From Mycobacterium sp. DL440 (GTDB lineage: Bacteria > Actinomycetota > Actinomycetes > Mycobacteriales > Mycobacteriaceae): a DNA stretch of 64,000 bases. The first letter of the stretch is position 1; every line of letters starts with the position of its first letter. The stretch lies in NCBI RefSeq assembly GCF_011745145.1, contig NZ_CP050191.1:124001-188000 (forward strand), read 5' to 3'. Below are positions 1 through 64,000 of the stretch, one piece after another. The notes below the pieces were generated by a model. It saw only the letters and a program-made list of their open reading frames with translations, was not told the origin of the DNA and did not search any database. The translations under genes and the position numbers were made by a program.

Positions 1-435
1 CCTTTTACAACGCTGAGCGAGCGGGATGTAGTCGGAGTCGCCGGCCACGATCACCACGTGGGTGAGGTCGGGCAGACGGAACATGTCCTCGACTGTGTCG
101 ACGGCCAGGCGGATGTCGGCGCCGTTCTTGCTGTACGCGGCGGTGGGGAAGAGCTGCACCAGGTCGACGGCGCGACCGACGAGCTGCTCGCGGTATCCGG
201 CGTTGAGGTCGGCCGACCAGTCCGCGTAGGCGCGGGTGAGGACCAGCGTGCCGAACGACGAGGCGAAGTCGAGGATGGCACCGAGGTCGACGGTGGCCTT
301 GGTGAGCTTGTCGGGTTCCAGGCCCTTGGCCTTGTCTTTCTGAAATGAGTTTCGGCCGTTGACCTGGTCGTAGCGGGAGATGACGATGTTGTCGAAGTCG
401 AGGTAGACCGCGACGCGGGTGTCGAGTTCGGTCAT
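1..435 (-). CDS. NYN domain (PIN-like) protein, C-terminus cut by window edge
   Basis: Reading the minus strand from the ATG at 435 gives about 145 residues that run off the window. The start ([18 protein letters not shown]) has the D-F-D-N motif of NYN/LabA-type proteins, and the visible end (VVIVAGDSDYIPLAQ) has the second acidic motif, GDSDY. In this family these aspartates bind a metal in a PIN-like nuclease fold, so an RNA-directed nuclease role is likely but not shown. The ATG overlaps the stop of the upstream ABC gene (ATGA), so the two are probably co-transcribed. The missing C-terminus usually carries an OST-HTH or winged-helix part; this cannot be judged here. Confidence 0.75.
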   Translation of the reverse strand, partial: MTELDTRVAVYLDFDNIVISRYDQVNGRNSFQKDKAKGLEPDKLTKATVDLGAILDFASSFGTLVLTRAYADWSADLNAGYREQLVGRAVDLVQLFPTAAYSKNGADIRLAVDTVEDMFRLPDLTHVVIVAGDSDYIPLAQRCKR

Positions 436-1424
436 GAGTCCTCGGATTCGGGTTGCCCGATCAGGTTGCGGGCGCCGGTGGGGCCCAGCAGTTCGCGGAA
501 CGCCTGCACAGTGTAGCCGACGACGGTGGCGTCGGTTTTCGCTCGCGCGGTGGCGGATCGGGGCAGGCTGAACAAGGGACCCATCTCTCCGAAGTAGTCG
601 CCGGGGCCGACGACCTTGATGACTTCCTCACCGCCGCTGGCCAATTCGCGGGCCAGTTCGATCTCACCCTCGGTGATGATGTAGATCAGGTCGCCCATCT
701 CGCCCTGGGAGAACAGCACCTCGCCGGCCTCGATGGTGACGGTCTCGGTGTTCTGATGCTCGACGGCGACGTGCGGCACGAGCTCCACCACGTGGTCGGC
801 CAGCGGCAGGATGCGGGTGTCGTGGGTGGCGACGACGACGACGTGCTCGCCGCTGGCGAGCTCACGGATGAGCCGGAGCACTTCCTCGACCTGGATGAAA
901 TCCAGATGTGCGGTCGGCTCGTCGGCCAGAATCAGCGGCGGATCGAGGGCGATGGCGCGGGCCACCGCGACGCGCTGTTGCTGCCCGCCGCTGAGATCGC
1001 CGGGGCGATGATGCAATCGGCTCTCAAGGTTGACGCGCGTGAGCAATTCGGTGGCCCGTTCGCGGGCCTCATGCCGTGTCCTGCCCGCGGCGCGCAGGGG
1101 CACCATCACGTTTTCCAGCGCGGTCAGGCTGGGCACGAGGTTGAAGGCCTGGAACACGATGCCGACGGTGTCGCGTCGGTAATCCGAGAGCGCTTTCTTG
1201 TCCAGTGTCGTCACGTCGATGTCGCCGAACTCGATGCGGCCCGCGGTCGGTTTGAGGATCCCGCCCAGGCACGACAGGAGGGTCGTCTTCCCGCAACCAC
1301 TGGGGCCCAACAGGATTGACAGCGATCCGGCGGGGACCTCGAGATCGAGGCCGTCGATCGGGCGTACCGCGTAGCCGCCGCTGGAGTACTCCACGACGAG
1401 GTCTTTGACGAGTAAGTCGGCCAT
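432..1424 (-). CDS. ABC transporter ATPase fused to a cyclic-nucleotide-binding domain (Rv0073-like)
   Basis: The 330-aa protein has an N-terminal ATPase of the LolD/MacB type: Walker [10 protein letters not shown] near residue 40, signature LSGGQQQR near 145 and Walker B LILADEPT just after. From about residue 225 a cNMP-binding fold follows ([12 protein letters not shown], then [11 protein letters not shown], then RSATARA). Length and domain order match M. tuberculosis Rv0073, which was named a glutamine transporter; the partner permease is FtsX-like, so export of lipids or peptides, or envelope stress handling, is more likely than glutamine uptake. The gene lies one base after the permease gene and overlaps the NYN gene by four bases. 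The cNMP domain suggests control of the ATPase by a nucleotide ligand (inference). Confidence 0.85.
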
Positions 1425-1425
1425 G

Positions 1426-2475
1426 TCAGGGACCTCGGAATGCCAGTGCGGGGTCGACGTTCACGGCGCGGCGCAGCCCGGCCACGCTGGCCAGCAGGCC
1501 GACCACGACAGCGACGATCGGCAGCGCGACGAATGCCACGGTGGGCACGTCGCAGCGCATCGGGAAGAGCGGTCCGAGCAGCAATGACAGCCCCGCGCCC
1601 AGCACCGCGGCCAGCAGCGCGACCGTCACGGCCTGCATCGCCAGGCCGGCCATGATGGATCGGCTGGCCACGCCGACGGCCTTGAACACCGCGAAATCGC
1701 GGGTGCGTTCCAGCGCCGACAGATAGATCACCGAGCCGACGATCAACACCGCGACCGCCCACAGCAGGCCGGCCATCAGACTCATCGCCTGGTTGGCGCC
1801 CCGCAGTGCGCGGACCATGTCGTCGATGGCGCCCGACCGGTCCACGATGCGGAATTCCGGTGGCGGCGGTCCCGGGGTGCCGACGATGCCGACCGAGGAG
1901 ATCAGCTTCTGCCCCGAGAACAGCAGCTGCTGGGCGCCGGGCACCGTCAGGTAGATGTTGTCCTGGGCGGCCAGGGCGGTGAGGTCATCGACGAGGCCGA
2001 CGACGCGCAGCGTCGCCGCCCCGACCGGGACATCGGAGCCGATCGGCTGGTCCATCGTCGTCGACACCACGACCTCGTCGGGGGCGTGCGCGGCCCGGCC
2101 GTCCTTCAGAGCCGGTGCTCCCGGGCCCGTATCGGGCACGCCGAACACATTCACGTTGCGTGGGGTGCCGTTGTTGGGGATCGTCGACGAGCCGTAGACG
2201 AGCGGGACGGCGGTGGTGACGCCGGGCAGGCGCGCGGCACGCTGGACGTCGGTGACGGGCAACGGTGCCGAACCGAGGAATGGGCCCGCCGCCCCGGCCT
2301 TGATCATGTAGGCGTCCAGGCCCAACGCGTCGACACTGCGTTCGGCCTCGACGCGGAAACCATGGGCCAGGCCCGTCAACACCAACGTCATGGCGAAGAC
2401 CAAGCCGGTGCCGACGGCGGCGATCAGGAATCGCCGTCGCCGCCACTGCAGATCGCGTAACGCCGCCATCAACAC
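1426..2475 (-). CDS. FtsX/MacB-type ABC transporter permease (Rv0072-like)
   Basis: The 349-aa membrane protein has one N-terminal membrane segment (about residues 15-35), a large extracytoplasmic MacB-PCD-like domain (about 40-225) and three C-terminal membrane segments, one around LLWAVAVLIVGSVIYLS. This is the FtsX permease layout. The size and the start match Rv0072. I chose the GTG at 2475, which gives M-L-M-A-A; an ATG two codons later is possible. It forms the membrane half of the transporter with the following ATPase-cNMP protein and is the first gene of the operon. Confidence 0.82.
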   Translation of the reverse strand: MLMAALRDLQWRRRRFLIAAVGTGLVFAMTLVLTGLAHGFRVEAERSVDALGLDAYMIKAGAAGPFLGSAPLPVTDVQRAARLPGVTTAVPLVYGSSTIPNNGTPRNVNVFGVPDTGPGAPALKDGRAAHAPDEVVVSTTMDQPIGSDVPVGAATLRVVGLVDDLTALAAQDNIYLTVPGAQQLLFSGQKLISSVGIVGTPGPPPPEFRIVDRSGAIDDMVRALRGANQAMSLMAGLLWAVAVLIVGSVIYLSALERTRDFAVFKAVGVASRSIMAGLAMQAVTVALLAAVLGAGLSLLLGPLFPMRCDVPTVAFVALPIVAVVVGLLASVAGLRRAVNVDPALAFRGP

Positions 2476-2617
2476 GTCAGTGCCCGCCGCATCTCTGCCG
2501 ACGTTACCGAGATGGGTGTGGCGGGTGGCGGTTATTGGGGCATTTGGTGTGTGGGGTGTGGGGCCTGCCGATCACAGCAGTCACACCGGTCACGGATTTT
2601 CGGAGGGAGGGTCGCGG

Positions 2618-2911
2618 TGCCCGCCTGTGAGCGACTTTTCAGCGACAACCGCCACTGATACAACACCTGCCTCGCACGCCCCTTTGTCGCTGAGCATTTT
2701 CGCCCATCCAGTACCGCTGGACCCATCGGTCTCACCTGTCCAGTGCCCGGTTATCAGCGACACGGTTCGCTGATAACCGGGCGTCCCGAAATCTGATGCA
2801 CATGAGACTGCTGATGCCTGTCGTGATGCAAGTGTTGATCGACTACGTGACCACAGATGCTCACGGTACTTATGAGGCGATTGTCGCTGAAAAGTCGCTC
2901 GCAGCCGGGCA
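2618..2911. repeat. Long inverted repeat, 36-bp arms (33/36 identical)
   Basis: The left arm at 2618-2653 and right arm at 2876-2911 are inverted copies differing at three positions. Each contains the core TTGTCGCTGAAAAGTCGCTC. The arms are concentric with a perfect palindrome at 2745-2782. A further partial core (TGTCGCTGA) lies at 2685-2693. No convincing protein is encoded between the arms. It could be a remnant of a non-autonomous mobile element or a multi-site recombinase or replication-protein target; I do not recognise the family. Confidence 0.7.
2745..2782. repeat. Perfect 16-bp palindrome at the centre of the larger inverted repeat
   Basis: GCCCGGTTATCAGCGA (2745-2760) is followed by a 6-nt loop and its exact reverse complement (2767-2782). 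The arms carry TCGCTGATAA, a variant of the core in the outer arms. With no following T-run and no adjacent gene end, an intrinsic terminator is less likely than a protein-binding or recombination site. Confidence 0.75.
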
Positions 2912-3057
2912 AGTCGGCACATGTTTCCCGCCCGCGACAAGCCGCTACCGCTGACCCAGGCGCGCCGGAGTCCCAGCAGGCCTACCGCGCCGCTGGGTGC
3001 CCGAAGCAGTGGGCGGCGCATATTCGACGTCGGAAAGGCTCCGCGCTTGATGGGGTG

Positions 3058-3180
3058 GAGAACGGAGTCGGTGGTGGCGTACGAGGACATCGTGCGGACC
3101 ATCCGGCCAGCCTCACCCGGGCCTGGGACGGCGATCAGGCCCGCCACAACGAGCCCCGCTGGGCGGGCAGCGTCGACTGT
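3058..3180 (+). pseudogene. Decayed partial copy of the lipoprotein gene at 5761-6714
   Basis: The stretch from GTACGAGGACATCGTGCGGA through GAGCCCCGCTGGGCGGGCAG is clearly homologous to about 6475-6598 inside the downstream lipoprotein gene. Relative to that gene it has lost exactly 28 bp, one unit between two copies of CGGACCATCC, which shifts the frame. No start or other part of the gene is present. It is therefore a fragment left by duplication or by deletion of a former copy. Confidence 0.8.
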
Positions 3181-3219
3181 GCGGATGCCGCTGAATCGGA
3201 TCGGCTGGGCGCGAAGGAA

Positions 3220-3248
3220 TTTGGCTTCGTTCCCACTCTCACTATATG
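3220..3248 (+). promoter_or_regulatory. Candidate promoter of arr
   Basis: TTTGGC (3220-3225) and TATATG (3243-3248) are spaced by 17 bp and lie just upstream of the rifamycin-associated element and the arr start. The hexamers are only fair matches to mycobacterial housekeeping sigma sites. Confidence 0.35.
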
Positions 3249-3257
3249 GCGGGAGGT

Positions 3258-3277
3258 GGGGCTTGCGGCAAGGCCCC
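3258..3277 (+). promoter_or_regulatory. Rifamycin-associated element (RAE)
   Basis: GGGGCTTGCGGCAAGGCCCC is the imperfect inverted repeat that I recall as the RAE found upstream of rifamycin-inactivating genes and helR in actinobacteria, where it mediates rifamycin-inducible expression. Here it lies about 45 bp upstream of the arr start and about 10 bp downstream of a candidate -10 box. This predicts rifamycin-induced arr. Confidence 0.8.
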
Positions 3278-3323
3278 TGACGTGCTGCACAATCTTTCGA
3301 TCCGTGACGAGATGGGGGATGTT

Positions 3324-3752
3324 GTGACGAGCACGCCGAAACCGTTTGAAGTGCACGAGTCGGGTGCGCTCCTGCACGGCACCAAGGCCGACCTGGCGGT
3401 GGGGGATTGCCTGGTGCCCGGGCGCGAGTCGAATTACGAGGCAGGACGGATCATGAACCACGTGTACGTCACCCGAACGTTGGACGCCGCGGTGTGGGGA
3501 GCCGAGATGGCAGTAGGCGAGGGTCGGGGCCGCATCTACATCGTCGAACCCGAAGGTCCGCTGGAGGACGACCCGAACGTGACCGACAAGAAGCTTCCCG
3601 GAAACCCGACCCGCTCCTACCGAACCCGCGGGCCGGTGAAAATCGTCGGTGAGATCACCGACTGGGTGGGGCATTCACCCGAGCAGCTTCAAGGCATGCG
3701 GGACACCTTGGCTGACCTTCGGCGGCGCGGGCTGGACGTCATCTACGACTGA
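3324..3752 (+). CDS. arr: Rifampin ADP-ribosyltransferase Arr
   Basis: The 142-aa protein matches the Arr family along its length: PKPFEVHESGALLHGTKADL at the N-terminus, then GRESNYEAGRIMNHVYVT, EDDPNVTDKKLPGNPTRSYR and DWVGHSPEQ. The histidine in LLHGTK, the tyrosine in NHVYVT and the aspartate in NVTDKK correspond to the catalytic residues described for M. smegmatis Arr. The enzyme ADP-ribosylates rifampin and so gives rifamycin resistance. I chose GTG 3324 because it yields the family N-terminus and follows a GGGG stretch; longer in-frame starts at 3312 and 3246 add non-family residues. An RAE lies upstream. Confidence 0.95.
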   Translation: MTSTPKPFEVHESGALLHGTKADLAVGDCLVPGRESNYEAGRIMNHVYVTRTLDAAVWGAEMAVGEGRGRIYIVEPEGPLEDDPNVTDKKLPGNPTRSYRTRGPVKIVGEITDWVGHSPEQLQGMRDTLADLRRRGLDVIYD

Positions 3753-4069
3753 TACTTCACGGGCCTTAGGTGCCGAGGCGTGTCACGCTCAGTCAGACCA
3801 ATGTGACGGCGGCCGGGACGGTGCGATTTCCTCGCGGTGGCCGCATCTCTGCCGACGGGCGCACAGTCGGAGGCGGGGCGCATGGCTGGGCGGATCATTG
3901 AGCACGTCGCCGGTACCTGGAAGCCCAACGTGCATCGCTGATCGCGCTACGGCAATTGCGGGTGGGCGTCGTGCCATGCCCGCCAGATGTCGGCGAGCGA
4001 CAGTCACCTCCAGAAGGTCCACATCGCCGTTCTCGGCTCTCGGTCCATAGCGGCATCACGAGACGGCGG
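3753..4069. other. Non-coding gap between arr and the kinase gene, with a gene-fragment relic
   Basis: No gene of convincing length is present. Positions 3791-3840 encode, in one plus frame, a stretch reading QTNVTAAGTVRFPRG that resembles HTNVLSAGTARFPRG in the hypothetical gene at 23846-24214. The frame ends in a stop at about 3900. I see it as a decayed fragment. Confidence 0.45.
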
Positions 4070-5653
4070 TCAGTTGAACGCCGTGCTGCCGGACACGGCG
4101 TGCGTCGTGCTGATGAGCTTGGCGTAGCAGTGATTCCGATCGAAGCCGTGGTCGCTGCACCAGGCCAAGGCGCCGCTCGCATTGGGATAGGTGATCGGCG
4201 CGATGGTGACCCAGAAGTTCGGTGCGTCGAACGTCGACCAGTCACCCGACCACAGCAGTTTGGCGCCGTACTCCTGGCGCAGTCGCAGGTGCTCCTCCAA
4301 CGTCAACGCGTTGTCCCAGACGACGCCCTGGTCGACGACTCCCGGTCGCTTGGAACTCAATTGCGGCACCCACCGGTCGGATCCCTGGGTACTCACGACG
4401 GTGTGGTCGCCCAGAGCGATCTGGCGTAGCTGCGAGGAACTCGACGCTTCGGGGTTGCGGGCCGCAGTCGGGGTGTACGACGGAGCGGGAGGCGTCGTCG
4501 GGGCCGGCGCCGTCTTGTATACGGTCGGCCCGGCGACGGTCACGCTCGGCGGCGGAGCGAGCGCCGATGTCTGCGCTGGCGTCGAAGTATCAGTCTGCCC
4601 AGAGTTTTTCGACAGCAGCAGACCGATGACCAGACCCACCGCGCCCAGCAGCAACGCACACACCAGCCCGACCGCCGCCAGCGGCACCATCGATTGCCGC
4701 GGCGGCGGGCCTGGATCGACGGTGCTGGACGCGAAGTGCGCGACGACCGGTGGTGCGCCGAGCGCGGGCGGTGAAACATAGGGCGCCATCATGGTTTCGG
4801 CGCTGGCCGCGATCCGCTCGTCCGTGGTGTGCAGCGCGCGTTGCGCGGCGCGGCCCAATGCGCCGGCGCTGCCGTAGCGGTCGTCGGGCTCCTTGGCCAT
4901 GCCGCGCGCGATGACGGTATCCAGGGACGTGGGGATTCCCGACTGGGCGGTACTGGGTCGCGGTGGCGGGCTGGAGATGTGTGCGGCGATCAGGTGTTCG
5001 TGGCTGTGGGCGGGGAAGGGAGCGTCGGCGGTCAGCGCCTCGTAGAGCACGCAGGCCAGCGCGTAGGTGTCGGCGGCGGGCGTGCACGGCGCCTCGCCGA
5101 ACCGTTCCGGGGCCATGTAGCTGAACGAGCCGATCCGCACGTCGGCTTGGGTGAGGGACGAATCGCCTTGGGCCTGAGCAATACCGAAGTCCAGCAGGTA
5201 GGCGAAGTCCGCGGAGGTGACGATGATGTTCTGCGGCTTGACGTCTCGGTGGATCAGCCCGCGAGTGTGAGCGGCGTCCAAGGCTGCGGCGATCTGCTCG
5301 ACGATGGCTACCGCGCGGCGCGGCTCGAGCGGGCCGGTGTTGATGAGGTCGTGCAGGGTCTCGCCGCGGACCAGCCGCATGTCGATGTAGAGGTTGCCGT
5401 CGATCTCGCCCCAGTCGTGGATCGGCACGACGTGAGGCTCCTCCAGACCTGCCGCCGCCTGCGACTCGCGGAGAAATCGGGTCCGGAACTGCTCGTCGTG
5501 CGCAAACTCCGCGCGGAGGATCTTTAGCGCGACGGCCCGGCCCTTGTCGGTGTCGACAGCCTCGTACACCTCGCCCATGCCGCCACGGCCGAGCAGCGCG
5601 GTCAGCTCGTACTTGCCGAACCGGGCGCCCACGCGCGGGTAGTTCTCGACCAT
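4070..5653 (-). CDS. Transmembrane serine/threonine protein kinase (PknE/PknF-like)
   Basis: The 527-aa protein has a complete Hanks-type kinase domain at about 12-270: glycine loop LGRGGMGEVYEA, lysine in VALKIL, HRDVKPQN catalytic loop and DFGIA. A proline/threonine-rich juxtamembrane part is followed by one membrane segment near 325-348 (AAVGLVCALLLGAVGLVIGL) and an extracellular C-terminus of about 170 residues with two cysteines (CSDHG, NHCYA). This is the architecture of mycobacterial receptor kinases that sense envelope signals. The extracellular domain is not a PASTA repeat, so it is not PknB. A divergent lipoprotein gene starts about 108 bp upstream. Confidence 0.9.
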   Translation of the reverse strand: MVENYPRVGARFGKYELTALLGRGGMGEVYEAVDTDKGRAVALKILRAEFAHDEQFRTRFLRESQAAAGLEEPHVVPIHDWGEIDGNLYIDMRLVRGETLHDLINTGPLEPRRAVAIVEQIAAALDAAHTRGLIHRDVKPQNIIVTSADFAYLLDFGIAQAQGDSSLTQADVRIGSFSYMAPERFGEAPCTPAADTYALACVLYEALTADAPFPAHSHEHLIAAHISSPPPRPSTAQSGIPTSLDTVIARGMAKEPDDRYGSAGALGRAAQRALHTTDERIAASAETMMAPYVSPPALGAPPVVAHFASSTVDPGPPPRQSMVPLAAVGLVCALLLGAVGLVIGLLLSKNSGQTDTSTPAQTSALAPPPSVTVAGPTVYKTAPAPTTPPAPSYTPTAARNPEASSSSQLRQIALGDHTVVSTQGSDRWVPQLSSKRPGVVDQGVVWDNALTLEEHLRLRQEYGAKLLWSGDWSTFDAPNFWVTIAPITYPNASGALAWCSDHGFDRNHCYAKLISTTHAVSGSTAFN

Positions 5654-5760
5654 CCTGTGCCTCCTCGACTGGCGAACAGGCGAACGTAGCGCGGGACGCC
5701 GACAAGTTCGGTCGTGATTGGCGCCCCGCTGGGCCCGGCGTCGGCCGTAGGCTCGTGAGC

Positions 5761-6714
5761 ATGCGATTCGCCCCCGTCGTCGGCGCGCTGTTCGTGGCGG
5801 TGATGGTTGGCGTGAGCGGCTGCACCGGTGCGCCCGACCGTGAAGAGGAAGCCAGCGACATCCGGAATCACATCGCGGCGATGCCGGGGGTCTCCGAGGT
5901 CGACCTGATCTATGACAACGGCATCCTCGAGGGCACCCGGTTCGAACTCGAGGTTTCGATGGACCAGGCCACCGATCAGCAGGTCGGCGCGGTGGCTGCG
6001 CAACTCGACGGGCTGCGCGGCGAGGACTTCGCGAAGTTCGACCAGCGGATGAAGATCATTGTGGCCAAACAGACCTCGCTCGTCGGCAGCGCCGATCTGC
6101 CCGACGACGTCGAGCACGTGACCGGTCTGGTACGCCGTCTTCGTGCCGACGTTCCGGCCGGGGAAATCCGGTGGTTCGGTGGTGCCGGGCCTGACGCATC
6201 ACGGCTAGAGATCCGGGATGCCGAGGAGCCTGACGCTGCGGTTGACGCGATTCTGCGTATCTTCGCCGGCCGGCCACCGAGCGATATCGAAGTCGCCCCC
6301 GCCGACCGGGTCGGCGATGCGCACTGGAAGATCTTCACCCGGTTGTCACCGGCCGACAAGCAACGCGTCGACCGGCAACTGGCCGCGGCGGCGCCCGCCG
6401 ACCCTGGGTGGATCAGCGTCCGGGACGGGCGGGTCGAGCACCTGACGTTCGGCGTGCCGACACGGGCGACGGCTTACGACGACATCGTGCGGACCATCCA
6501 CGCGATCGAGGCCGGCCCGGACCATCCCGCCAGCCTCACCTGGGTCTGGGCCGGCGATCAGTCCCACTACAACGAGCCACGCTGGGCGGGCAGCGCCCAG
6601 ATCGGCAAGTGCGACTACGTCAATGGCGACCGCACCAAGAGTGAGCCGCTCGTACCCGAGGCATTGGCGCTGCAGCAGCGCATCCGCGATGAGTTCGATA
6701 CCTGCCTCAAGTAG
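5761..6714 (+). CDS. Putative lipoprotein of unknown function
   Basis: The N-terminus MRFAPVVGALFVAVMVGVSGC is a lipoprotein signal peptide with lipobox VSGC, cysteine at residue 21. The mature part has two related alpha/beta regions, one beginning about residue 40 (MPGVSEVDLIYDNG) and another after residue 125; no enzyme motif is visible. A GTG six bases upstream (5755) is an alternative start. A degenerate copy of its 3' part lies at 3058-3180, and its last ~30 bp (ending in DEFDTCLK) form half of the four-copy repeat that bounds the following toxin cassettes. It was probably the convergent neighbour of the nitroreductase gene before the toxin island entered. Confidence 0.75.
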   Translation: MRFAPVVGALFVAVMVGVSGCTGAPDREEEASDIRNHIAAMPGVSEVDLIYDNGILEGTRFELEVSMDQATDQQVGAVAAQLDGLRGEDFAKFDQRMKIIVAKQTSLVGSADLPDDVEHVTGLVRRLRADVPAGEIRWFGGAGPDASRLEIRDAEEPDAAVDAILRIFAGRPPSDIEVAPADRVGDAHWKIFTRLSPADKQRVDRQLAAAAPADPGWISVRDGRVEHLTFGVPTRATAYDDIVRTIHAIEAGPDHPASLTWVWAGDQSHYNEPRWAGSAQIGKCDYVNGDRTKSEPLVPEALALQQRIRDEFDTCLK

Positions 6715-6795
6715 CAGCTGATTCCGGTCAGAGCTGGCCGGCCGGGGTCAGCTTGATGGCGGCGAGGTGTTCGCGGTCGACCGCCTCGGTGATTC
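6686..6795 (+). repeat. Cassette-junction repeat, copy 1
   Basis: The segment joins the last codons of the lipoprotein gene (RDEFDTCLK, stop) to the reverse-oriented last codons of the nitroreductase gene (GGTCAGCTTGATGGCGGCGA and on to CGGTCGACCGCCTCGG). Related copies lie at 11288, 12545 and 13404, all in the same orientation. Confidence 0.85.
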
Positions 6796-6934
6796 AGTGA
6801 GCACGGCCAGAGGCACCGGTTGGACCGGCCGTCCAGCAAATCCACAGGCTACGTCCAGGATGAGCCTGAGATGATTGCTGTGAGTGCGGCGGGGCCAGCA
6901 TGGCTCTCGAAGAATTGTGCATCTTGGGGGAGAA

Positions 6935-7237
6935 ATGGCTGATCTGAGGGTGACACCGGAGGTGTTGCTTCAGGTATCGACGGAATTCGGGACTGCAGAA
7001 CAGCGGCTACGTGACGGCCTCGGCGTGCTGGATAGCGAGGTCTCCCAGATGCTGGGGTCGAGCTGGATCGGGGGTGCGGCATCGGCATACGACGCAGTGT
7101 GGCGCGAGTGGCATGAGGGCTCGTCGAAGGTGCTGCGGGGCCTGACGGCCATGTCGAACTTGTTGAGCTCAGCCGCCGCGCGGTATACGGGCACGGATGG
7201 AGACGGCGGGGCAGCCATCGCAGGATCGGGGATGTGA
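6935..7237 (+). CDS. WXG100 family ESX secretion protein (YxxxD-bearing partner)
   Basis: The 100-aa helical protein has the central turn SSWIGGAASAYD (W-x-G motif near residue 44) and a C-terminal YTGTD, which fits the YxxxD type VII export signal. These are features of EsxB/CFP-10-like proteins. GGGGGAGA lies 5-6 nt before the ATG and decides this start over an in-frame upstream one. It precedes a second WXG100 gene by 4 bp and a large toxin gene by about 300 bp, so it probably serves as the heterodimer partner or export chaperone for the toxin. No ESX machinery gene is in the window, so export would rely on a system encoded elsewhere. Confidence 0.85.
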   Translation: MADLRVTPEVLLQVSTEFGTAEQRLRDGLGVLDSEVSQMLGSSWIGGAASAYDAVWREWHEGSSKVLRGLTAMSNLLSSAAARYTGTDGDGGAAIAGSGM

Positions 7238-7241
7238 CGGC

Positions 7242-7529
7242 ATGGACGCATTCAAGGTAGATCCGGCGATGTTGTTGGCGGCTGCCGACCGGATGTCGCA
7301 ATTCGAGCAGCACATGGAGCAGACGCTGGCGCAATTGGCGGCAGTCGAGCATCAACTGGGCACGTCCTGGGACGGCGAGGGCGGGCAGGCGCAAGCCGCT
7401 GCCCAGCAGCAGTGGACCGAGGGCGTGGCCGAGATGCGACAGGCACTGGCCGATTTGCGGTTGGTCGCCGAGGGCGCACACGAGAACTATCACAGTGCAG
7501 CGCAATTGAACTTGCGTAACTGGGGCTAG
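7242..7529 (+). CDS. WXG100 family ESX secretion protein
   Basis: The 95-aa protein MDAFKVDPAMLLAAADRM... has the helix-turn-helix signature GTSWDGEGGQAQAAAQQQW (W-x-G near residue 46). It lacks a clear YxxxD at its end, so it resembles the EsxA/ESAT-6 side of the pair made with the preceding gene. The start codon follows the upstream stop by 4 bp, indicating translational coupling, and the next gene (toxin) begins 3 bp after its stop. Confidence 0.85.
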   Translation: MDAFKVDPAMLLAAADRMSQFEQHMEQTLAQLAAVEHQLGTSWDGEGGQAQAAAQQQWTEGVAEMRQALADLRLVAEGAHENYHSAAQLNLRNWG

Positions 7530-7532
7530 TCG

Positions 7533-10217
7533 GTGGGCGGGTACGAGGTCGATCCGGCTCAGTTGGCTGCATCCGGGAAAACTGTTGGTGAGCAGGGGGA
7601 TGCACTGATAGCGGCGCTGAATGCGCTGGAATCGGCATTGTCGGGATCTGGATTGATGTGCGGCACCGACGGATCGGGCATGTCATTCTTCAGCGACTAC
7701 CGCAAGGGTGGGCAGTCGGTGATCTCGGCAGCCGAGTCGGCGGTGAATGCTTTTCGCAATGTCGGCTACGGCGTCGAGGTGTCCGCGCACAACTACGCGA
7801 TCAGCGATGCGGCGTCCACTCTCGGGGGCGGCCGTGAATCGATTCCGGTGCCAGCCGAACCAACCAAGTACACGGCATCCGGGGTTCCCGGCCAATCGGG
7901 GCCGGAAATCCCCGAACCCAGCTTGTGGTCGTTGGTCCAGCCGTTTACCGGCGGGGCTTGGCCGAATGGCAATCCGGACACTATGGCAGCCGTCGCGGAC
8001 GCGTGGCGTGCTCTTGGTACGGCGATATCGACAGCATCGGGCGATGCCGGTGACTGTGTATCGAGTGTGTCCGGTCATGACATTCCCGAATTGGTGCATA
8101 TCACCGATGCGCTGAACACGTTGACCAGTAGCAGCAATGAGCTGGCCGGCAAATGCAGTTTGACTGCTGAAAAGCTGGATTCGTTTGCCGCCCAGGTGCA
8201 AAGCTCGCAGGACGCCATCCGCGATCTGCTGCACCGGCTCAGTGCGTCCGGGATTCTCAGCGAGATCGGGAAGATCTTCTCCGGCCACAACCCGATGGAT
8301 GACCTCAGAGCGATCGGCCACGACATCTCGGAGGTCCTGCACACCCTCAGCCGTGAGTTGGACGTCTGCGCCTCGGGCTTCCAGATGCTGATCGACGGTA
8401 TGGATGGATTGCTCCGCAAATTCGAAGAGTGGGACCGCAAGGAGTTCACCCGGTTCTTCGGCAACGACGTTGGCAATGCGCTGGCTGGTGCTGTCAATGT
8501 GCACACGCAAATCGCTGAGGGCGTGGTGAAGTCGGGGCTTGAAGTCGGGCAGTCGGTTCCGGCGATGCTCGCCCACCCGGAGGAAACCGCGAAGGGCATC
8601 TGGGACATCGACAAGAATTTGGCGGAGTTCTTCAATCCGGTCGATGTGGTCCTCGATCCGGAAGGGCATCAGAAGGCCGGCGATCATCTTATCGATACTG
8701 TCAAAGCTGTTGTAGATACCAAGGATTGGTCCAGCGACCGTCCGCTGGTCGGGCTAGGCGACAATCTCGGAAATATCGCGCAAGTATTGCTCCCCGGGGT
8801 GGGAGAAGCCAAGGCCGGCGTCACAGCCGGGAAGGTAGGGGAGGAAAGCGCCCAAGTAGCCCGCGCCGAGGGTGCTACAGCACGCGGAAGCCTGAGGGCG
8901 CTCGGTGAAACCAGTGGCAAGGAGATCGCCGACCAGGCCGGCAAGATCGGCAAGGATCTCGACGGGCTGGGTGCCAGACCCGTCGATGCGCCCAAGGCTC
9001 CTGAACCTGCGGCGCGGCGGGCGGAATCGGGACCTGCAGCGGGGGCGAAGCCGGCCGATGACGGTGCAGCAGCGGGGAACACGGGTGCGGGAAAGGCCCC
9101 TGTCGACGCCGCAGCACGACCGGGCGGGGATCCTGCGCCCACCTCGCATGGGCAGGGGACATCACCAACTGGCGGTGAAGCAAACGCGGGTGCACCGCAC
9201 AGCGAGGGAACCACGCCACACGGTTCCGGTGCCGAACCGGCGATAAGCGGGCACGGGCCCGGAGAGCCTGCGGCGGGTGCAGTCAACGGAAATGGCTCAC
9301 ATGCGCCAGCGCCCTGGCATGCGTCGACCGATGCACTGCCGGAAGGTGCAACGCACCCTTCAAACCATGGGGATTCCCAACTGGGTGACCACCATCCAAG
9401 TGACGTTCCTGGCCACAGCGAGCCTAACAACGGTGAATCAGTCCATCCAGGAGACGATCCGAACGGGAACGGACCCAAAAATGAGGTGAATAATCCTCCG
9501 CACACAGGATTGCATGATCCACCCATGAATCATGGTATGCCGGGCGATAACTTACCGGACCTCACCGGCGTGAACCAGGAGTATCGGCTTCCCGATGGCG
9601 AGGTCGATCCGGCTAGATTCGGAGAATGGGCGCAGGAGGTATCGGATGCATATCCTTCACTCACCAAGGATGGCGTTGAAGGAGTGTATGACTATACAAC
9701 CGAGAACTACGACGGAATGAATCCGTACCTCCGTAATATGGATCCATTGGAGACCCATCAGCAGGATATTCTTGATGTGGACGCCATTGGTAATATGACG
9801 GACGAGCAAAAGGCGGCGTGGGAAGCGAGAATTACCCACACAGACGATGGTCTTTCGGGTCTACCACCTTACCGTGCCGATCCCGATGACGCGATTTCGG
9901 AAACATGGCGCGGATTGCGTGCCCCAGACTCGTTGCTGGATCAGTTCGTGGAAGGGCAGTTATTCAGCGATCCTGCGTATCTGAGCACCTCGACGGACTC
10001 GCATGTCGCTGAGGTATTCGCCAGAGGTGCGGGTGAAAATCAGACGCCTACCTTATTGAAGGTAGAGGGCTACGATGGAGTCGATGTCAGGCAATTGTCG
10101 CGATACATGGGAGAATCCGAAATACTCTTTCCGCGGGGCGCGGAGTTCGAGGTGGTCTCTAAAATAATGGGAGATGATGGCATCTTGCGAATAGTCCTGA
10201 GGCAGATGCCTCGATGA
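7533..10217 (+). CDS. ESX-associated polymorphic toxin with C-terminal ADP-ribosyltransferase domain
   Basis: The 894-aa protein starts with GTG three bases after the second WXG100 gene. Residues 1-130 are a WXG-like helical export region, 130-420 further helices, 440-690 a Gly/Pro/His/Ser-rich linker, and 690-894 a compact C-terminal domain. That domain carries an R-STS-ExE triad: TWRGLR (about residue 793), AYLSTSTD (about 818) and GESEILFPRG (ExE, about 860). ExE is typical of arginine-modifying ARTs. Base composition is more AT-rich over the last 600 bp, a sign that the toxin tip was exchanged. The next gene overlaps the stop by four bases, as expected for an immunity gene. Target and delivery route are inferred. 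Confidence 0.85.
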   Translation: MGGYEVDPAQLAASGKTVGEQGDALIAALNALESALSGSGLMCGTDGSGMSFFSDYRKGGQSVISAAESAVNAFRNVGYGVEVSAHNYAISDAASTLGGGRESIPVPAEPTKYTASGVPGQSGPEIPEPSLWSLVQPFTGGAWPNGNPDTMAAVADAWRALGTAISTASGDAGDCVSSVSGHDIPELVHITDALNTLTSSSNELAGKCSLTAEKLDSFAAQVQSSQDAIRDLLHRLSASGILSEIGKIFSGHNPMDDLRAIGHDISEVLHTLSRELDVCASGFQMLIDGMDGLLRKFEEWDRKEFTRFFGNDVGNALAGAVNVHTQIAEGVVKSGLEVGQSVPAMLAHPEETAKGIWDIDKNLAEFFNPVDVVLDPEGHQKAGDHLIDTVKAVVDTKDWSSDRPLVGLGDNLGNIAQVLLPGVGEAKAGVTAGKVGEESAQVARAEGATARGSLRALGETSGKEIADQAGKIGKDLDGLGARPVDAPKAPEPAARRAESGPAAGAKPADDGAAAGNTGAGKAPVDAAARPGGDPAPTSHGQGTSPTGGEANAGAPHSEGTTPHGSGAEPAISGHGPGEPAAGAVNGNGSHAPAPWHASTDALPEGATHPSNHGDSQLGDHHPSDVPGHSEPNNGESVHPGDDPNGNGPKNEVNNPPHTGLHDPPMNHGMPGDNLPDLTGVNQEYRLPDGEVDPARFGEWAQEVSDAYPSLTKDGVEGVYDYTTENYDGMNPYLRNMDPLETHQQDILDVDAIGNMTDEQKAAWEARITHTDDGLSGLPPYRADPDDAISETWRGLRAPDSLLDQFVEGQLFSDPAYLSTSTDSHVAEVFARGAGENQTPTLLKVEGYDGVDVRQLSRYMGESEILFPRGAEFEVVSKIMGDDGILRIVLRQMPR

Positions 10218-10789
10218 CTACGACATTGACTAGTGCCGCCGCTGTTGCTGACGCAATACATCGGTGCATGCGCGTGGGCGAGGGCCTGTCGGTGCCCTAT
10301 GCGCGCAAGTGGTCGATTGGCGGGTGTGAACCACGGCATTCGTTATGGAGTTACCCGCACGACTCGATTCTGGATTTCTCTACTGGGCTATTCGAGCTAG
10401 CTTTCCCCATACTGACGACCGATGATTCGATAGTGATCGACATGGGGGTGGCAACAATCTGGGTTGCGGCGAATGGTAATTCGCGAGGTGCAGATAAAGC
10501 ATCGGCTTTTCTAATTGGGCGCCAGGATGAAACGTTGCCTGTCGCTATTGTTAATTCGCCGGAAGTTGCAGTCGGGTTGCTCGGTGAGCTTTCAGCCCCG
10601 GTTGAGTCGTGCCCAGATGACGAGCTCATACAAATTGGGTTTCCTGGGATCCGCCTAGAGGATCGCGTATACGTCGGCAGCTGGCAATGGAATGTTCATG
10701 CAGAGGTGCGCGGGGAGGAATTTGTATGCCGCACGGCGCACGCAACTTTGGCTGCAATTCGGTCGAAAGAAGCTGAGCATGACAGGTGA
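10214..10789 (+). CDS. Candidate immunity protein for the ADP-ribosyltransferase toxin
   Basis: The 191-aa soluble protein begins at the ATG that overlaps the toxin stop (ATGA). It has no signal peptide or recognisable enzyme motif; the sequence is beta-rich with conserved-looking blocks HSLWSYPHDSILDF and ELIQIGFPGI. Position immediately after a polymorphic toxin tip, translational coupling, and lower GC than the chromosomal background are the grounds for calling it an immunity protein. The family is not recognised. It also overlaps the following ART-like gene by 11 bases. Confidence 0.6.
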   Translation: MTTTLTSAAAVADAIHRCMRVGEGLSVPYARKWSIGGCEPRHSLWSYPHDSILDFSTGLFELAFPILTTDDSIVIDMGVATIWVAANGNSRGADKASAFLIGRQDETLPVAIVNSPEVAVGLLGELSAPVESCPDDELIQIGFPGIRLEDRVYVGSWQWNVHAEVRGEEFVCRTAHATLAAIRSKEAEHDR

Positions 10790-11246
10790 TATCGCAGAGA
10801 CGCTCGCGAAACTGCCCGCAGCGCCGGGCATTACCTACCGCGGCATGTCCGGGATGCCAGCGACATCTGCGTTCACCCTGGCGACCGTCATGCCGACGTC
10901 GAGGGATCCCCGCATCGCCACCGAGAACTTCACCGCAGAACGTGTGGCCGCCATTGTGACAGTCACCGGTCGGTTTATCGGTCCGTTGTCACGGCATCCT
11001 GAGGAGCTGGAAGTGGCGATACTGCCCGCGACGTTGTTACTGCCAGTTGGTTCAGTCGTAGTTGCTGGACTGGAGAACGAGGTCGTATTGCTCGCAGAGG
11101 CGGGTACGGCACCTGGGCTCCCTGACGATTTGTCAGAGCTCAAAAGCATAGTCGAGAAACAGGTTAAGGATGCTCTCCAGCGTGAGCCCGTAGCGGTCCG
11201 GTCCCCCGGGCGGTTTACTCCATTGCGCCGTAGCCCTCCGAACTAA
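10779..11246 (+). CDS. Small stand-alone ADP-ribosyltransferase-like protein
   Basis: The 155-aa protein reads like an ART core: ITYRGMS (R21), VMPTSRDPRIATENF (T40-S41, in the place of the STS motif, followed by the usual DPxxA..F) and HPEELEVAILPATLLLPVGS (E76-x-E78 followed by a LP...PVGS strand). All three triad positions are occupied, so it may be active. It overlaps the preceding immunity candidate by 11 bases and ends just before cassette-junction copy 2. It has no secretion domain. It may be a displaced toxin tip, a second effector, or an ART-fold protein recruited as an immunity or regulatory factor. Confidence 0.55.
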   Translation: MTGDIAETLAKLPAAPGITYRGMSGMPATSAFTLATVMPTSRDPRIATENFTAERVAAIVTVTGRFIGPLSRHPEELEVAILPATLLLPVGSVVVAGLENEVVLLAEAGTAPGLPDDLSELKSIVEKQVKDALQREPVAVRSPGRFTPLRRSPPN

Positions 11247-11287
11247 AGAGAGAGCGGCGCTTCTGGCTAGCGCATGCGAAAGCTTCT

Positions 11288-11396
11288 CAGCAGCGCGCTC
11301 GCGATGAGTTCGACTCCCGCCCCAAGCAGCTGATCCCAGTTCTCGTCAGGGTCGGTCGCGGCGAGGTGATCGCGGTCGATTGCCTCGGTGATTTGT
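11288..11396 (+). repeat. Cassette-junction repeat, copy 2
   Basis: CAGCAGCGC...CGCGATGAGTTCGA, then CAAGCAGCTGATCCCAGT and GGCGAGGTGATCGCGGTCGA, match copy 1 with scattered changes. The lipoprotein-derived and nitroreductase-derived halves are both present. Confidence 0.8.
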
Positions 11397-11452
11397 GGCA
11401 ACAGTCCGATGGATTCGGTCGAGTAGATAGATTGGCCGGAGAGAGGAGTGTG

Positions 11453-11716
11453 ATGAAATTCGAGAACACCTTTCTATCTCGAGAGAACAGATATTGGTTG
11501 GGAATTGAAAAGGATTCGGGGCGGCACTACGCTGCAATCCCGGTAGCGAACGGCATGGTCGACTTCGTGGAAAGCTATTGGATAACGGACGACCAGTATC
11601 AGATATTTTTGAATGATCATGCCACTGCATTGCACTTTATTGAGAGCTGCCGCAGAAGTGAGCACGATGACTTGCTCATTTTCAAACCGGGAACCGATCG
11701 CGGTGTGCCGGTCTAG
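11453..11716 (+). CDS. Small immunity-like protein
   Basis: The 87-aa protein starts at ATG 11453 after GAGAGGAGTGTG (good ribosome site). It contains RYWLGIEKDSGRHYAAIPV, NGMVDFVESYWI and a C-terminal LLIFKPGTDRGVPV, a pattern I associate with small proteins found beside toxin genes in other bacteria. No catalytic motif is visible. It lies directly after junction copy 2 without a toxin gene of its own, so it looks like an orphan immunity gene. Confidence 0.5.
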   Translation: MKFENTFLSRENRYWLGIEKDSGRHYAAIPVANGMVDFVESYWITDDQYQIFLNDHATALHFIESCRRSEHDDLLIFKPGTDRGVPV

Positions 11717-11737
11717 ACGGGTCTTCCGGGGGAAGTT

Positions 11738-12151
11738 GTGGATGACATGGCAGTGACTGGTGCGCTAGCCGAGTACTGCGGAAGGCGTCTTCGCATCTTG
11801 TTCAGTGGTGACGACTGGGTAGCGCTGCGTGTCGAATCTGCTGTCGAGTTCCCGGATGCGTTCGACTGGGGAGAAGCTCCCGCGGGGTTAGGGCACTACG
11901 AACCGTGGGTCAAGGTGCCGAGATCGACTCTGGATGCTGTCGTGCAAGTGCGTGTCAACGGAACACTGAAGGGACACAACGTATCTCTGCAGCAACAGTT
12001 GCCAGACGGGCGGATCAGTGTCGAGTTCGTTGGTCCTCCTGCCGTAGCTCGTGAGCTCGGCCTGAACGGCGACCAATACATGGGATGGACTGGTCTGATA
12101 CTTCCGGATGAGTTGAAAGACATCCAAATCGAGGAGACACGTAGGGTCTGA
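11738..12151 (+). CDS. Orphan immunity-like protein, paralogue of the gene at 12774-13187
   Basis: The 137-aa protein starts at GTG 11738 behind CCGGGGGAAG. It aligns without gaps to the 12774-13187 product: shared blocks are RRLRI-FSGDDWVAL, WVKVPRS-LD, FVGPPAVARELGL and GDQYMGWTGL. Both copies lie downstream of cassette junctions. At the second locus the gene is coupled to a toxin-tail remnant, which supports an immunity role for the family. No signal peptide or membrane segment. Confidence 0.55.
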   Translation: MDDMAVTGALAEYCGRRLRILFSGDDWVALRVESAVEFPDAFDWGEAPAGLGHYEPWVKVPRSTLDAVVQVRVNGTLKGHNVSLQQQLPDGRISVEFVGPPAVARELGLNGDQYMGWTGLILPDELKDIQIEETRRV

Positions 12152-12231
12152 GCACCTCTTTGTGGATGATCCGACACTCCTCCTACAGGTAAGTCGGCAA
12201 TTATATCTTCAAAGGAAAGCTAGGTGGTTAG

Positions 12232-12525
12232 ATGGCTGGTGATGAAATAGATATCAATGAAGCCATTACTCTGTATTTGAAACACTATCCCGGCAGAAAC
12301 GACGAAGAGTTCGCTTCACATTTTGGCCCAGTTGCGGTCGGAGCGGCCAAGGATCGGGTCCGACTGATCTTGGACGAAGCAATGGGCATCAAGCCTGACT
12401 GGAACTCGATGAGCCTCAGCGACGCCGGTGATTACGTTGAGGCAGTGATGCGTGACCGTCATCCTGAGCTGTCGGGGGAATCCCTTGAATGTATCGGCAA
12501 CTACTTCACATATTTGATGCGTTAG
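12232..12525 (+). CDS. Small hypothetical immunity-like protein
   Basis: The 97-aa acidic helical protein starts at ATG 12232 (MAGDEIDINEAITLYLKHYPG) and has SLSDAGDYVEAVMRDRHPELS near the end. AAAGGAAAGC upstream is a usable ribosome site. It is lower in GC than the flanking genes, a sign of transfer. No toxin is adjacent. Its position inside the cassette array is the only functional hint. Confidence 0.5.
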   Translation: MAGDEIDINEAITLYLKHYPGRNDEEFASHFGPVAVGAAKDRVRLILDEAMGIKPDWNSMSLSDAGDYVEAVMRDRHPELSGESLECIGNYFTYLMR

Positions 12526-12544
12526 TTCGACCGCCATCGTCATC

Positions 12545-12680
12545 GCCGCGACGAGTTCGATGCTTGCCTCAAGTGGCTGATCCTGGTCTGGGTTGGCTGG
12601 CCGGGATCAGCTCGATAGGGGCGGGGTGCTCTCGGTCGACGGCCTCGGCACTCCTCCAGCGTGGGGATCCGCATGATGAG
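12545..12680 (+). repeat. Cassette-junction repeat, copy 3
   Basis: CGCGACGAGTTCGATGCTTG (lipoprotein end) leads into CAAGTGGCTGATCCTGGTCT and CTCTCGGTCGACGGCCTCGG, and ends with CTCCTCCAGCGTGGGGATCC. The last part is the reverse complement of the nitroreductase codons RIPTLEE, so this copy reaches further into that gene than copies 1 and 2. Confidence 0.82.
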
Positions 12681-12774
12681 AGACGGGGCTGAGACGTGGG
12701 AGGTACTCGACGATGGCACCGAACGTCTTGTCGCGGTGCTAGATGGACGGCACTGGATTCCGCAGGGGAACTGA
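12673..12774 (+). pseudogene. Toxin C-terminal remnant ahead of an immunity gene
   Basis: A 33-codon frame encodes a peptide with ETWEVLDDGTERLVAVLDG and ends HWIPQGN. Its TGA overlaps the ATG of the following immunity-like gene (ATGA), the same coupling seen between the intact toxin and its immunity gene. It looks like the extreme C-terminus of a lost polymorphic toxin, left when recombination at junction copy 3 replaced the rest. Confidence 0.5.
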
Positions 12775-13187
12775 TGATTGACATTCCGATCACTTCCGCC
12801 ATAGCGGAGTATCGCGGGCGTCGGCTCCGGATCGTGTTCAGCGGTGACGATTGGGTCGCATTGCACGCCGCACCCGGAACCGATATTCCGGATGGTTTCG
12901 CAAGCGGAGATGCACCCATTGGGCGCGGATACTACGAATCGTGGGTGAAGGTCCCAAGGTCTGCATTGGACGGTGTGGTGCATGTACGCGTGAGTGGAAG
13001 TCTTTCCGGACACGTGGTTGCGCTGCAGACTCGATATCCTGACGGTCTGATTGGGGTGGAATTCGTTGGTCCGCCAGCGGTCGCTCGGGAACTCGGCCTC
13101 GACGGAGACCAATACATGGGATGGACGGGTCTCGTCTCACCCGGCAGTCTGACTGACATCCAAGTGGAAGAGACTCGGCGTGCCTGA
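12774..13187 (+). CDS. Orphan immunity-like protein, paralogue of the gene at 11738-12151
   Basis: The 137-aa protein MIDIPITSAIAEYRGRRLRI... is the second copy of the family described at 11738-12151. Most substitutions fall in the first half, and the end (ETRRA/ETRRV) is nearly the same. Its ATG overlaps the stop of a short toxin-tail remnant. It probably neutralised that toxin and is kept as protection against kin carrying it. The following gene overlaps its 3' end by 8 bases. Confidence 0.6.
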   Translation: MIDIPITSAIAEYRGRRLRIVFSGDDWVALHAAPGTDIPDGFASGDAPIGRGYYESWVKVPRSALDGVVHVRVSGSLSGHVVALQTRYPDGLIGVEFVGPPAVARELGLDGDQYMGWTGLVSPGSLTDIQVEETRRA

Positions 13188-13419
13188 CGCACTCGTTTTG
13201 CAGAAGCTGCTCACGGGTCGCGCCGCGGCCGCCATCGTGGAGTTAGGAGAGGATCAGGTCGGCGGCTTCGTGGCGGAAGCAGGGGCGGCAACCAGTCTCC
13301 GGACCCCCGCAGAGCTATTGGCCGCGTACGGCATTGATGCGAACCCTGAATTCGCGGACGTCGTACGTTCCGAACAGCCCCGGCTGGCCGCGTGCAGTAA
13401 CCCGCCCTCAAGTAGCTGA
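13180..13419 (+). CDS. Small hypothetical protein at the end of the cassette array
   Basis: The 79-aa frame starts with GTG 13180 inside the end of the preceding gene. Residues 1-65 look like a real soluble protein (TGRAAAAIVELGEDQVGGFV, TPAELLAAYGIDANPEFADV). The last few codons (NPPSSS) are read out of junction copy 4, so the original C-terminus may have been replaced. Function unknown. Confidence 0.45.
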   Translation: MPDALVLQKLLTGRAAAAIVELGEDQVGGFVAEAGAATSLRTPAELLAAYGIDANPEFADVVRSEQPRLAACSNPPSSS

Positions 13420-13520
13420 TTCCGGTCAGGGCTGGCCGGCCGGGGTCAGCTTGATAGCGGCGAGGTGTTCTCGGTCGACCGCTTCGGTGAACTCTTCCAG
13501 CGTGGGGATGCGTGGTTCGT
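13404..13520 (+). repeat. Cassette-junction repeat, copy 4 (native 3' end of the nitroreductase gene)
   Basis: GCCCTCAAGTAGCTGATTCC through CTTCCAGCGTGGGGATGCG comprises the lipoprotein-end motif CTCAAGTAG and the real coding end of the nitroreductase gene. It is therefore the source copy for that half of the repeat. Confidence 0.85.
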
Positions 13521-13917
13521 GGAACGTCAACCCCATCATCCGTTGCGCACGTTTGACGCCGTAGGACTCGGCGCAACGCCGGAACAGGTCGGCGACGGTG
13601 GCGCGGTCCGTGATGAGTTCGCCGTGCATGGTCGTCGTCTGCCCGTCGTGCAGGACCTCGGCGGTGGCGCCGTCGCGGAAGTTGTGCTTCCATGCCGCGT
13701 CGGTCAGCGCATAGAGGGTGTGGTCGATGTGGTGGGCGCTCAACGGAATCGCATACTGCCGGCCGGTCTTTCGACCGCGGACGGTCAGCACCATGAACTG
13801 CCTGCGCGCGGCGCCGGCGAGTGGCGTGCGAAGCATGAACCGCAGGGCCGGATTGACGACGCGCAGCATCGCCTTCGGCGGGTGGGCCACGGTGACCATG
13901 GGCGATTGCTCTGTCAT
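13426..13917 (-). CDS. Deazaflavin-dependent nitroreductase family protein
   Basis: The 163-aa protein has the layout of the mycobacterial Ddn/DUF385 family: RGRKTGRQYAIPLSAHHID, then a split-barrel core (LYALTDAAWKHNFRDG, AEVLHDGQTTTMHGELI). Members bind F420 or hydrophobic ligands; the specific reaction is unknown. Its last codons (RIPTLEE to TPAGQP) are the source of half of the repeat found four times across the toxin island, so it was the original convergent neighbour of the lipoprotein gene at 5761. A short inverted repeat lies just upstream. Confidence 0.8.
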   Translation of the reverse strand: MTEQSPMVTVAHPPKAMLRVVNPALRFMLRTPLAGAARRQFMVLTVRGRKTGRQYAIPLSAHHIDHTLYALTDAAWKHNFRDGATAEVLHDGQTTTMHGELITDRATVADLFRRCAESYGVKRAQRMMGLTFHEPRIPTLEEFTEAVDREHLAAIKLTPAGQP

Positions 13918-13930
13918 GTCCTCACGCTAG

Positions 13931-13943
13931 GCCCAAATTGGGC
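13931..13943. promoter_or_regulatory. Short inverted repeat upstream of the nitroreductase gene
   Basis: GCCCAA-A-TTGGGC lies 13 bp upstream of the start codon. It is a possible repressor site. Short palindromes are common, so the evidence is weak. Confidence 0.25.
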
Positions 13944-14188
13944 AGGTGGGCCCCAGATACTTGTCTACGCCGGCAGGGTGCGCCGTCAATCGGCGTCCTG
14001 GCATGTGCCAGATGTCGGGGCGGTCCGGACTGCGCCGCGATCAGCCGGGCCAAGCGCGACGCCCGCACCGACCTGACCGGGCGCAGTGGTCTGCTCACCG
14101 GTGGGCGCGCCAGGGATCGCGGCCCGCGTAGGCTGAGCAGATCGATACTCCCGCGCGAGTCGAGGCCCGCGCCCCCATCCGCGTAGCC

Positions 14189-15187
14189 GTGTTGTCGCCC
14201 ATCGCGTGGCGCACACCGCCCCGTCACTACGGGCCGTGGGAGCAGTTCGCGTCGTTACTCACCGAGGGGTTGGTGGCTGCCGGGCACGACGTCACCCTGT
14301 TCGCCACTGCCGACTCGATCACCACGGCGTCCTTGCACTCGACAGCTGCGCGTGGCTGGTCTGAGGACGAGTCGATCGACGCCAAGGTCGCCGAATGCCT
14401 ACACATCGCTTCGGTGTTCGAGCGTGCCGACGAATTCGACGTGATCCACAACGGATTCGACTTTCTGCCGCTCACCTACAGCGATCTGGTCAGCACCCCG
14501 GTGGTGACCACGATCCACGGTTTCTCGTCGAGCCGGATCGTTCCGGTCTACCAGCGCTACAACGGCGCAGGCGCTTACGTGTCGATCAGTGACGCGGACC
14601 GGCATCCGGACCTGCACTACGCCGCGACCATTCACCACGGCATCGATGTCGAGGAGTTCGCGGTCCATCCGGATCCCGGCGAGCATCTGCTGTTCTTCGG
14701 CCGGATTCATCCGGACAAGGGCACCGCGCAGGCGATCGAGGTCGCCCGCCGGTGTGGGCGCCGGCTCGACATCGCCGGGATCATTCAGGACCAGCAGTAC
14801 TTTCGCGACGCGGTTGAGCCGTTCATCGACGGCGAGCAGGTGCGCTACCTCGGTGCCGTCGACACGTCGGCGCGCGCCGAGGTGCTGGGCAGCGCGCACG
14901 CCCTGCTGCACCTGATCGGCTTCGACGAACCGTTCGGCTACAGCGTGGTCGAGGCAATGGCTTGTGGCACACCGGTTATCGCCAACAACAGAGGCTCGAT
15001 GGGTGAGCTGATCAGGCACGGTGTCACCGGGTTTCTGGTCGAGGACACCGATGCCGCGGTGACTGCTGTCGGGGCGGTCGGCACGCTCGATCGTCCGAAG
15101 ATCGCTGCGCTCACCGCGGAGCGCTTCACGGTAGCGGCGATGGTCGACAAGTACGTGGCCGTGTACCGCGAGGTCATCGGGACATGA
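14189..15187 (+). CDS. GT4-type glycosyltransferase
   Basis: The 332-aa protein begins LSPIAWRTPPRHYGPWEQF and has a GT-B fold: N-terminal donor/acceptor region with HNGFDF and VVTTIHGFSS, then GRIHPDKGTAQAIEVARR and the GT4 signature FDEPFGYSVVEAMACGTPVIANNRGSMGELI with its E-x7-E pattern. GTG 14189 is the first in-frame start codon, but the family usually has four more residues (xRVAV) before LSPIAW. ATC 14177 (ATC CGC GTA GCC GTG TTG) would give IRVAV as a rare start, so the true N-terminus is uncertain. The alpha-glucosidase gene overlaps its stop by four bases, suggesting linked glucan or trehalose metabolism. Confidence 0.85.
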   Translation: MLSPIAWRTPPRHYGPWEQFASLLTEGLVAAGHDVTLFATADSITTASLHSTAARGWSEDESIDAKVAECLHIASVFERADEFDVIHNGFDFLPLTYSDLVSTPVVTTIHGFSSSRIVPVYQRYNGAGAYVSISDADRHPDLHYAATIHHGIDVEEFAVHPDPGEHLLFFGRIHPDKGTAQAIEVARRCGRRLDIAGIIQDQQYFRDAVEPFIDGEQVRYLGAVDTSARAEVLGSAHALLHLIGFDEPFGYSVVEAMACGTPVIANNRGSMGELIRHGVTGFLVEDTDAAVTAVGAVGTLDRPKIAALTAERFTVAAMVDKYVAVYREVIGT

Positions 15188-16869
15188 CCGACACGATGTG
15201 GTGGAAATCGGCTGTCGTCTATCAGATCTATCCACGCAGCTTCGCCGACTCGAACGGCGACGGGGTCGGTGATCTGGGCGGAATCCTTGAGCGCCTTGAC
15301 TATTTGTCCGAGCTCGGCGTTGACGTGATCTGGTTGTCGCCGATCTACCGTTCACCGCACGCCGACAACGGTTACGACATCAGTGACTACCGCGACATCG
15401 ACCCGCTGTTCGGGACGTTGGGCGATGTCGACGAGCTGATCGCTCAGCTACACGCCCGCGGGATGAAGCTGGTGATGGACCTGGTGGTCAACCACACCTC
15501 CGACGAGCACCCGTGGTTCGTCGAATCGCGTTCATCACGGGACAACCCCAAGCGGGATTGGTACATCTGGCGCGATGCCCGCGACGGTGTTGAACCGAAC
15601 AACTGGGGCTCGTTCTTCAGCGGACCGGCGTGGACCTGGGAGCCGGACACCGGCCAGTACTACCTGCACCTGTTCGACCGAAAGCAACCCGACCTGAACT
15701 GGGAGAACGCCCAGGTCCGAAAAGCCGTCCAGGACATCATGGTGTGGTGGTTGGACCGCGGGGTCGACGGCTTCCGCATGGACGTCATCAATTTCATCTC
15801 CAAGGCCGACGGGCTCCCCGATGTGCCCGCTGATCCGCTGCAGCGGTACGTCATCGCCTACGACGGATTCGTCGACGGACCGCGCGTGCATGCCTACCTT
15901 GCCGAGATGACCCGCAACGTGTTTGGTGACCGTGACGGCGAGTTCCTCACCGTCGGTGAGATGCCGGGCGTGACGCCCGAGCAAGCCCGGCTCTACACCG
16001 ATCCGGCCCGGGGTGAGTTGGACATGGTCTTTCAGTTCGAGCATGTGTCCGTCGACCAGGGACCTGCGGGCAAGTTCGACCCTCGCGGACTCGACCTGAT
16101 CGCCCTGAAGACCACGCTGCACCGCTGGCAGGCCGCGCTGGCCGAAACCGGGTGGAACAGCCTGTACTGGAACAACCACGATCAGCCCCGCGTGGTGTCC
16201 CGGTTCGGCGACGACGACCCCGCGTACCGGGCTGCCTCGGCCAAGGCGCTCGCCACCGTGCTGCACGGCATGCGCGGTACCCCGTTCGTCTATCAAGGCG
16301 AAGAACTCGGCATGACGAACTATCCATTCCGAAATCCGCAGGACCACAAAGACCTTGAGGCCGTCAACTACTACAACGGCGTGGTCGATCTGGGTGGCGA
16401 TGCGGCGGCGGCGCTGGCCGGGCTGGCAAAGATGAGCCGCGACAACGCCCGCACGCCCATGCAATGGGATGGGGGACCGGGTGCCGGATTCAGCACCGGT
16501 GAGCCGTGGCTGCCGGTCAACCCCAACCACAGCTGGCTGAACGCCGAGGCCCAAACCGGTGCAGCGGATTCGGTGTTCGCGCACTATCGAGCTCTTATTC
16601 GGCTGCGCCACGAAATGCCCGTCTTCGCCGATGGCGACTTCACGCCGCTGATGGCAGACGACCCGCAGATCTGGGCCTACACCCGGATTACAGCGGATAG
16701 CAGGCTCCTGGTGATCGCCAATTGCAGCCGCGAGCCGCGGACAGTCGACATCGGACCGGACTGGACCTCGGCCGAGCTGTTGCTCGGTAACCTTCCCGGG
16801 ACTGGCGTCGCGTCGACGTCACTCGAGCTTCTCGGGTGGGACGCACGGATCTACTCTGTTGGGGAGTAA
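15184..16869 (+). CDS. GH13 alpha-glucosidase / oligo-1,6-glucosidase
   Basis: The 561-aa protein is a full-length GH13_31-type enzyme: WWKSAVVYQIYPRSFADSNGDGVGD at the start, DLVVNHTSDEHPWF (region I), GVDGFRMDVINF with the nucleophile aspartate (region II), LTVGEMPG with the acid/base glutamate (region III) and WNNHDQPRVVSRFGDD (region IV). It hydrolyses alpha-glucosidic ends of short oligosaccharides; an alpha-1,1 or alpha-1,6 preference cannot be settled by eye. No signal peptide, so it acts in the cytoplasm. The ATG overlaps the glycosyltransferase stop (ATGA). Confidence 0.92.
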   Translation: MTDTMWWKSAVVYQIYPRSFADSNGDGVGDLGGILERLDYLSELGVDVIWLSPIYRSPHADNGYDISDYRDIDPLFGTLGDVDELIAQLHARGMKLVMDLVVNHTSDEHPWFVESRSSRDNPKRDWYIWRDARDGVEPNNWGSFFSGPAWTWEPDTGQYYLHLFDRKQPDLNWENAQVRKAVQDIMVWWLDRGVDGFRMDVINFISKADGLPDVPADPLQRYVIAYDGFVDGPRVHAYLAEMTRNVFGDRDGEFLTVGEMPGVTPEQARLYTDPARGELDMVFQFEHVSVDQGPAGKFDPRGLDLIALKTTLHRWQAALAETGWNSLYWNNHDQPRVVSRFGDDDPAYRAASAKALATVLHGMRGTPFVYQGEELGMTNYPFRNPQDHKDLEAVNYYNGVVDLGGDAAAALAGLAKMSRDNARTPMQWDGGPGAGFSTGEPWLPVNPNHSWLNAEAQTGAADSVFAHYRALIRLRHEMPVFADGDFTPLMADDPQIWAYTRITADSRLLVIANCSREPRTVDIGPDWTSAELLLGNLPGTGVASTSLELLGWDARIYSVGE

Positions 16870-16955
16870 GTGCTTTTGCCCCTCGGCTCTCCAGCGTCCT
16901 TGCCATAACACTGCAGTCACATCGGCCACATCGGCACCGGGAAGGGGGACGGCCA

Positions 16956-17024
16956 GTGGATTCGAATCGTGATATCACCGGCGATACCACTGTTATAGAT
17001 CGCGGTCACGAGCCATCTGCCTAG
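16956..17024 (+). CDS. Possible 22-aa peptide
   Basis: A GTG preceded at 7 nt by AAGGGGGAC opens a 22-codon frame (VDSNRDITGDTTVIDRGHEP...). The ribosome site is better than for most shadow frames, but there is no other support and no homologue is recognised. Confidence 0.2.
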   Translation: MDSNRDITGDTTVIDRGHEPSA

Positions 17025-17059
17025 CGTCGGCATCTCGACGCCGATGCAACTCAGGCCGG

Positions 17060-18037
17060 CTACCACGTCCCGTCGGCGACCGCGTCGGGGCTATCGCCGC
17101 CGAGTGTGATCACCGTGGCTTGGTCGACGGGCACAAACGGGTTCTCCTCGGTGCCAAGCATTTTGCCGACACTCTTGACGCGTGCCAAGGCCTCGGACGG
17201 GGCGAGGTCGCTCGCGTCGGCGTGGTAAAAATCGAACCACGGCAGACCTGCGCGTACGTAAGCCTCCCGGTCGATCGGTGTCGGTGGCGGTAGCTCTCCG
17301 GTGATGGCGGTCCACTGGGCGGCCGAGCACAAGTGGACGAAGACCCGCGGGGCGCTGCTCTCGTCGTAGTCGGACAGTGGGCGGTCATCGGCGTAGACCT
17401 CCTGCCGCATCCGCCCGCCGGCCCCCAGTCCCATGCTCGCCGACGGAGCGGGGAGCATTCCATCCCCCAGCGTTGCCGGCCCACACTCCACCCGCAGCGT
17501 CTGCGCGGCATGCCACTCGTCAAGGGCCTGCGGTATCAGACCGACGGCCCGTAGTTGGACTCCGCCATGCGTCTCCTCCCCAGTGACCTGTCCTTCGACA
17601 GTGGCGCCTGAGCCTAGGGGGGCGGCAACAAACTGGCGAATGAATCCGTCGCCCGCGTTGATGCCGTCGAGCCACGGCTGATCGGGTAGCGCTACATAAT
17701 TCTGCGGATCGCCGACGAGGTGATCGATCCAGGGCAAACCGCTGACCGCGCAGACCTTGCCGATACCGACCTGCAAAGCCGCGGGTTGGGACGCGTCGAA
17801 CGACAGCCACATCGCCTCGCGCTGGTAGATCGGCAGCATGACACCGCCCCGTGAAAGCCACTCGGCTGGTGCGGTGTCGGGGTAGTCCGCGACCCGGCGC
17901 AGCGGAAACCGGCCCAGACCGGGAGGCAGCGGATGCAGCCCGGTCTCGGGGATTCGTAGGGTCCGCTGAAACTGCACGGTCACCGGACCCAGCACCAACC
18001 GGTCCCCGATGATCTCTACCGGTGCCTTACGCGTCAT
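17060..18037 (-). CDS. Hypothetical protein
   Basis: I chose ATG 18037 (MTRKAPVEIIGDRLVLGPVTVQF), which follows GATAGGGGTAG; the 40 extra upstream codons in frame look non-coding. The 325-aa protein has no signal peptide or membrane segment. The N-terminal half ends in WLSRGGVMLPIYQREAMWLSF; the second half has WLDGINAGDGFIRQFVAAPLGSG and ARVKSVGKMLG. I recognise it as a type of conserved actinobacterial protein annotated without function. It stands alone between the glucosidase and a divergent secreted protein gene. Confidence 0.6.
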   Translation of the reverse strand: MTRKAPVEIIGDRLVLGPVTVQFQRTLRIPETGLHPLPPGLGRFPLRRVADYPDTAPAEWLSRGGVMLPIYQREAMWLSFDASQPAALQVGIGKVCAVSGLPWIDHLVGDPQNYVALPDQPWLDGINAGDGFIRQFVAAPLGSGATVEGQVTGEETHGGVQLRAVGLIPQALDEWHAAQTLRVECGPATLGDGMLPAPSASMGLGAGGRMRQEVYADDRPLSDYDESSAPRVFVHLCSAAQWTAITGELPPPTPIDREAYVRAGLPWFDFYHADASDLAPSEALARVKSVGKMLGTEENPFVPVDQATVITLGGDSPDAVADGTW

Positions 18038-18248
18038 GACTACCCCTATCTCGGATTGCTGCCGATATGAATAGCACCGGGCACCGACACGCTTGAGCGC
18101 GAACATCAGCCTGGAACAGTGGCGGATCCTGCCGACGCTGATGGACTTCTTGACCAACTCTGATCGGCGGTACCCCGGCTACAACGAGCGACAGACTTGT
18201 CGGTGCCTGGTGCGACGATCTCCGGTTGCTTTGAACCAGGAGAGAAAC

Positions 18249-18632
18249 ATGATCAGGTCCTTGGCTGTGTCCGCGGCTGCCGTAGCCGCCGCTGTGTCGA
18301 TGGTGTTCGCGCCGGCCGCGAGTGCGACGCCGGGTTGCGAGTCCGTCCCGTGGGGATTCTTGGGTAGCCAGCTACGCACACTGTGTGACGGGCCAATGCT
18401 GGCCGACGGCAGCTGGATGCGGGCCAGAGTGATCTGGGTTCCTGCGCATCAGGTGCCGTTCCGCTGCACCTACAGCACCTATAGCAGCTCCTGCTCCGGC
18501 GGCTACTTCGTCGACGATTCGGTGGTCAGTGCGGAGCAGTACCCGGTGCGGCCCGAGACCGTGCTGCCCGACGAGCCGGGCTACCTCGGGCCGGCGGCAC
18601 CGGTGCAGAACCTGGGTACGCCCTTGTACTGA
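18249..18632 (+). CDS. Secreted CDGP-family small protein
   Basis: The 127-aa product starts at ATG 18249, preceded by AGGAGAGAAA. Residues 1-29 (MIRSLAVSAAAVAAAVSMVFAPAASA) form a Sec signal peptide with ASA cleavage site. The mature part contains the LCDGP motif that names this mycobacterial family, with cysteines at positions consistent with disulfide bonds (PGCES, LCDGP, RCTYS, SSCSG). Function unknown; located outside the cytoplasm. Confidence 0.8.
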   Translation: MIRSLAVSAAAVAAAVSMVFAPAASATPGCESVPWGFLGSQLRTLCDGPMLADGSWMRARVIWVPAHQVPFRCTYSTYSSSCSGGYFVDDSVVSAEQYPVRPETVLPDEPGYLGPAAPVQNLGTPLY

Positions 18633-18862
18633 GCGTCAGATCAGCCGTGCTGCACGAGTACCACCGACACCGAACGCATGGGTGTGACGCGACAAGCCGT
18701 GGGGAATTAGATTCGCGGCGAACGGCTTTGAGTGGTTCCGTTTCCGGCGCCGGCGCATCTGGCCGCCGGTGGGCTGTGGCTGTGGGATGACGTCGTCGAC
18801 TGGTGTCGCGTGAGCGAGTACGTGGGCGAGGATAGTGGCTTGGACTACCCGTCGATGGAGGA

Positions 18863-20152
18863 TCACCCCGCGATCGGGCGACGCACCTCCAGTTGCGCAA
18901 GGTCTGCTGCAATACGTCCGGCCGCCCATCCAGCGCCGCTGGAGGCCAACATTTCACGGGGAACAGTCGCTGGGAAGAGCCGGTCGGTGAGTTCATCGGT
19001 AGCCTGGCTGCGCGCTGCCAGCACGGGAAGCAGCGTTCCGCGTTCCACTTCCGTGGCGACCGTCGCTGAGGTCGCGGTAAGGCGTTCACCGACGCGTGTG
19101 GCATAGGAGAGAAGAAATGATTGACGAAACGACCGCGTCCGGGCCTGTCCGTTGCGGGTTTCTCGTCCAGCGGTCAGCATCGCCCGGTTGGCTTGTACCA
19201 ATAGTGAAGTAGACAGCAGCTCAACGAATTCCAGGTCGCAGTCGGCGCCGATGACTGCGACGAACCCGATCTTCTCCGCGCACACCATGCGGCACCGGTT
19301 GGCTGTCGCCACGGACTGCACCAGTGCCGCCTTGGCGCTGACGTAGGGGCTGTCGATCCAGATCCGCCGAGCGATGGCCTCCGCCGTGCGACCACGTTCA
19401 TGATCGCGAATCGCGTGGTGCAACGAGTACCTGCTCATCAGTTCTTGCGCCTTGGCGGACAGAGCTTCAGCTTCTTCGGGGAACTGGGTGGCCTCGGCCT
19501 TGGCCAGCAGCGCGCGCACCCGGCTGAGCGCTTTCGCGTCAGATGGATTCACTGCGACCGACGAATGTTGGTGCGCGCCGGGCAACGGCAGCAACGGTTC
19601 CAGGATCGGAAGGGTTCCCAGGAGTCGCAGCACCTTCAGCACGACCGTTATAGCGGCCTGATCGTCGACAGCATGCCGATCAGCCCAGTCCCACATCTGC
19701 GGAGTGCTGTGGTCGGTCCTCGCGGACAACGCGGTGAGCTCGGCGCGCCATCGCGGGTGCAGTGCGGTGACGGGATAGCGCCGGGACTCGAGGACGATAG
19801 CCTCGTCCAGATAGCTGGTAGCCGATGCGTCGAGACGGCGACGAGCGAACTCGTGGAGGTCATTCGGTGACCAACCCGCCTGCCACGCCTTGTTGATGGC
19901 GCCGGTCATGGCACCGTCGGCGGCCAGGTCGAGATCGTGCGCATTTCCGCGACAGTCGTCGAGCAGTTCGGCGGCGTGGGATTCCGCGTCGTGGTCGGGA
20001 CACATCGCGCAGTGGTACAGCCGTGCAATGAGCTGGTCGAGTATGGCGACGCGGTCGTACTCGGGATCGGGGTTCCAGCGTTGTTGTTGGGACGACGTGC
20101 GCCGGCGGTTCTTCTGCTTGGCGGCGCGCTTTTGGCGGTTGCGGCGGCTCAT
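18863..20152 (-). CDS. DUF2786 domain protein
   Basis: Translation from ATG 20152 gives MSRRNRQKRAAKQKNRRR, a strongly basic N-terminus that probably contacts nucleic acid. Around residues 205-250 lies the DUF2786 motif (SRVRALLAKAEATQFPEEAE... SRYSLHH). A later region (SYATRVGERLTATSATVATE) completes the usual 430-aa length. Function is not established; the domain also occurs in phage and mobile-element proteins. An upstream in-frame start at 20230 would add 26 residues of poor quality. Confidence 0.75.
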   Translation of the reverse strand: MSRRNRQKRAAKQKNRRRTSSQQQRWNPDPEYDRVAILDQLIARLYHCAMCPDHDAESHAAELLDDCRGNAHDLDLAADGAMTGAINKAWQAGWSPNDLHEFARRRLDASATSYLDEAIVLESRRYPVTALHPRWRAELTALSARTDHSTPQMWDWADRHAVDDQAAITVVLKVLRLLGTLPILEPLLPLPGAHQHSSVAVNPSDAKALSRVRALLAKAEATQFPEEAEALSAKAQELMSRYSLHHAIRDHERGRTAEAIARRIWIDSPYVSAKAALVQSVATANRCRMVCAEKIGFVAVIGADCDLEFVELLSTSLLVQANRAMLTAGRETRNGQARTRSFRQSFLLSYATRVGERLTATSATVATEVERGTLLPVLAARSQATDELTDRLFPATVPREMLASSGAGWAAGRIAADLAQLEVRRPIAG

Positions 20153-20394
20153 GCCCGGATACTGCCGGACGGCTGCGACACGTTCGGCCGACTGGCCCCC
20201 GGGCGACGCCGCCGTGCACGATGTCGACACCAGCGAGTCCCGGCTGTCGAAAACAACGAGCAGAAGCGATTCAAGTCTGTCGAAAATGCAGGTTCAGGTC
20301 ATGCTCGTCCATCGTGTCCACGTTACGGACGCCGGGCTGGCAGACCGACAGGGCGGCGCAGAGTCTTCGTGATTTCGCGACCGAAGTGGACAGT

Positions 20395-20786
20395 CCGAAG
20401 CACGGCAACCCTTCCGCACTGGCTGTGGTGACGGCCACCGGTGGTGGCGGAAAACGAACCGACGACCTGTGTCTGTGGGCCGAGGACTCGGCCCTCCCGG
20501 TGAAGAGCGCCAGCCCGGCACCGCCGATATCGCGGACTTCGCGCGAAAGTTGGTGGCGCGTGGACGGATTCTGCCGGCACTCGGTGTCGACGAGGGCCAG
20601 CCCGTCGCGTTCTGGCGGCCAGTCATCCAGGGCGCCGAAGTGATGGAACTGAACGCGATCATCGCGGCCATGCCGCCGGTGTGCCGGGCGGAATCGGATG
20701 CTCCACGAGCACCGGATTTCGCTTTCGTCACGGTCTGGGCCTACGCCGAGCTCAACGACTTCGTGGACGCTGACTCAGGTGTGTGA
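20395..20786 (+). pseudogene. Remnant of the N-terminal part of a SNF2-family (HelZ-like) helicase
   Basis: In one plus frame the region gives ADFARKLVARGRILPALG, VAFWRPVIQGAEVMEL and AAMPPVCRAES, blocks I know from the N-terminal domain of mycobacterial SNF2 helicases such as Rv2101. An upstream piece (LCLWAEDSALP) is in another frame. No ATPase motifs follow: the frame stops at 20786 and runs into the opposite-strand gene. It is therefore a truncated, frameshifted relic. Confidence 0.55.
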
Positions 20787-21278
20787 GGCCCCGACCACCT
20801 CCACGTCTGAGGTCCAATTCGCTATTCCGCGTCGTATTGCGGCGTAGTTTGGGCTGCCATAGTCAGGCGGTGCTGTCCCTTCAAGCCCGTTTATCCGTAC
20901 AGAGTACAGCGATGCCGAATTGGTGGTGATTGACAACGAACCACCCGGAGACGTCTTTAATTCAAGCGTGAAGTCTGATTCTGTACGCAGTGGAGTTGAG
21001 CTGATAATCGTCCAGGCGGTCCTCTCTCCTCGGCGGTCAGTTTGATTCCATGAGTAGTGGATCACGTTGCGTGCCACCAGTAGTGCGGTGCTTGTCTCTG
21101 TAATTCTCTCCGCAAGACGCATCTCTAAAGCAACCCCGAGTACGGACCGAATTCCGTCGTACCTTACTTCAAGAATCTGCGCCTCAAGGAGTGCATCTTC
21201 TTCCGACAACGGATCAGGTGTGACGGTGCCGTTGGTCACTAGCGGCTCAAGGAAGAATAAATCATCCAACGTCGGCAT
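20775..21278 (-). CDS. Candidate immunity protein for the adjacent ESX toxin
   Basis: The 167-aa protein MPTLDDLFFLEPLVTNG... is soluble and beta-rich with no catalytic motif (EVRYDGIRSVLGVALEMR, ARNVIHYSWNQTDRRGERTAW, EVVGASHT). It starts 9 bp after the WXG toxin gene on the same strand, where immunity genes normally sit. Its GC content is lower than that of the flanking genes. The family resembles small proteins encoded after mycobacterial WXG toxins, but I cannot name it. Confidence 0.5.
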   Translation of the reverse strand: MPTLDDLFFLEPLVTNGTVTPDPLSEEDALLEAQILEVRYDGIRSVLGVALEMRLAERITETSTALLVARNVIHYSWNQTDRRGERTAWTIISSTPLRTESDFTLELKTSPGGSLSITTNSASLYSVRINGLEGTAPPDYGSPNYAAIRRGIANWTSDVEVVGASHT

Positions 21279-21287
21279 ACTTCAGTC

Positions 21288-22412
21288 CTAACCTAAAGGG
21301 ATGTGCCAGTACGGGTCTGCGCGGCTGATTGTCTGGCCTGTGATCGGATTGACTGCCTGGCCTGCGCTATTTTCGTAGGATACGTATCCGTTCGGATACT
21401 GGTAGTTGCCAGTGGTTACTGGGTCCATGACGCGAACTCGGACCACTCGTGGGTCTAATACCCGACTCCCGGGAGGGATGTCATAGACCATGCCTTTGCC
21501 GTTATCAGTGACTGTTCCCGCGGCTCCCGGTGGGACAGCGGGCAAGGACTCATTTCCGGGACCCGCAACAGTCTCAGGCCTCGGATGTCCTGAGTTTCCG
21601 GGAAGCGCGCCATCGGGGTAGATGCCGAAGTCGGCGAGTCTAGCTCGTAGCGCGGCTTGCTGAATGTCGAGGGATTCTCTCTCGGCGAGGCAGGCGTTGT
21701 ATTGGGGTACTGGGAGTGGCCCGACGATTGCTACGGAACACCTGCCGTTGTAGGAAGCGATGTCGAGGTTCAGCTTGTCCCACGCCGCTAGTGCCTGTTC
21801 CTTGGTCATGAGTCGCGGGTCGTCGGGAGCAGGTGCGGTCTTGAAGGTGACCGCCTGCACCGTGCCGTTTTCGTGGAACGTGAGTTCGTCTAGTGGGGCG
21901 AGTGCGGTGGTGATTTTGGCGGCGACCTCACCGTCGATGTTCACGAGTTTCTGTACTCGGGAGGTGATTTCAGTCGCGAAGGCGGTGGCTCGGGCCTGTC
22001 GGGCCTCGAATCCGCGCATCAGCGGACTCCATGACCGGTCGGTGACCGAGAAATCCTGCTCCACAGTGAACCCGGCCATCTGAGCTTCTTCGATGGCGTC
22101 GAGGACCTGGGCTTTAGCCCAGACGATTTCACCGGCGCCATGACGGGCGGCGGAAGCGGCGGTTTGCAGGCAGTCGACCGCAGAACGCACCTTGACCACA
22201 TCGCCCCACGCGCGGTCGGCTGCGGCGTCCGCTCCATCTCCTGTCCATGCAGTGCCGCCAGGCGAGAGGGTCTGGGTGTGCAGGGACTCGAAAGTGGATT
22301 CCCAGAGTTTCGCTGTTGTGGTCCAGTGGGTGTCGGCGGACTCCAGGTGCGGGACGTCGAAGGCTTCGATATCCGTGCGCGTCGGACTAGTGAACCCGTT
22401 GAGGGCGGGCAT
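21288..22412 (-). CDS. ESX-associated WXG-type toxin-like protein
   Basis: The 374-aa protein has an N-terminal helical region with a WTGDGADAA turn (WxG, about residue 56), a middle coiled region to about 210, a Pro/Gly linker, and a compact C-terminal domain (DIPPGSRVLDPRVVRVRVMDP... NGYVSYENSAGQAVNPITG... ADPYWHIPL). That C-terminal pattern recurs in mycobacterial ESX effectors; its activity is unknown. It follows the EspC-like gene by one base and precedes the immunity candidate by 9 bp, forming a three-gene operon on the minus strand. Confidence 0.65.
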   Translation of the reverse strand: MPALNGFTSPTRTDIEAFDVPHLESADTHWTTTAKLWESTFESLHTQTLSPGGTAWTGDGADAAADRAWGDVVKVRSAVDCLQTAASAARHGAGEIVWAKAQVLDAIEEAQMAGFTVEQDFSVTDRSWSPLMRGFEARQARATAFATEITSRVQKLVNIDGEVAAKITTALAPLDELTFHENGTVQAVTFKTAPAPDDPRLMTKEQALAAWDKLNLDIASYNGRCSVAIVGPLPVPQYNACLAERESLDIQQAALRARLADFGIYPDGALPGNSGHPRPETVAGPGNESLPAVPPGAAGTVTDNGKGMVYDIPPGSRVLDPRVVRVRVMDPVTTGNYQYPNGYVSYENSAGQAVNPITGQTISRADPYWHIPLG

Positions 22413-22413
22413 G

Positions 22414-22719
22414 TCAGACCTGTACGGTCTGGCCGATGTCGGCGATGCGCAGTGCCGAGTTACCGTCGGTGCTGACGTAGGAATCGGCGGCGGTACGCAC
22501 TTTTGCCCCGGTCGCCCTCGTGCGGGTGGCCAGGATGGATGCGGCGGCGGTGATCAGGCCGTGGCCCTGCTCGACCGCTATCGTGCTGGCCGAGACGGAC
22601 GATCTGGTAGCTGGGGGAGCGGTGGTGCCGGTCAGGACGGTTGCTGCGGTGTCTTGTGCGTCGGCGAGCTGGTGCAACCCAGCGTCGTCAACTTTGATGG
22701 CTTCCCCCACGGAGGACAC
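22414..22719 (-). CDS. EspC-like ESX secretion-associated protein
   Basis: The 101-aa helical protein MSSVGEAIKVDDAGLHQLAD... has a C-terminal SYVSTDGNSA, matching the YxxxD export signal, and the overall look of the EspC/DUF2580 family that accompanies ESX toxins. It is the first gene of the minus-strand module with the toxin (1-bp gap) and immunity candidate. Confidence 0.7.
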   Translation of the reverse strand: MSSVGEAIKVDDAGLHQLADAQDTAATVLTGTTAPPATRSSVSASTIAVEQGHGLITAAASILATRTRATGAKVRTAADSYVSTDGNSALRIADIGQTVQV

Positions 22720-22761
22720 TGTAGGACAGCGGGGTGCTGGTTAGGGCTATCTGCTGTCCCG

Positions 22762-23023
22762 ATGGTCTGGGCGTATTTGACGAGGAAGTACGGTGGTCCG
22801 GCACTGACTGCGGCGACCGCGGTGGCATCGCACTGGTCGCGGGTGCCGCTGGCGGTGGCGGGGGGGCTGGGCTATGGCAGAAGGAGGTGCGGCGTTGGGC
22901 CTCATGACGGGTCCGTTTGCGCCAGTTGCCGTCCCGGTATTCGCCGCTGCAGGTGGCCTTGCCGGAGGTTTCGGTGGGATCGAAATGGGCGAGTTTGTCG
23001 GGGAGGCTTTGTGTCCGAACTGA
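22762..23023 (+). pseudogene. Frameshifted fragment with a glycine-rich hydrophobic C-terminus
   Basis: One frame from ATG 22762 gives TRKYGGPALTAATAVASHW...AGGLGYG; the meaningful sequence then continues in the +1 frame from 22874 (MAEGGAALGLMTGPFAPV, then FAAAGGLAGGFGGIEMGE). The hydrophobic glycine-zipper tail is like those at the end of membrane-active toxins. The second part alone (22874-23023, 49 aa) could be a small gene overlapping the next start by 13 bases. A broken toxin tip is my preferred reading. Confidence 0.4.
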
Positions 23024-23793
23024 ACCTCCCCGAACCAGCGAACTGGGCCAAAGCCGGCAAGCACGCGTGGTGGGCGGGACTGGTCGTGTCTGTGGGGATG
23101 GCCTACTTCGTTGTCCGGGGGATCCTTGCCGGCCTGCGCGGCAACTACTTGACGACGGTTTTGATTTTCGGATTCGTCACGTTTCCAGTCCTGATGATGG
23201 CGGCGCTGTTGCTGGCGGCGGCGGGCCAGACGCGGACGCGGACCTCCAGCGACGCAACCGGGTTCACCGTGTGGCCGGATAAGCGGTTCAGCATGCTGTA
23301 TCTGACAGGCCTCGCGGTGATCAGCCCGTCGGCACTGCTGCTCGCGTTCTTCATCCCGCGTGGCGCGATCGACATTCCCATGTCGCGAGGGCTCCAAATC
23401 TTCTCGCCTGCGCTGTTCATAGCAGTTGTCGTGTTCGCGGTCATCGGCCTCATCAGCTGGGTGCGGCGCGGAGGAGTCGGATACCTCAAATTCAGCCCGG
23501 CAATGATTGAGATCGCCGATGTCATCAAGACCAGGGCGGTGGAATGGGATGACATTGTCGACATCAAGGATCATTCGGAGACCAAGGATGGCAAGACGGC
23601 CGGCAGGTCGGTGGTGCTGTGCCTACGCGATGGCAGCGAGAAGGTCATCGGTGGCCTGAGCATCTATGTCCCGACGGGCGTGCCGCTCTACTGGATGGTG
23701 CGGCACTACTGGCGACACCCAGCAGACCGCGCGGAGCTGATGGACTCGCGGGCGTCAGAGCGGTTGCGCGACGGACAGTTCGATCTCAAGTAG
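23011..23793 (+). CDS. Membrane protein of unknown function beside ESX genes
   Basis: The 260-aa protein starts with GTG 23011 (VSELNLPEPANWAKAGKHAWW). It has about four membrane segments (residues 22-40, 50-72, 95-115, 130-150) and then a cytoplasmic domain (FSPAMIEIADVIKTRAVEWDDIVDIKD) that looks like a PH-type fold. It directly follows and overlaps the fragment with a glycine-zipper tail. By analogy with membrane immunity proteins of pore-forming toxins it may be the immunity partner (inference only). Confidence 0.55.
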   Translation: MSELNLPEPANWAKAGKHAWWAGLVVSVGMAYFVVRGILAGLRGNYLTTVLIFGFVTFPVLMMAALLLAAAGQTRTRTSSDATGFTVWPDKRFSMLYLTGLAVISPSALLLAFFIPRGAIDIPMSRGLQIFSPALFIAVVVFAVIGLISWVRRGGVGYLKFSPAMIEIADVIKTRAVEWDDIVDIKDHSETKDGKTAGRSVVLCLRDGSEKVIGGLSIYVPTGVPLYWMVRHYWRHPADRAELMDSRASERLRDGQFDLK

Positions 23794-23845
23794 CGCTACC
23801 ACCCTGGCTGTCCGTGGGGATGACGGGTATGGGTTCCCAAAGTGG

Positions 23846-24214
23846 GTGACTGAGCTGGATGTGTCGATCGACTCAGATCGGACGGTCGGTCGCGTGGCGA
23901 ATGATGCCGGCGGGGTGGACCTGGCGCTCTCTGCTGTCACCCCACATCAGTCGAAGTATGCGACGGGGGAGCGGGTTTCGACCCTCACGTCCTACACATC
24001 CATGGGCGGTGCCTGGCACTCCACGCTGAGGCACACCAACGTGCTGTCGGCCGGGACGGCACGGTTCCCTCGCGGTGTGGACCTACAGGTCGGGCAGGGG
24101 CGCATGGCTGATGACGTGCGGGCACTCAAACCGCTCAAGACCATCCAGCTCGATGTCGTCACCGAAGGCCAACTCAGCCTGCACATGCCGGTACCAGTGT
24201 CGGTGCGAGACTGA
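23846..24214 (+). CDS. Hypothetical protein, possibly the remainder of a longer gene
   Basis: The first in-frame start codon is GTG 23846 (VTELDVSIDSDRTVG), giving 122 aa. The same frame stays open upstream with plausible sequence (DDGYGFPKWVTELDV), so a start may have been lost. Later blocks are TSMGGAWHSTLRHTNV and AGTARFPRGVDLQVGQG. A related decayed piece lies at 3791-3840. No function recognised. Confidence 0.4.
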   Translation: MTELDVSIDSDRTVGRVANDAGGVDLALSAVTPHQSKYATGERVSTLTSYTSMGGAWHSTLRHTNVLSAGTARFPRGVDLQVGQGRMADDVRALKPLKTIQLDVVTEGQLSLHMPVPVSVRD

Positions 24215-24332
24215 TCGGTCCGAGGTGGGCACCTGGTATGGGCTTTTGACGCTCGTCAAAGTTCTTGACGATGTCGGACCACCGACGTGACGTCGGGAAA
24301 CTCGCCGCGTTACAGGTGACCTTGCGCGGGTT

Positions 24333-24362
24333 CCATTGTCGATCATTTGTGATCGACAATGG
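24333..24362. terminator. Perfect 13-bp hairpin overlapping the stop of the restriction gene
   Basis: CCATTGTCGATCA - TTTG - TGATCGACAATGG is an exact inverted repeat with a 4-nt loop. The minus-strand restriction gene ends within it (its TGA falls at 24343-24345). It could terminate minus-strand transcription or be a binding site; there is no U-tract, which is usual for mycobacteria. Confidence 0.5.
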
Positions 24363-25666
24363 AGGAGGACTGGTTGGCACATGCGCCCTCTGGCTGCCCG
24401 TGTTTGGCGTGCATCGCTGGTGCACTGTCAAAGGCGATCGGTTCATTGGGCACTGCGACATCTACGGCCCCCACCTGACGCGCTGACGGAGCCAATGGAT
24501 GTTGCGTCGAAAGGTATGCAGCAAGCGATTTCTCGTCGGACAAACCCATTCTCCGCAAGACCGCAACCAGGTCTCTGCCTGTAATGAAGACGATTGGGTG
24601 CTGGTCCTCTCGTACTTCTTGGTAGGCCTGAGCGGCAATGAAGGCTGTGGTGACAAAGACCCCGAATTCTCGATGCTTAATCCGCGCGATCAGCCGACTC
24701 ACCAACTTGACGCCGACACCGCCACCGTCGGGGTCGTAGCACTTCGCCTCAAGGGCGAACTGCAGCCGGACCGGATCCTCATCCGGGCCAATGCGGAATT
24801 CTCCGATGGCGTCCCGCCCGCCGTCGCGACTGGGCCGTGTCACTTCGACTGATGCAACATGCGGATCGGAGTTGAGCCACATGTCTGCCGCGAAGTGTTC
24901 AAACTCGACTGGGGCCTCGGCGAAGTACTGGTGGACTGCGCGCATCAACCACACGTCACCAGATTTTGGCTGTTGTTCTTGTTTACTGCGCACCACGAGG
25001 TTTCGTGGCGCTTCGAGGGCCTGGTAGATCCGGGCCTTGACCCAGGACCGCCACTCGACGGGGCATGCGGCCCCGAGTGGATTTCCCGCGACGATCTCAT
25101 TGATCCATTCGCGGCGGACGATCGGTGTCTGGAGCACGGTGAAGTGGGAACGATAATTCTGGAACCGGAGGTCACGCGTGGTGCGCCATACGGCAACGAG
25201 TTCTTCGTCACTCGTCAATCGTGGAGACCCAGGCGCTAGCAGTCCACGGAACATAACGTCGCGGCCACTGACTTTTTCAAATAGGAACACGGGCGGCACT
25301 TTGAGTCGTTCATCTGCACCAGCACGGGATGCGGCGAAAATGTTCCGCAGCAACAGGTTTCCACCTCGCGGAGTTTCGTGAAGATCCTTAACCGGTTTCC
25401 GGTTATCGCCGTAGTAGGTGAAATCGCCCGTCGTTGGCTCGATGTGGTCGGGCCAGTCAACTTCGGCCCCGGAGGTGTTATAGCACCACAAGCCGCACGG
25501 CCCCATTCACGACGCTTCCTTTGAAGCGAAACCCGCCTTGGTTGCCAACGGGCAGGAGCTTTCCGATCGCATCGTCTCCGGCGTGGCCCTGAGTACCTCC
25601 TGAATAGACACGGTCCAAGACGAGGTCAGCCGCCGCAAGTTCACCGAATGGAACTTTCTCGGACAC
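24343..25666 (-). pseudogene. Mrr/PDDEXK-type restriction endonuclease gene with a -1 frameshift
   Basis: Two minus-strand frames make one protein of about 440 aa. The first (25666 to about 25486) begins MSEKVPFGELAAADLVLDRV and ends AVRLVVL; the second starts at YNTSGAEVDWPDHIEP and runs to 24343. The join LVVL-YNTSG is what intact relatives show, and one base appears missing at about 25485-25492. The C-terminal half has the PDDEXK site in the Mrr style: SRDGGRDAIGEF, then LQFALEAKCYDP, then REFGVFVTTAFIAAQAYQEV. The N-terminal half has WPDHIEPTTGDFTYYGDNRKP, a DNA-recognition region common in this group. Unless the base is a sequencing error, the enzyme is inactive. The gene is next to the NaeI-type system. 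Confidence 0.7.
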
Positions 25667-25874
25667 AAAGCCACCTCCGACGCTGGTAGTTGGGTTCTAC
25701 CTCAACATAAGTTAGGCGCTCGTTGGCCGGCACATAACGGTATGTCTCGCGGTGTCGGACCAAGCATTGGCAATTCTTGAGGCAGGACGGAACGTGCCCA
25801 GTTGCCAGAGTGCTCCATACCTCGTGTATGAATCACCCCGGCGCTGGACGGCACTCCGGCCTGCCTAGCGCTTC

Positions 25875-26858
25875 TCAAGCGCTACGCGCCACCATTGAGC
25901 TTCGAGACTTGGCTCGCCGCCCAAAAAGTGCTCGGGCGATACTCTGGCCGACGGCCGCAGCAACGGGCGGCGGGAATGCATTGCCAATTTGCCTGTATGC
26001 GGCGGTCTTTCGGCCGTAGAACATCCAATCCCTCGGGAACCCCTGGATGGCCGCAGCCATTTCAAGAGTTAACCGCGGAACGTGATGCAACGGTGTGGTG
26101 GCGTCGGGCCCGACGTTCGCTAGGCCTCTGCCGTCGACGCCGAGCGCCAGCCACGCCGCACGCGCCCGAGTCGGGCCCAGGTCTGGCCCGCCATGTTTCC
26201 GCGAACCCCCCACAATCGTCGGGCCCACATCGTTAGCCTTCTTCGCCCAGGCGGCCGCGCCGGGCCAGCCGTCACGTGCCATCAGTGGTTTGAGAATTTC
26301 GCCGACAGTCGTGGTCTTGGCAAGCGGCGTGGGCCAATGGAAGCTCTCGAAGTAGTTATCCTTGACTGCAACGAGGATAAATCGTGGCCGCAGCTGAGGG
26401 ACGCCAAAGTCGCTTGCGTTCAGCACTTGCCAATCTGCGCGGTACCCCATCGAAGCCAACTTGTCCAGGACCGATTGGCGGTAGCCGTCAAATTTTGCAG
26501 TAGACAGGCCCCGAACATTCTCAAGCATTACAGCAGTTGGCTTAGCTTCGGAGACCAGCCGCAGGGCTTCCGGGAAAAGGTCTCGCTCGTCGTCCTTGCC
26601 GAGTTGCTTGCCCGCGATCGAGAACGGTGGGCAGGGCACGCCGCCCGCGAGTAGGTCGATGCCACGGTACGGAAGGCCGTCTATCTCGCGTACGTCTCCC
26701 TCGTGGACCTTCCACTGCGGCCGGTTGATCCGCAGGGTTTCGCACGGTTCAGGCTCGATCTCTACCGCTAGTTCGTGTGCGAAACCGGCTCGCTCTAAGC
26801 CAAGGGACTGTCCGCCGGCTCCTGCGCAGATTTCTAGGCAGCTGAGTGTATTCGTCAT
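25875..26858 (-). CDS. DNA (cytosine-5-)-methyltransferase of a NaeI-type system
   Basis: The 327-aa enzyme shows the ordered C5-methyltransferase motifs: I (CLEICAGAGGQSLGLERAGF), IV with the catalytic cysteine (GGVPCPPFSIAGKQ), VI (VMLENVRGL), VIII (QLRPRFILV) and X (QIGNAFPPPVAAAVG). Motif IX and the target-recognition region lie at about 190-270. With a Vsr gene divergent from it and a NaeI-like nuclease beyond, it is probably the protecting methyltransferase for GCCGGC. GGAGG precedes the ATG, and an inverted repeat lies in the shared promoter region. Confidence 0.92.
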   Translation of the reverse strand: MTNTLSCLEICAGAGGQSLGLERAGFAHELAVEIEPEPCETLRINRPQWKVHEGDVREIDGLPYRGIDLLAGGVPCPPFSIAGKQLGKDDERDLFPEALRLVSEAKPTAVMLENVRGLSTAKFDGYRQSVLDKLASMGYRADWQVLNASDFGVPQLRPRFILVAVKDNYFESFHWPTPLAKTTTVGEILKPLMARDGWPGAAAWAKKANDVGPTIVGGSRKHGGPDLGPTRARAAWLALGVDGRGLANVGPDATTPLHHVPRLTLEMAAAIQGFPRDWMFYGRKTAAYRQIGNAFPPPVAAAVGQSIARALFGRRAKSRSSMVARSA

Positions 26859-26876
26859 CGGTTACCTCCGTCAGGT

Positions 26877-26894
26877 ATCGAATCTATGTTCGAT
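26877..26894. promoter_or_regulatory. Inverted repeat in the divergent methyltransferase/vsr promoter region
   Basis: ATCGAA-TCTATG-TTCGAT lies in the 97-bp gap between the divergent genes, about 19 bp upstream of the methyltransferase start. TAGATT near 26941 could be the -10 of a short-leader vsr transcript. Many C5-methyltransferases repress their own promoter; this is a candidate site. Confidence 0.35.
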
Positions 26895-26955
26895 TTGACT
26901 CGATCATGACTCACGCCACCGACAAGTGCTAGCACCGTCGTAGATTAGTCGCGTG

Positions 26956-27396
26956 ATGGCCAAAGGTGGCGCACCCACGCCGACGCGGCCCGGTTACACG
27001 ACATCGCCGGGCCGGTCACGCAACATGGCGGCCATACGTCGTGTTGATACCAAGCCAGAGATCGCCCTGCGGTCGGAGCTCCATCGCCTTGGCTACCGAT
27101 TCCGCAAGGATTTCCCGGTCCGCATCGACGGGCGGCTCATCCGACCCGACATCGTCTTCACAAAACGCAAAGTCGCTGTCTTCGTGGACGGATGTTTCTG
27201 GCATTGCTGCCCAGAGCACGGTCAACGGCCGAAAGTGAATGGTGAATATTGGTCGCCGAAGCTGGAGCGCAACGTCAAACGGGATCGTGAACAGACCGGA
27301 GCGCTGGAGTCCGCGGGCTGGATGGTCCTCCGGTTTTGGGCGCACGACCCTGCTGACGCGGTGGCCGACGCCGTCAGTCAAATACTGTCGGGGTGA
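26956..27396 (+). CDS. vsr: Very short patch repair (Vsr) endonuclease
   Basis: The 146-aa protein has the Vsr signature: RRVDTKPEIALRSELHRLGYRFR, RIDGRLIRPDIVFTKRKVAVFVDGCFWHCCPEH, YWSPKLERNVKRDREQ and GWMVLRFWAHDP. It nicks next to the T of T:G mismatches produced by deamination of methylcytosine and so offsets the mutagenic cost of the adjacent methyltransferase. GTG 26953 directly before the ATG is an alternative start. Vsr genes are known companions of NaeI-type systems. Confidence 0.93.
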   Translation: MAKGGAPTPTRPGYTTSPGRSRNMAAIRRVDTKPEIALRSELHRLGYRFRKDFPVRIDGRLIRPDIVFTKRKVAVFVDGCFWHCCPEHGQRPKVNGEYWSPKLERNVKRDREQTGALESAGWMVLRFWAHDPADAVADAVSQILSG

Positions 27397-27413
27397 ACTC
27401 GTCGGTTATGGGA

Positions 27414-28325
27414 CTATTCCTCCCTCACACCTCGCTCGGGCAATATGGGTGCCTCGCATTGTGGGTCATTGGGGATTGCTCGTCTCCAGTGGCATCCCTG
27501 GATCAGCGGATCTTTGCCGCTTCCGGCCGTCACGCGAACCGAAATGTAGTGCTTATCGTCTGGCTCCGGAACGCCGAGCGCCCTGGCCAGGTGAGCATGG
27601 TAGCTGCTCAAGATGATGTAGCCCTCCGGCTTTAACGCACTGCGGGCGCCGCCGTTCGTGCGCACCCGCTTCTGATCGTCCAGCTGCATCGCCACGGTCC
27701 GAACGGTGTTGCGGTGAACGAGTCGGCCTTCGGTTGCGCGGAACAATCGATTAACTCGTTGTGTGCCATAACGGTTGTCGAAGATGTGTGCCACCACGTC
27801 GTCTGGCAGTTGCAACAATATGCTTGCTGGCATGGGAGCGTCCCGCCACAGCCATTTGATTGCTTGGCGCCCAATAGGATTCAACGAGCTCTTCTTGTCA
27901 CGGTTGGACCCTTCGCGTCGATACGCCTCGGCGACACGAATGAGCCCGAGTGAGAATCGTGCGTCGGGGTCGCTCCCGGTAGCGACCAATGCGATCTCAT
28001 CGAAGACCTCCGGTGGGAGCATCCAGCCACCATCGGTTTGACTCCACTTAGCGTCGACTTGATGACCTGCGATGCGGTAGTCGGTCGTTTTGCCATCGTT
28101 GAAGCCGAACTCACGCTGGGCATTGATCTCGAAGACGGTGCCGAAATGTGTCCTCTCGGTCTTCGCCAGCTCTGACCAGCGAAATCTTCCCGTTTCAGGG
28201 CCGTTGTAGATCATGTCGTAGGTATGCCGCAGGACTGCTCCCCATCGAGCTCCGGTTGGGTCGAGGCGCAGGATCTCTGCTGCAACTTCTTCAACTGCCG
28301 AATCGACATGCGAATCCTCGGTCAC
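27414..28325 (-). CDS. NaeI-family type IIE restriction endonuclease
   Basis: From GTG 28325 the 303-aa protein follows NaeI as I remember it: VLRHTYDMIYNGPETGRF, LAKTERTHFGTVFEIN, NDGKTTDYRIAGHQVDAKW (catalytic D...D-x-K), GGWMLPPEVFDEIALV, VNRLFRATEGRLVHR and GGARSALKPEGYIIL in the second, allosteric DNA-binding domain. NaeI cleaves GCCGGC and needs a second site as effector. At the place where NaeI has Leu43 (whose change to lysine gives topoisomerase activity), this protein has isoleucine (DMIYNG), so ordinary cleavage is expected. In-frame codons upstream to 28598 do not look coding. It ends 17 bp from the vsr stop, convergently. Confidence 0.9.
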   Translation of the reverse strand: MTEDSHVDSAVEEVAAEILRLDPTGARWGAVLRHTYDMIYNGPETGRFRWSELAKTERTHFGTVFEINAQREFGFNDGKTTDYRIAGHQVDAKWSQTDGGWMLPPEVFDEIALVATGSDPDARFSLGLIRVAEAYRREGSNRDKKSSLNPIGRQAIKWLWRDAPMPASILLQLPDDVVAHIFDNRYGTQRVNRLFRATEGRLVHRNTVRTVAMQLDDQKRVRTNGGARSALKPEGYIILSSYHAHLARALGVPEPDDKHYISVRVTAGSGKDPLIQGCHWRRAIPNDPQCEAPILPERGVREE

Positions 28326-28579
28326 CCGCGGGAATCTACCGGAGGTGTCGGGACACGGGCGATCTCTGCCCAGTCCTCCACTCCCACCAATCGCGTTCCT
28401 CCGTGGACTGATAGCCAGGTTGCTCCAGGCAGCTGGCCAATTTTCATTCGCCGCGCGCCGGTCAGTATTCACTTGCAGCCAGCAAGTCAGCCAGGGCGGC
28501 CGCCAAACTCTCCAGAAGAGCTGTTTCTGTCGGTGGTGTGCCTTAACATCGGCCGCAGTAGCAGGATTCGAGAACCACG

Positions 28580-29536
28580 ATGCTGGGGGTAAACGCAACC
28601 GTGCCGGTTGATGACCGACGTCCGAAAGTGATGCTGGGGATTGCTGACAGCGCTAGCGAGGCTCCCGGCTGCGATGCGTTTATCGGTGCACTCATAAGTC
28701 TCGGTTCGTTGCTCCGGCGTTATCTTGGCAAGCTCGACGGCCGTCAGCTAGTTGTCGCGATCTCATTGCCTCGCCGAGATTACGCTGCCGCGCTTGTTGG
28801 TGCGGGATGGATGCTGTCTGCGCCAGCGCCAAACCTCACAGAACCGATCACTACCTTTCGCAGCACCGAGCAAGGCGCGTTTCTCAGAGCTGTTACCCAC
28901 GACAAAGTAGTCTCCGGCAGATTCACCTCGCTTAATGAGTCCCGCACGCCTGCCCGTGTGATTACCGGCGGCAGAACACTGGTGCTGTCGTCTGTCGAAG
29001 CCGTAGCTGAGATACCCGGCATCTGCGAATCGGTCATCGGCGACGTGCCGACACCTGGGTACCTGGCGCAATTGACGGCGGCCGTGGACACCTGGAGACA
29101 ACGAATAGCCTCGCCTCCAACGGATCTAGCGATAGTCGGTACTACGAAGTGGCTACTTGATGACTTCGCTGCATTGATTGGCAGTAGTAGCGCCGCCGAT
29201 GATATTGCGCCGCTGTCGAATTACGTGCTGCCAAACGTCCCAAAGGCCGCGACTTGGGCTACGACCGTGATCTCCTCTGCTCGACTGCGTGAGATCGACC
29301 CGATCCCACCCGATTGCCTAGCAGTCATTCTCGATCGCTATGGAGCAATTAAGTATCTTGACGAGATCACGGTGCCGATAGTTGTATGCATCATCGACCG
29401 ATCAGTAGCGGACGATTCAGCGGCCGAGCTGGTCGTTCAGGCTCGCGTAGCGAATAGCCAGCCTGTAGATGTGAGCGCTTTCCGTTGGCAATCGCCGCCT
29501 GGTGTCGAAGCACTAGCCTTCACCGTCGCGCTATGA
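28580..29536 (+). CDS. First gene of a DISARM-like defence operon, unknown (possible DrmE N-terminal part)
   Basis: The 318-aa soluble protein starts at ATG 28580 (a second ATG at 28631 is possible). It has alternating beta/alpha stretches (GRQLVVAISLPRRDYAAALVGAGWML, DLAIVGTTKWLLDDFAALIG, CLAVILDRYGAIKYL) that recall a P-loop-less helicase-like or Rossmann-type fold. No catalytic motif is seen. Its stop overlaps the start of the next gene by four bases, and the next four genes are likewise coupled. Together with the next product (822 aa in total) it is close to the size of class 2 DISARM DrmE; a split DrmE is my best guess. Confidence 0.5.
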   Translation: MLGVNATVPVDDRRPKVMLGIADSASEAPGCDAFIGALISLGSLLRRYLGKLDGRQLVVAISLPRRDYAAALVGAGWMLSAPAPNLTEPITTFRSTEQGAFLRAVTHDKVVSGRFTSLNESRTPARVITGGRTLVLSSVEAVAEIPGICESVIGDVPTPGYLAQLTAAVDTWRQRIASPPTDLAIVGTTKWLLDDFAALIGSSSAADDIAPLSNYVLPNVPKAATWATTVISSARLREIDPIPPDCLAVILDRYGAIKYLDEITVPIVVCIIDRSVADDSAAELVVQARVANSQPVDVSAFRWQSPPGVEALAFTVAL

Positions 29537-31047
29537 GTCGAATTCACCGGGTGATCAGTCGATATGCTGCATGCCGTGCTGTGCTTCGGGGCGGCGTCGA
29601 CATTTTTTCTGTCGGCGACCCAGCCGGTGCGCAGCTCAACGCCGCGGTGCGTAAAGCGCAGGTGACTATTGACGATGCCTACAGCGATATTTGGCAACCA
29701 CTGCTACGAGCAGCCAATGCTGTTCGCTGGCGCCGTCTCTTGCAGCCGCAACCGAACGCGCTCAGTCCCGGTCTTCGGGAGATTGTCGACGCTGTTCAGC
29801 GTGAAGCCGATGGGCTGCGAAACGTAGTGAATGACACTGCATTAGTCATCGAAATCGCAAACGCCGCAGTCCATGTGGGCGAGACTGATTCGCCTGTGGG
29901 CGCGGTGCTGTTGCAGTCAATACACGAAGTAGGCGTCGACAGATGTGTTGTCGTTACAAACAAGCGATCTACGCGTGCCGCTGTCGCTGAGTGGCTCCAC
30001 GGCCATGATGTCGCGATTGTGGCGCCAGGTGAGTACGACCGCATTGCCGATGAGGTGGAACAGACGTATGTGGTCGGTCCCCCCAACTGCTTCCCTGCCG
30101 CCATCATCTCCGCGCCGGCCACAGAAGCGGTCACATTCATGATGCCCGCGTGGTATTCGAACACCGCTCTTCCGGCCTCGGCACTCACTGGCTATACCGG
30201 CCAATCGAGAATCCGTACAAGAGTGCGTCCGGTTGGCGATATCGAACAACCCACAGAATCGACGGACACCGATCCACCACTTGTGGACAACTTCTTTCCA
30301 GCACCCGTGTGGGGTTCGCGTCAGTCTGAGGACCGCGAGCCTGCAAGCGACGAGGTCGAGGCCCGAAAGATTCTCCTCTGTGGCGGATTTCGCCTCTGGC
30401 TCGATGACGGCGAACGGATCCGCTCTCTCGACCCTTGCCAACCCGAAGGGGATCGAGTCAGTTACGAGGCGGTTGGCGGGGTTCGGCCCGGCACCTACCT
30501 CGTACTTCGTGAAGGCGCGACTGAGCGCGGTGCCATGTATGACGCTGCAGTCGCAGGTGCGGGTGACCGGGCCGCTGGCATGCTGACTACGCAGCTGGAA
30601 TGGAAGCACGCGCTCGCACAACGCTTGGAAAGGGATGGAGCTGACCGAGTCGCATCTGCACTGAGATCCCGCGGCATAAAGGAAGCCAGCAGGGTGCGCG
30701 CTTGGATCGACCCGACACTGATCTGTCCAAAGCGTGAGGCAAGCCTCAGTGTCGTGCTGGATTGGCTTGGAATACCACAAGAGCCGACGTTCACTAACGC
30801 CGTCACACTCCGGCGAGGGCTCTATCGTGCGATCGCAGACCTTCGTAAGGAACTTGAGAGCGCAGCCAGCCAGTCCGATCTGAACGCGTTGGAGCGAGAT
30901 GGCTTCCTACGACTCGACCTACACCGTGAGGGCTTTCGCAGCATGATAGTCACTCGGGTTATCGCCCGAGCACCGTTCACTGAGATCGTTCTCCGCAGTC
31001 AGACCAGGATCCCGTTCCCCGACGAAGGTGCGAAATGGCTCGAATGA
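29533..31047 (+). CDS. DISARM-like operon protein, DrmE-like
   Basis: The 504-aa protein begins at the ATG overlapping the previous stop. The middle (CVVVTNKRSTRAAVAEWL, DVAIVAPGEYDRIADEVEQT, YVVGPPNCFPAAIISAPATE) reads like a degenerate helicase C-terminal or sensor domain, and the end has an ARAPFTEIVLRSQTRIPFPDEG tail. This resembles the C-terminal half of DrmE-type proteins in class 2 DISARM as I recall them, but identity is by pattern only. No nuclease motif. The next gene starts 13 bp before its stop. Confidence 0.5.
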   Translation: MSRIHRVISRYAACRAVLRGGVDIFSVGDPAGAQLNAAVRKAQVTIDDAYSDIWQPLLRAANAVRWRRLLQPQPNALSPGLREIVDAVQREADGLRNVVNDTALVIEIANAAVHVGETDSPVGAVLLQSIHEVGVDRCVVVTNKRSTRAAVAEWLHGHDVAIVAPGEYDRIADEVEQTYVVGPPNCFPAAIISAPATEAVTFMMPAWYSNTALPASALTGYTGQSRIRTRVRPVGDIEQPTESTDTDPPLVDNFFPAPVWGSRQSEDREPASDEVEARKILLCGGFRLWLDDGERIRSLDPCQPEGDRVSYEAVGGVRPGTYLVLREGATERGAMYDAAVAGAGDRAAGMLTTQLEWKHALAQRLERDGADRVASALRSRGIKEASRVRAWIDPTLICPKREASLSVVLDWLGIPQEPTFTNAVTLRRGLYRAIADLRKELESAASQSDLNALERDGFLRLDLHREGFRSMIVTRVIARAPFTEIVLRSQTRIPFPDEGAKWLE

Positions 31048-32738
31048 TCCCCGCGTATTTTCCCGACGACGCACCCCCTGGTGAGAAGGCCCTTTACCGC
31101 GCGCTCGCGGAGAGTGGTGACACAGGTGACTGGATCGTGCTGCACTCCGTCGGGATTGCACACCACGTCAAGAACCCCGAAGGTGAGGCTGACTTTGTCA
31201 TCATCGCCCCTGAGTTGGGAGTCCTCGTCATCGAGGTCAAGTCGCATGAGTACATACACTTCGATGATGGAGTCTGGCATCTCGGAAACAAGTCCGAAAC
31301 ACGGGGCCCAATCAAGCAGGCAAGCCAGGCCAAGCATTCGATCCGTAACTTCCTGGCGCGCAAGCAAGTCGAGCTTCGATCATTACCTGTAGTGAGCGCG
31401 GCGTGGTTCACGGCGGTGCGTGCTCGGTCGACACTGCCTAGCTCAGCCGAATGGCACGATTGGGAGATTCTCGATTCTGAGGATCTCAAGCGGAGCCCAA
31501 TCGCAGCCATTCGCCGCACGCTTGCGGCGGGCACAGCGCATCTCGACGAGAAGTTTCACGGCTTCAGCTACGGCGGCGTAGGCCCCGACATCGAAACGGC
31601 TAAGCGGATCGCGATGTTGCTTCGACCGAGTTTCGAAGTCGGAGTGGTCGCCGGCGATATGCGCAATGCCCGCGAGAAGGACTTGATCCGTTTCGTCGAG
31701 GAGCAATATCAAGCTCTCGACTCCATGGCGGACAACAAACGCGTGCTCTTCACTGGACCAGCGGGCTCAGGCAAGACGCTGCTGGCGATGGAGGCAGCTC
31801 GACGCGAGATCGCCATGGGCAACCGGGGCAGGCTCCTCTGCTTCAACCGATTCCTCGGTCAACGCCTGAAGGCAGACATGCCTGATGATGCAGCGTTGAC
31901 AGTAGGCACCTTTCACAGTCAATTGCTCGACCTCGCGGGTATTTCAGCTCCGACCGAACCAGATGCTGATTTCTGGACTCACTTCCTGCCCGCGCAAGCA
32001 CTCGAATCCCTGATCAACGCAGGCGATGAAGCTCAAGGTGATTTCCTCATCATCGACGAGGTTCAGGATGTGCTGAACGATTCTTACCTCGATGTGCTTG
32101 ACCTGATGGTCAAGGGAGGGCTCCGGGCCGGGCGCGTGTTGATGTTTGGCGATTTCGAGCGCCAAGCAATATTCGATGGAGGGACCGGCCGCGCCCTCGT
32201 GGATGCGCGAATACCGCATCTTCCGACAAACAGGCTTGTAATGAACTGCCGGAATCTCCCGCGCATCGGCTATAGCGTCAACATCTTCAGCGGGTTGAAG
32301 CCTGGCTACCAACACTTTCGGCGCGATGACGATGGATTCAATCCGGTGTGGTTGAAGTACCGGCGTGGCGATGATCAGTCGCAGCGACTCCGCGAGGCAG
32401 TACAAGCGCTGCGGGGCGACAACTACGAGCTGAACGAGATTGTGGTGTTAAGCCCGCTTGGAAGCGAATCGGTCGCGGCGTCAACAACTGACACCTGGTT
32501 GCGTCAAGTGCTCAAGCCGACTGATGGGCGATCGAGTAATCGGGGTGAGCTCCGTTACTCGACGATCCATGCCTTCAAAGGCCTTGAAGCGCCGGCGGTT
32601 ATCGTCACGGACCTCGATCGCGACTCAGTGCCAAACTTCGAATCGCTTCTCTATGTGGGGCTAACGCGTGCAACCGACAGGCTCTACGGTTTGGTCGAGG
32701 CAAGTACCGGATTAGCAGGCTTGGAGGGCAAACTGTGA
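31035..32738 (+). CDS. NERD-domain UvrD-like helicase
   Basis: The 567-aa protein has an N-terminal NERD nuclease-related domain (EGEADFVIIAPELGVLVIEVKSHEY, with the D...E-V-K of PDDEXK enzymes, about residues 50-75). From about 230 follows a superfamily 1 ATPase: Walker A TGPAGSGKTLLAMEAA, Walker B FLIIDEVQDV near 340, STIHAFKGLEAPAVIV near 510 and the terminal YVGLTRATDRLYG. It likely degrades or remodels invading DNA. Overlaps at both ends (13 bp upstream, 4 bp downstream) tie it to the DISARM-like operon. Standard DISARM does not list a NERD-UvrD protein, so its inclusion is notable. Confidence 0.85.
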   Translation: MARMIPAYFPDDAPPGEKALYRALAESGDTGDWIVLHSVGIAHHVKNPEGEADFVIIAPELGVLVIEVKSHEYIHFDDGVWHLGNKSETRGPIKQASQAKHSIRNFLARKQVELRSLPVVSAAWFTAVRARSTLPSSAEWHDWEILDSEDLKRSPIAAIRRTLAAGTAHLDEKFHGFSYGGVGPDIETAKRIAMLLRPSFEVGVVAGDMRNAREKDLIRFVEEQYQALDSMADNKRVLFTGPAGSGKTLLAMEAARREIAMGNRGRLLCFNRFLGQRLKADMPDDAALTVGTFHSQLLDLAGISAPTEPDADFWTHFLPAQALESLINAGDEAQGDFLIIDEVQDVLNDSYLDVLDLMVKGGLRAGRVLMFGDFERQAIFDGGTGRALVDARIPHLPTNRLVMNCRNLPRIGYSVNIFSGLKPGYQHFRRDDDGFNPVWLKYRRGDDQSQRLREAVQALRGDNYELNEIVVLSPLGSESVAASTTDTWLRQVLKPTDGRSSNRGELRYSTIHAFKGLEAPAVIVTDLDRDSVPNFESLLYVGLTRATDRLYGLVEASTGLAGLEGKL

Positions 32739-35700
32739 GCGGTGTAGGGGCGCGGGCGACTGTAGAGGCCGCAGTGCGTCGTGAGCTGTTTGGCCCAGCT
32801 CCAGGAGATGAGCCGGCCGGCAAGCCCGTTGATTGCGCCAACCTTGCCCTTCAATTTCAATCGAAGGAAGAATGTGAGGGGCAGTTCCATGATCGTGACA
32901 CGGCGGAGGAGATACTCACCCGCTCCGATCCATTGCGCAGGTACGGCGTTGGCGTTCTCTATAGCGGCGGAACCCCTGATTCTGGGTCAGCAAGTGAGCC
33001 TCTCATCATCCCCGGGGTCTCGGCTAACGAGGGCGATATCGACCACCCCCCGCCAGAGGAGAAGGTCCGTGGCGGACACACGTATGCCGATTCCGACGAC
33101 TTCGACCTATCTGATGCGAACCGGCGTCGTCCGTCCGCCATGGCGATCTCGTTCAAAGTCCGAGTGCCCGAAGGCAGCTCGTTGAAGGTACTTGTGACCG
33201 GCGCTTACTACGACAAAGTTTCAGTAACTGCGCCCGAAAAGCCTCCAATGAACTGGCATGTGCGACGCCCATTTGCAATCGAGGGGTCGGTCTCGGCAGA
33301 TGCGCTGCTTCAGGATAAGAAGCGGACGGCCCCGACTATGACTCCCGTGGTTCTAGAACCGAAGATTCCGCCGCGGATTCAGCCGTCGGTGACAGCCTTT
33401 ACCCGTACCGTCCCAAATGAATCGGACCCCGATCTGCGGCTCGTGACACTTGCGGTCGTTAACAACGTCCTGGGCACCGGGCCCAATTCTGCATTCTTCC
33501 AGGTGGCGTTCACAGCTACGGCGGAAAATGGCCTGCGGATCGAGCCCTATCCGGATATCGAGCAGGCCGATAGCGATATCGAAGAAAATTCCATTGCACT
33601 CCTCTACCGGTATCAGCGTACATTCGCGATCGGGCATGGCTGTGCAGCTGAGTGGGATTCCGTTGTCGACTCCGGCACCACTTCGCCGTTTGTTCAACGC
33701 GTCGCAGCAGAATCATTGCCTGCTTATGAGGTTGTCAGTCTGACCCCGGATGTCTATGACGATCGAAACGGCGCGCGCACGCCAGTCAGCGTCAGCATGG
33801 AAGAGCTCGCGGCGGGATCAGATACCGGACGGGAGCAGATCGAGACAGTGCTGTCGCTCTACCGGCAGTGGATCGTCGATCGTCGATCGTCGGTCACGGA
33901 CCTTCCTGAGCGGTATCACGCCGCCGCAACGCGACATATGGATCTTTGCGATACAGCGCTCGATCGAATGGAAGAAGGCTGGCAGCTCGTAGGCTCCAAC
34001 CCACTTGCAACTCGCGCATTCCGGCTAGCTAATCAGGCGATGCTCTACCAACAACTCAGATCGCGGTTGCCGCTCAGGGCCCTTATCTTCGGTAAGGACA
34101 AGGTGTACCGTCCGGAAGGCGCGCATCCCGACCCCCAGCCCGATGAAAGATCAGGACGCTGGCGCGCGTTTCAGATCGCTTTCGTCCTGGCGAGTCTGCC
34201 GGAGTTGATCGACCCAAGTCATCACCGTCGCACCCTCGTCGATCTGATTTTCTTCCCTACGGGCGGCGGAAAAACCGAGGCATATCTTGGTGCTTCGGCA
34301 ATCTCGCTGCTCGCCAGGCGATTACGCGATAAGGCCGACGCGGGCACGGACACACTCATGCGGTACACCCTCCGCCTACTGACAGCGCAGCAGTTCATTC
34401 GCGCATCCTCACTGATTTGTGTCTTGGAGGATATGCGATCCAAACTTGAAAATGAGCTTGGGACAGCGCCTTTCGGGATCGGTGTATGGCTAGGCGGTGA
34501 GTCGACACCAAATAGATGGACTGCCGCCGACAAAAGTCTCAAGACGCTACAGCGCGACTACTACGCGCCAAACCAGTTCCTCCTCCTCAAATGCCCGTGG
34601 TGTGGCACCAAGATGGGGCCAGTCCGAAAGGCGAAAGGGCAAGACACTCCCGGTTACGTCAGGAGTGGGAACAAGATTGTCTTTCGCTGTATCGACGATC
34701 TCTGCCGATACGGTGGGGGCAAGAAGAGCCTGCCTGTGCACGTCGTCGACGAAGATATCTACGATACCCGGCCATCGATAGTGATTGGTACCGTCGATAA
34801 GTTCGCAACAATGGCGTGGCAGCCAGACGCTGGATCGCTCTTTGGTCTGAATAGCCATGGCGAAAGGGTTTTTTCCCCTCCTGGTTTGATTATCCAGGAT
34901 GAGCTACACCTGATCTCGGGACCACTCGGCTCGATGGTAGGGCTGTACGAACCCGTCATCGACGATCTCACAACGGACCGGCGCGACGGAGTGACGCTGC
35001 CCGCAAAGATCATCGCGTCGACCGCTACGGCGCGACGATACGAAGACCAGATCATGGGATTGTTCGGCCGCAACGAAGTCGCATTGTTTCCGCCCCATGG
35101 ACTGGAAGAGGGCCACTCATTCTTCGCCGAACCAGCAACACTGCCAGATGGCACACGTGCCCCAGGGCGCCGTTACGTCGGCGTAATGAGCTCATCACTG
35201 GGCTCCACGCAAACCGTCCAGGTTCGAGTTGCATGCGCCACTTTGCAAGCTGCGCAGACGATTCCAGATCCCGCGGATCGAGACGGTTACTGGACCAACC
35301 TCAACTTCCTGAATAGCCTGCGCGAGCTTGGTAATACGGTTTCGCTGCTGGCTTCAGATATTCCAGACTATTTAGTCGGAGTGCAGCGACGTGATGGGAT
35401 CACACCACGCTGGCCCAGCAACACGATGGAGCTCACGTCTCGCCGGAGGAGTGATGAGATTCCGAAAGCGATTGAAGAGCTTGAGGTCACTCTCCCCAGT
35501 GCCGACTGCATTGATATCTGCCTTGCATCCAACATCATTGAGGTCGGCGTGGACATCGACCGCTTGGGGTTGATGACAATCGTCGGTCAACCCAAGACGA
35601 CTGCGCAGTACATTCAAGTCAGTGGTCGCGTCGGACGCAACCCCAAGGCGCCTGGGCTTGTGCTAACCATCTACGGTGCCAACAAGCCCCGCGACCGAAG

Positions 35701-36193
35701 CCACTATGAACGCTTCCGCACATACCATCAACGCCTCTACGCTCAAGTCGAACCGACGTCGGTGACCTCGTTCGCTGAGCCGGTGCTTAAGCGAGCGCTA
35801 CATGCAGCGGCAATCTCGCGGATGCGCCAGGTATCGCCGAACTTAACGCCAGACCCTTTCCCGCAGAAAGCCTTCGACGAAGCGATAGCCTTACTGAGGA
35901 TGCGAGCCGAACTCGTTGATCCAGAGGAACTTCCGATATTCGATCACTGGGTTAAACAACGCTCAAGAGAGTGGCGAACTGGCGAGCGGACTGCTTGGGC
36001 CGCAACCAAGTACTTCAACGGTGACCCTCTTAACGGGCTCATGCGCCCAGCAGGCGAGCTAGCCGATCCCAACAACAAGACGGTGACCTGGGATACGCCG
36101 ATGAGTATGCGCAGTGTGGACGCCGAATGCCAAGTGCGGGTTACGTACGCGTACATCGATGACAATCGAGAGGCGGTGCCTAACGATGACTAG
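32735..36193 (+). CDS. drmA: DrmA-like helicase of a DISARM-like system
   Basis: The 1152-aa protein starts with GTG overlapping the previous stop. Motifs in order: Walker A FFPTGGGKTEAYLG near 505, a zinc-ribbon-like insert (LLKCPWCGTKMG...FRCIDDLCRYGG) near 618-655, motif II QDELHLISGPLG near 720, SAT-type motif ASTATARRYEDQ near 750, and a helicase C lobe (SNIIEVGVDIDRLGL, YIQVSGRVGRN) near 930-970. The PTGGGKTEAYLG and QDELHLI versions of the motifs, together with a DUF1998 gene immediately downstream, are characteristic of DrmA. The helicase acts with DrmB on incoming DNA in known DISARM. Confidence 0.85.
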   Translation: MSGVGARATVEAAVRRELFGPAPGDEPAGKPVDCANLALQFQSKEECEGQFHDRDTAEEILTRSDPLRRYGVGVLYSGGTPDSGSASEPLIIPGVSANEGDIDHPPPEEKVRGGHTYADSDDFDLSDANRRRPSAMAISFKVRVPEGSSLKVLVTGAYYDKVSVTAPEKPPMNWHVRRPFAIEGSVSADALLQDKKRTAPTMTPVVLEPKIPPRIQPSVTAFTRTVPNESDPDLRLVTLAVVNNVLGTGPNSAFFQVAFTATAENGLRIEPYPDIEQADSDIEENSIALLYRYQRTFAIGHGCAAEWDSVVDSGTTSPFVQRVAAESLPAYEVVSLTPDVYDDRNGARTPVSVSMEELAAGSDTGREQIETVLSLYRQWIVDRRSSVTDLPERYHAAATRHMDLCDTALDRMEEGWQLVGSNPLATRAFRLANQAMLYQQLRSRLPLRALIFGKDKVYRPEGAHPDPQPDERSGRWRAFQIAFVLASLPELIDPSHHRRTLVDLIFFPTGGGKTEAYLGASAISLLARRLRDKADAGTDTLMRYTLRLLTAQQFIRASSLICVLEDMRSKLENELGTAPFGIGVWLGGESTPNRWTAADKSLKTLQRDYYAPNQFLLLKCPWCGTKMGPVRKAKGQDTPGYVRSGNKIVFRCIDDLCRYGGGKKSLPVHVVDEDIYDTRPSIVIGTVDKFATMAWQPDAGSLFGLNSHGERVFSPPGLIIQDELHLISGPLGSMVGLYEPVIDDLTTDRRDGVTLPAKIIASTATARRYEDQIMGLFGRNEVALFPPHGLEEGHSFFAEPATLPDGTRAPGRRYVGVMSSSLGSTQTVQVRVACATLQAAQTIPDPADRDGYWTNLNFLNSLRELGNTVSLLASDIPDYLVGVQRRDGITPRWPSNTMELTSRRRSDEIPKAIEELEVTLPSADCIDICLASNIIEVGVDIDRLGLMTIVGQPKTTAQYIQVSGRVGRNPKAPGLVLTIYGANKPRDRSHYERFRTYHQRLYAQVEPTSVTSFAEPVLKRALHAAAISRMRQVSPNLTPDPFPQKAFDEAIALLRMRAELVDPEELPIFDHWVKQRSREWRTGERTAWAATKYFNGDPLNGLMRPAGELADPNNKTVTWDTPMSMRSVDAECQVRVTYAYIDDNREAVPNDD

Positions 36194-38105
36194 CGGGAAC
36201 ATGAGGCGGGCTCAGCTCGTGACTCCATTCGGCGTGGGCGCAATGAGTGTCCTCGTCGACGGAACGTCCGTAATCACAGCCGGCCTTGACCATTGGTTTC
36301 CCCGCGACAACCAGGACCTCGTCCTTCAGGATTTCGTAGTCCACGACTGGCGGCTCGAATCGCGCCTGAAGGTCAAGGAATTCCGGTTGCCGCCCGACTA
36401 CAGGCCTGGCTTTGGCGACGATCGACGCAATACTAAACTCTCGGTACCTGCCTTGCGCTTTCCCCGCTACGCATTCTGCATGTACTGCAAGAGACTGAAG
36501 ACAGTACCGCTTAGTTTCCAAGATGCGGTGCGATGCGAAGACCCAGCCCATATCGGCGGTAAGGGCAAGGGGCCGAAGATGTCCCAGGTGCCGTTTGTCG
36601 CAATTTGCGAGGCTGGACACCTTGATGACTTTCCGTTTCGGGAGTGGGTGCATCGCACTGCAACTCCCAATTGCAGCGGTACGTTGCGGTTGGTGTCAAC
36701 TGGGGCTGGAGGCCTGGAGGGCCAAGTAGTCCGTTGTGGCTACGATGCCAAGAACCAAAGGGACGAGCGGCAAGGCTGTGGCGCGACTCGCACGCTGATG
36801 GGAGTCACGATGGCTGGCCGCCGGGACAAAGATGGTAATGAGTCCACAGTTCTCACTCAGGAGCTCGATAAGAGTGCGCCGTATTTTTGCACCGGTGCAC
36901 GCCCCTGGTTGCATGAATTGAGCGGGACCTGCGACCAGCCGGTACGAGGTGCGCTCCGTGCGGCAGGGAACGTCTACTTCCCGCGGGTGGAATCGTCAAT
37001 CTTCCTGCCTCAGAAGATCGGTGCGGTTAGCGGTGCGATGCGGACGCTTCTTGAGCGCCCGGATGTGAGTCCCGTACTTGACGCCGTACATGCCTTCGTT
37101 GGTGCTGACGCCACAGCAGCGCAGATTCGTATGCAGTTGCCTGGCGAACTGTTCGACTCTCATTCCGACGCCGAACTGGTTGACGCCTATAGAGACCGGT
37201 ACGGGATCGGGGAAGTGAACGCGACTGAAGGCGATGAAGACTCGGAAGATCTCGATATCTGGAGGTATCCCGAGTTCAAGATGATCCGCGAGACGCCTGA
37301 CGACGACGCTCTTCGCGCGTCAGACCCGGGCGTTCCCCCGGACCTTCGTTCGCACGTCGAGCGTGTCCGCAGTGTGACGGTCCTGCAAGAAACTCGTGCC
37401 ATGCGCGGGTTCACGCGCGGTCGCGACAGCGATCTCAAGGTTCCGGTCGGAAAGGCGCTCCTGCGTCGCCACCCCCTCGAACCGGATAGGGACTGGCTGC
37501 CGGCGTACGTAGTCAGGGGTGAAGGCATCTATCTCGAGCTGGACGCAGACAACCTCATTCGTTGGGAGTCCCGAGGGGATGTTCAGCAACGGGTTGATCA
37601 AATCGGAGCTCAATACGGGAAGGTGATATCTGACCGTGGAGGGCGACCCCGCGACATCAGCCCGCGCATGGTTATGCTGCATACGCTGGCTCACCTGCTA
37701 ATTAACGAACTTGTCTTCACATGCGGCTACAGCTCGGCGTCACTTCGTGAACGCCTATATGTATCGCGCGACGCCCCACGCACGATGGCGGGGCTGCTGA
37801 TCTACACGGCTGCTGGCGATTCTGAAGGCACAATGGGCGGGCTCGTTCGAATGGCTCGGAGAGATCATCTTCGGCCGATTTTCACTGCAGCGCTCAACGA
37901 CGCACGTTGGTGTTCGACCGACCCAGTCTGTATGGACGCAGGCCAAAGGGGCCAGGGACCGGATTCATGCAACCTCGCCGCGTGCCATGGATGCTCACTG
38001 TTGCCCGAAACCAGTTGCGAGGAATTCAACCGGTTTCTGGATCGCGGGCTGGTTATTGGAACGTTTGATGATCCGACGCTCGGATACTTCTCGGACTTCA
38101 GCTAG
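36186..38105 (+). CDS. drmB: DrmB-like protein (DUF1998) of a DISARM-like system
   Basis: The 639-aa protein starts at ATG 36186, eight bases before the end of drmA. The N-terminus (RRAQLVTPFGVGAMSVLVDG) is typical of DrmB. A CMYCKRLK...RCEDPAH pair near residue 98 may bind zinc, and the C-terminal DUF1998 region has HTLAHLLINELVFTCGYSSAS, GTMGGLVRMAR and a cysteine cluster (CSTDPVCMD...CNLAACHGCSLLPETSCEEFNR) near 576-620. In DISARM, DrmA and DrmB form a complex that binds phage DNA ends. It is the last gene of the operon; no PLD nuclease (DrmC) follows. Confidence 0.85.
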   Translation: MTSGNMRRAQLVTPFGVGAMSVLVDGTSVITAGLDHWFPRDNQDLVLQDFVVHDWRLESRLKVKEFRLPPDYRPGFGDDRRNTKLSVPALRFPRYAFCMYCKRLKTVPLSFQDAVRCEDPAHIGGKGKGPKMSQVPFVAICEAGHLDDFPFREWVHRTATPNCSGTLRLVSTGAGGLEGQVVRCGYDAKNQRDERQGCGATRTLMGVTMAGRRDKDGNESTVLTQELDKSAPYFCTGARPWLHELSGTCDQPVRGALRAAGNVYFPRVESSIFLPQKIGAVSGAMRTLLERPDVSPVLDAVHAFVGADATAAQIRMQLPGELFDSHSDAELVDAYRDRYGIGEVNATEGDEDSEDLDIWRYPEFKMIRETPDDDALRASDPGVPPDLRSHVERVRSVTVLQETRAMRGFTRGRDSDLKVPVGKALLRRHPLEPDRDWLPAYVVRGEGIYLELDADNLIRWESRGDVQQRVDQIGAQYGKVISDRGGRPRDISPRMVMLHTLAHLLINELVFTCGYSSASLRERLYVSRDAPRTMAGLLIYTAAGDSEGTMGGLVRMARRDHLRPIFTAALNDARWCSTDPVCMDAGQRGQGPDSCNLAACHGCSLLPETSCEEFNRFLDRGLVIGTFDDPTLGYFSDFS

Positions 38106-38514
38106 CTGCGGGCGGCTGCCGCACGTGCCGAGAATCGCGAGTAGTCTTTGCCGGGCGTCGATTTGGGGATCGCGTGCAGTGGTGGGTTTGGACGCTGAGG
38201 AGGTGGTGAGTGCCCGTTGTTGAGTCCACCCGGTCTTAGAGTCGGGTTTGTTTGATCCGGATTCAGTTGATCTCGCAGGCCACCGGGGTGCGGGAGCACC
38301 TGCATGCCGCGGCGTACTCGGCGGGTGTTCGGCAGCCCGGTGCTGAGTGACGGTGTCGGTGGTTGTGCTCGTGCTTGAAGTCACCTCAGCCCAGCAGAGT
38401 TCGCCTGGGCGGAGCGGGGTTGGTTGGCGACAGGCTCCCCTCAAGGTCACCTATTCGGCCATTGACCATCAAGTTCGGCGAATCGTTTCCGCACCTGCCC
38501 CGCGTGCTTGGCGT
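38106..38514. other. 409-bp non-coding stretch after drmB
   Basis: Only short unsupported frames are present. Codon bias in the minus frame at 38102-38305 hints at a decayed gene, but I cannot assign it. No clear hairpin terminator or att-like repeat was found. Confidence 0.4.
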
Positions 38515-39537
38515 TCACGGCTTGACGGCTCTCGGCTCCCGCTTCGCGACCCCCGGCAGATCATGCCGATGGCGCGCGGAAGAGGCGTTTACGACGGCGT
38601 CGCGGTAGTCCTTCATGGCTGTGCCAAATTCGAAGATCGCTGCGCTATCTAGCTGTGGTAGTCCAACGGTGTAGCGACTGCAGATTAGTTTTGCAGGGAG
38701 GCTGCCACACGTTAGTACGGCCTGGGTACCGGCAACCATCTTGTCGAGATAGTTGATCCTGTTGCGAAAGAACTTTTCATGAGGATCGAACATTGCCAAT
38801 CGTTCAACCGGCAATACGTAGCCAGGTGGAGGTTCGTGCAGCTTTGACCACCCGTATTCGGCGTACGACTGCAACTGCGACGGCACCTGGGCTTCGCGAA
38901 AGAGTGCCATGCTCGTCCGCTGCAGTGTGCGCTGTACCTCCGACGACTGGCGGTCTGTGAGCGGAGACAACCACGACGGTAGCCAAATCAGGTTTGGCAT
39001 GAACGAGTACAGCCACGGGTCTGCACCAGCAAGTGTTCTGTCGGGCATGTCCCGCCAGATATGGCAGGCGGTGAATCCGCGCCACGGCTTGCGATCGCGA
39101 TAGGGATGGTCGAGCGGGGCTGACACTACGCACGTGAGCGGAAGCTTCTTGATGATCGAGTTGTCGTCCCGAAGGTAGCCGTCGTCGCGGGGCGCGCCCC
39201 ACGACTCTGGACCTTGGTCGTATCTGCAGGAGCGGTCCCGGACACACCAAGGCACGATTACCGGTAACTGGCTGTAGCCCTGTGGTGACCACCAGATGCC
39301 GAGTTTCTCGATAAGCCTGTTGGTGATATCCATGAACTCGTGGCTGGGCGCTCCAGAGACGTCGCCGCCCTCCTGCATACCGCGGGCTAGGTAGGCATAC
39401 AGCGCTTTGGATCGCGGTGCGTGTTCCGCGACAACACTGCTCTGGCTGAGCCGGTCGAGTTCATGCGCGATCTCGACTGACCCATCAATCCCCGTCACAG
39501 CCAGAATCGTAGGCTGTCGCTCCATGACAGCCGTCAC
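38515..39537 (-). CDS. Unknown protein between DISARM-like and McrBC genes
   Basis: The 340-aa frame starts with GTG 39537 (ATG 39525, MERQPTILAVTG, is also possible). The protein is soluble, tryptophan- and proline-rich (GIWWSPQGYSQLPVIVPWCV, KPWRGFTACHIWRDMPDRT, FMPNLIWLPSWLSPLTDRQ) and has a CVRDRSC cysteine pair. The HIWRDMP and conserved tryptophans suggest a recognition or nuclease-like fold, but no known catalytic motif is clear. It is a single gene on the opposite strand to drmB, inside the defence island, and may belong with McrBC or be an independent defence gene. Confidence 0.6.
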   Translation of the reverse strand: MTAVMERQPTILAVTGIDGSVEIAHELDRLSQSSVVAEHAPRSKALYAYLARGMQEGGDVSGAPSHEFMDITNRLIEKLGIWWSPQGYSQLPVIVPWCVRDRSCRYDQGPESWGAPRDDGYLRDDNSIIKKLPLTCVVSAPLDHPYRDRKPWRGFTACHIWRDMPDRTLAGADPWLYSFMPNLIWLPSWLSPLTDRQSSEVQRTLQRTSMALFREAQVPSQLQSYAEYGWSKLHEPPPGYVLPVERLAMFDPHEKFFRNRINYLDKMVAGTQAVLTCGSLPAKLICSRYTVGLPQLDSAAIFEFGTAMKDYRDAVVNASSARHRHDLPGVAKREPRAVKP

Positions 39538-39705
39538 GCCGTCGTCTCATCCTGTTCCCGTGGACGCGAGTGCACAGGTACAGAACGAAACAAACTCCTG
39601 GATCGGCGGTGGCCCCGATCGAATTCGAAGCACCGCACCGGCCAGTCAGGTCGCATGACCGGAACTGTCACCTGATCGTGCAGCAGACCCGAACTTGCCG
39701 AGGAG

Positions 39706-40062
39706 TTGTTGTTATTCCAAGAATCTGGATGTCACGCAAGCGGCTATCAGACCTCTGGGGGTCTGTTGGTGCTTGCCGGTTCTAAAGGTCGCTCTGCGCT
39801 CCGTCCGTCGGCTCGGGCCGGCCTCGCGGCGCATCGAGACGTCCTGCTACAGGAGGGCATTATCAAGATTGGGGGCGAGGAAATCGTTTTCCTGAAAGAC
39901 CATCTGTTGTCCAGCCCGTCAGCCGCAGGTTCTGTGCTGGTTGGTGGCGATACCAACGGACGCGCCAACTGGCGTGATGGCCAGGGTCGATCCATAAACG
40001 ATCTCGAACAAATGGCCCTGTCGGCGGCGGAAGAGACACACCTCAACGAATCTTCACAGTAG
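39706..40062 (+). pseudogene. C-terminal fragment with a DUF4357 domain
   Basis: The frame ends with GGLLVLAGSKGRSALRPS, then LLQEGIIKIGGEEIVFLKDH and SPSAAGSVLVGGDTNGRANW, which is the DUF4357 pattern found at the C-terminus of GIY-YIG and related nucleases. The codons before it (to 39706) do not form a nuclease domain and no good start is seen, so the gene seems truncated at its 5' side. It overlaps the end of mcrC by 20 bp on the opposite strand. Confidence 0.55.
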
Positions 40063-41320
40063 GATGCCGCGGCGCGCGCAGTCGGGGGTACGAAATACCG
40101 GTGCTTGACATCGATTTCAACCAACTGGCGAGGTGATCAGCGAGGTGATCGGCGGCGCTTTCCGGATCGGGCTCGTCGGTGTTCCAGTTGATGCCGCGGA
40201 TATCCACTGGCCCGATGCCGACCCGCTCGCCGACTTCCTCACTGCTGAACCCGATGACGACTGCGGCATTGACTCCATACCCTGTCGCGAATGTCGTAAT
40301 CTGATTCAGATCGGCACGACCGATTGATCCGTCAGGGGAGATTTTGTACTTGATATCTCCGACTGCGGCCGAGTCCCCAAACACCAGATCTGGGTTGAGT
40401 TTCCGCTTCCTGTCGCCGGTCACAACGATCCCTCGTTTGGTGATGTTCCAGTGCGTTCCTAGGCGCTGAGACAAGCTGTTTCGCACACCGGCCTCGACTG
40501 CGTCGGGCGTTCTACACAGGAATGTCCACATGCTGTGGGCACCTTGCTGTATCGCGACACTGCTTCCTTTTAGGATCAGAAGTGCTAAGGGGAGGGCATC
40601 CTTGTAGATGCGCGTGAGCGCGTCGAGGCGCACCATCGTGTCCCAATATTCGAGGTCACCGACGTCACTTAGCCGGTATTGAATCCGTCGGCATCGCGCG
40701 TGCAGGTCATCGGACAGGCCAGGCCACCCCTGCAGTCGAAGCGAGGCGGCTTTCAAGACCCGGTTCAAACTTGTGTCATCGCTTCGTAGGTCGTAGTCGC
40801 AGCGGATTACGGGTCGACCCACGAGAACCGAACGCGCGGTCTTCACTGTATGAATGCGTGCACGTGCGCATGCGAGATCTCCAGTAACACGGGTGTAGTC
40901 GCTTACCAAGCCATGCCGGAGCAGCTCTTCACAAGATTGAACAAACCACATTGCGATGACGTTGAAGAAGCTTGGATCGGAGCCGAGCTGAGTTCGCTCG
41001 AGCAGGTGGCGAGGGAATTGCTCTGATGCTGCGAACAGATACAACAGGTGCGCAAGCGCGATCTTGGGCTCGACGATGATCTGAGTGTGTTCAAGTCCGA
41101 TCACACCGATTGCATCTGACACCCGAACCCGATATTCGGAGCCGGCGACCCCGTGGCAGCGCACTACGGTCCTCGGCGACTGTTCTTCGTTAGATTCGTC
41201 GCTGCCCCACCATCGCCTCTGCGATGCGAGCCTCTCGCCGATGTGCTGGAGGCTGGTTACTTCCTCGTTCGTCAGCATCACCGTTGTGTCGGATGACTCA
41301 GTGAGTCGCACGGTTCTCAT
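40043..41320 (-). CDS. mcrC: McrC-like nuclease subunit of a methylation-dependent restriction system
   Basis: I chose ATG 41320 because it overlaps the mcrB stop (ATGA). The 425-aa protein has the McrC plan: an N-terminal DNA/partner-binding half (GVIGLEHTQIIVEPKI, HLLYLFAASEQF), a central helical region (DDTSLNRVLKAASLRL) and a C-terminal PDDEXK nuclease with KLNPDLVFGDSAAVGDIKYK (D...D-x-K, about residues 315-335). McrC cuts when activated by the McrB GTPase translocating on DNA with modified cytosines. The 3' end overlaps a DUF4357 fragment on the other strand. Confidence 0.88.
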   Translation of the reverse strand: MRTVRLTESSDTTVMLTNEEVTSLQHIGERLASQRRWWGSDESNEEQSPRTVVRCHGVAGSEYRVRVSDAIGVIGLEHTQIIVEPKIALAHLLYLFAASEQFPRHLLERTQLGSDPSFFNVIAMWFVQSCEELLRHGLVSDYTRVTGDLACARARIHTVKTARSVLVGRPVIRCDYDLRSDDTSLNRVLKAASLRLQGWPGLSDDLHARCRRIQYRLSDVGDLEYWDTMVRLDALTRIYKDALPLALLILKGSSVAIQQGAHSMWTFLCRTPDAVEAGVRNSLSQRLGTHWNITKRGIVVTGDRKRKLNPDLVFGDSAAVGDIKYKISPDGSIGRADLNQITTFATGYGVNAAVVIGFSSEEVGERVGIGPVDIRGINWNTDEPDPESAADHLADHLASWLKSMSSTGISYPRLRAPRHPTVKIR

Positions 41321-43449
41321 GTCGCACGCTGGCTGGGCCACAGTTCATCGAACGAGAACTCATCGACCAATGCTGGTTGATCGAAGAAATACTCACTCAA
41401 GAGGGGAAGGATTTGGCGGTACCACGTACGGCGTAGATCGTTTGCGGTGTAGGTGCTGCGCATAAAGAAGCTGTGTCCGATAGTGTGGTGATCATCGATG
41501 TGGTCGCTTAACTTGTGATTTAGTATCTGAAAACCATCGACCAGATCGTCGACATCCGAAAGATTCTCTTCACGGTCGTAGTACCGTTCCAGGATCTCGG
41601 CGCGGGGTGCGCAGTCGAAAATATCGAAGCGCCGCCGCAACGCTGTGTCGACGCTACGGATGCTTCGGTCCGCGGTATTCATGGTGCCGATGATGTAGAG
41701 GTTGCTAGGCAACGAGAAACTCTCTCGATGAAGAAGCTGGATCTCTTTGCCGCGGTATTCCAAAAGGTATAGCAGTTCGCCGAACACGCTCGGTAGATTT
41801 GCCCGGTTGATCTCATCGATCACCAAGACGAAGCTTTGATCGGGAGCGCTACGTGCCCGGTCCGCCATCGTGATGAGCTTGCCCTCTACGACTTTGAAGG
41901 ACACTTGCCCGTTCTCGGACACTGGACGGAGACCTTCCACGAAGTCCTCATACGCGAAGCTGGGATGAAACTGGATGACCTGTACAGCATCTGGCGTTCC
42001 GCCTGTCAGATACTTGGCTACTTTCTCGGCCACGTACGTCTTTCCAGTTCCGGGTGGGCCTGCCAAGATCACCTGCGGTCGACGGGTGCGCAATGTCTCG
42101 ACGAGATCATCGACTTCATCTTTGTTCCAGTAGATCTCGCCGATTAGCCAGTCGTGGTCGAGCGCGCCTCCGGCACTATCGATGCCATCCGTGCGGTCCA
42201 AATGTTTCCGCAACATTTCCCACTGATGATTCGTGACCGCGAAATTTGTGCCGCTCGGCTGCTTGATGATTCGCAGCTCTTTCAAGATTGGATCGGTGAC
42301 AAGATTCTCCCGCTTCACTGGGTGGTCGAGCAGACTGCGGTCGAGACGGTATCCGATCGCGAGGCTCTCGGCGGGGGCGCCGTCGGCCTCCCATTCTTCG
42401 CGTGGGCGAACGAAGCTATCTCCGACGACCGTGCCCGTCGCGTAGATGCCGGCGTCAGGACCGGACACCCACAGCAGGACAGTATCGCCATCGGCGACGT
42501 CATCGACATGCTGACGTAACAACCAACTGTCAGTGGTTCCTGGTCCGATGTCTGGCTTTTTGAGATACTCCCGCAGGTCATAGTATTTAGGGTTCGACTG
42601 AAATATCCACACCCTTCGCTCTCGCTGTTGGGGTTTCCTCCAACGCTTTTCGTACCGCGGATCACGATAGAAATCGATGGGCCCTGATGCCGCCTTCGTC
42701 AGTTGTGCATATATCCGGTGGAGATCGATGTCGACATCGTCTGTAGCGCCATCGGGAAGGCATTCGTCTGCGAACGCATCGCGAATCTGCTGGCGCTGGG
42801 TAGGGATGATTGTTGGAAGGTAGAACCATGGAAACGCCAAATAGAGAAGTGATTGGCGTTGGGCGGCCTCGGTGCCGCCGGGGGCATTGCGGACAAACTC
42901 CCGGAATGAAAGCGGGTCACTCAAAGCGGTACGGCGAGAGTCTTCGGACTGTCCACATGCGTAGTGGGCGAAGGTGATAAGCCACCGTAGCCGCGCGAAC
43001 CGACCACTCTTGAATCCGATGCCACCCCGAAACATGCCGTGAGATAGCGCCGCATCGATATCAGCGGGCGTCGCTACAGGGGGATCAAGCTGCTCTATCG
43101 GGAGCTGGATCAGTTCGCGTTTCCGGACTGCGCCGTAGTCTCCGAGGGGTAACAGGTTGAGCAAGATCAGGTCGGCGAAAAGTAGACAGGCTTCTCGGGA
43201 GATCGTGCTGACTTGCTTGCGCAGCTTGTTGTCAAAGCTGTCGCTCGACGTGTCGGGGCTATCGACGTAGACCGCGATCAGCTCCTCCGCTGTGGGTACG
43301 GTCCAAACATGCTCGCTAGGGGAGAGTGCCGAACGGCCGTCGAGAATGCCGTCATTGATGATCCGTGGACCGAGGGTCTCGATGAACGGCGTACCTTCCC
43401 GCCCCATGCCGCTGTACGCCTTGGTGCCCAGGTCATTAATTGCCGACAT
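41317..43449 (-). CDS. mcrB: McrB-like GTPase with an EVE modified-base reader domain
   Basis: From ATG 43449, after AAGGAGCAAAA, the 710-aa protein has an N-terminal helical part (to about 270), an EVE/PUA-like domain at about 285-430 (RVWIFQSNPKYYDLREYL, GDTVLLWVSGPDAGIYATG) and an AAA+ motor: Walker A LAGPPGTGKTYVAEKV near 457, VLVIDEINRANLPSVFGELL, and the McrB signature NTADRSIRSVDTALRRRF. EVE domains bind methylated or larger modified cytosines, so this domain sets the substrate range. It forms the restriction complex with McrC. In-frame codons upstream to 43998 overlap the HNH gene and are not coding. Confidence 0.9.
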   Translation of the reverse strand: MSAINDLGTKAYSGMGREGTPFIETLGPRIINDGILDGRSALSPSEHVWTVPTAEELIAVYVDSPDTSSDSFDNKLRKQVSTISREACLLFADLILLNLLPLGDYGAVRKRELIQLPIEQLDPPVATPADIDAALSHGMFRGGIGFKSGRFARLRWLITFAHYACGQSEDSRRTALSDPLSFREFVRNAPGGTEAAQRQSLLYLAFPWFYLPTIIPTQRQQIRDAFADECLPDGATDDVDIDLHRIYAQLTKAASGPIDFYRDPRYEKRWRKPQQRERRVWIFQSNPKYYDLREYLKKPDIGPGTTDSWLLRQHVDDVADGDTVLLWVSGPDAGIYATGTVVGDSFVRPREEWEADGAPAESLAIGYRLDRSLLDHPVKRENLVTDPILKELRIIKQPSGTNFAVTNHQWEMLRKHLDRTDGIDSAGGALDHDWLIGEIYWNKDEVDDLVETLRTRRPQVILAGPPGTGKTYVAEKVAKYLTGGTPDAVQVIQFHPSFAYEDFVEGLRPVSENGQVSFKVVEGKLITMADRARSAPDQSFVLVIDEINRANLPSVFGELLYLLEYRGKEIQLLHRESFSLPSNLYIIGTMNTADRSIRSVDTALRRRFDIFDCAPRAEILERYYDREENLSDVDDLVDGFQILNHKLSDHIDDHHTIGHSFFMRSTYTANDLRRTWYRQILPLLSEYFFDQPALVDEFSFDELWPSQRAT

Positions 43450-43678
43450 TTTTGCTCCTTGTACTCCACGGACGACCCTATCCGAGGTGGCCCCCACACA
43501 GCGTCGGCTTGGGGATAGAGCGGGACCGCGATCTCGACCGCAGTTCAACCAATCGGACAAGTATGAGGTCAGGCACTGACAGAGGATTGTCGGACGCGCG
43601 CAGGTGCGGTCGGCCCTGCGACAGCACGTGAACCCGGAACTTCGCCTGATGCCAGGGTCGAAGCAGGAAACACAACCG

Positions 43679-44758
43679 TCACGGTTCTGTCGTCGCCCGG
43701 ATCCACCCCGGCACGAAAGCGATGTCCAGCCGCGCACTCGACTTGTATCCGGACCACGTCGCGATCCCCGGCGGCTGGCTGGCATAGATCCCGCGGGCCG
43801 CTGCCACGACCCGGTTGTGCTCAGTGGGCCAACGGATTTCGTGGGCGATCTGCTCCAGCACCGCCCGATCGCGCGCCAGCACCTCGGTGACGATCTCGAC
43901 CGCAGGCAGCGCGTGCCGCTTGTCGGTGTTGCAGCGCGAGCAGGCCAGCACCAGGTTGGCCAGCCCGTCGATACCGACCAGCGACCACGGCAGCACATGA
44001 TCGATCGGGTTGTCCGCCGGCAGATGCGCGTTGCAGTAGAAGCAGTGCGGGGTGAACGCCTCTTTGAACGGTCCGCGCACGGCGGCCAGCGCGGTGCGGT
44101 CCCGGCCGAACAAATGGCCCGCGATATCCGGCACCTCGGCGGTGAGGAACTTGTTCATCCGTCGCACATCGTCGACCCACATGATCTCCAGGGCGGGTTT
44201 GAGCAGTCCGGCCAGCCGAGCCAGGCCGGTCGCAACCCCAGGCATCAACTGGATCGCGTTACCGTGTGCACGCAGCGTTCGGCGGGAGACGTTGGAATGC
44301 AGAAAGCTGTCGTCGTAGAGAAACGGCGCGCTGGTGTCGGCGCCGGGCAGGCGCTGCAGCCGGTACAATGGCTGTTGCGCCAGGCAAAGGCCGATGTCGT
44401 CGACGGACGCTTGGTAGATCTCCGGTGCCGTTGTCATCGCGACACTCAGCGATGAGCTGGCCCCCGCCGAGCGTAATACCCTGACGGCGCGAGGAATTCG
44501 TTCGCGTTCACCGGTGGACTGCCGAAGATCATGGCCCTCGAACGGGCGCACCTGGCGCCAGTACAGTTCCAGCACTCGGTGCGCGAGGTCGGAGATGGGC
44601 ACCGTCAACGGATCCGACGGATGCTCCGGAAGGTTCTCGATACACTGGTCGATGAGCGCCACCAGGGTGGCCAGCTTGTACGTCGCCACCCGGGCACCGG
44701 TCTCGAGGATCGCCACCACGCGCTGACCGAGCAGCAGGGGATCGAAGGCGTCGGGCAC
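43679..44758 (-). CDS. HNH endonuclease domain protein
   Basis: The 359-aa protein carries an HNH site with two zinc-type cysteine pairs: CFYCNAHLPADNPIDHVLPWSLVGID...LANLVLACSRCNTDKR at about 240-285. The N-terminal 200 residues are alpha-helical with no known motif (RVLELYWRQVRPFEG, AIQLMPGVATGLARLAGLL). This architecture recurs in actinobacterial stand-alone HNH proteins thought to act in restriction. It is separated from mcrB by 230 bp and read in the same direction, at the edge of the defence island. Start ATG 44758. Confidence 0.8.
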   Translation of the reverse strand: MPDAFDPLLLGQRVVAILETGARVATYKLATLVALIDQCIENLPEHPSDPLTVPISDLAHRVLELYWRQVRPFEGHDLRQSTGERERIPRAVRVLRSAGASSSLSVAMTTAPEIYQASVDDIGLCLAQQPLYRLQRLPGADTSAPFLYDDSFLHSNVSRRTLRAHGNAIQLMPGVATGLARLAGLLKPALEIMWVDDVRRMNKFLTAEVPDIAGHLFGRDRTALAAVRGPFKEAFTPHCFYCNAHLPADNPIDHVLPWSLVGIDGLANLVLACSRCNTDKRHALPAVEIVTEVLARDRAVLEQIAHEIRWPTEHNRVVAAARGIYASQPPGIATWSGYKSSARLDIAFVPGWIRATTEP

Positions 44759-44828
44759 GAATCCTTGTTACCACGGCGCGCGGGCATTCAGACGCGTGGA
44801 CGCGATCGTCGAAACCGGACAACCCCGC

Positions 44829-45119
44829 CTAACTCCACATCTGCGGCCGGCGCGGCCGTTGGTAGTCGTCGCGCGCTTCGAGGAGGTTGCCGTCGTCGTC
44901 TTCGGCCCACCACCGCTCGAACGTGCCACCCCGCTGCGTGATCACTCGGTGCAGCTGCACGAGGACATATTCCTTGGTGCGGGCAACAGCCTCTTGAGGT
45001 GTCGCTCCGCGCTCATTGCCGTGCACCGCGAGGTCAACGGTCTCCATGTCGGAGCTCATGTAGAACGTCACGCGAACACGATGCGGTGCAGGGGTTTGCG
45101 ATCCACAGATGATGCTCAT
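44829..45119 (-). CDS. Hypothetical 96-aa protein
   Basis: ATG 45119 opens a frame with TVDLAVHGNERGATPQEAVART and VQLHRVITQRGGTFERWWAEDDDG. Codon use is good and the gene lies between same-strand genes, but no family is recognised. An upstream in-frame start at 45152 is less likely. Confidence 0.45.
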   Translation of the reverse strand: MSIICGSQTPAPHRVRVTFYMSSDMETVDLAVHGNERGATPQEAVARTKEYVLVQLHRVITQRGGTFERWWAEDDDGNLLEARDDYQRPRRPQMWS

Positions 45120-45170
45120 CGGCCACTGGGTACGCGGTCCACATCTCGACATCGGCGCTGATCCTCTTTA

Positions 45171-45869
45171 CTACTCGAACGAGGCAACAAGCCCCGAGTG
45201 GTCGGTCTCGCCGGCAATCCGCGGTGCATGGTCGAATTCGCACGACCTGACGCGTTGTGCGAAATCAGGCGTGGCATACACATGGTCGAGGCGAAACCCG
45301 TTATTGCCGGGGCGACTGAACCATGAGTACTCGCGCGCGGTCGGATGCAGCGACCGCCACACATCGGTGTACCCGGTGGCGATCAGGCGGCCGGGCATCT
45401 CCGGCCCGACGAAGTTGGTGCCCTTGGGATCTTTGTCGAGATCGTTGTTGCCCGTGTTGAAGTCGCCGATGAGCAGGTCGATGCCGCTGCGGCGGGCTCG
45501 GTCGATCAGCGCTTCCCAGTAGGGGAGTTTCGCCTGGGCCTGCGGCAGGTAGACACCGCAGATGATGGTCCCGTCGAACTCGGCGCACCACAGGTGCCGG
45601 GCGGGCAGATCCCGGGTGAACGGTGCCGCCCGGTCGATGGGGGTGCGGGAGGCGATGAGCACGCCGTTCTGCTTCGGATCGGCCACGGGATGGGTGGTCG
45701 TGTATCCAGCGTGTTCGAGTTGGGCGACCAGGGCAATGCCCGCGTCATTGGCCCGGAATTCGGTCACCACGAGCAGATCGGCGTCATAGCTGAGCAGCCG
45801 GGCCGTGAGTGCCTCACCGAACTTGCGGCCACCGTGGCGGATGTTCAGTGTGGCGATGCTGGTCGTCAT
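45171..45869 (-). CDS. Endonuclease/exonuclease/phosphatase (EEP) family protein
   Basis: The 232-aa protein has the EEP active-site blocks: TSIATLNIRHGG, LLVVTEFRANDAG (E for metal), LIGDFNTGNND (D-x-N) and AGETDHSGLVA (D-H). This makes it a metal-dependent DNA or phosphodiester hydrolase of the exonuclease III fold. No signal peptide. ATG 45869 is used. Confidence 0.85.
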   Translation of the reverse strand: MTTSIATLNIRHGGRKFGEALTARLLSYDADLLVVTEFRANDAGIALVAQLEHAGYTTTHPVADPKQNGVLIASRTPIDRAAPFTRDLPARHLWCAEFDGTIICGVYLPQAQAKLPYWEALIDRARRSGIDLLIGDFNTGNNDLDKDPKGTNFVGPEMPGRLIATGYTDVWRSLHPTAREYSWFSRPGNNGFRLDHVYATPDFAQRVRSCEFDHAPRIAGETDHSGLVASFE

Positions 45870-46020
45870 GCCGATGTCCTCTCGCTCGGCATGGAATCTC
45901 CAGCGAGCCGAACAGTATGAACGGGGGCACCGACAACTCGGTCGAGCCCGGCTCGCGCACCGATGCCATGTCAGTGCCTGCCTCTACTGTCGCCCCAACG
46001 AAACCCGCGGGAGGTGAGAG

Positions 46021-46980
46021 ATGGTTCAGGTGCCTCAGGCGCGACCCAGGCGCATCGACCTGGTGTACGCACACCCGCGCCCGGCCGAGTCGATTGCGAT
46101 CGCGGTGTCCGAGATGGCGTTTGGGTACAGGTACGCCGCGGTCGGAGAGTCGTGGTCGTGCTCAGGAGTGGCGGCGGCACCCACCCCCGAGGTAGCCGTG
46201 CTGGACGCCATCGACGCGCTCCGTGCCGGGCGCCCGGGATCGGAGCGGATCCGATTCGTCGTGAACCTGACCAGCGGCAGCCCGCTGTGGCGCTATGCCG
46301 GTCAGATCTCGGATGCGGCAGGGGATTGGTGGATCGAGCGTCCCGACCATGCCGATCAATCACTGCTGGAAGCTGCCGCCGCCCGCGCACAGAAAGCCGG
46401 CTCGGGGCAGCCGGGTCCGCCGTCACCACGAGCGATCTATGGCGGGCCCGTCACCGTCGCCACCGACGGCTCGGTGCGCCAGCGGCACGCCGGGTTCGGC
46501 TGGCTCGCCTCGTCCGGAGACTACGGGGTGGCCGGGTACCGGTCGTCGTCGCGCCGGGTCGGTACTCAACCGGTGCTCGTTGCCGAGCTGCGTGCGATCG
46601 GCGCGGCCGTGTCCGCGTTGCCCCGCCACCACCTGACGGTGTTGTCCGACAGCCGGCTCGCCATCGCCATGGTGAACCGGTGGAAGCGCGGTGAGCCGGC
46701 CATGCCCGCCGATTACCCGGCGGAGATCCCTGATCGCGATCACTGCCTGCACGCCGCCCGGCGTCGCATCTATCTCGAGCGCAGCAGGTTCGAATTACGC
46801 TGGGTTCCCGGCCATTCCGGGGATCCGTTGAATGAAGGGGCCGATGCGTTGGCGCGGTTGGGTTCCCGGTATCGACGCGGGGATGCGGACCTGGACGACG
46901 ACGAGTACCACCGCCGCGCCGCGGGCATCGCGCAGGCGTTCGCCGCGGAGTTCCGTCGGGCGGCCAGCGTGTCGGCGTAG
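46021..46980 (+). CDS. RNase H-fold protein with an extra N-terminal domain
   Basis: The 319-aa protein has an RNase H type 1 domain at about 140-285 with all four acidic residues: VATDGSVRQRHAGFGW, LVAELRAIGAAV, VLSDSRLAIAMVN and NEGADALARL (preceded by WVPGHSGDPLNE). It should cleave RNA in RNA-DNA hybrids. The N-terminal ~135 residues (RRIDLVYAHPRPAESIAIAV) are a second, unknown domain resembling a degenerate copy of the same fold. RBS GGGAGGTGAGAG precedes the ATG. Confidence 0.85.
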   Translation: MVQVPQARPRRIDLVYAHPRPAESIAIAVSEMAFGYRYAAVGESWSCSGVAAAPTPEVAVLDAIDALRAGRPGSERIRFVVNLTSGSPLWRYAGQISDAAGDWWIERPDHADQSLLEAAAARAQKAGSGQPGPPSPRAIYGGPVTVATDGSVRQRHAGFGWLASSGDYGVAGYRSSSRRVGTQPVLVAELRAIGAAVSALPRHHLTVLSDSRLAIAMVNRWKRGEPAMPADYPAEIPDRDHCLHAARRRIYLERSRFELRWVPGHSGDPLNEGADALARLGSRYRRGDADLDDDEYHRRAAGIAQAFAAEFRRAASVSA

Positions 46981-47038
46981 CTGACACGCAAGCGCGCTCG
47001 CTCGATCCGACGCATACGGATGTCGGGAGCGATCGAGG

Positions 47039-47290
47039 GTGTCGACGCGCCCGGGTTACGTCATGCAACCGACGTTCATGAAAGCCCTGGACGCAAAGGG
47101 TCTGTGGCAACCCCTCGTGCTGGATGCACCCGACCTGCTACGCGCATTCATCCCATACGCCCACGCGCAGAGCGGGATTCGCGACGAGCTGACGGCGCGA
47201 ACGATCGCTGCGATCGACGGCCTGAGGTCTCGCGACAAGCGGGAGATCCTGAGGCAGGCGGAGCGCTGGGATCTCGACGATGCGGGCTAG
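47039..47290 (+). pseudogene. Truncated duplicate of part of the gene at 48138-49916
   Basis: The frame encodes DAPDLLRAFIPYAHAQSGIR followed by DELTARTIAAIDGL, clearly related to NAPELLRAFVCFAHNESGVR and AELTEQTLAAIDAY in the 592-aa protein (residues about 338-375). Nothing else of that gene is present. It is a partial copy directly upstream of the vapBC pair. Confidence 0.6.
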
Positions 47291-47310
47291 AAAGGATGAC
47301 GCCCCGAGGT

Positions 47311-47327
47311 GCTAGCAAAATGCTAGC
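47311..47327. promoter_or_regulatory. Two phased GCTAGC palindromes, probable VapB operator
   Basis: GCTAGC occurs at 47311-47316 and again at 47322-47327, 11 bp apart, i.e. one helical turn. TACGCT at 47347-47352 could be the -10 of a transcript beginning near the GTG of vapB (leaderless). Tandem half-sites of this kind suit a ribbon-helix-helix antitoxin dimer pair. Confidence 0.5.
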
Positions 47328-47358
47328 GCAGTGCAAGCAATATGCGTACGCTGGGACG

Positions 47359-47574
47359 GTGCGAACTCTGCATCTGCGTAACGTCCCCGACGAGGTCATG
47401 GATCGACTCGAACGGATGGCGCGCGCGGCGAGCACGTCGGTGACTGCCGTCGCGATCCGTGAACTCGATGCTGCGACTCGCCGAGTCGACAATGCTGCCT
47501 TGGTCGCCACGTTGCCGGATCTCGACATTCCTACAGAAACGATCGTCGAGCAGTTGGAATCCGAACGCAGGTGA
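47359..47574 (+). CDS. VapB-type antitoxin (ribbon-helix-helix)
   Basis: The 71-aa protein starts at GTG 47359 (VRTLHLRNVPDEVMDRLERMA), a short beta strand followed by two helices as in FitA/VapB antitoxins. The C-terminal tail (LPDLDIPTETIVEQLESERR) would wrap around the toxin. It overlaps vapC by four bases (GTGA). Confidence 0.8.
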   Translation: MRTLHLRNVPDEVMDRLERMARAASTSVTAVAIRELDAATRRVDNAALVATLPDLDIPTETIVEQLESERR

Positions 47575-47954
47575 TTGTCCTCGACGCGTCGGCGGCAATC
47601 TCGGCGCTGTTGAATGATGGCCCGGCGCGGCGATTACTTGCTGTCGAAACAGTCCATGCGCCGCACCTGGTGGACGCGGAAGTCGTCAGCGTGCTGCGGC
47701 GGCAGGTCGCAGCCAACCTACTGCGGGCAGAGGATGCGCATCGGGCGCTCTATGTCTGGCGAAAGCTGGGGCTGATTCGTTACGCCGCTGCACCACTCCT
47801 GGAACGTGTCTGGGAACTGCGAGCCGCTGTAACGACATACGACGCAATGTATGTCGCGCTTGCCGAAAACCTAGATTGCGCCCTGGTCACGGCGGATGCC
47901 CGGTTGTCTGGGGCAAATGGACCTCGATGCACCTTCACTGTCGTGCCTCGGTGA
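47571..47954 (+). CDS. VapC-type PIN-domain toxin
   Basis: The 127-aa protein (GTG start) has the PIN acidic residues: VLDASAAISALL (D), VDAEVVSVL (E), TTYDAMYVALAE (D) and VTADARLS (D). PIN toxins of this group are Mg2+-dependent RNases that cut tRNA or rRNA. It is translationally coupled to its antitoxin. Confidence 0.87.
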   Translation: MIVLDASAAISALLNDGPARRLLAVETVHAPHLVDAEVVSVLRRQVAANLLRAEDAHRALYVWRKLGLIRYAAAPLLERVWELRAAVTTYDAMYVALAENLDCALVTADARLSGANGPRCTFTVVPR

Positions 47955-48137
47955 GCTACGCAGTCACATAAGGCCGCGGATTGCTGCTGATACTGACAGT
48001 AATCCGACACGGAGAGCAGGCCGGCCGACCCGGAAGCACCGGGCGTCAGCACCGATACCGGGCTTCAGATCGACTTTGCCGCCGAAGCGCGCAGACCAGG
48101 CCCAGAAATCGTCTGTGTCCGCTTGTAGCGTGGCTCC

Positions 48138-49916
48138 ATGTCGAAATCGAACCGCCCACGCCGCGCCACCAAGCATCGCAACGTGCGCCGGGAGGGCCGT
48201 TCGATGCACCATCAGCGGGCCGAGCCGGATCTGCTCGACGTAGTAGGCACGGCCATGGCCGATCCGGATCCGCTGCATCTGCTCAGCTATGTCAGCAGCT
48301 TGCTGACCGCAGTCGACCCGCGAGGCAGAAACCATCCATTCGCCCAAGCCGAGTCAGCTCCGGATGCGCCGACCCGCGAAGAGCTCGCCGCGACGTTCAT
48401 CGACGTGCCGACACCGGAAACCACGGCACTGCTGGCGGTGATCGCCGCGCTGGCCGATCACGACCATCTCCTGCGTGCACGCATCCACCGTGAACTGGTC
48501 ACCCGTCCCGCTGCTGGACCCCAGTGGCTGAGCGGGCTGGCCGAGACGTCGGCCACCCGGGCCGTGCGGATGGGTCACATCCTGGGCGACGGCGACAACA
48601 TCATCATCGGGGTGCGGCTGGCGGACAGCCACGAGCTCACCCTCGTCGTCTACGTCGACCACAACATGGGCCAGCTGGTCAAGGATGCCTTCGTGCTGTC
48701 CGAGCCGATGGCCGACGTCCTCGCCCAGTACGAGCGCATCGCCGACGACCCGGACGTGATCTGGGAGGAACTCAGCCTGGCTGATGCGCGCGCGTGGCTC
48801 GACGAGGCGATCGAAATCGCCGTCATCACCTTCCCCCCGGTCGAAACCGAGACGTGGCCCGCGTGCCGCCCGCTGATCGAATGGGTCACCCGCGGATTGC
48901 CCGAAGGGGGATCTGGTTATCAACGGCCCGAATGGGATTCGGCGAAGACTGAGCAGCTCGCAGATCGGTTTTTCGCCTCGAAGTGGGGCCGCCCGCTCGA
49001 TGACGACGATCATCGCGGACTGCTCGATTCGCTGCTCTGGTATGGCACCGACTACGGACCCGGTGACCCGCTGCGCTGGAGCGGTGTTCAGGTCGAGATC
49101 CTGTTCATGGATTGGCTGCCTCGCAAGATCGTCGCACCAGCCGACTATCTCGCCAACGCGCCGGAGCTATTACGGGCCTTTGTGTGCTTTGCGCACAACG
49201 AATCTGGGGTACGAGCGGAACTGACGGAGCAGACCTTGGCGGCGATCGATGCCTACGCTCCGCAATACCAGGAAGTGATCCGCTCACCCCGGCCACAGGG
49301 GCCGGCAGCGCTGCTCGGTGCGCTCGGCATGGATACAGCGCCGTCGGAGTTCGACGAGCCGCACTGGTCCGAGGAAATGGAGCTGGACAGCCTGGCGCAG
49401 GAGGTTGGCAGCCACGAGCAGTTGGACCGGCTCGACACCGTGCCGCTGCCCGACGAACCATTCGACTGGACGGGGATTCCTGACGACATCGCCGCGCGGG
49501 TAGCCGAAGTGCTCGAGCTGACCGACCGCTGCTGCGACGAGCTGCTCGATGATGTCGAATACCGAACGGTCGCCCGTCGCGTGCTCGCCCGCGTTGCCTC
49601 CGAAGGGCCTGCGGTGTTCAGGCGCAAAGCAGCGGCGGATACGGCGGCCGCAGCGGTGGTGTGGATCGCGGGTAAGGCGAACGGCCTTTTCGAGTGGACT
49701 TCCGATCTTCGGGCCGCCGACATCGTGAGGCACTTCGACATCAAAAGCAGCCCCTCGCAGCGCGGCGCCGTCATGCTGCGGGCCGGTGGCTTCCGGGACG
49801 AAACCTATGCCGTGGAACTCGGCTCACCCGACTATCTGATCGCCGATCGTCGGGAATGGATCATCGGGCGGCGTGACCACCTCCGTCAGCGGATCGCGTC
49901 GCATGACCTGGAGTAA
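48138..49916 (+). CDS. Hypothetical 592-aa protein (DUF6398-like C-terminus)
   Basis: The protein begins with a basic tail (MSKSNRPRRATKHRNVRREG) and is otherwise acidic and helical. Two regions stand out: an N-terminal part with HILGDGDNIIIGVRLADSHE and a C-terminal part with YRTVARRVLARVASEGPAVF and AAAVVWIAGKANGLF, which resembles the DUF6398 pattern often seen in uncharacterised actinobacterial proteins. A middle segment (PELLRAFVCFAHNESGVRAE) has a truncated duplicate at 47039-47290. No enzymatic motif. It sits between two PIN-toxin pairs; the association is not explained. Confidence 0.6.
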   Translation: MSKSNRPRRATKHRNVRREGRSMHHQRAEPDLLDVVGTAMADPDPLHLLSYVSSLLTAVDPRGRNHPFAQAESAPDAPTREELAATFIDVPTPETTALLAVIAALADHDHLLRARIHRELVTRPAAGPQWLSGLAETSATRAVRMGHILGDGDNIIIGVRLADSHELTLVVYVDHNMGQLVKDAFVLSEPMADVLAQYERIADDPDVIWEELSLADARAWLDEAIEIAVITFPPVETETWPACRPLIEWVTRGLPEGGSGYQRPEWDSAKTEQLADRFFASKWGRPLDDDDHRGLLDSLLWYGTDYGPGDPLRWSGVQVEILFMDWLPRKIVAPADYLANAPELLRAFVCFAHNESGVRAELTEQTLAAIDAYAPQYQEVIRSPRPQGPAALLGALGMDTAPSEFDEPHWSEEMELDSLAQEVGSHEQLDRLDTVPLPDEPFDWTGIPDDIAARVAEVLELTDRCCDELLDDVEYRTVARRVLARVASEGPAVFRRKAAADTAAAAVVWIAGKANGLFEWTSDLRAADIVRHFDIKSSPSQRGAVMLRAGGFRDETYAVELGSPDYLIADRREWIIGRRDHLRQRIASHDLE

Positions 49917-49959
49917 TCCAGATTCCAGTTCGACAAGGTAGTAAATGGGATTTCGCTGG

Positions 49960-49965
49960 TACTAT
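49960..49965 (+). promoter_or_regulatory. Candidate -10 box of a leaderless antitoxin transcript
   Basis: TACTAT ends 6 bp before ATG 49972, the spacing that gives a transcript starting at or next to the A of the start codon. There is no ribosome site in front of the ATG. Both points agree with leaderless translation, which is common in mycobacteria. Confidence 0.45.
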
Positions 49966-49971
49966 GATCCC

Positions 49972-50211
49972 ATGGAGGCTGTCATCGATTCCGGTGGCCG
50001 GATTGTGCTGCCGAAGCAGTTACGTGATGCATTGGGTCTGGCGCCAGGTACGACCGTCGACATTTCTGCTTACGGCGGCGGATTACACGTCATCCCCGGG
50101 GGGAGAACCGCGCGCCTCGAGCGGGATGAGAACGGGCGCCTGATCGCCCGGGCCGATACGGTCGTGACCGACGAGATGATGTTTGCGCTCATCGATTCGG
50201 GACGGCGTTGA
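49972..50211 (+). CDS. AbrB/MazE-type antitoxin
   Basis: The 79-aa protein (MEAVIDSGGRIVLPKQLRDALGLAPG) is a swapped-hairpin AbrB DNA-binding domain: GGRIVLPKQLRDALGL is the classic motif. The remaining tail (ADTVVTDEMMFALIDSGRR) should bind the PIN toxin encoded next, whose TTG overlaps its stop. Confidence 0.85.
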   Translation: MEAVIDSGGRIVLPKQLRDALGLAPGTTVDISAYGGGLHVIPGGRTARLERDENGRLIARADTVVTDEMMFALIDSGRR

Positions 50212-50642
50212 CGCCAGCGTCGCTCACAGCAGTCGACACGAGCGTCGGGGTGCCGCTCTTGGTGAGCTCGCACCGGCAACACGCTGCGGTCGCGGAGTGG
50301 GCGAAAGGGCGCACCCTCGGGCTCAGCGGGCATGCGCTGGCCGAAACGTACTCGGTGCTGACGCGCCTGCCGGGTGACGCTCGGGTGACTCCTGCCGACG
50401 CGCTGGCACTGATCGACGAGAACTTTCCAGAATCCTTTTCCCTCGGCGCACGTGCCGCACGAGTTGCGCACCGCGAGCTCGCCCGGCGGGGCATCGCCGG
50501 CGGGGCGACCTATGACGGACTCGTTGCGCTGGCCGCTCGTGAGCGTGGTGCCGTGCTGGTCACCCGGGATGCGCGTGCACGATCGACCTACGAAGTACTC
50601 GGGGTGCGCACCGAGGTGCTGGTAGACAACGCTGCACCATGA
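50208..50642 (+). CDS. PIN-domain toxin (VapC-like)
   Basis: The 144-aa protein starts with TTG 50208, overlapping the antitoxin stop. PIN residues: TAVDTSVGVPLLV (D), ALAETYSVL (E), GGATYDGLVALAARE (D) and VLVTRDARARSTYEVL (D). Predicted metal-dependent RNase. Confidence 0.85.
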   Translation: MTPASLTAVDTSVGVPLLVSSHRQHAAVAEWAKGRTLGLSGHALAETYSVLTRLPGDARVTPADALALIDENFPESFSLGARAARVAHRELARRGIAGGATYDGLVALAARERGAVLVTRDARARSTYEVLGVRTEVLVDNAAP

Positions 50643-50668
50643 CGGTCCGTCGCTGACGGCTGGGACGC

Positions 50669-52660
50669 CTATACCTCCGAAGAAGCGGGCAGCTCGCGCG
50701 CAGAAATCTTCCGCGTCCGCATGTACAGCCACAGCAGCACCGCCGCGAACCCGGCCACCCCGACCACCTCGGCGAAAGTCCCGTCGTTCCCGGGGAAGAT
50801 CGCGAACGGATCATCGCTCCCAGTGCCGGCGACGAACCCGGCGAACACCACGCCGTAGAGGCTCTCACCGACGATCATACCGGTGGCCAGCAGCACGCCA
50901 AGTCGCTTCTTGCGGTCAACATCGCCACCCTTCCGGTCGGCCCACCGGTTGTAGAACCAACCCAGTAGCGAGCCGAGCGGGATGATCAGCGTCAGGCTCA
51001 TCGGCAGGTACATGCCCATCCCGACCGCCAGCGGCGGCAGGCTGAACCGTGATGTGCGGGTGAGGATTTCGTCGACGATCACGATCACTACCCCGATCGC
51101 CGCACCCAGGCCGATCAGTGACCAGTCCAGGGATCCGCCGAACACCCCTTTGGCGAGCGAGGAGATCAACGCGGCCTGCGGTGCGGCCAGCGCGTGGTCG
51201 GTGGCCCCCGGTGCGCCGAGGAACCCGAAGGCCTGCTGCATCAGATCGAGCACCGGCGGAATGATCGCCGACCCGAACAGAACGCCAATCACCAAGGCCA
51301 CCTGCTGTTTCCACGGTGTGGCGCCGACGAGCTGGCCGGTCTTGAGGTCCTGCAGGTTGTCGTTGGAGATGGTGGCCACCCCGAACGTGACGGCCGCGAC
51401 GAACAGGGTGAAGGCCACCAGCGCGAGCGACTGGTCATCGTCGGCACGGCCGAACACCACCTTGATCACCAGTGCGGCGATCAGCACCGTCAGGATGCCC
51501 ACCCCGGAGATCGGGCTGTTCGACGAGCCGATCAGGCCGGCCATGTAGCCGCACACCGCGGCGATGACCAGGCCGATGACGAAGATAAACACCAGGCTCG
51601 CCACGATGATCCCGGCCGAACTGCCCTGCAGTGCGGTGCCGCGACTGAAGCCCCACAGCAGCGCCGCGATCGGGACCAGCATCGCCACGATGACCCCCAC
51701 CACGAGGGGGAACGGGATATCGCGTTGAGTGATGTCGACCAGTTGGCCGTCCCGCCGGTCTCGTGCCGAGGCCATCGCCTCGGTGATGCCCTTGATGATC
51801 GGGCGCAGGATCTTCAGCAGCGTCCACACCGCGGCCACCGCGATCGCCCCGGCGCCGATGAACCGCACCTCGTGCACGAACACGCCGTCGATGACGTCGG
51901 CCACGGACTCGTCGGTCCCGAACGTCCCGATGGTACGGATTGGCAGCAGCACCCCGAAGGAGATCACCAGCCCGACGAGCATCGCGATGCCCACAGTCAT
52001 CCCGATCAGATGGCCCACCCCGATCAACGCCAGCGACAGGCTGGCGCCGAACATCGACCCACCGGCCCCGACGCGGAAGTACGCCGCCACATAGTTGGCG
52101 AGCACTTTCAGGTTGGCCAGCAGCCCGAATCCGGCCGATACCAGCGCGCCGAACGCGATCACCCGGATGCCGACGCGGTTCTCCTCGACGCCCTGCGTGC
52201 TGTCACCGACCTTGAGCACCTCGGCGGCGGCCACCCCTTCGGGATAGGGCAGATCCGAGCCGGTCACCAGGGCCCGGCGCAGCGGGATGGAGTACATCAC
52301 GCCGAGGATGCCGCCGACCGCACACACGGCCGCCGTGATCCAGTACGGGAACCCGGTCCACCAGCCGATCATGATCAGCCCGGGCAGCACGAAGATGATC
52401 GCCGAGAGCGTGCCGGCCGCCGAGGCGACGGTCTGCACGATGTTGTTCTCCACGATGGAGTGGTTGGCGAAGTTGCGCAGGAGGGCCATCGAGATCACCG
52501 CCGCCGGGATGGCGGTGGCGAACGTCAGGCCGACCTTGAGACCGAGGTAGACGTTGGCGGCGGTGAACACCAGCGTGATCGCTCCGCCGAGCAGGATGCC
52601 GCGGACGGTGAGCTCGCGCAGCGTCGGCGTGGTGGGGTCTACCTGGCTTTCCGTGGCCAA
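50669..52660 (-). CDS. OPT family oligopeptide transporter
   Basis: I chose TTG 52660 because GAGGAGG lies 5 nt before it; ATG 52732 would add 24 residues without a ribosome site. The 663-aa protein has about 14 to 16 membrane segments and the OPT start LRELTVRGILLGGAITLVFTAANVYLGLKVGLTFA and ends with ARELPASSEV. Similar length to Rv2395 of M. tuberculosis. OPT proteins import small peptides or metal chelates with protons; the substrate here is unknown. Confidence 0.88.
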   Translation of the reverse strand: MATESQVDPTTPTLRELTVRGILLGGAITLVFTAANVYLGLKVGLTFATAIPAAVISMALLRNFANHSIVENNIVQTVASAAGTLSAIIFVLPGLIMIGWWTGFPYWITAAVCAVGGILGVMYSIPLRRALVTGSDLPYPEGVAAAEVLKVGDSTQGVEENRVGIRVIAFGALVSAGFGLLANLKVLANYVAAYFRVGAGGSMFGASLSLALIGVGHLIGMTVGIAMLVGLVISFGVLLPIRTIGTFGTDESVADVIDGVFVHEVRFIGAGAIAVAAVWTLLKILRPIIKGITEAMASARDRRDGQLVDITQRDIPFPLVVGVIVAMLVPIAALLWGFSRGTALQGSSAGIIVASLVFIFVIGLVIAAVCGYMAGLIGSSNSPISGVGILTVLIAALVIKVVFGRADDDQSLALVAFTLFVAAVTFGVATISNDNLQDLKTGQLVGATPWKQQVALVIGVLFGSAIIPPVLDLMQQAFGFLGAPGATDHALAAPQAALISSLAKGVFGGSLDWSLIGLGAAIGVVIVIVDEILTRTSRFSLPPLAVGMGMYLPMSLTLIIPLGSLLGWFYNRWADRKGGDVDRKKRLGVLLATGMIVGESLYGVVFAGFVAGTGSDDPFAIFPGNDGTFAEVVGVAGFAAVLLWLYMRTRKISARELPASSEV

Positions 52661-53018
52661 CGCGGCCTCCTCTCGGTTGCTGCCTCCCGGGCTGTCGCTG
52701 ACGCGACGATTCGGTGGATACACGGTATGCATTGGTGCGCTATAGCGCGGGATGATCGACGCAGAGAACGCGGGCCGCACGGCAAAGCGGGCAGCCGAAA
52801 CTCGTTCGCGGCAACCCAGCGTCTGGAGAGGTTGCGTGCCCGTTTCAGACGGTGCTGATGAGGCTGGAGGGCACATGAAATCAGGCATGTGCGGTGACAT
52901 AGGTCCCTACATTGCCCGGAGGTGAATTCGATATCGGCACAGTCGATTTGCCGATTGGCCAACGTGAGCCGTTCCGCTTGTTCGACGTGGGCGTCAGTTC
53001 TGCCGTACGGTCGAAAAT
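52661..53018. other. Non-coding gap between divergent OPT and MscS genes
   Basis: The 358 bp hold the promoters of two divergent genes. No reading frame here has believable composition, and no inverted repeat of note was seen. Confidence 0.5.
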
Positions 53019-53978
53019 ATGGCTGTGTACAACCTGGCTTTCGAATGGACCGATACCAATCGGCATTGGCTGATCGAGGCTCCCATTCGGGTTGTCGCGT
53101 ACATCGTTGTCGCGTTAATCATTCGATTTTTGCTGCATCGCATGATCAACCGCGCGACCACCGGCAGGACCAAGAAATCCGTTAGCGGCGAACTCGAAGG
53201 GCAAGCGAAAAAACCTCCGTTGCTGCGGTATTTGCGGGACCGGGCCTCGGCGACGACCACCGCTATTCGCGCGGCCGAACGCCGTCAGCAGCGCGCACAG
53301 ACCATCGGGTCGGTACTCAAATCCACCGTGTCGATTGTGCTGCTGGTCTGGGTCGTCTTGGCGCTCCTCAGCGTGCTCGGGGTGAACATTGCTCCGTTCA
53401 TCGCGTCGGCCGGGGTGGTCGGCCTCGCGATCGGCTTCGGTGCCCAGAACCTGGTCCGCGACTTCGTCAGCGGCGTGTTCATGCTGCTGGAGGACCAATA
53501 CGGCGTCGGCGACAACGTCGACCTGGGCGACGTGTCCGGGGAGGTGCAGAGTGTCGGGCTGCGGATCACCACGGTCCGCGACATCGACGGCACCCTCTGG
53601 TACGTCCGCAACGGTGAGATCGCCCGTGTCGGGAACATGAGCCAGGACTACGCCGTGGCCCGCGTCGAGGTGCCCGTCGCGCTGACCGCTGACGTGGACC
53701 GCGCCGAGCAGGTTGCCGTCGAAGCCGCCCACGAAGTGGTCGCCGATCCGTCGATGGCCGGCAAGGTCATCGGCGAACCCGAGATGCTCGGTGTGCAGTC
53801 GCTGTCGGCCGACCAGCTCACCTTGCGGATGACGCTGAAGACCCGGCCGAACGCGCAGTGGTCAGTGCAGCGCAAGCTCCGGCGGGAGATCCTGCGCGCC
53901 TACGACGAAAACGGCATTGATCTGCCCTACCCGCAGGGCCGTATTCACGCGGTCGTCGGTGGCCGCGACGCTGAGTGA
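53019..53978 (+). CDS. MscS-type mechanosensitive ion channel
   Basis: The 319-aa protein has an N-terminal membrane segment (residues 24-42), a second near 105-125 and the MscS pore helix with GVNIAPFIASAGVVGLAIGF and GAQNLVRDFVSGVFML, followed by the beta domain (GDNVDLGDVSGEVQSVGLRI, RDIDGTLWYVRNGEI). It opens on membrane stretch to release solutes. No obvious fusion or truncation relative to small actinobacterial MscS proteins. Confidence 0.92.
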   Translation: MAVYNLAFEWTDTNRHWLIEAPIRVVAYIVVALIIRFLLHRMINRATTGRTKKSVSGELEGQAKKPPLLRYLRDRASATTTAIRAAERRQQRAQTIGSVLKSTVSIVLLVWVVLALLSVLGVNIAPFIASAGVVGLAIGFGAQNLVRDFVSGVFMLLEDQYGVGDNVDLGDVSGEVQSVGLRITTVRDIDGTLWYVRNGEIARVGNMSQDYAVARVEVPVALTADVDRAEQVAVEAAHEVVADPSMAGKVIGEPEMLGVQSLSADQLTLRMTLKTRPNAQWSVQRKLRREILRAYDENGIDLPYPQGRIHAVVGGRDAE

Positions 53979-53998
53979 CGGCCGGCCTCGCCACGAGG

Positions 53999-54028
53999 TA
54001 CCAATTTTGGTACTAAAGAAGGTATTCT
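53999..54028 (+). promoter_or_regulatory. Operator and -10 of the Doc-type toxin-antitoxin operon
   Basis: TACCAA-TT-TTGGTA (53999-54012) is an inverted repeat placed where the -35 should be. TATTCT (54023-54028) ends 6 bp before ATG 54035, again suggesting a leaderless transcript. The antitoxin alone or with Doc probably binds the repeat. Confidence 0.5.
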
Positions 54029-54034
54029 GCACCT

Positions 54035-54232
54035 ATGCCTTCGCTGAACATTGACTTCGACGACGCCGAGATGGAGCAGATCCGGGCCGCTGCCCGGGCT
54101 GATGACCTGTCGCTGAAGAAGTTCGCGCACGGGGCCGTCATGGAGCGCGCCAGCATGCACAAGCGCAGAGTTGCCGAGGCGGCGCGCATCGTCGCCGAGC
54201 GGTCCGCCGAGCTCAACCGCCGGCTGGCGTGA
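54035..54232 (+). CDS. Antitoxin of a Doc-type toxin-antitoxin pair
   Basis: The 65-aa protein [20 protein letters not shown]... has a short strand and two helices and then a long helix ([20 protein letters not shown]), the layout of mycobacterial antitoxins found before doc genes. It overlaps doc by four bases (GTGA). Confidence 0.78.
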
Positions 54233-54606
54233 CCGAGTATCTGGATCGCGACGATGTGCTCACGGCGGGGTCCATCGCGTTTGGCGCTGAGCTGAAGGTG
54301 CGCGACTACGGCTTGCTTGACGCCGCAGTGGCCAGGCCGCAAGCGACCATATTTGGCGTCGATGCGTATCCGGAGCTCTGGGACAAGGCAGCGGCACTGT
54401 TGCAATCGCTGGCGCGCAATCGTGCGCTCGTCGATGGCAACAAGCGCACCGCATGGGCCGCAGCGTGGGTGTTCCTATACATCAACGGAGTTGAGCTAGC
54501 GGCCGACTTTGATGTCGATCGAGCCGAAGATCTGATGAACGAGGTCGCGACCCAGGAGTGCGAACTGGGCCATATCGCGACTTCGCTGATGGGTTTCAGC
54601 GCGTAG
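54229..54606 (+). CDS. doc: Death-on-curing (Doc/Fic-fold) toxin with altered catalytic motif
   Basis: The 125-aa protein has the Doc fold pattern: [36 protein letters not shown] and the motif [21 protein letters not shown]. Doc normally reads H-x-F/L-x-D-G/A-N-K-R; here the first histidine, which is essential for phosphorylation of EF-Tu by P1 Doc, is arginine (codon CGT, one base from CAT). The rest of the motif is intact. The toxin may be inactive or altered. Start is GTG 54229 overlapping the antitoxin stop. Confidence 0.85.
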
Positions 54607-54668
54607 GGGCGGTGGGTCTCGCGGTGCTCCTGTGACGGCTGAGGTCCGAAACCTACCCGGCTGACGAT

Positions 54669-54686
54669 CCCGACAAATTTGTCGGG
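54669..54686. promoter_or_regulatory. Perfect 18-bp palindrome, probable operator of the Rad50-like operon
   Basis: CCCGACAAATTTGTCGGG is exactly self-complementary. A -10 like TTAAAT (54696-54701) ends 6 bp before ATG 54708, so the palindrome covers the -35 region. This is the usual place for a dimeric repressor. No regulator gene is adjacent. Confidence 0.6.
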
Positions 54687-54707
54687 CGCAGGTTGTTAAA
54701 TCGTTGC

Positions 54708-57116
54708 ATGCCGCAAGAGGGTCAGGCCGCCGCAGGTGCCGAACAGTCCGTGCACGACGTCATCTTGGAACTGCTCGGGACAGACGACGCGTTGTCCGAC
54801 GGAGCCAAGGACATTGTCCTCAATGCCCTGGCCGAAGTGTCGGGTGGGACTGGCGAGAAAACAGAAACCAGCCCGGCGCCAACATTTCTCAGCTCGATCA
54901 CGGTCTCCGGATTCCGGGGCGTCGGCCCGTCGGCGCGGTTGGACCTCTACCCGGCGCCGGGTCTGATGGTGGTCAGCGGCCGCAACGGCTCGGGGAAATC
55001 CAGCTTCGCCGAGGCGCTGGAGCTCACGCTCACCGGAACGAGCTACCGCTGGAACAAGAAGGAGAGCCTGTGGGCCGAGGCCTGGCAGAACCTCCACCAC
55101 CCCGACCCATGCGAGATCCAGGTCGGGTTCACCCGCGAGGCGCTCGGCCCGTTCACCGTTGCGGTGGAATGGGACCAGGGCGAAAAGCTGGAGAACTGCA
55201 CCACCTGGACACAGACCGGCGGCGGCAAGCGGGTCGACGGCACCGCGGCCCTGGGCTGGTCGCGGGCCCTGGAACTGCACCGCCCGCTGCTGTCCTACGA
55301 GGAGCTGGGACGGCTGTTCGACGGCGGACCGTCCGCGCTGTACGACGCGCTGGCCAAACTGCTGGGGCTCGACGCGCTCGCCGACACCGAGAAGCTCCTC
55401 GCCGCACGACTCAAGGCGATCAAGACCGCCAGCGACACCGCCGACACCGAACGCCGACGCGTCCTGGCCTCGCTGGCCGAGCACACCGATGAACGCGCCG
55501 GACGGGCCGACAAACTCCTGCGCAAACGCCCTGTGCCCCTTGATGATGTCCGCGCGTTGGCGACCGGGGCGGGGGGGGCTCAATCGGACGTGGCGCCGGC
55601 CTTGCGGGCCCTGACCCTGTTGGAGCCGCCGACCCTCGACAGCGTCGACGAGGCCGTCGGGCAACTGCGCGCAGCTATCACCGCCGCGGCCGACTCCGCG
55701 TCCGCCGCGATCGACCTCACCAGTCAACGGGTCGAGCTGTTGCGCACCGCGCTGCGATTCCATGACACGGGCGGTGACGCCGACTGCCCGGTCTGCGCGC
55801 AGGGACGCCTCGACGAGGATTGGGCGACTGCGGCCCAGAACAGCATCGCGCAAAGCGAAGAGTTGCTCGACGAATACCGGTCCACGGCACAACAACTCAA
55901 GACCACGCGGTCAAGCCTCACCACGCTGATCCAAGGGCTCACCGCAGCGGCCGCGGTGCCCGGCGTCGCACTCCCGGCGCTCGACGCCTACAACGACGCG
56001 GTGGCCGCCGCCCGGAAGATCCCGGTCGGCGACGATGCCCTGGCGGCGCACGCCGAGTCGACGCTGACCGAGGCGATCGTCGCCGCTGAATCGCTTCGTG
56101 CCGACGCGGCCGACGAACTCGCGCGTCGCGAAACCGCCTGGGCTCCGCTGGCGGCCCAGCTGGGCGGCTGGGTCGGCCTGGAAGAACAGGCCCGGGCGGT
56201 GGACGACGAGCTCACCGCCGTGGCCGCCGCCAAGAAATGGGTCAACGAGCACGCTGCCGCCTTCCGCAATCTGCGGCTCAAACCCATTGCCGCCCAAGCC
56301 CGCGACATCTGGCATCGACTCCGCCAGGAAAGCAACGTCGACCTCGTCGAGATCTCGCTGGAAGGTACATCCACCCGGCGCAAGGTGGTGCTGGAAGGCT
56401 CGGTCGACGGCAAACCCACCAAGGCGCTGTCGGTGATGAGCCAGGGTGAACTGCACGCGCTGGCGCTGGCGTTGTTCCTGCCGCGCGCGACCTCGGCGAA
56501 GAGTCCCTTCCGCTTCGTCGTCCTCGATGACCCGATCCAGGCGATGGACCCGTCGAAGATCGACGGATTCGTCCAGGTGCTGTGCGAGATCGCCAAGACC
56601 CATCAGGTGATCGTCTTCTCCCACGACGACCGGCTGGCCTCGGTCATCCGCGACACGGGGGTCGACGCCAGGCTCATCGAGGTGGTCCGCGAGGCGGGCT
56701 CGCGAGTCACCGTGCGCGACAACATAAATCCGGCGCTGCGACAGGTGGGCGACATCTTCGCGTTGATCAAAGACGCCAAGATGCCCGAGGACATCAAAGG
56801 CCGGGCGGCGCCGGCGTTGTTCCGGATGGCACTGGAATCCGCCGCCAAGCAGACCTTCTACGCCAAGGAGGCGCTGGCCGGGCGGGCACTCACCGAATCC
56901 GAAGACAGATGGTCGTCGGCCAAGAAGACATCGAGCCGGCTGGCCCTGGCGATCCACGGGGATCCGACGACAGATCTGACGCCATGGCTCAAGCCCGAAC
57001 GCAAACGGGCGCTGCGAATCTGCAATGCGGGCGCCCACGGCGACGCGAAACCGGTCTCGATCCACGACGCCCGGGATCTGGAGAAGACCGTGCTCGAAGT
57101 GCTGGCCTTGCGATGA
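54708..57116 (+). CDS. Rad50/SMC-like ATPase with zinc hook and HEPN-like C-terminus
   Basis: The 802-aa protein (ATG 54708; TTG 54693 also in frame) has an ABC-type head: SSITVSGFRGVGPSARLDL, Walker A VSGRNGSGKSSFAEAL near 95, signature VMSQGELHALALAL near 580 and Walker B FRFVVLDDPIQAMD near 608. Between them are long helices with CPVCAQGRLDEDW (CxxC near residue 360), like the Rad50 zinc hook. After the head, the last ~110 residues (ALFRMALESAAKQTFYAKEAL, RALRICNAGAHGDAK) form a helical domain with an R-x6-H pattern as in HEPN RNases. RloC anticodon nucleases also combine a zinc hook and HEPN. The next gene overlaps by four bases. Confidence 0.75.
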   Translation: MPQEGQAAAGAEQSVHDVILELLGTDDALSDGAKDIVLNALAEVSGGTGEKTETSPAPTFLSSITVSGFRGVGPSARLDLYPAPGLMVVSGRNGSGKSSFAEALELTLTGTSYRWNKKESLWAEAWQNLHHPDPCEIQVGFTREALGPFTVAVEWDQGEKLENCTTWTQTGGGKRVDGTAALGWSRALELHRPLLSYEELGRLFDGGPSALYDALAKLLGLDALADTEKLLAARLKAIKTASDTADTERRRVLASLAEHTDERAGRADKLLRKRPVPLDDVRALATGAGGAQSDVAPALRALTLLEPPTLDSVDEAVGQLRAAITAAADSASAAIDLTSQRVELLRTALRFHDTGGDADCPVCAQGRLDEDWATAAQNSIAQSEELLDEYRSTAQQLKTTRSSLTTLIQGLTAAAAVPGVALPALDAYNDAVAAARKIPVGDDALAAHAESTLTEAIVAAESLRADAADELARRETAWAPLAAQLGGWVGLEEQARAVDDELTAVAAAKKWVNEHAAAFRNLRLKPIAAQARDIWHRLRQESNVDLVEISLEGTSTRRKVVLEGSVDGKPTKALSVMSQGELHALALALFLPRATSAKSPFRFVVLDDPIQAMDPSKIDGFVQVLCEIAKTHQVIVFSHDDRLASVIRDTGVDARLIEVVREAGSRVTVRDNINPALRQVGDIFALIKDAKMPEDIKGRAAPALFRMALESAAKQTFYAKEALAGRALTESEDRWSSAKKTSSRLALAIHGDPTTDLTPWLKPERKRALRICNAGAHGDAKPVSIHDARDLEKTVLEVLALR

Positions 57117-57472
57117 GCACGATGAATGCGATGAACCTGCTCGGTCAGGCGCAACGCGTCCTGCAGGATCCGGGAGCGGCCGAGGGGTTGTCGTCGCGGG
57201 TCGCGGCGTTTCTGGCCCGACAGGCCCTGGAGGAGATCATCAATCAGCGGTGCACTGCCCTCAATGCCGACGCTCCCTGGGCGAATTCGCGCAGCAAGCT
57301 TGTCGTGCTCAAGTCCTTGGACACCGCGGAGGCCGCCGACCGCGCGGCGCTGGCCTGGAACCGACTCAGCGTCGCCTGCCATGTGCACGCCTTCGAGATG
57401 CAGCCGTCGGTCGCGGAGGTCGAGCACCTGTGCGGGGTGGTCGCCTCGCTGATTCCCACCGAGTCCTTCTGA
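57113..57472 (+). CDS. Small helical HEPN-like protein coupled to the Rad50-like ATPase
   Basis: The 119-aa protein starts at the ATG overlapping the previous stop (ATGA). It is all-helical (LLGQAQRVLQDPGAAEGLSSR, VAAFLARQALEEIINQRC, LAWNRLSVACHVHAFEMQPS) and has R-x5-H in RLSVACH, compatible with the HEPN motif. It may be the nuclease or regulator that works with the ATPase. Neither role is shown. Confidence 0.55.
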   Translation: MSTMNAMNLLGQAQRVLQDPGAAEGLSSRVAAFLARQALEEIINQRCTALNADAPWANSRSKLVVLKSLDTAEAADRAALAWNRLSVACHVHAFEMQPSVAEVEHLCGVVASLIPTESF

Positions 57473-57517
57473 GCCGAGCCCTTCTGATTGGCGAGGCCGC
57501 GGACTTATGATCGGCAC

Positions 57518-57925
57518 ATGGCTCGGGCCTGTTTGGTGCTGTTGTCAGGGGTCGTGATCGCGGGGTTCGCCGGCGTGATCACGCCGGTGGCCCATGCCGA
57601 ACCAGCGCCGCCATGCGATTTCACACTGTCGCCGCCCGCCGTCGTTCACGTTGACGGTGCCGATATGGTCGGCGCGACCGTCACCGCGACCGCCTGTGGA
57701 GCCCCGGCAGACCCCCGCTTCAGCGTGGCCTGCGTGCAGCGTCAGGACAACGCCTCGCCCATCCAATGCAATCAGGGCAGGGGAGCCGACCCCGCCGAGG
57801 TGCTGGCGCCCTTCAAACCGGGAGCGACGTACGTGTCCACCGGTCGAGGATGCGGCGGTTGGATGGGCATCGCCGAGATCGCCCCGCAGTGTCAGGTGCT
57901 CGGCCCGCTCTCGGCGCCGCTGTAG
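57518..57925 (+). CDS. Small secreted protein
   Basis: The 135-aa product starts at ATG 57518. Residues 1-27 (MARACLVLLSGVVIAGFAGVITPVAHA) form a signal peptide cut after AHA. The mature part has six cysteines (PPCDF, TACGA, VACVQ, IQCNQ, RGCGG, PQCQV) that could form three disulfides. This type is common in mycobacteria and has no known function. Confidence 0.72.
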   Translation: MARACLVLLSGVVIAGFAGVITPVAHAEPAPPCDFTLSPPAVVHVDGADMVGATVTATACGAPADPRFSVACVQRQDNASPIQCNQGRGADPAEVLAPFKPGATYVSTGRGCGGWMGIAEIAPQCQVLGPLSAPL

Positions 57926-58021
57926 CTACGCGTCGCTTTCCGTTCACCTGTGGACTCCCCGCCAGTTACCTGTGCGGGGCAAGCTCGTGCGACGCACCGG
58001 CACAACTGAAGAGGGTGGCGA

Positions 58022-60361
58022 ATGAACACGGCGAGACGGGCCGCAGCGGTGACCACGGCCGCAGCGTTGATCCTGGCGGGCTGCACCACCGAGGACCGGA
58101 CGCCAGAAGCGCCCGACACCCCGAAAGCGACCTCGCCGGTCGACTGGAACCTGCCCGACGCGGACCGGTATCACCGCACGGCCACGTATCCGGTGTATCT
58201 CAACAAACCTGCCGAGGATCCGGTCGAGGGGGAGACCGTCGCCGAGATCTCCACTGTCACCCCGGACGGCAACACCGTCATCTACACCGACGCCGCCGCC
58301 AAACGCATCGGCTTCCTCGACATCCACGATCCCGCCAAACCTGTTGGGAAAGGCACGCTTTCCCTCGCAGAGCTGGGCCATAAAGACGACCAGCCCACCT
58401 CGGTAGCGGCGGTGGCAGACCACGTCCTCGTCGTCGTCGACACCACCGGCGGTGACTTCGCCCATCCGTCCGGGCGGGTCGACGTCGTCCGCGCCACCGA
58501 CCGCACCCGCGTGCACAGCATCGATCTGGGCGGCCAACCCGACTCGATCGCCATCAGCCCCGACGGCTCCTTCGCCGCGATCGCCATGGAGAACCAGCGC
58601 AACGAGGAGTTCACCCCGCCCGGCAAGGAGGAAGGCGATCTTCCACAGCCGCCAACCGGATTCGTGCAACTGATCGACCTCAACGGCGCACCGAACACCT
58701 GGAAACCACGCAAGGTCGACTTCGACTTCGACGTCGAAGCCGCACGGCAAGCCGGCCTGGACACCCCCGAGGATCTCGAACCCGAGTACGTCAGCATCAA
58801 CTCCCGCGGCCAGGTTGCGGTGACCCTGCAGGAAAACAACGGCATCGCCGTCATCGACGGCCACGCCGGCACGGTGCAAAAGATCTTCAGTGCCGGAAGC
58901 GAATCCGTCGAAGGTATCGACACCAAGAAGGACGGCACGATCGACCAGACCGGGTCGATCAAAGACGCGCCGCGCGAACCGGACGCCATCGGCTGGATCG
59001 GCGACGACCACCTGGCCACCGCCAACGAGGGAGACTGGAAGGGCGGCACCCGCGGCTGGACGATCTTCGACGCCCATACCGGTGACGTGGTCTGGGATGC
59101 CGGCAACACCCTCGAACAGCTCGCGGTGCGCACCGGCCTGCATAGCGAAGGCCGGGCCGAGGCCAAGGGGCCCGAGCCGGAAGGCCTGGCGATCACCAAC
59201 ATCGGGGGCCGGCCCACCGCGCTGATCGCCTCGGAGCGCAGCAACTTCGTCGCGGTCTACGACGTCAGCGATCCCAAAGCGCCGACCTTCCGGCAGATCC
59301 TGCCGACCACCCCGGGTCCGGAAGGTGTCCTGCCGATCCCGTCGCGCAATCTGCTGGCCATCTCTTCGGAGGCCGACGACGCCGAAGCCCACGTGCGTGC
59401 CTCGGTCAACTTCTACGGCTTCGGCGAATCATTCGCCGCCGCAGGAAAACCGGACTTCCCGTCCATCGTCTCCGGCGATATCGACGGCGCCCCGATCGGG
59501 TGGGGCGCGCTCGGCGCGCTGTCGGCGGACCCACAAAACCAGGATCGGCTGTACACCGCGACCGACATCGCTTACGGTCCGGCCCGCATCCTCGGCATCG
59601 ACGTCAACCAGAAGCCCGCCCTGATCGACACCGAGTTGCCGCTCACCGAGAACGGCAAGCCGGTCACGCTCGACACCGAGGGCGTATCCGCCCGGCCCGA
59701 CGGAGGATTTGTGCTGGCGGTCGAAGGGAAGGACGGCCCCGGCAACCAGCTCGTCTACGTCGACGCCGACGGCCGCATCGAGAAGCGCGTGCCGGTGCCC
59801 AAAGACATTGCAGCCCAGCTGGGTGGCCAGGGTCTCGAAGGTGTCGCCTTCCAATCGAGCAGCGCCGGCGACTCGGTCTGGGTGGTGCTGCAGCGTGAGC
59901 TCAAGTCTGACCCGACTGGTGTGGTCCGCATCGGACGCTACACGCCGGCCGGGGACAAGTGGGAATGGTTCGGCTACCAGCTGGAATCCACCGACACCAA
60001 GGACAACTGGATCGGTGTCTCCGAAATCGCGGTCCACAACGGCGAATTGCTGGTCCTCGAACGCGACAAACTCAACGGGCCCGACGCACGGCTCAAAGCG
60101 CTGTACCGGGTGGCGATTCCCGACGGCCAAGGAGTGGAGTCCGCGGCCGACAAGCCAAAGGTGCTGCCGAAGACGTTGGCCCGCAATCTGGTACCGGATC
60201 TACAGGCCACCAACGGTTATGTGCAGGAGAAGGTCGAAGGCTTCGCGATCGCCGGCAACCAGAACCTCTACGTGGTCACCGACAACGACGGGCTCGACGA
60301 CGCCAGCGGTGAAACGGTGTTCCTCGGTCTGGGCCCGGCTGCCGAGGCGTTGAAGGGGTAG
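58022..60361 (+). CDS. Lipoprotein with phytase-like esterase beta-propeller
   Basis: The 779-aa protein has a lipoprotein signal (ATTAAALILAGC, lipobox LAGC). The rest is a beta-propeller: repeated blades such as VTPDGNTVIYTDAAAKRIGFLDI, IAISPDGSFAAIAMENQRNEEF and a C-terminal region (PDGGFVLAVEGKDGPGNQLVYV, WIGVSEIAVHNGELLVLERD) with the signature of the esterase-like activity of phytase family. Acts at the cell surface. The substrate is not predictable. Confidence 0.82.
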   Translation: MNTARRAAAVTTAAALILAGCTTEDRTPEAPDTPKATSPVDWNLPDADRYHRTATYPVYLNKPAEDPVEGETVAEISTVTPDGNTVIYTDAAAKRIGFLDIHDPAKPVGKGTLSLAELGHKDDQPTSVAAVADHVLVVVDTTGGDFAHPSGRVDVVRATDRTRVHSIDLGGQPDSIAISPDGSFAAIAMENQRNEEFTPPGKEEGDLPQPPTGFVQLIDLNGAPNTWKPRKVDFDFDVEAARQAGLDTPEDLEPEYVSINSRGQVAVTLQENNGIAVIDGHAGTVQKIFSAGSESVEGIDTKKDGTIDQTGSIKDAPREPDAIGWIGDDHLATANEGDWKGGTRGWTIFDAHTGDVVWDAGNTLEQLAVRTGLHSEGRAEAKGPEPEGLAITNIGGRPTALIASERSNFVAVYDVSDPKAPTFRQILPTTPGPEGVLPIPSRNLLAISSEADDAEAHVRASVNFYGFGESFAAAGKPDFPSIVSGDIDGAPIGWGALGALSADPQNQDRLYTATDIAYGPARILGIDVNQKPALIDTELPLTENGKPVTLDTEGVSARPDGGFVLAVEGKDGPGNQLVYVDADGRIEKRVPVPKDIAAQLGGQGLEGVAFQSSSAGDSVWVVLQRELKSDPTGVVRIGRYTPAGDKWEWFGYQLESTDTKDNWIGVSEIAVHNGELLVLERDKLNGPDARLKALYRVAIPDGQGVESAADKPKVLPKTLARNLVPDLQATNGYVQEKVEGFAIAGNQNLYVVTDNDGLDDASGETVFLGLGPAAEALKG

Positions 60362-60400
60362 CGCGCCGGTTCAGCCCCGGAGACCGGCCGACGTGTCATT

Positions 60401-61492
60401 ATGGCGCGTATGGGGGCGGCGCTCATCCGATCCGACAAGCTGTTGATCTTCGGTGGCCTGGCCATCTGCGTGGTCGCTGGGCTGTCCCATTACGGTGGCT
60501 GGCCGCACCTGGTCGGCTTTGTCGTCAGTGCGCTGGCGGTCACCGTATTGGCGTCGGTCGTCGGCTTGGCCGTCGAACAACTCGGAGATCGGTTCGGCCC
60601 CGGCGCAACTGGTGTGCTGCAGTCCGCCCTCGGCAATCTGCCGGAGCTGTTCATCTGCATCTTCGCGCTCAAGGCCGGATTGGTCGACGTGGTGCGGGCC
60701 GCGCTCGTCGGTTCTATCCTGGCCAACCTGCTGCTGGTGTTGGGACTGGCTTTCGTCGTCGGCGGCCTGAAGCACGGCCCGCAGAAGCTCGGCTCCGCGC
60801 AGGTCCGGACCATCCTGGTGCTGATGGTGCTGTCGGTGACGGCCATGGCGATTCCGTCGATCGCGCACGAGGTGCACGCCCCGGCCTCCGAACACGAAGT
60901 GTCCTTCTCGATGATCGTCGCGGTCGTCCTGCTGGTGCTGTTCGGGCTCTCGCTGCCGTACTCGCTGCGTCGGGACAAGACTCCCGAAAAGACCAGTGAC
61001 CCGGTGCCGCAGCCGCACAAAGAACAGCCGCGATGGCCGGTCGGCTTGGCGATCGGCATGCTCGCCCTCGCGGGCGGCTCAGCGGCGTTCGTCTCGGATT
61101 GGTTTGTCGCCGCACTGGAACCGGCGATGGACTCGCTGCACATCTCGCAGGCCTTCGCCGGTCTGGTGATCGTGGCCATCGCCGGCAACGCGGTGGAAAA
61201 CGTCGTCGGTGTGCAACTGGCAGCCAAAAACCAGTCGGAGTACGCCTTCTCGATCATCCTCAACAGTCCGATCCAGATCGCCCTGGTGTTGGCCCCGGTG
61301 CTGGTGTTGGTGAGCCAGATCTTCGGGCTCGCCTCACTGACCCTGGTGTTCGGGCCGATGCTGATCGTCGCGCTGTTGGTTGCCGTCGTCCTCGCGGCGA
61401 TCATCGCTTTCGACGGGGAATCAACGTGGTTGGAAGGTGCGGCGCTGATCGCGTTGTACTGCATCATCGCCGCGTCGTTCTGGTGGGGCTGA
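60401..61492 (+). CDS. Ca2+/H+ exchanger (CaCA/Cax family)
   Basis: The 363-aa membrane protein has about eleven segments in two repeats, each with the alpha-repeat motif: ALGNLPELFICIFALKAGLVD in the first and IAGNAVENVVGVQLAAKNQSE in the second. The G-N-x-x-E residues bind calcium. It exports cytosolic Ca2+ in exchange for protons. The acidic loop between the halves (EHEVSF...PEKTSDPVPQPHKEQ) is short. ATG 60410 is an alternative start. Confidence 0.9.
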   Translation: MARMGAALIRSDKLLIFGGLAICVVAGLSHYGGWPHLVGFVVSALAVTVLASVVGLAVEQLGDRFGPGATGVLQSALGNLPELFICIFALKAGLVDVVRAALVGSILANLLLVLGLAFVVGGLKHGPQKLGSAQVRTILVLMVLSVTAMAIPSIAHEVHAPASEHEVSFSMIVAVVLLVLFGLSLPYSLRRDKTPEKTSDPVPQPHKEQPRWPVGLAIGMLALAGGSAAFVSDWFVAALEPAMDSLHISQAFAGLVIVAIAGNAVENVVGVQLAAKNQSEYAFSIILNSPIQIALVLAPVLVLVSQIFGLASLTLVFGPMLIVALLVAVVLAAIIAFDGESTWLEGAALIALYCIIAASFWWG

Positions 61493-61579
61493 CCGTTCTA
61501 GACGGCTATTCCCGTCATGGACACGAGTAGCTGGCCGTTAGAGTTTCAGGGGGGACCGGTCGAGGGGGAAAAATTGGTC

Positions 61580-62278
61580 ATGCAGCTGGCACATCGATCT
61601 GCGCGCGGCGCCGCTGCGTTGCTCGTTGCCGTCGTGTCGCTGTCGGCGTGCAGCAGCGAGAAGCCCGTGTCGATCGAGGACATCATCAAAGACCACGTGC
61701 CGAGCCCGGCGATGACACCGTCCGCTCCAGTGGGTGATGCCATCGGAGATCCGAACGCCTGCGCGCACTTCGACGGGCCGTTGCTCGATATACCGTCACG
61801 TGGCTCCGCGGAGCCGAAACTGCGGGTTCCCAAAGCGACGGGCTGGAACCGCAGCACAAAACTCGACAGCGAAATTGTCCGATTCGTCCTGGTAAACACC
61901 GATCTCGCGGCTAATCAGTTCGCACCCAATATCGTGGTCACGCTGGAGGACGCCCCCAAGGCTGATGTTCAGACCATTTTCTCGCAGCAACACGCGAATC
62001 TGGTGAAGTTAGCGGGGGCGAAGGACCTCACATCCGAGCCGGCGACGGTCTGCGGGCTGCCCGCCGAGACCATCAAGTTCACGGCTGATCCGACTGGCCC
62101 CGGGGCACACAGTCGTGTGTTGACCGTGTTGTCGGTGCCTACCATCGTCGGCGGCCACCAGTACTTGGTTACAGCGACCGTGCAGACAACTGACCCGGAC
62201 AGTCCGACCTATCAGCACGACGCCAAAGCTCTCCTGGATGGATTCCAGGTGCTGCCACCTGAACTCGGTGCGCCGTGA
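61580..62278 (+). CDS. LpqN/LpqT-family lipoprotein
   Basis: From ATG 61580 (a TTG at 61574 sits closer to the GGGGG ribosome site) the 232-aa protein has a signal peptide ending LLVAVVSLSAC, lipobox LSAC. The mature domain has the LpqN/LpqT pattern (LRVPKATGWNRSTKL, APNIVVTLEDAPKADVQTIF, YLVTATVQTTDPDSPTYQHD). Members are mycobacterial envelope lipoproteins; LpqN has been linked to host-factor binding in pathogens. Confidence 0.85.
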   Translation: MQLAHRSARGAAALLVAVVSLSACSSEKPVSIEDIIKDHVPSPAMTPSAPVGDAIGDPNACAHFDGPLLDIPSRGSAEPKLRVPKATGWNRSTKLDSEIVRFVLVNTDLAANQFAPNIVVTLEDAPKADVQTIFSQQHANLVKLAGAKDLTSEPATVCGLPAETIKFTADPTGPGAHSRVLTVLSVPTIVGGHQYLVTATVQTTDPDSPTYQHDAKALLDGFQVLPPELGAP

Positions 62279-62287
62279 CGTCGTGAA

Positions 62288-63910
62288 CTACCCCTCTGCC
62301 GCCACCAGCGACCCCAGCTTGATGTCGGGGTTGTCGCGCTGGAAACCCTCCAGCCGCCACGGCGTCGAGAACAGCACGAGCATGACGCCATCGGAACGGG
62401 TCAACACCTCGGCCGACACCTGACGGTTCACGAAGTCCGCGTCCTCCGGGGAGACCACCCGCGCGACCTGATACGGCAGGTTCTCCAGTGCGATCGGCGC
62501 GCTGAGTTCGGTGGCCATCCGGTGGGCGGCCACCTCGAACTGCATCGGCCCGACGGCGGCGAACACCGGCGCCTGCTCGCCGCGCTTGTCCGAGCGCAGC
62601 ACCTGCACGACGCCTTCCTGCTCGAGCTGCTCGATCCCCTTGCGGAACTGCTTGTGCTTGCTCGGGTCGGTACCGCGGGCCACCGCGAAGTGCTCGGGGG
62701 AGAAGCTCGGAATCGGCGGGTACACCACCGGGATGTCCCGGTACAACGTCTCGCCGGGGCGCAGCGCCGCAGCGTTGGCCAACCCGATCACGTCGCCGGG
62801 CCAGGCGTCGTCGAGCGTCGAGCGCTGCTGGCCGAACACCGACTGCGCGTACTTGGTGACGAACGGCTTGCCGGTGGCCGCGTGGGTGAGCACGTCGCCG
62901 CGCTCGAACGTGCCCGAGACGACGCGCGCGTAGGCGATGCGGTCGCGGTGCGAGCTGTCCATGCCGGCCTGCACCTTGAACACGAACGCGCTGAACGGCG
63001 ACTCCACCGCCCGGTGAGTCCCGTCGACACCGAGCGACCCGCTGGGCGCCGGGGCCAACTCGACCAGCACGTCGAGCAGCTGGTTGACGCCGAAGTTCAA
63101 CGCCGCCGAGGTGAACAGCACCGGGGAGGACTCGCCGCCCAGGAAGGTCTCCCGGTCGTAGTCGGACCCGTCGATCGACAGCAGCTCGGATTCCTCGACC
63201 GCGGTATCCCAGTCATCGCCGGCGGCGGCGTGGGCGTCGGCGGCAGCGATGTGCTCCTCGGGGGCGGCGGTGGCCCCACCCGCGGTGCGGGTGAACCGGA
63301 TGAACTTCTCGGCCCGGCGGTCCATCACGCCCTTGAAATCACCCGCGATGCCGACCGGCCAGGTCAGGGGAGTGGTGCGCAGCCCGATCCGCTCGTGGAT
63401 CTCGTCCATCAACTCCAGCGCGTGCCGGCCCGGGCGGTCCCACTTGTTGATCACGGTGATGATCGGGATGCCCCGGTGCTTACACACCTGGAACAGCTTC
63501 AGGGTTTGTGGCTCAAGGCCCTTCGCGGCGTCGATGAGCATCACCGCGCAGTCCACGGCCGTCAGCACCCGGTAGGTGTCCTCGGAGAAGTCGGCGTGCC
63601 CGGGGGTGTCGAGCAGGTTGATCACGCAGTCGCGGTACGGGAACTGCAGTGCGGTCGAGGTGATCGAGATGCCGCGGGCCTTCTCCATGTCCATCCAGTC
63701 CGACACGGTGGAGCGCCGGCCGGCCTTGCCGTGGATCGCGCCGGCCTCGGTGATCACCCGGGCGTGCAGCGCCAGCGCCTCGGTCAGCGTGGACTTACCT
63801 GCGTCGGGGTGGCTGATGACGGCGAAGGTGCGGCGACGGGCCGCCTCGGCGGCGATCTTGGCAGCTTGGGCGGTGTTGGTGGCTGGGGCGTCGAGGGCGT
63901 TGTCGGTCAT
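62288..63910 (-). CDS. prfC: Peptide chain release factor 3
   Basis: From ATG 63910 the 540-aa protein has a complete translational GTPase domain: G1 SHPDAGKSTLTEAL, G2 in RGISITS, G3 DTPGHADFSEDTYR, G4 INKWDR, then domain II (GMDSSHRDRIAYARVVSGTFE) and RF3-specific domain III (QFEVAAHRMATEL). RF3 recycles RF1/RF2 from the ribosome after termination. The frame continues upstream to 63991 but MTDNALDAP is the usual start region. It ends 10 bp from the convergent lipoprotein gene. Confidence 0.95.
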   Translation of the reverse strand: MTDNALDAPATNTAQAAKIAAEAARRRTFAVISHPDAGKSTLTEALALHARVITEAGAIHGKAGRRSTVSDWMDMEKARGISITSTALQFPYRDCVINLLDTPGHADFSEDTYRVLTAVDCAVMLIDAAKGLEPQTLKLFQVCKHRGIPIITVINKWDRPGRHALELMDEIHERIGLRTTPLTWPVGIAGDFKGVMDRRAEKFIRFTRTAGGATAAPEEHIAAADAHAAAGDDWDTAVEESELLSIDGSDYDRETFLGGESSPVLFTSAALNFGVNQLLDVLVELAPAPSGSLGVDGTHRAVESPFSAFVFKVQAGMDSSHRDRIAYARVVSGTFERGDVLTHAATGKPFVTKYAQSVFGQQRSTLDDAWPGDVIGLANAAALRPGETLYRDIPVVYPPIPSFSPEHFAVARGTDPSKHKQFRKGIEQLEQEGVVQVLRSDKRGEQAPVFAAVGPMQFEVAAHRMATELSAPIALENLPYQVARVVSPEDADFVNRQVSAEVLTRSDGVMLVLFSTPWRLEGFQRDNPDIKLGSLVAAEG

Positions 63911-64000
63911 CTCGACTAGCGATGGTATTGGGGTCGAGGGGCAAACCAATAATTGAGGACGCCGGAAGGCATGATCGTTCGTGATGAACATCTGTGTCTT

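Follow-up and report, generated by a model that had tools for sequence, protein, structure and literature searches.

A five-gene operon within a 64-kb stretch of DNA (hereafter the window, meaning the whole stretch analysed) is best explained as a variant of the DISARM type of anti-phage defence, with a DrmA–DrmB core, a probable two-part protein standing in for DrmE, a NERD-UvrD protein as putative effector, and a nearby C5-cytosine methyltransferase providing the self-mark, a reading to which we assign a probability of roughly 0.6. The genes occupy positions 28580 to 38105, all on the plus strand, and both ORF calls and the sequence itself reproduce the layout given in an initial annotation of this DNA, with stop–start overlaps of 4, 13, 4, and 8 bp at the successive junctions. 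The features of the region are as follows.

24343-25506, minus strand: AspBHI-like methyl-directed endonuclease (AspBHI_N and Mrr_cat), beside the C5-methyltransferase
25875-26858, minus strand: C5-cytosine DNA methyltransferase (PF00145, 230 bits), presumed to partner NaeI and to supply the operon's self-mark
27414-28598, minus strand: open frame of a NaeI-family type II restriction endonuclease (PF09126, 301 bits; Pfam domain at 27462-28289)
28601-29536 (or from 28580), plus strand: gene 1, an ORF of 311 aa (318 aa from 28580)
29533-31047, plus strand: gene 2, an ORF of 504 aa
31035-32738, plus strand: gene 3, NERD nuclease domain and UvrD-type SF1 helicase, 567 aa (Pfam NERD, UvrD_C_2)
32735-36193, plus strand: gene 4, DrmA-type helicase, 1152 aa, with V1128 as counterpart of the proposed 5mC-sensor valine
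36186-38105, plus strand: gene 5, DrmB (DUF1998/MZB), about 639 aa
38515-39537, minus strand: 340-aa protein without family match, convergent to DrmB
40043-43998, minus strand: McrC-like protein (PF10117) and AAA protein with EVE domain, a likely modification-dependent restriction pair

Given that its Pfam domain covers 27462-28289 only, the real start of NaeI is probably near 28300.

Genomic context and distribution of the operon

The operon is surrounded by a defence island that includes the AspBHI-like nuclease, NaeI, and McrB/McrC-like genes. The NaeI gene, which the initial annotation does not mention, is the immediate divergent neighbour of gene 1 and has the C5-methyltransferase on its far side. 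Relatives of the AspBHI-like gene also occur near the operon in two other loci (L013 and L014), and the McrC-like/EVE-AAA pair lies in the same island as a C5-methyltransferase. GC content is 0.58-0.60 at 24-42 kb, against 0.62-0.67 over most other parts of the window (9-12 kb is also low, at 0.575), which would fit an acquired island. The genome from which the window is taken further encodes a second MZB-domain protein in a 790-aa frame (G000:C1:4697387-4697626; L001), perhaps a YprA/MrfA-type repair helicase.

Relatives were collected by scanning genomes, one for each species, with two peptide patterns taken from gene 2, a search that will have missed more distant members and that yielded 20 loci (L003-L022), all 20 carrying actinobacterial names. 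Genes 1 and 2 are adjacent in every one of these 20 loci, NERD-UvrD follows in 17 of the 19 that continue past gene 2 (it is missing in L016 and L021), and DrmA and then DrmB come next wherever the contig reaches. The linkage of the first three genes to drmA-drmB, on which the initial annotation had made its proposal depend, is thus seen in nearly all loci, these having been found through gene 2. Relatives with as little as about 29-40% identity in gene 2 still show this order, indicating that the operon arrangement is more than chance, and nearly all junctions of the relatives have starts permitting overlaps of 4 to 13 bp, the start listed for each being the one nearest to a 4-bp overlap.

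All five genes also occur on pROB02 of Rhodococcus opacus B4, a plasmid typed as mobilizable, where they are flanked by vsr, NaeI, HNH, and C5-methyltransferase genes. The family is rare: only 2 of 396 genomes of the phylum carry it, including the window's own and identical for gene 1 and gene 2, and 1 of 198 genomes of the genus. A gene 1 relative (P0082) and a gene 2 relative (P0141) with adjacent tags come from a record titled Fimbriimonadaceae bacterium. No other name from outside the actinobacteria appears among the matches listed, and this one reflects either transfer or a misplaced contig.

Products of the five genes

The assignment of the last two genes to DrmA and DrmB is substantiated by profile matches. 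Gene 4 scores 655 bits with PADLOC DrmA and matches 7s9v_A at E 3.4e-135; in NCBIfam it reaches 802 bits with DISARM_DrmAS, under that model's cut-off of 950, and fits the short DrmA model (802 bits) better than the long one (508 bits). Gene 5, a separate gene, matches NCBIfam DrmB_fam with 408.6 bits (cut-off 240) and Pfam MZB with 38.4 bits, and for both genes the best PADLOC and NCBIfam matches are DISARM models. For Serratia DrmAB, the account in PMC9142583 describes a DNA-stimulated ATPase lowered by 5mC, with V1296 as proposed sensor, and a DrmA trigger loop proposed to select DNA by structure. The proposed sensor valine is kept here: V1128 of gene 4 aligns with V1296, and conservation extends to 18/18 family rows with a letter at this position. 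The counterpart of R1294 is likewise kept in 18/18 such rows and that of K803 in 19/19, while the counterpart of R810 is Q in the window DrmA. Methyl-sensing may be a property of this variant as well.

In a DrmA tree built with a quick method and midpoint-rooted, which includes several long branches and omits L006 and L016 (<900 aa), the family proteins (window, 17 loci, and pROB02) fall into a single clade (support 100), adjoined by the proteins of two further loci, L083 (95) and L084 (99). Host families are mixed within the family clade, which fits horizontal transfer.

Both the presence of a NERD-UvrD gene inside the operon and the lack of a PLD gene, as initially noted, hold up. Gene 3 matches Pfam NERD (51 bits) and UvrD_C_2 (42.6 bits), its catalytic residues are conserved in 18/18, and its best PADLOC match is PDLC03813, the NERD-helicase of reverse-transcriptase (DRT) loci, with 107 bits over its length. 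Neither the HKD pattern nor a DrmC HMM grown here from five proteins with that pattern returned a PLD gene across the 64-kb window, the nearest PLDc_2 match in this genome lying about 1.2 Mb away, and the DrmC HMM had no match in the fetched stretches of L003-L022 or pROB02. A survey of DrmA in an evenly drawn sample of the phylum identified 25 loci in 24 of 246 genomes, of which 11 contained DrmC, 7 NERD-UvrD (window, L013 standing for G050, L075, L078, L079, L081, and L083), 7 neither, and none both (P=0.007 if the loci were independent, which they are not). G050 and the genome of L013 gave the same PLD positions and were counted once, and here as below DrmC, NERD-UvrD, methyltransferase, and NaeI were sought within the fetched stretches, some of which end at contig edges. 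This exclusion supports the earlier proposal that NERD-UvrD replaces DrmC, and the protein is likely a DNA-degrading effector standing where the PLD nuclease would. Such a swap names a candidate effector and makes the effector question testable. Across four of the DrmA-DrmB loci (L075, L079, L081, and L082), NERD-UvrD is found before or after the pair, or a UvrD-like gene takes the place of DrmC; in L079-L082, a UvrD-like protein adjoins DrmB.

Genes 1 and 2, initially reported as belonging to no known family, matched none at E<=0.01 in Pfam, PADLOC, or NCBIfam, nor did they match DrmE in PADLOC. Gene 1 has 245 relatives, and the alignments A1 and A2 comprise 28 and 31 of 120 listed relatives each. 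DrmE_C is detected in 23 of the 31 gene 2 relatives, the window copy being below cut-off, and one relative (P0134) is already named a DrmE domain-containing protein by NCBI. The C-terminal half of gene 2 is DrmE_C-like, also by profile match, and the N-terminal half of its model resembles an SF2 RecA2-type fold by fold comparison. As no helicase signature motifs were seen in gene 2 by eye, its product is probably a pseudo-helicase that would scaffold or regulate, and the model suggests that the corresponding part of DrmE, for which the portion of the literature covered by our search gave no assigned function, may be an inactive SF2 helicase. The predicted structure of gene 1 (pLDDT 75.3) is alpha/beta with an inserted small beta barrel.

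The initial annotation had further proposed that drmE is split in this operon, which stands for one half only. The DrmE_C-like character of gene 2 and the summed length of the two products (311 + 504 aa, compared to 772-858 aa for DrmE in 18 proteins; A3) agree with a split, but the gene 1 profile matches DrmE no better than shuffled profiles do. A split drmE is therefore plausible but no firmer, with gene 1 as a possible counterpart of the N-terminal part. Three additional loci bear on this point. In L078, a single 898-aa gene replaces genes 1 and 2 and is followed by NERD-UvrD, DrmA, and DrmB, with a convergent C5-methyltransferase. The gene 2 profile aligns with residues 483-888 of this protein over 359 columns, a result reached by 0 of 40 shuffles but given an HHalign probability of only 1.2%, the DrmE HMM gives a hit at residues 708-880 (E 0.005), and the gene 1 profile finds nothing (39/40 shuffles are as good for residues 41-370), so that a fused counterpart of genes 1 and 2 is a lead, not proof. 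In L083, a 329-aa gene (gene-1 HMM, E 4.7e-5) and a 512-aa gene (gene-2 HMM, E 1.9e-26) precede NERD-UvrD, DrmA, DrmB, and a co-directional C5-methyltransferase. L084, from the window's own genus, has genes of 310 and 536 aa before DrmA and DrmB, without NERD-UvrD; the longer matches the gene-2 HMM at E 2.8e-8, and the similarity of the shorter to gene 1 is not significant (E 0.15).

Genes 1 and 2 could also encode two separate subunits, gene 2 sharing only DrmE_C with DrmE and gene 1 being unrelated to it. This is a serious contender, which we place somewhat short of even odds: the negative result for the gene 1 profile in L078 weighs towards it, whereas the agreement of the summed length with that of DrmE, the co-occurrence of the two genes in 20/20 loci and both genomes of the phylum sample, and the single gene of L078, with its low-probability alignment to gene 2, argue against it.

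Associated methyltransferases and NaeI

A C5-methyltransferase or a piece of one was found in 18 of 21 loci (window and L003-L022, fetched stretches of up to 10 kb), compared to about 0.2 loci predicted from how many of these genes each genome has. For this expectation, gene counts were entered by hand, split pieces were merged, and the edge fragment G602 was omitted (a change from 0.17 to about 0.18). In 10 of the 21 genomes, the operon-linked gene is the only PF00145 match, whole-genome match and locus methyltransferase (L003 etc.) being taken as the same gene from coordinates. This linkage supports the suggestion of the initial annotation that self-marking is borrowed from the C5-methyltransferase, as a putative mark. 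The same annotation held that the operon has no methyltransferase of its own, which is correct for the window, where no DrmMII gene lies within the operon and the C5-methyltransferase is divergent and behind NaeI, but not for the family, since in 10 of 20 relatives a C5-methyltransferase is co-directional and <=350 bp from the operon. These enzymes are of two main kinds, one including that of the window (also L003, L007, L010, L014, L017, L020, and L021), the other located upstream (L004, L005, L006, L012, L013, L016, L018, and L022), with that of L019 apart from both and that of L009 only a piece at the locus edge. In PADLOC, the window enzyme scores 623 bits with DruM2, 428 with MTase_II, and 127 with DrmMII, and the co-directional one of L083 scores 380 with the DrmMII model.

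The window holds the gene content of a NaeI restriction-modification system, an endonuclease (301 bits) with a C5-methyltransferase (230 bits) beside it. NaeI is also present on pROB02 and in the fetched stretches of L009, L010, L014, L017, and L020, and its E...D...DxK region, which we take to be catalytic, is kept in the window and the five relatives shown. In L014 (3006-6562), NaeI, C5-methyltransferase, and AspBHI-like genes, the same three kinds as in the window, stand in a row upstream of the operon. In L011, a NaeI remnant is found just before gene 1 (2145-2366; one TGA inside by whole-genome match), hinting that the restriction enzyme was lost while the operon stays. Over whole genomes, NaeI occurs in 8 of 20 relatives and 3 of 395 sampled genomes of the phylum (Fisher 9e-10), two sets unmatched for defence-island content. 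NaeI is named after Nocardia aerocolonigenes, a name that leads to Lentzea aerocolonigenes, the species of L015.

Two other readings of the whole locus have to be weighed against a DISARM-type variant. The operon and the NaeI pair may be independent neighbours, one a DISARM-like system sensing DNA structure alone, the other an unrelated restriction-modification pair. The surroundings form a defence island, with the AspBHI-like nuclease, NaeI, and the McrB/McrC-like genes; the sample contains three further NaeI loci (L087-L089), none with such an operon in its fetched stretch; and the trigger loop proposed for DrmA would pick DNA by structure (PMC9142583). We nevertheless regard this reading as unlikely given a C5-methyltransferase linkage far above chance, the genomes in which the linked enzyme is the sole one, its co-directional placement in half of the relatives, and the enrichment of NaeI in operon-bearing genomes, with the caveat of unmatched sets that applies to the latter. 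Much less probable still is a role in DNA repair or plasmid control instead of defence, comparable to that of the MrfAB helicases, which belong to the same superfamily. While the YprA family does include DNA-repair helicases (PMC12458937), genes 4 and 5 match DISARM models best, and the operon is rare and patchy, sits among restriction genes, and belongs to a DrmA clade of mixed host families.

Proposed mechanism and relation to known systems

In a DISARM-type variant, the C5-methyltransferase would mark host DNA, encoded beside NaeI in the window and at the operon edge elsewhere. DrmA and DrmB would form a DNA-sensing helicase core that loads on unmethylated DNA with a 5' overhang and is held back by 5-methylcytosine, assisted or regulated by the two-part protein in the place of DrmE, and NERD-UvrD would cut and unwind the DNA in place of DrmC. 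Where NaeI is present, this mark would additionally protect the host against that enzyme, and NaeI-made ends could serve as entry points. If so, one methyltransferase would shield the host from both sequence-specific and sequence-independent attack, and a phage without NaeI sites would still meet the second of these. Interchangeable methyltransferases, among them one that accompanies a restriction enzyme, would point to m5C in any motif being sufficient as a self-mark and would link type II restriction with DISARM. More tentatively, and with rather less than even confidence, these loci might represent a third DISARM class of exchangeable modules, in which a two-part DrmE-type pseudo-helicase and NERD-UvrD for DrmC are combined with a single m5C mark shared with NaeI.

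No description of this five-gene operon was found in the literature searched. Among systems with a NERD nuclease, the helicase of DRT loci (PDLC03813) differs from gene 3 in its operon partners, which here are DrmA and DrmB. TALON resembles the operon in combining a YprA-family helicase and a NERD nuclease; as described in PMC12458937, it has an ARMADA-like helicase fused to inactivated RNase H domains, along with TPR-CSD and TBP genes, and is largely found in Chloroflexota. Here, in contrast, DISARM-type DrmA and DrmB are encoded by two genes, the DUF1998 part being in a separate one, and NERD is fused to a UvrD-type helicase. The five operon proteins have no RNase H, TPR, CSD, or TBP match at E<=0.01, which rules out TALON. 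In comparison with NaeI type II restriction-modification, the enzyme pair appears here as a recurrent neighbour of a DISARM-like operon.

The closest likeness is to DISARM itself. With class 2 (drmE, drmA, drmB, drmC, drmMII), the operon shares DrmA, DrmB, a DrmE_C-like domain upstream of drmA, and an associated C5-methyltransferase, but it lacks DrmC, has DrmE (if it is one) in two genes and NERD-UvrD before drmA, and its methyltransferase is not a fixed operon gene; in the midpoint-rooted tree, its DrmA is also separated from the DrmA of L026, a locus with DrmE. With class 1 (drmD, drmMI, drmA, drmB, drmC), it shares a DrmA that scores best with the short model and is placed with L067, a class 1 locus, on one side of the tree. 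DrmD and DrmMI, which score 945 and 1654 bits in L067 as a positive example, had no match among the ten window proteins scanned (between 22192 and 39537), and DrmC was not found either. PADLOC definitions of DISARM type I and type II, as given in PMC9252829, each require DrmC, and the window operon consequently falls under neither. On the evidence of its sequence, the operon is probably a DISARM-related variant, DISARM-like by its core and outside both classes as currently defined.
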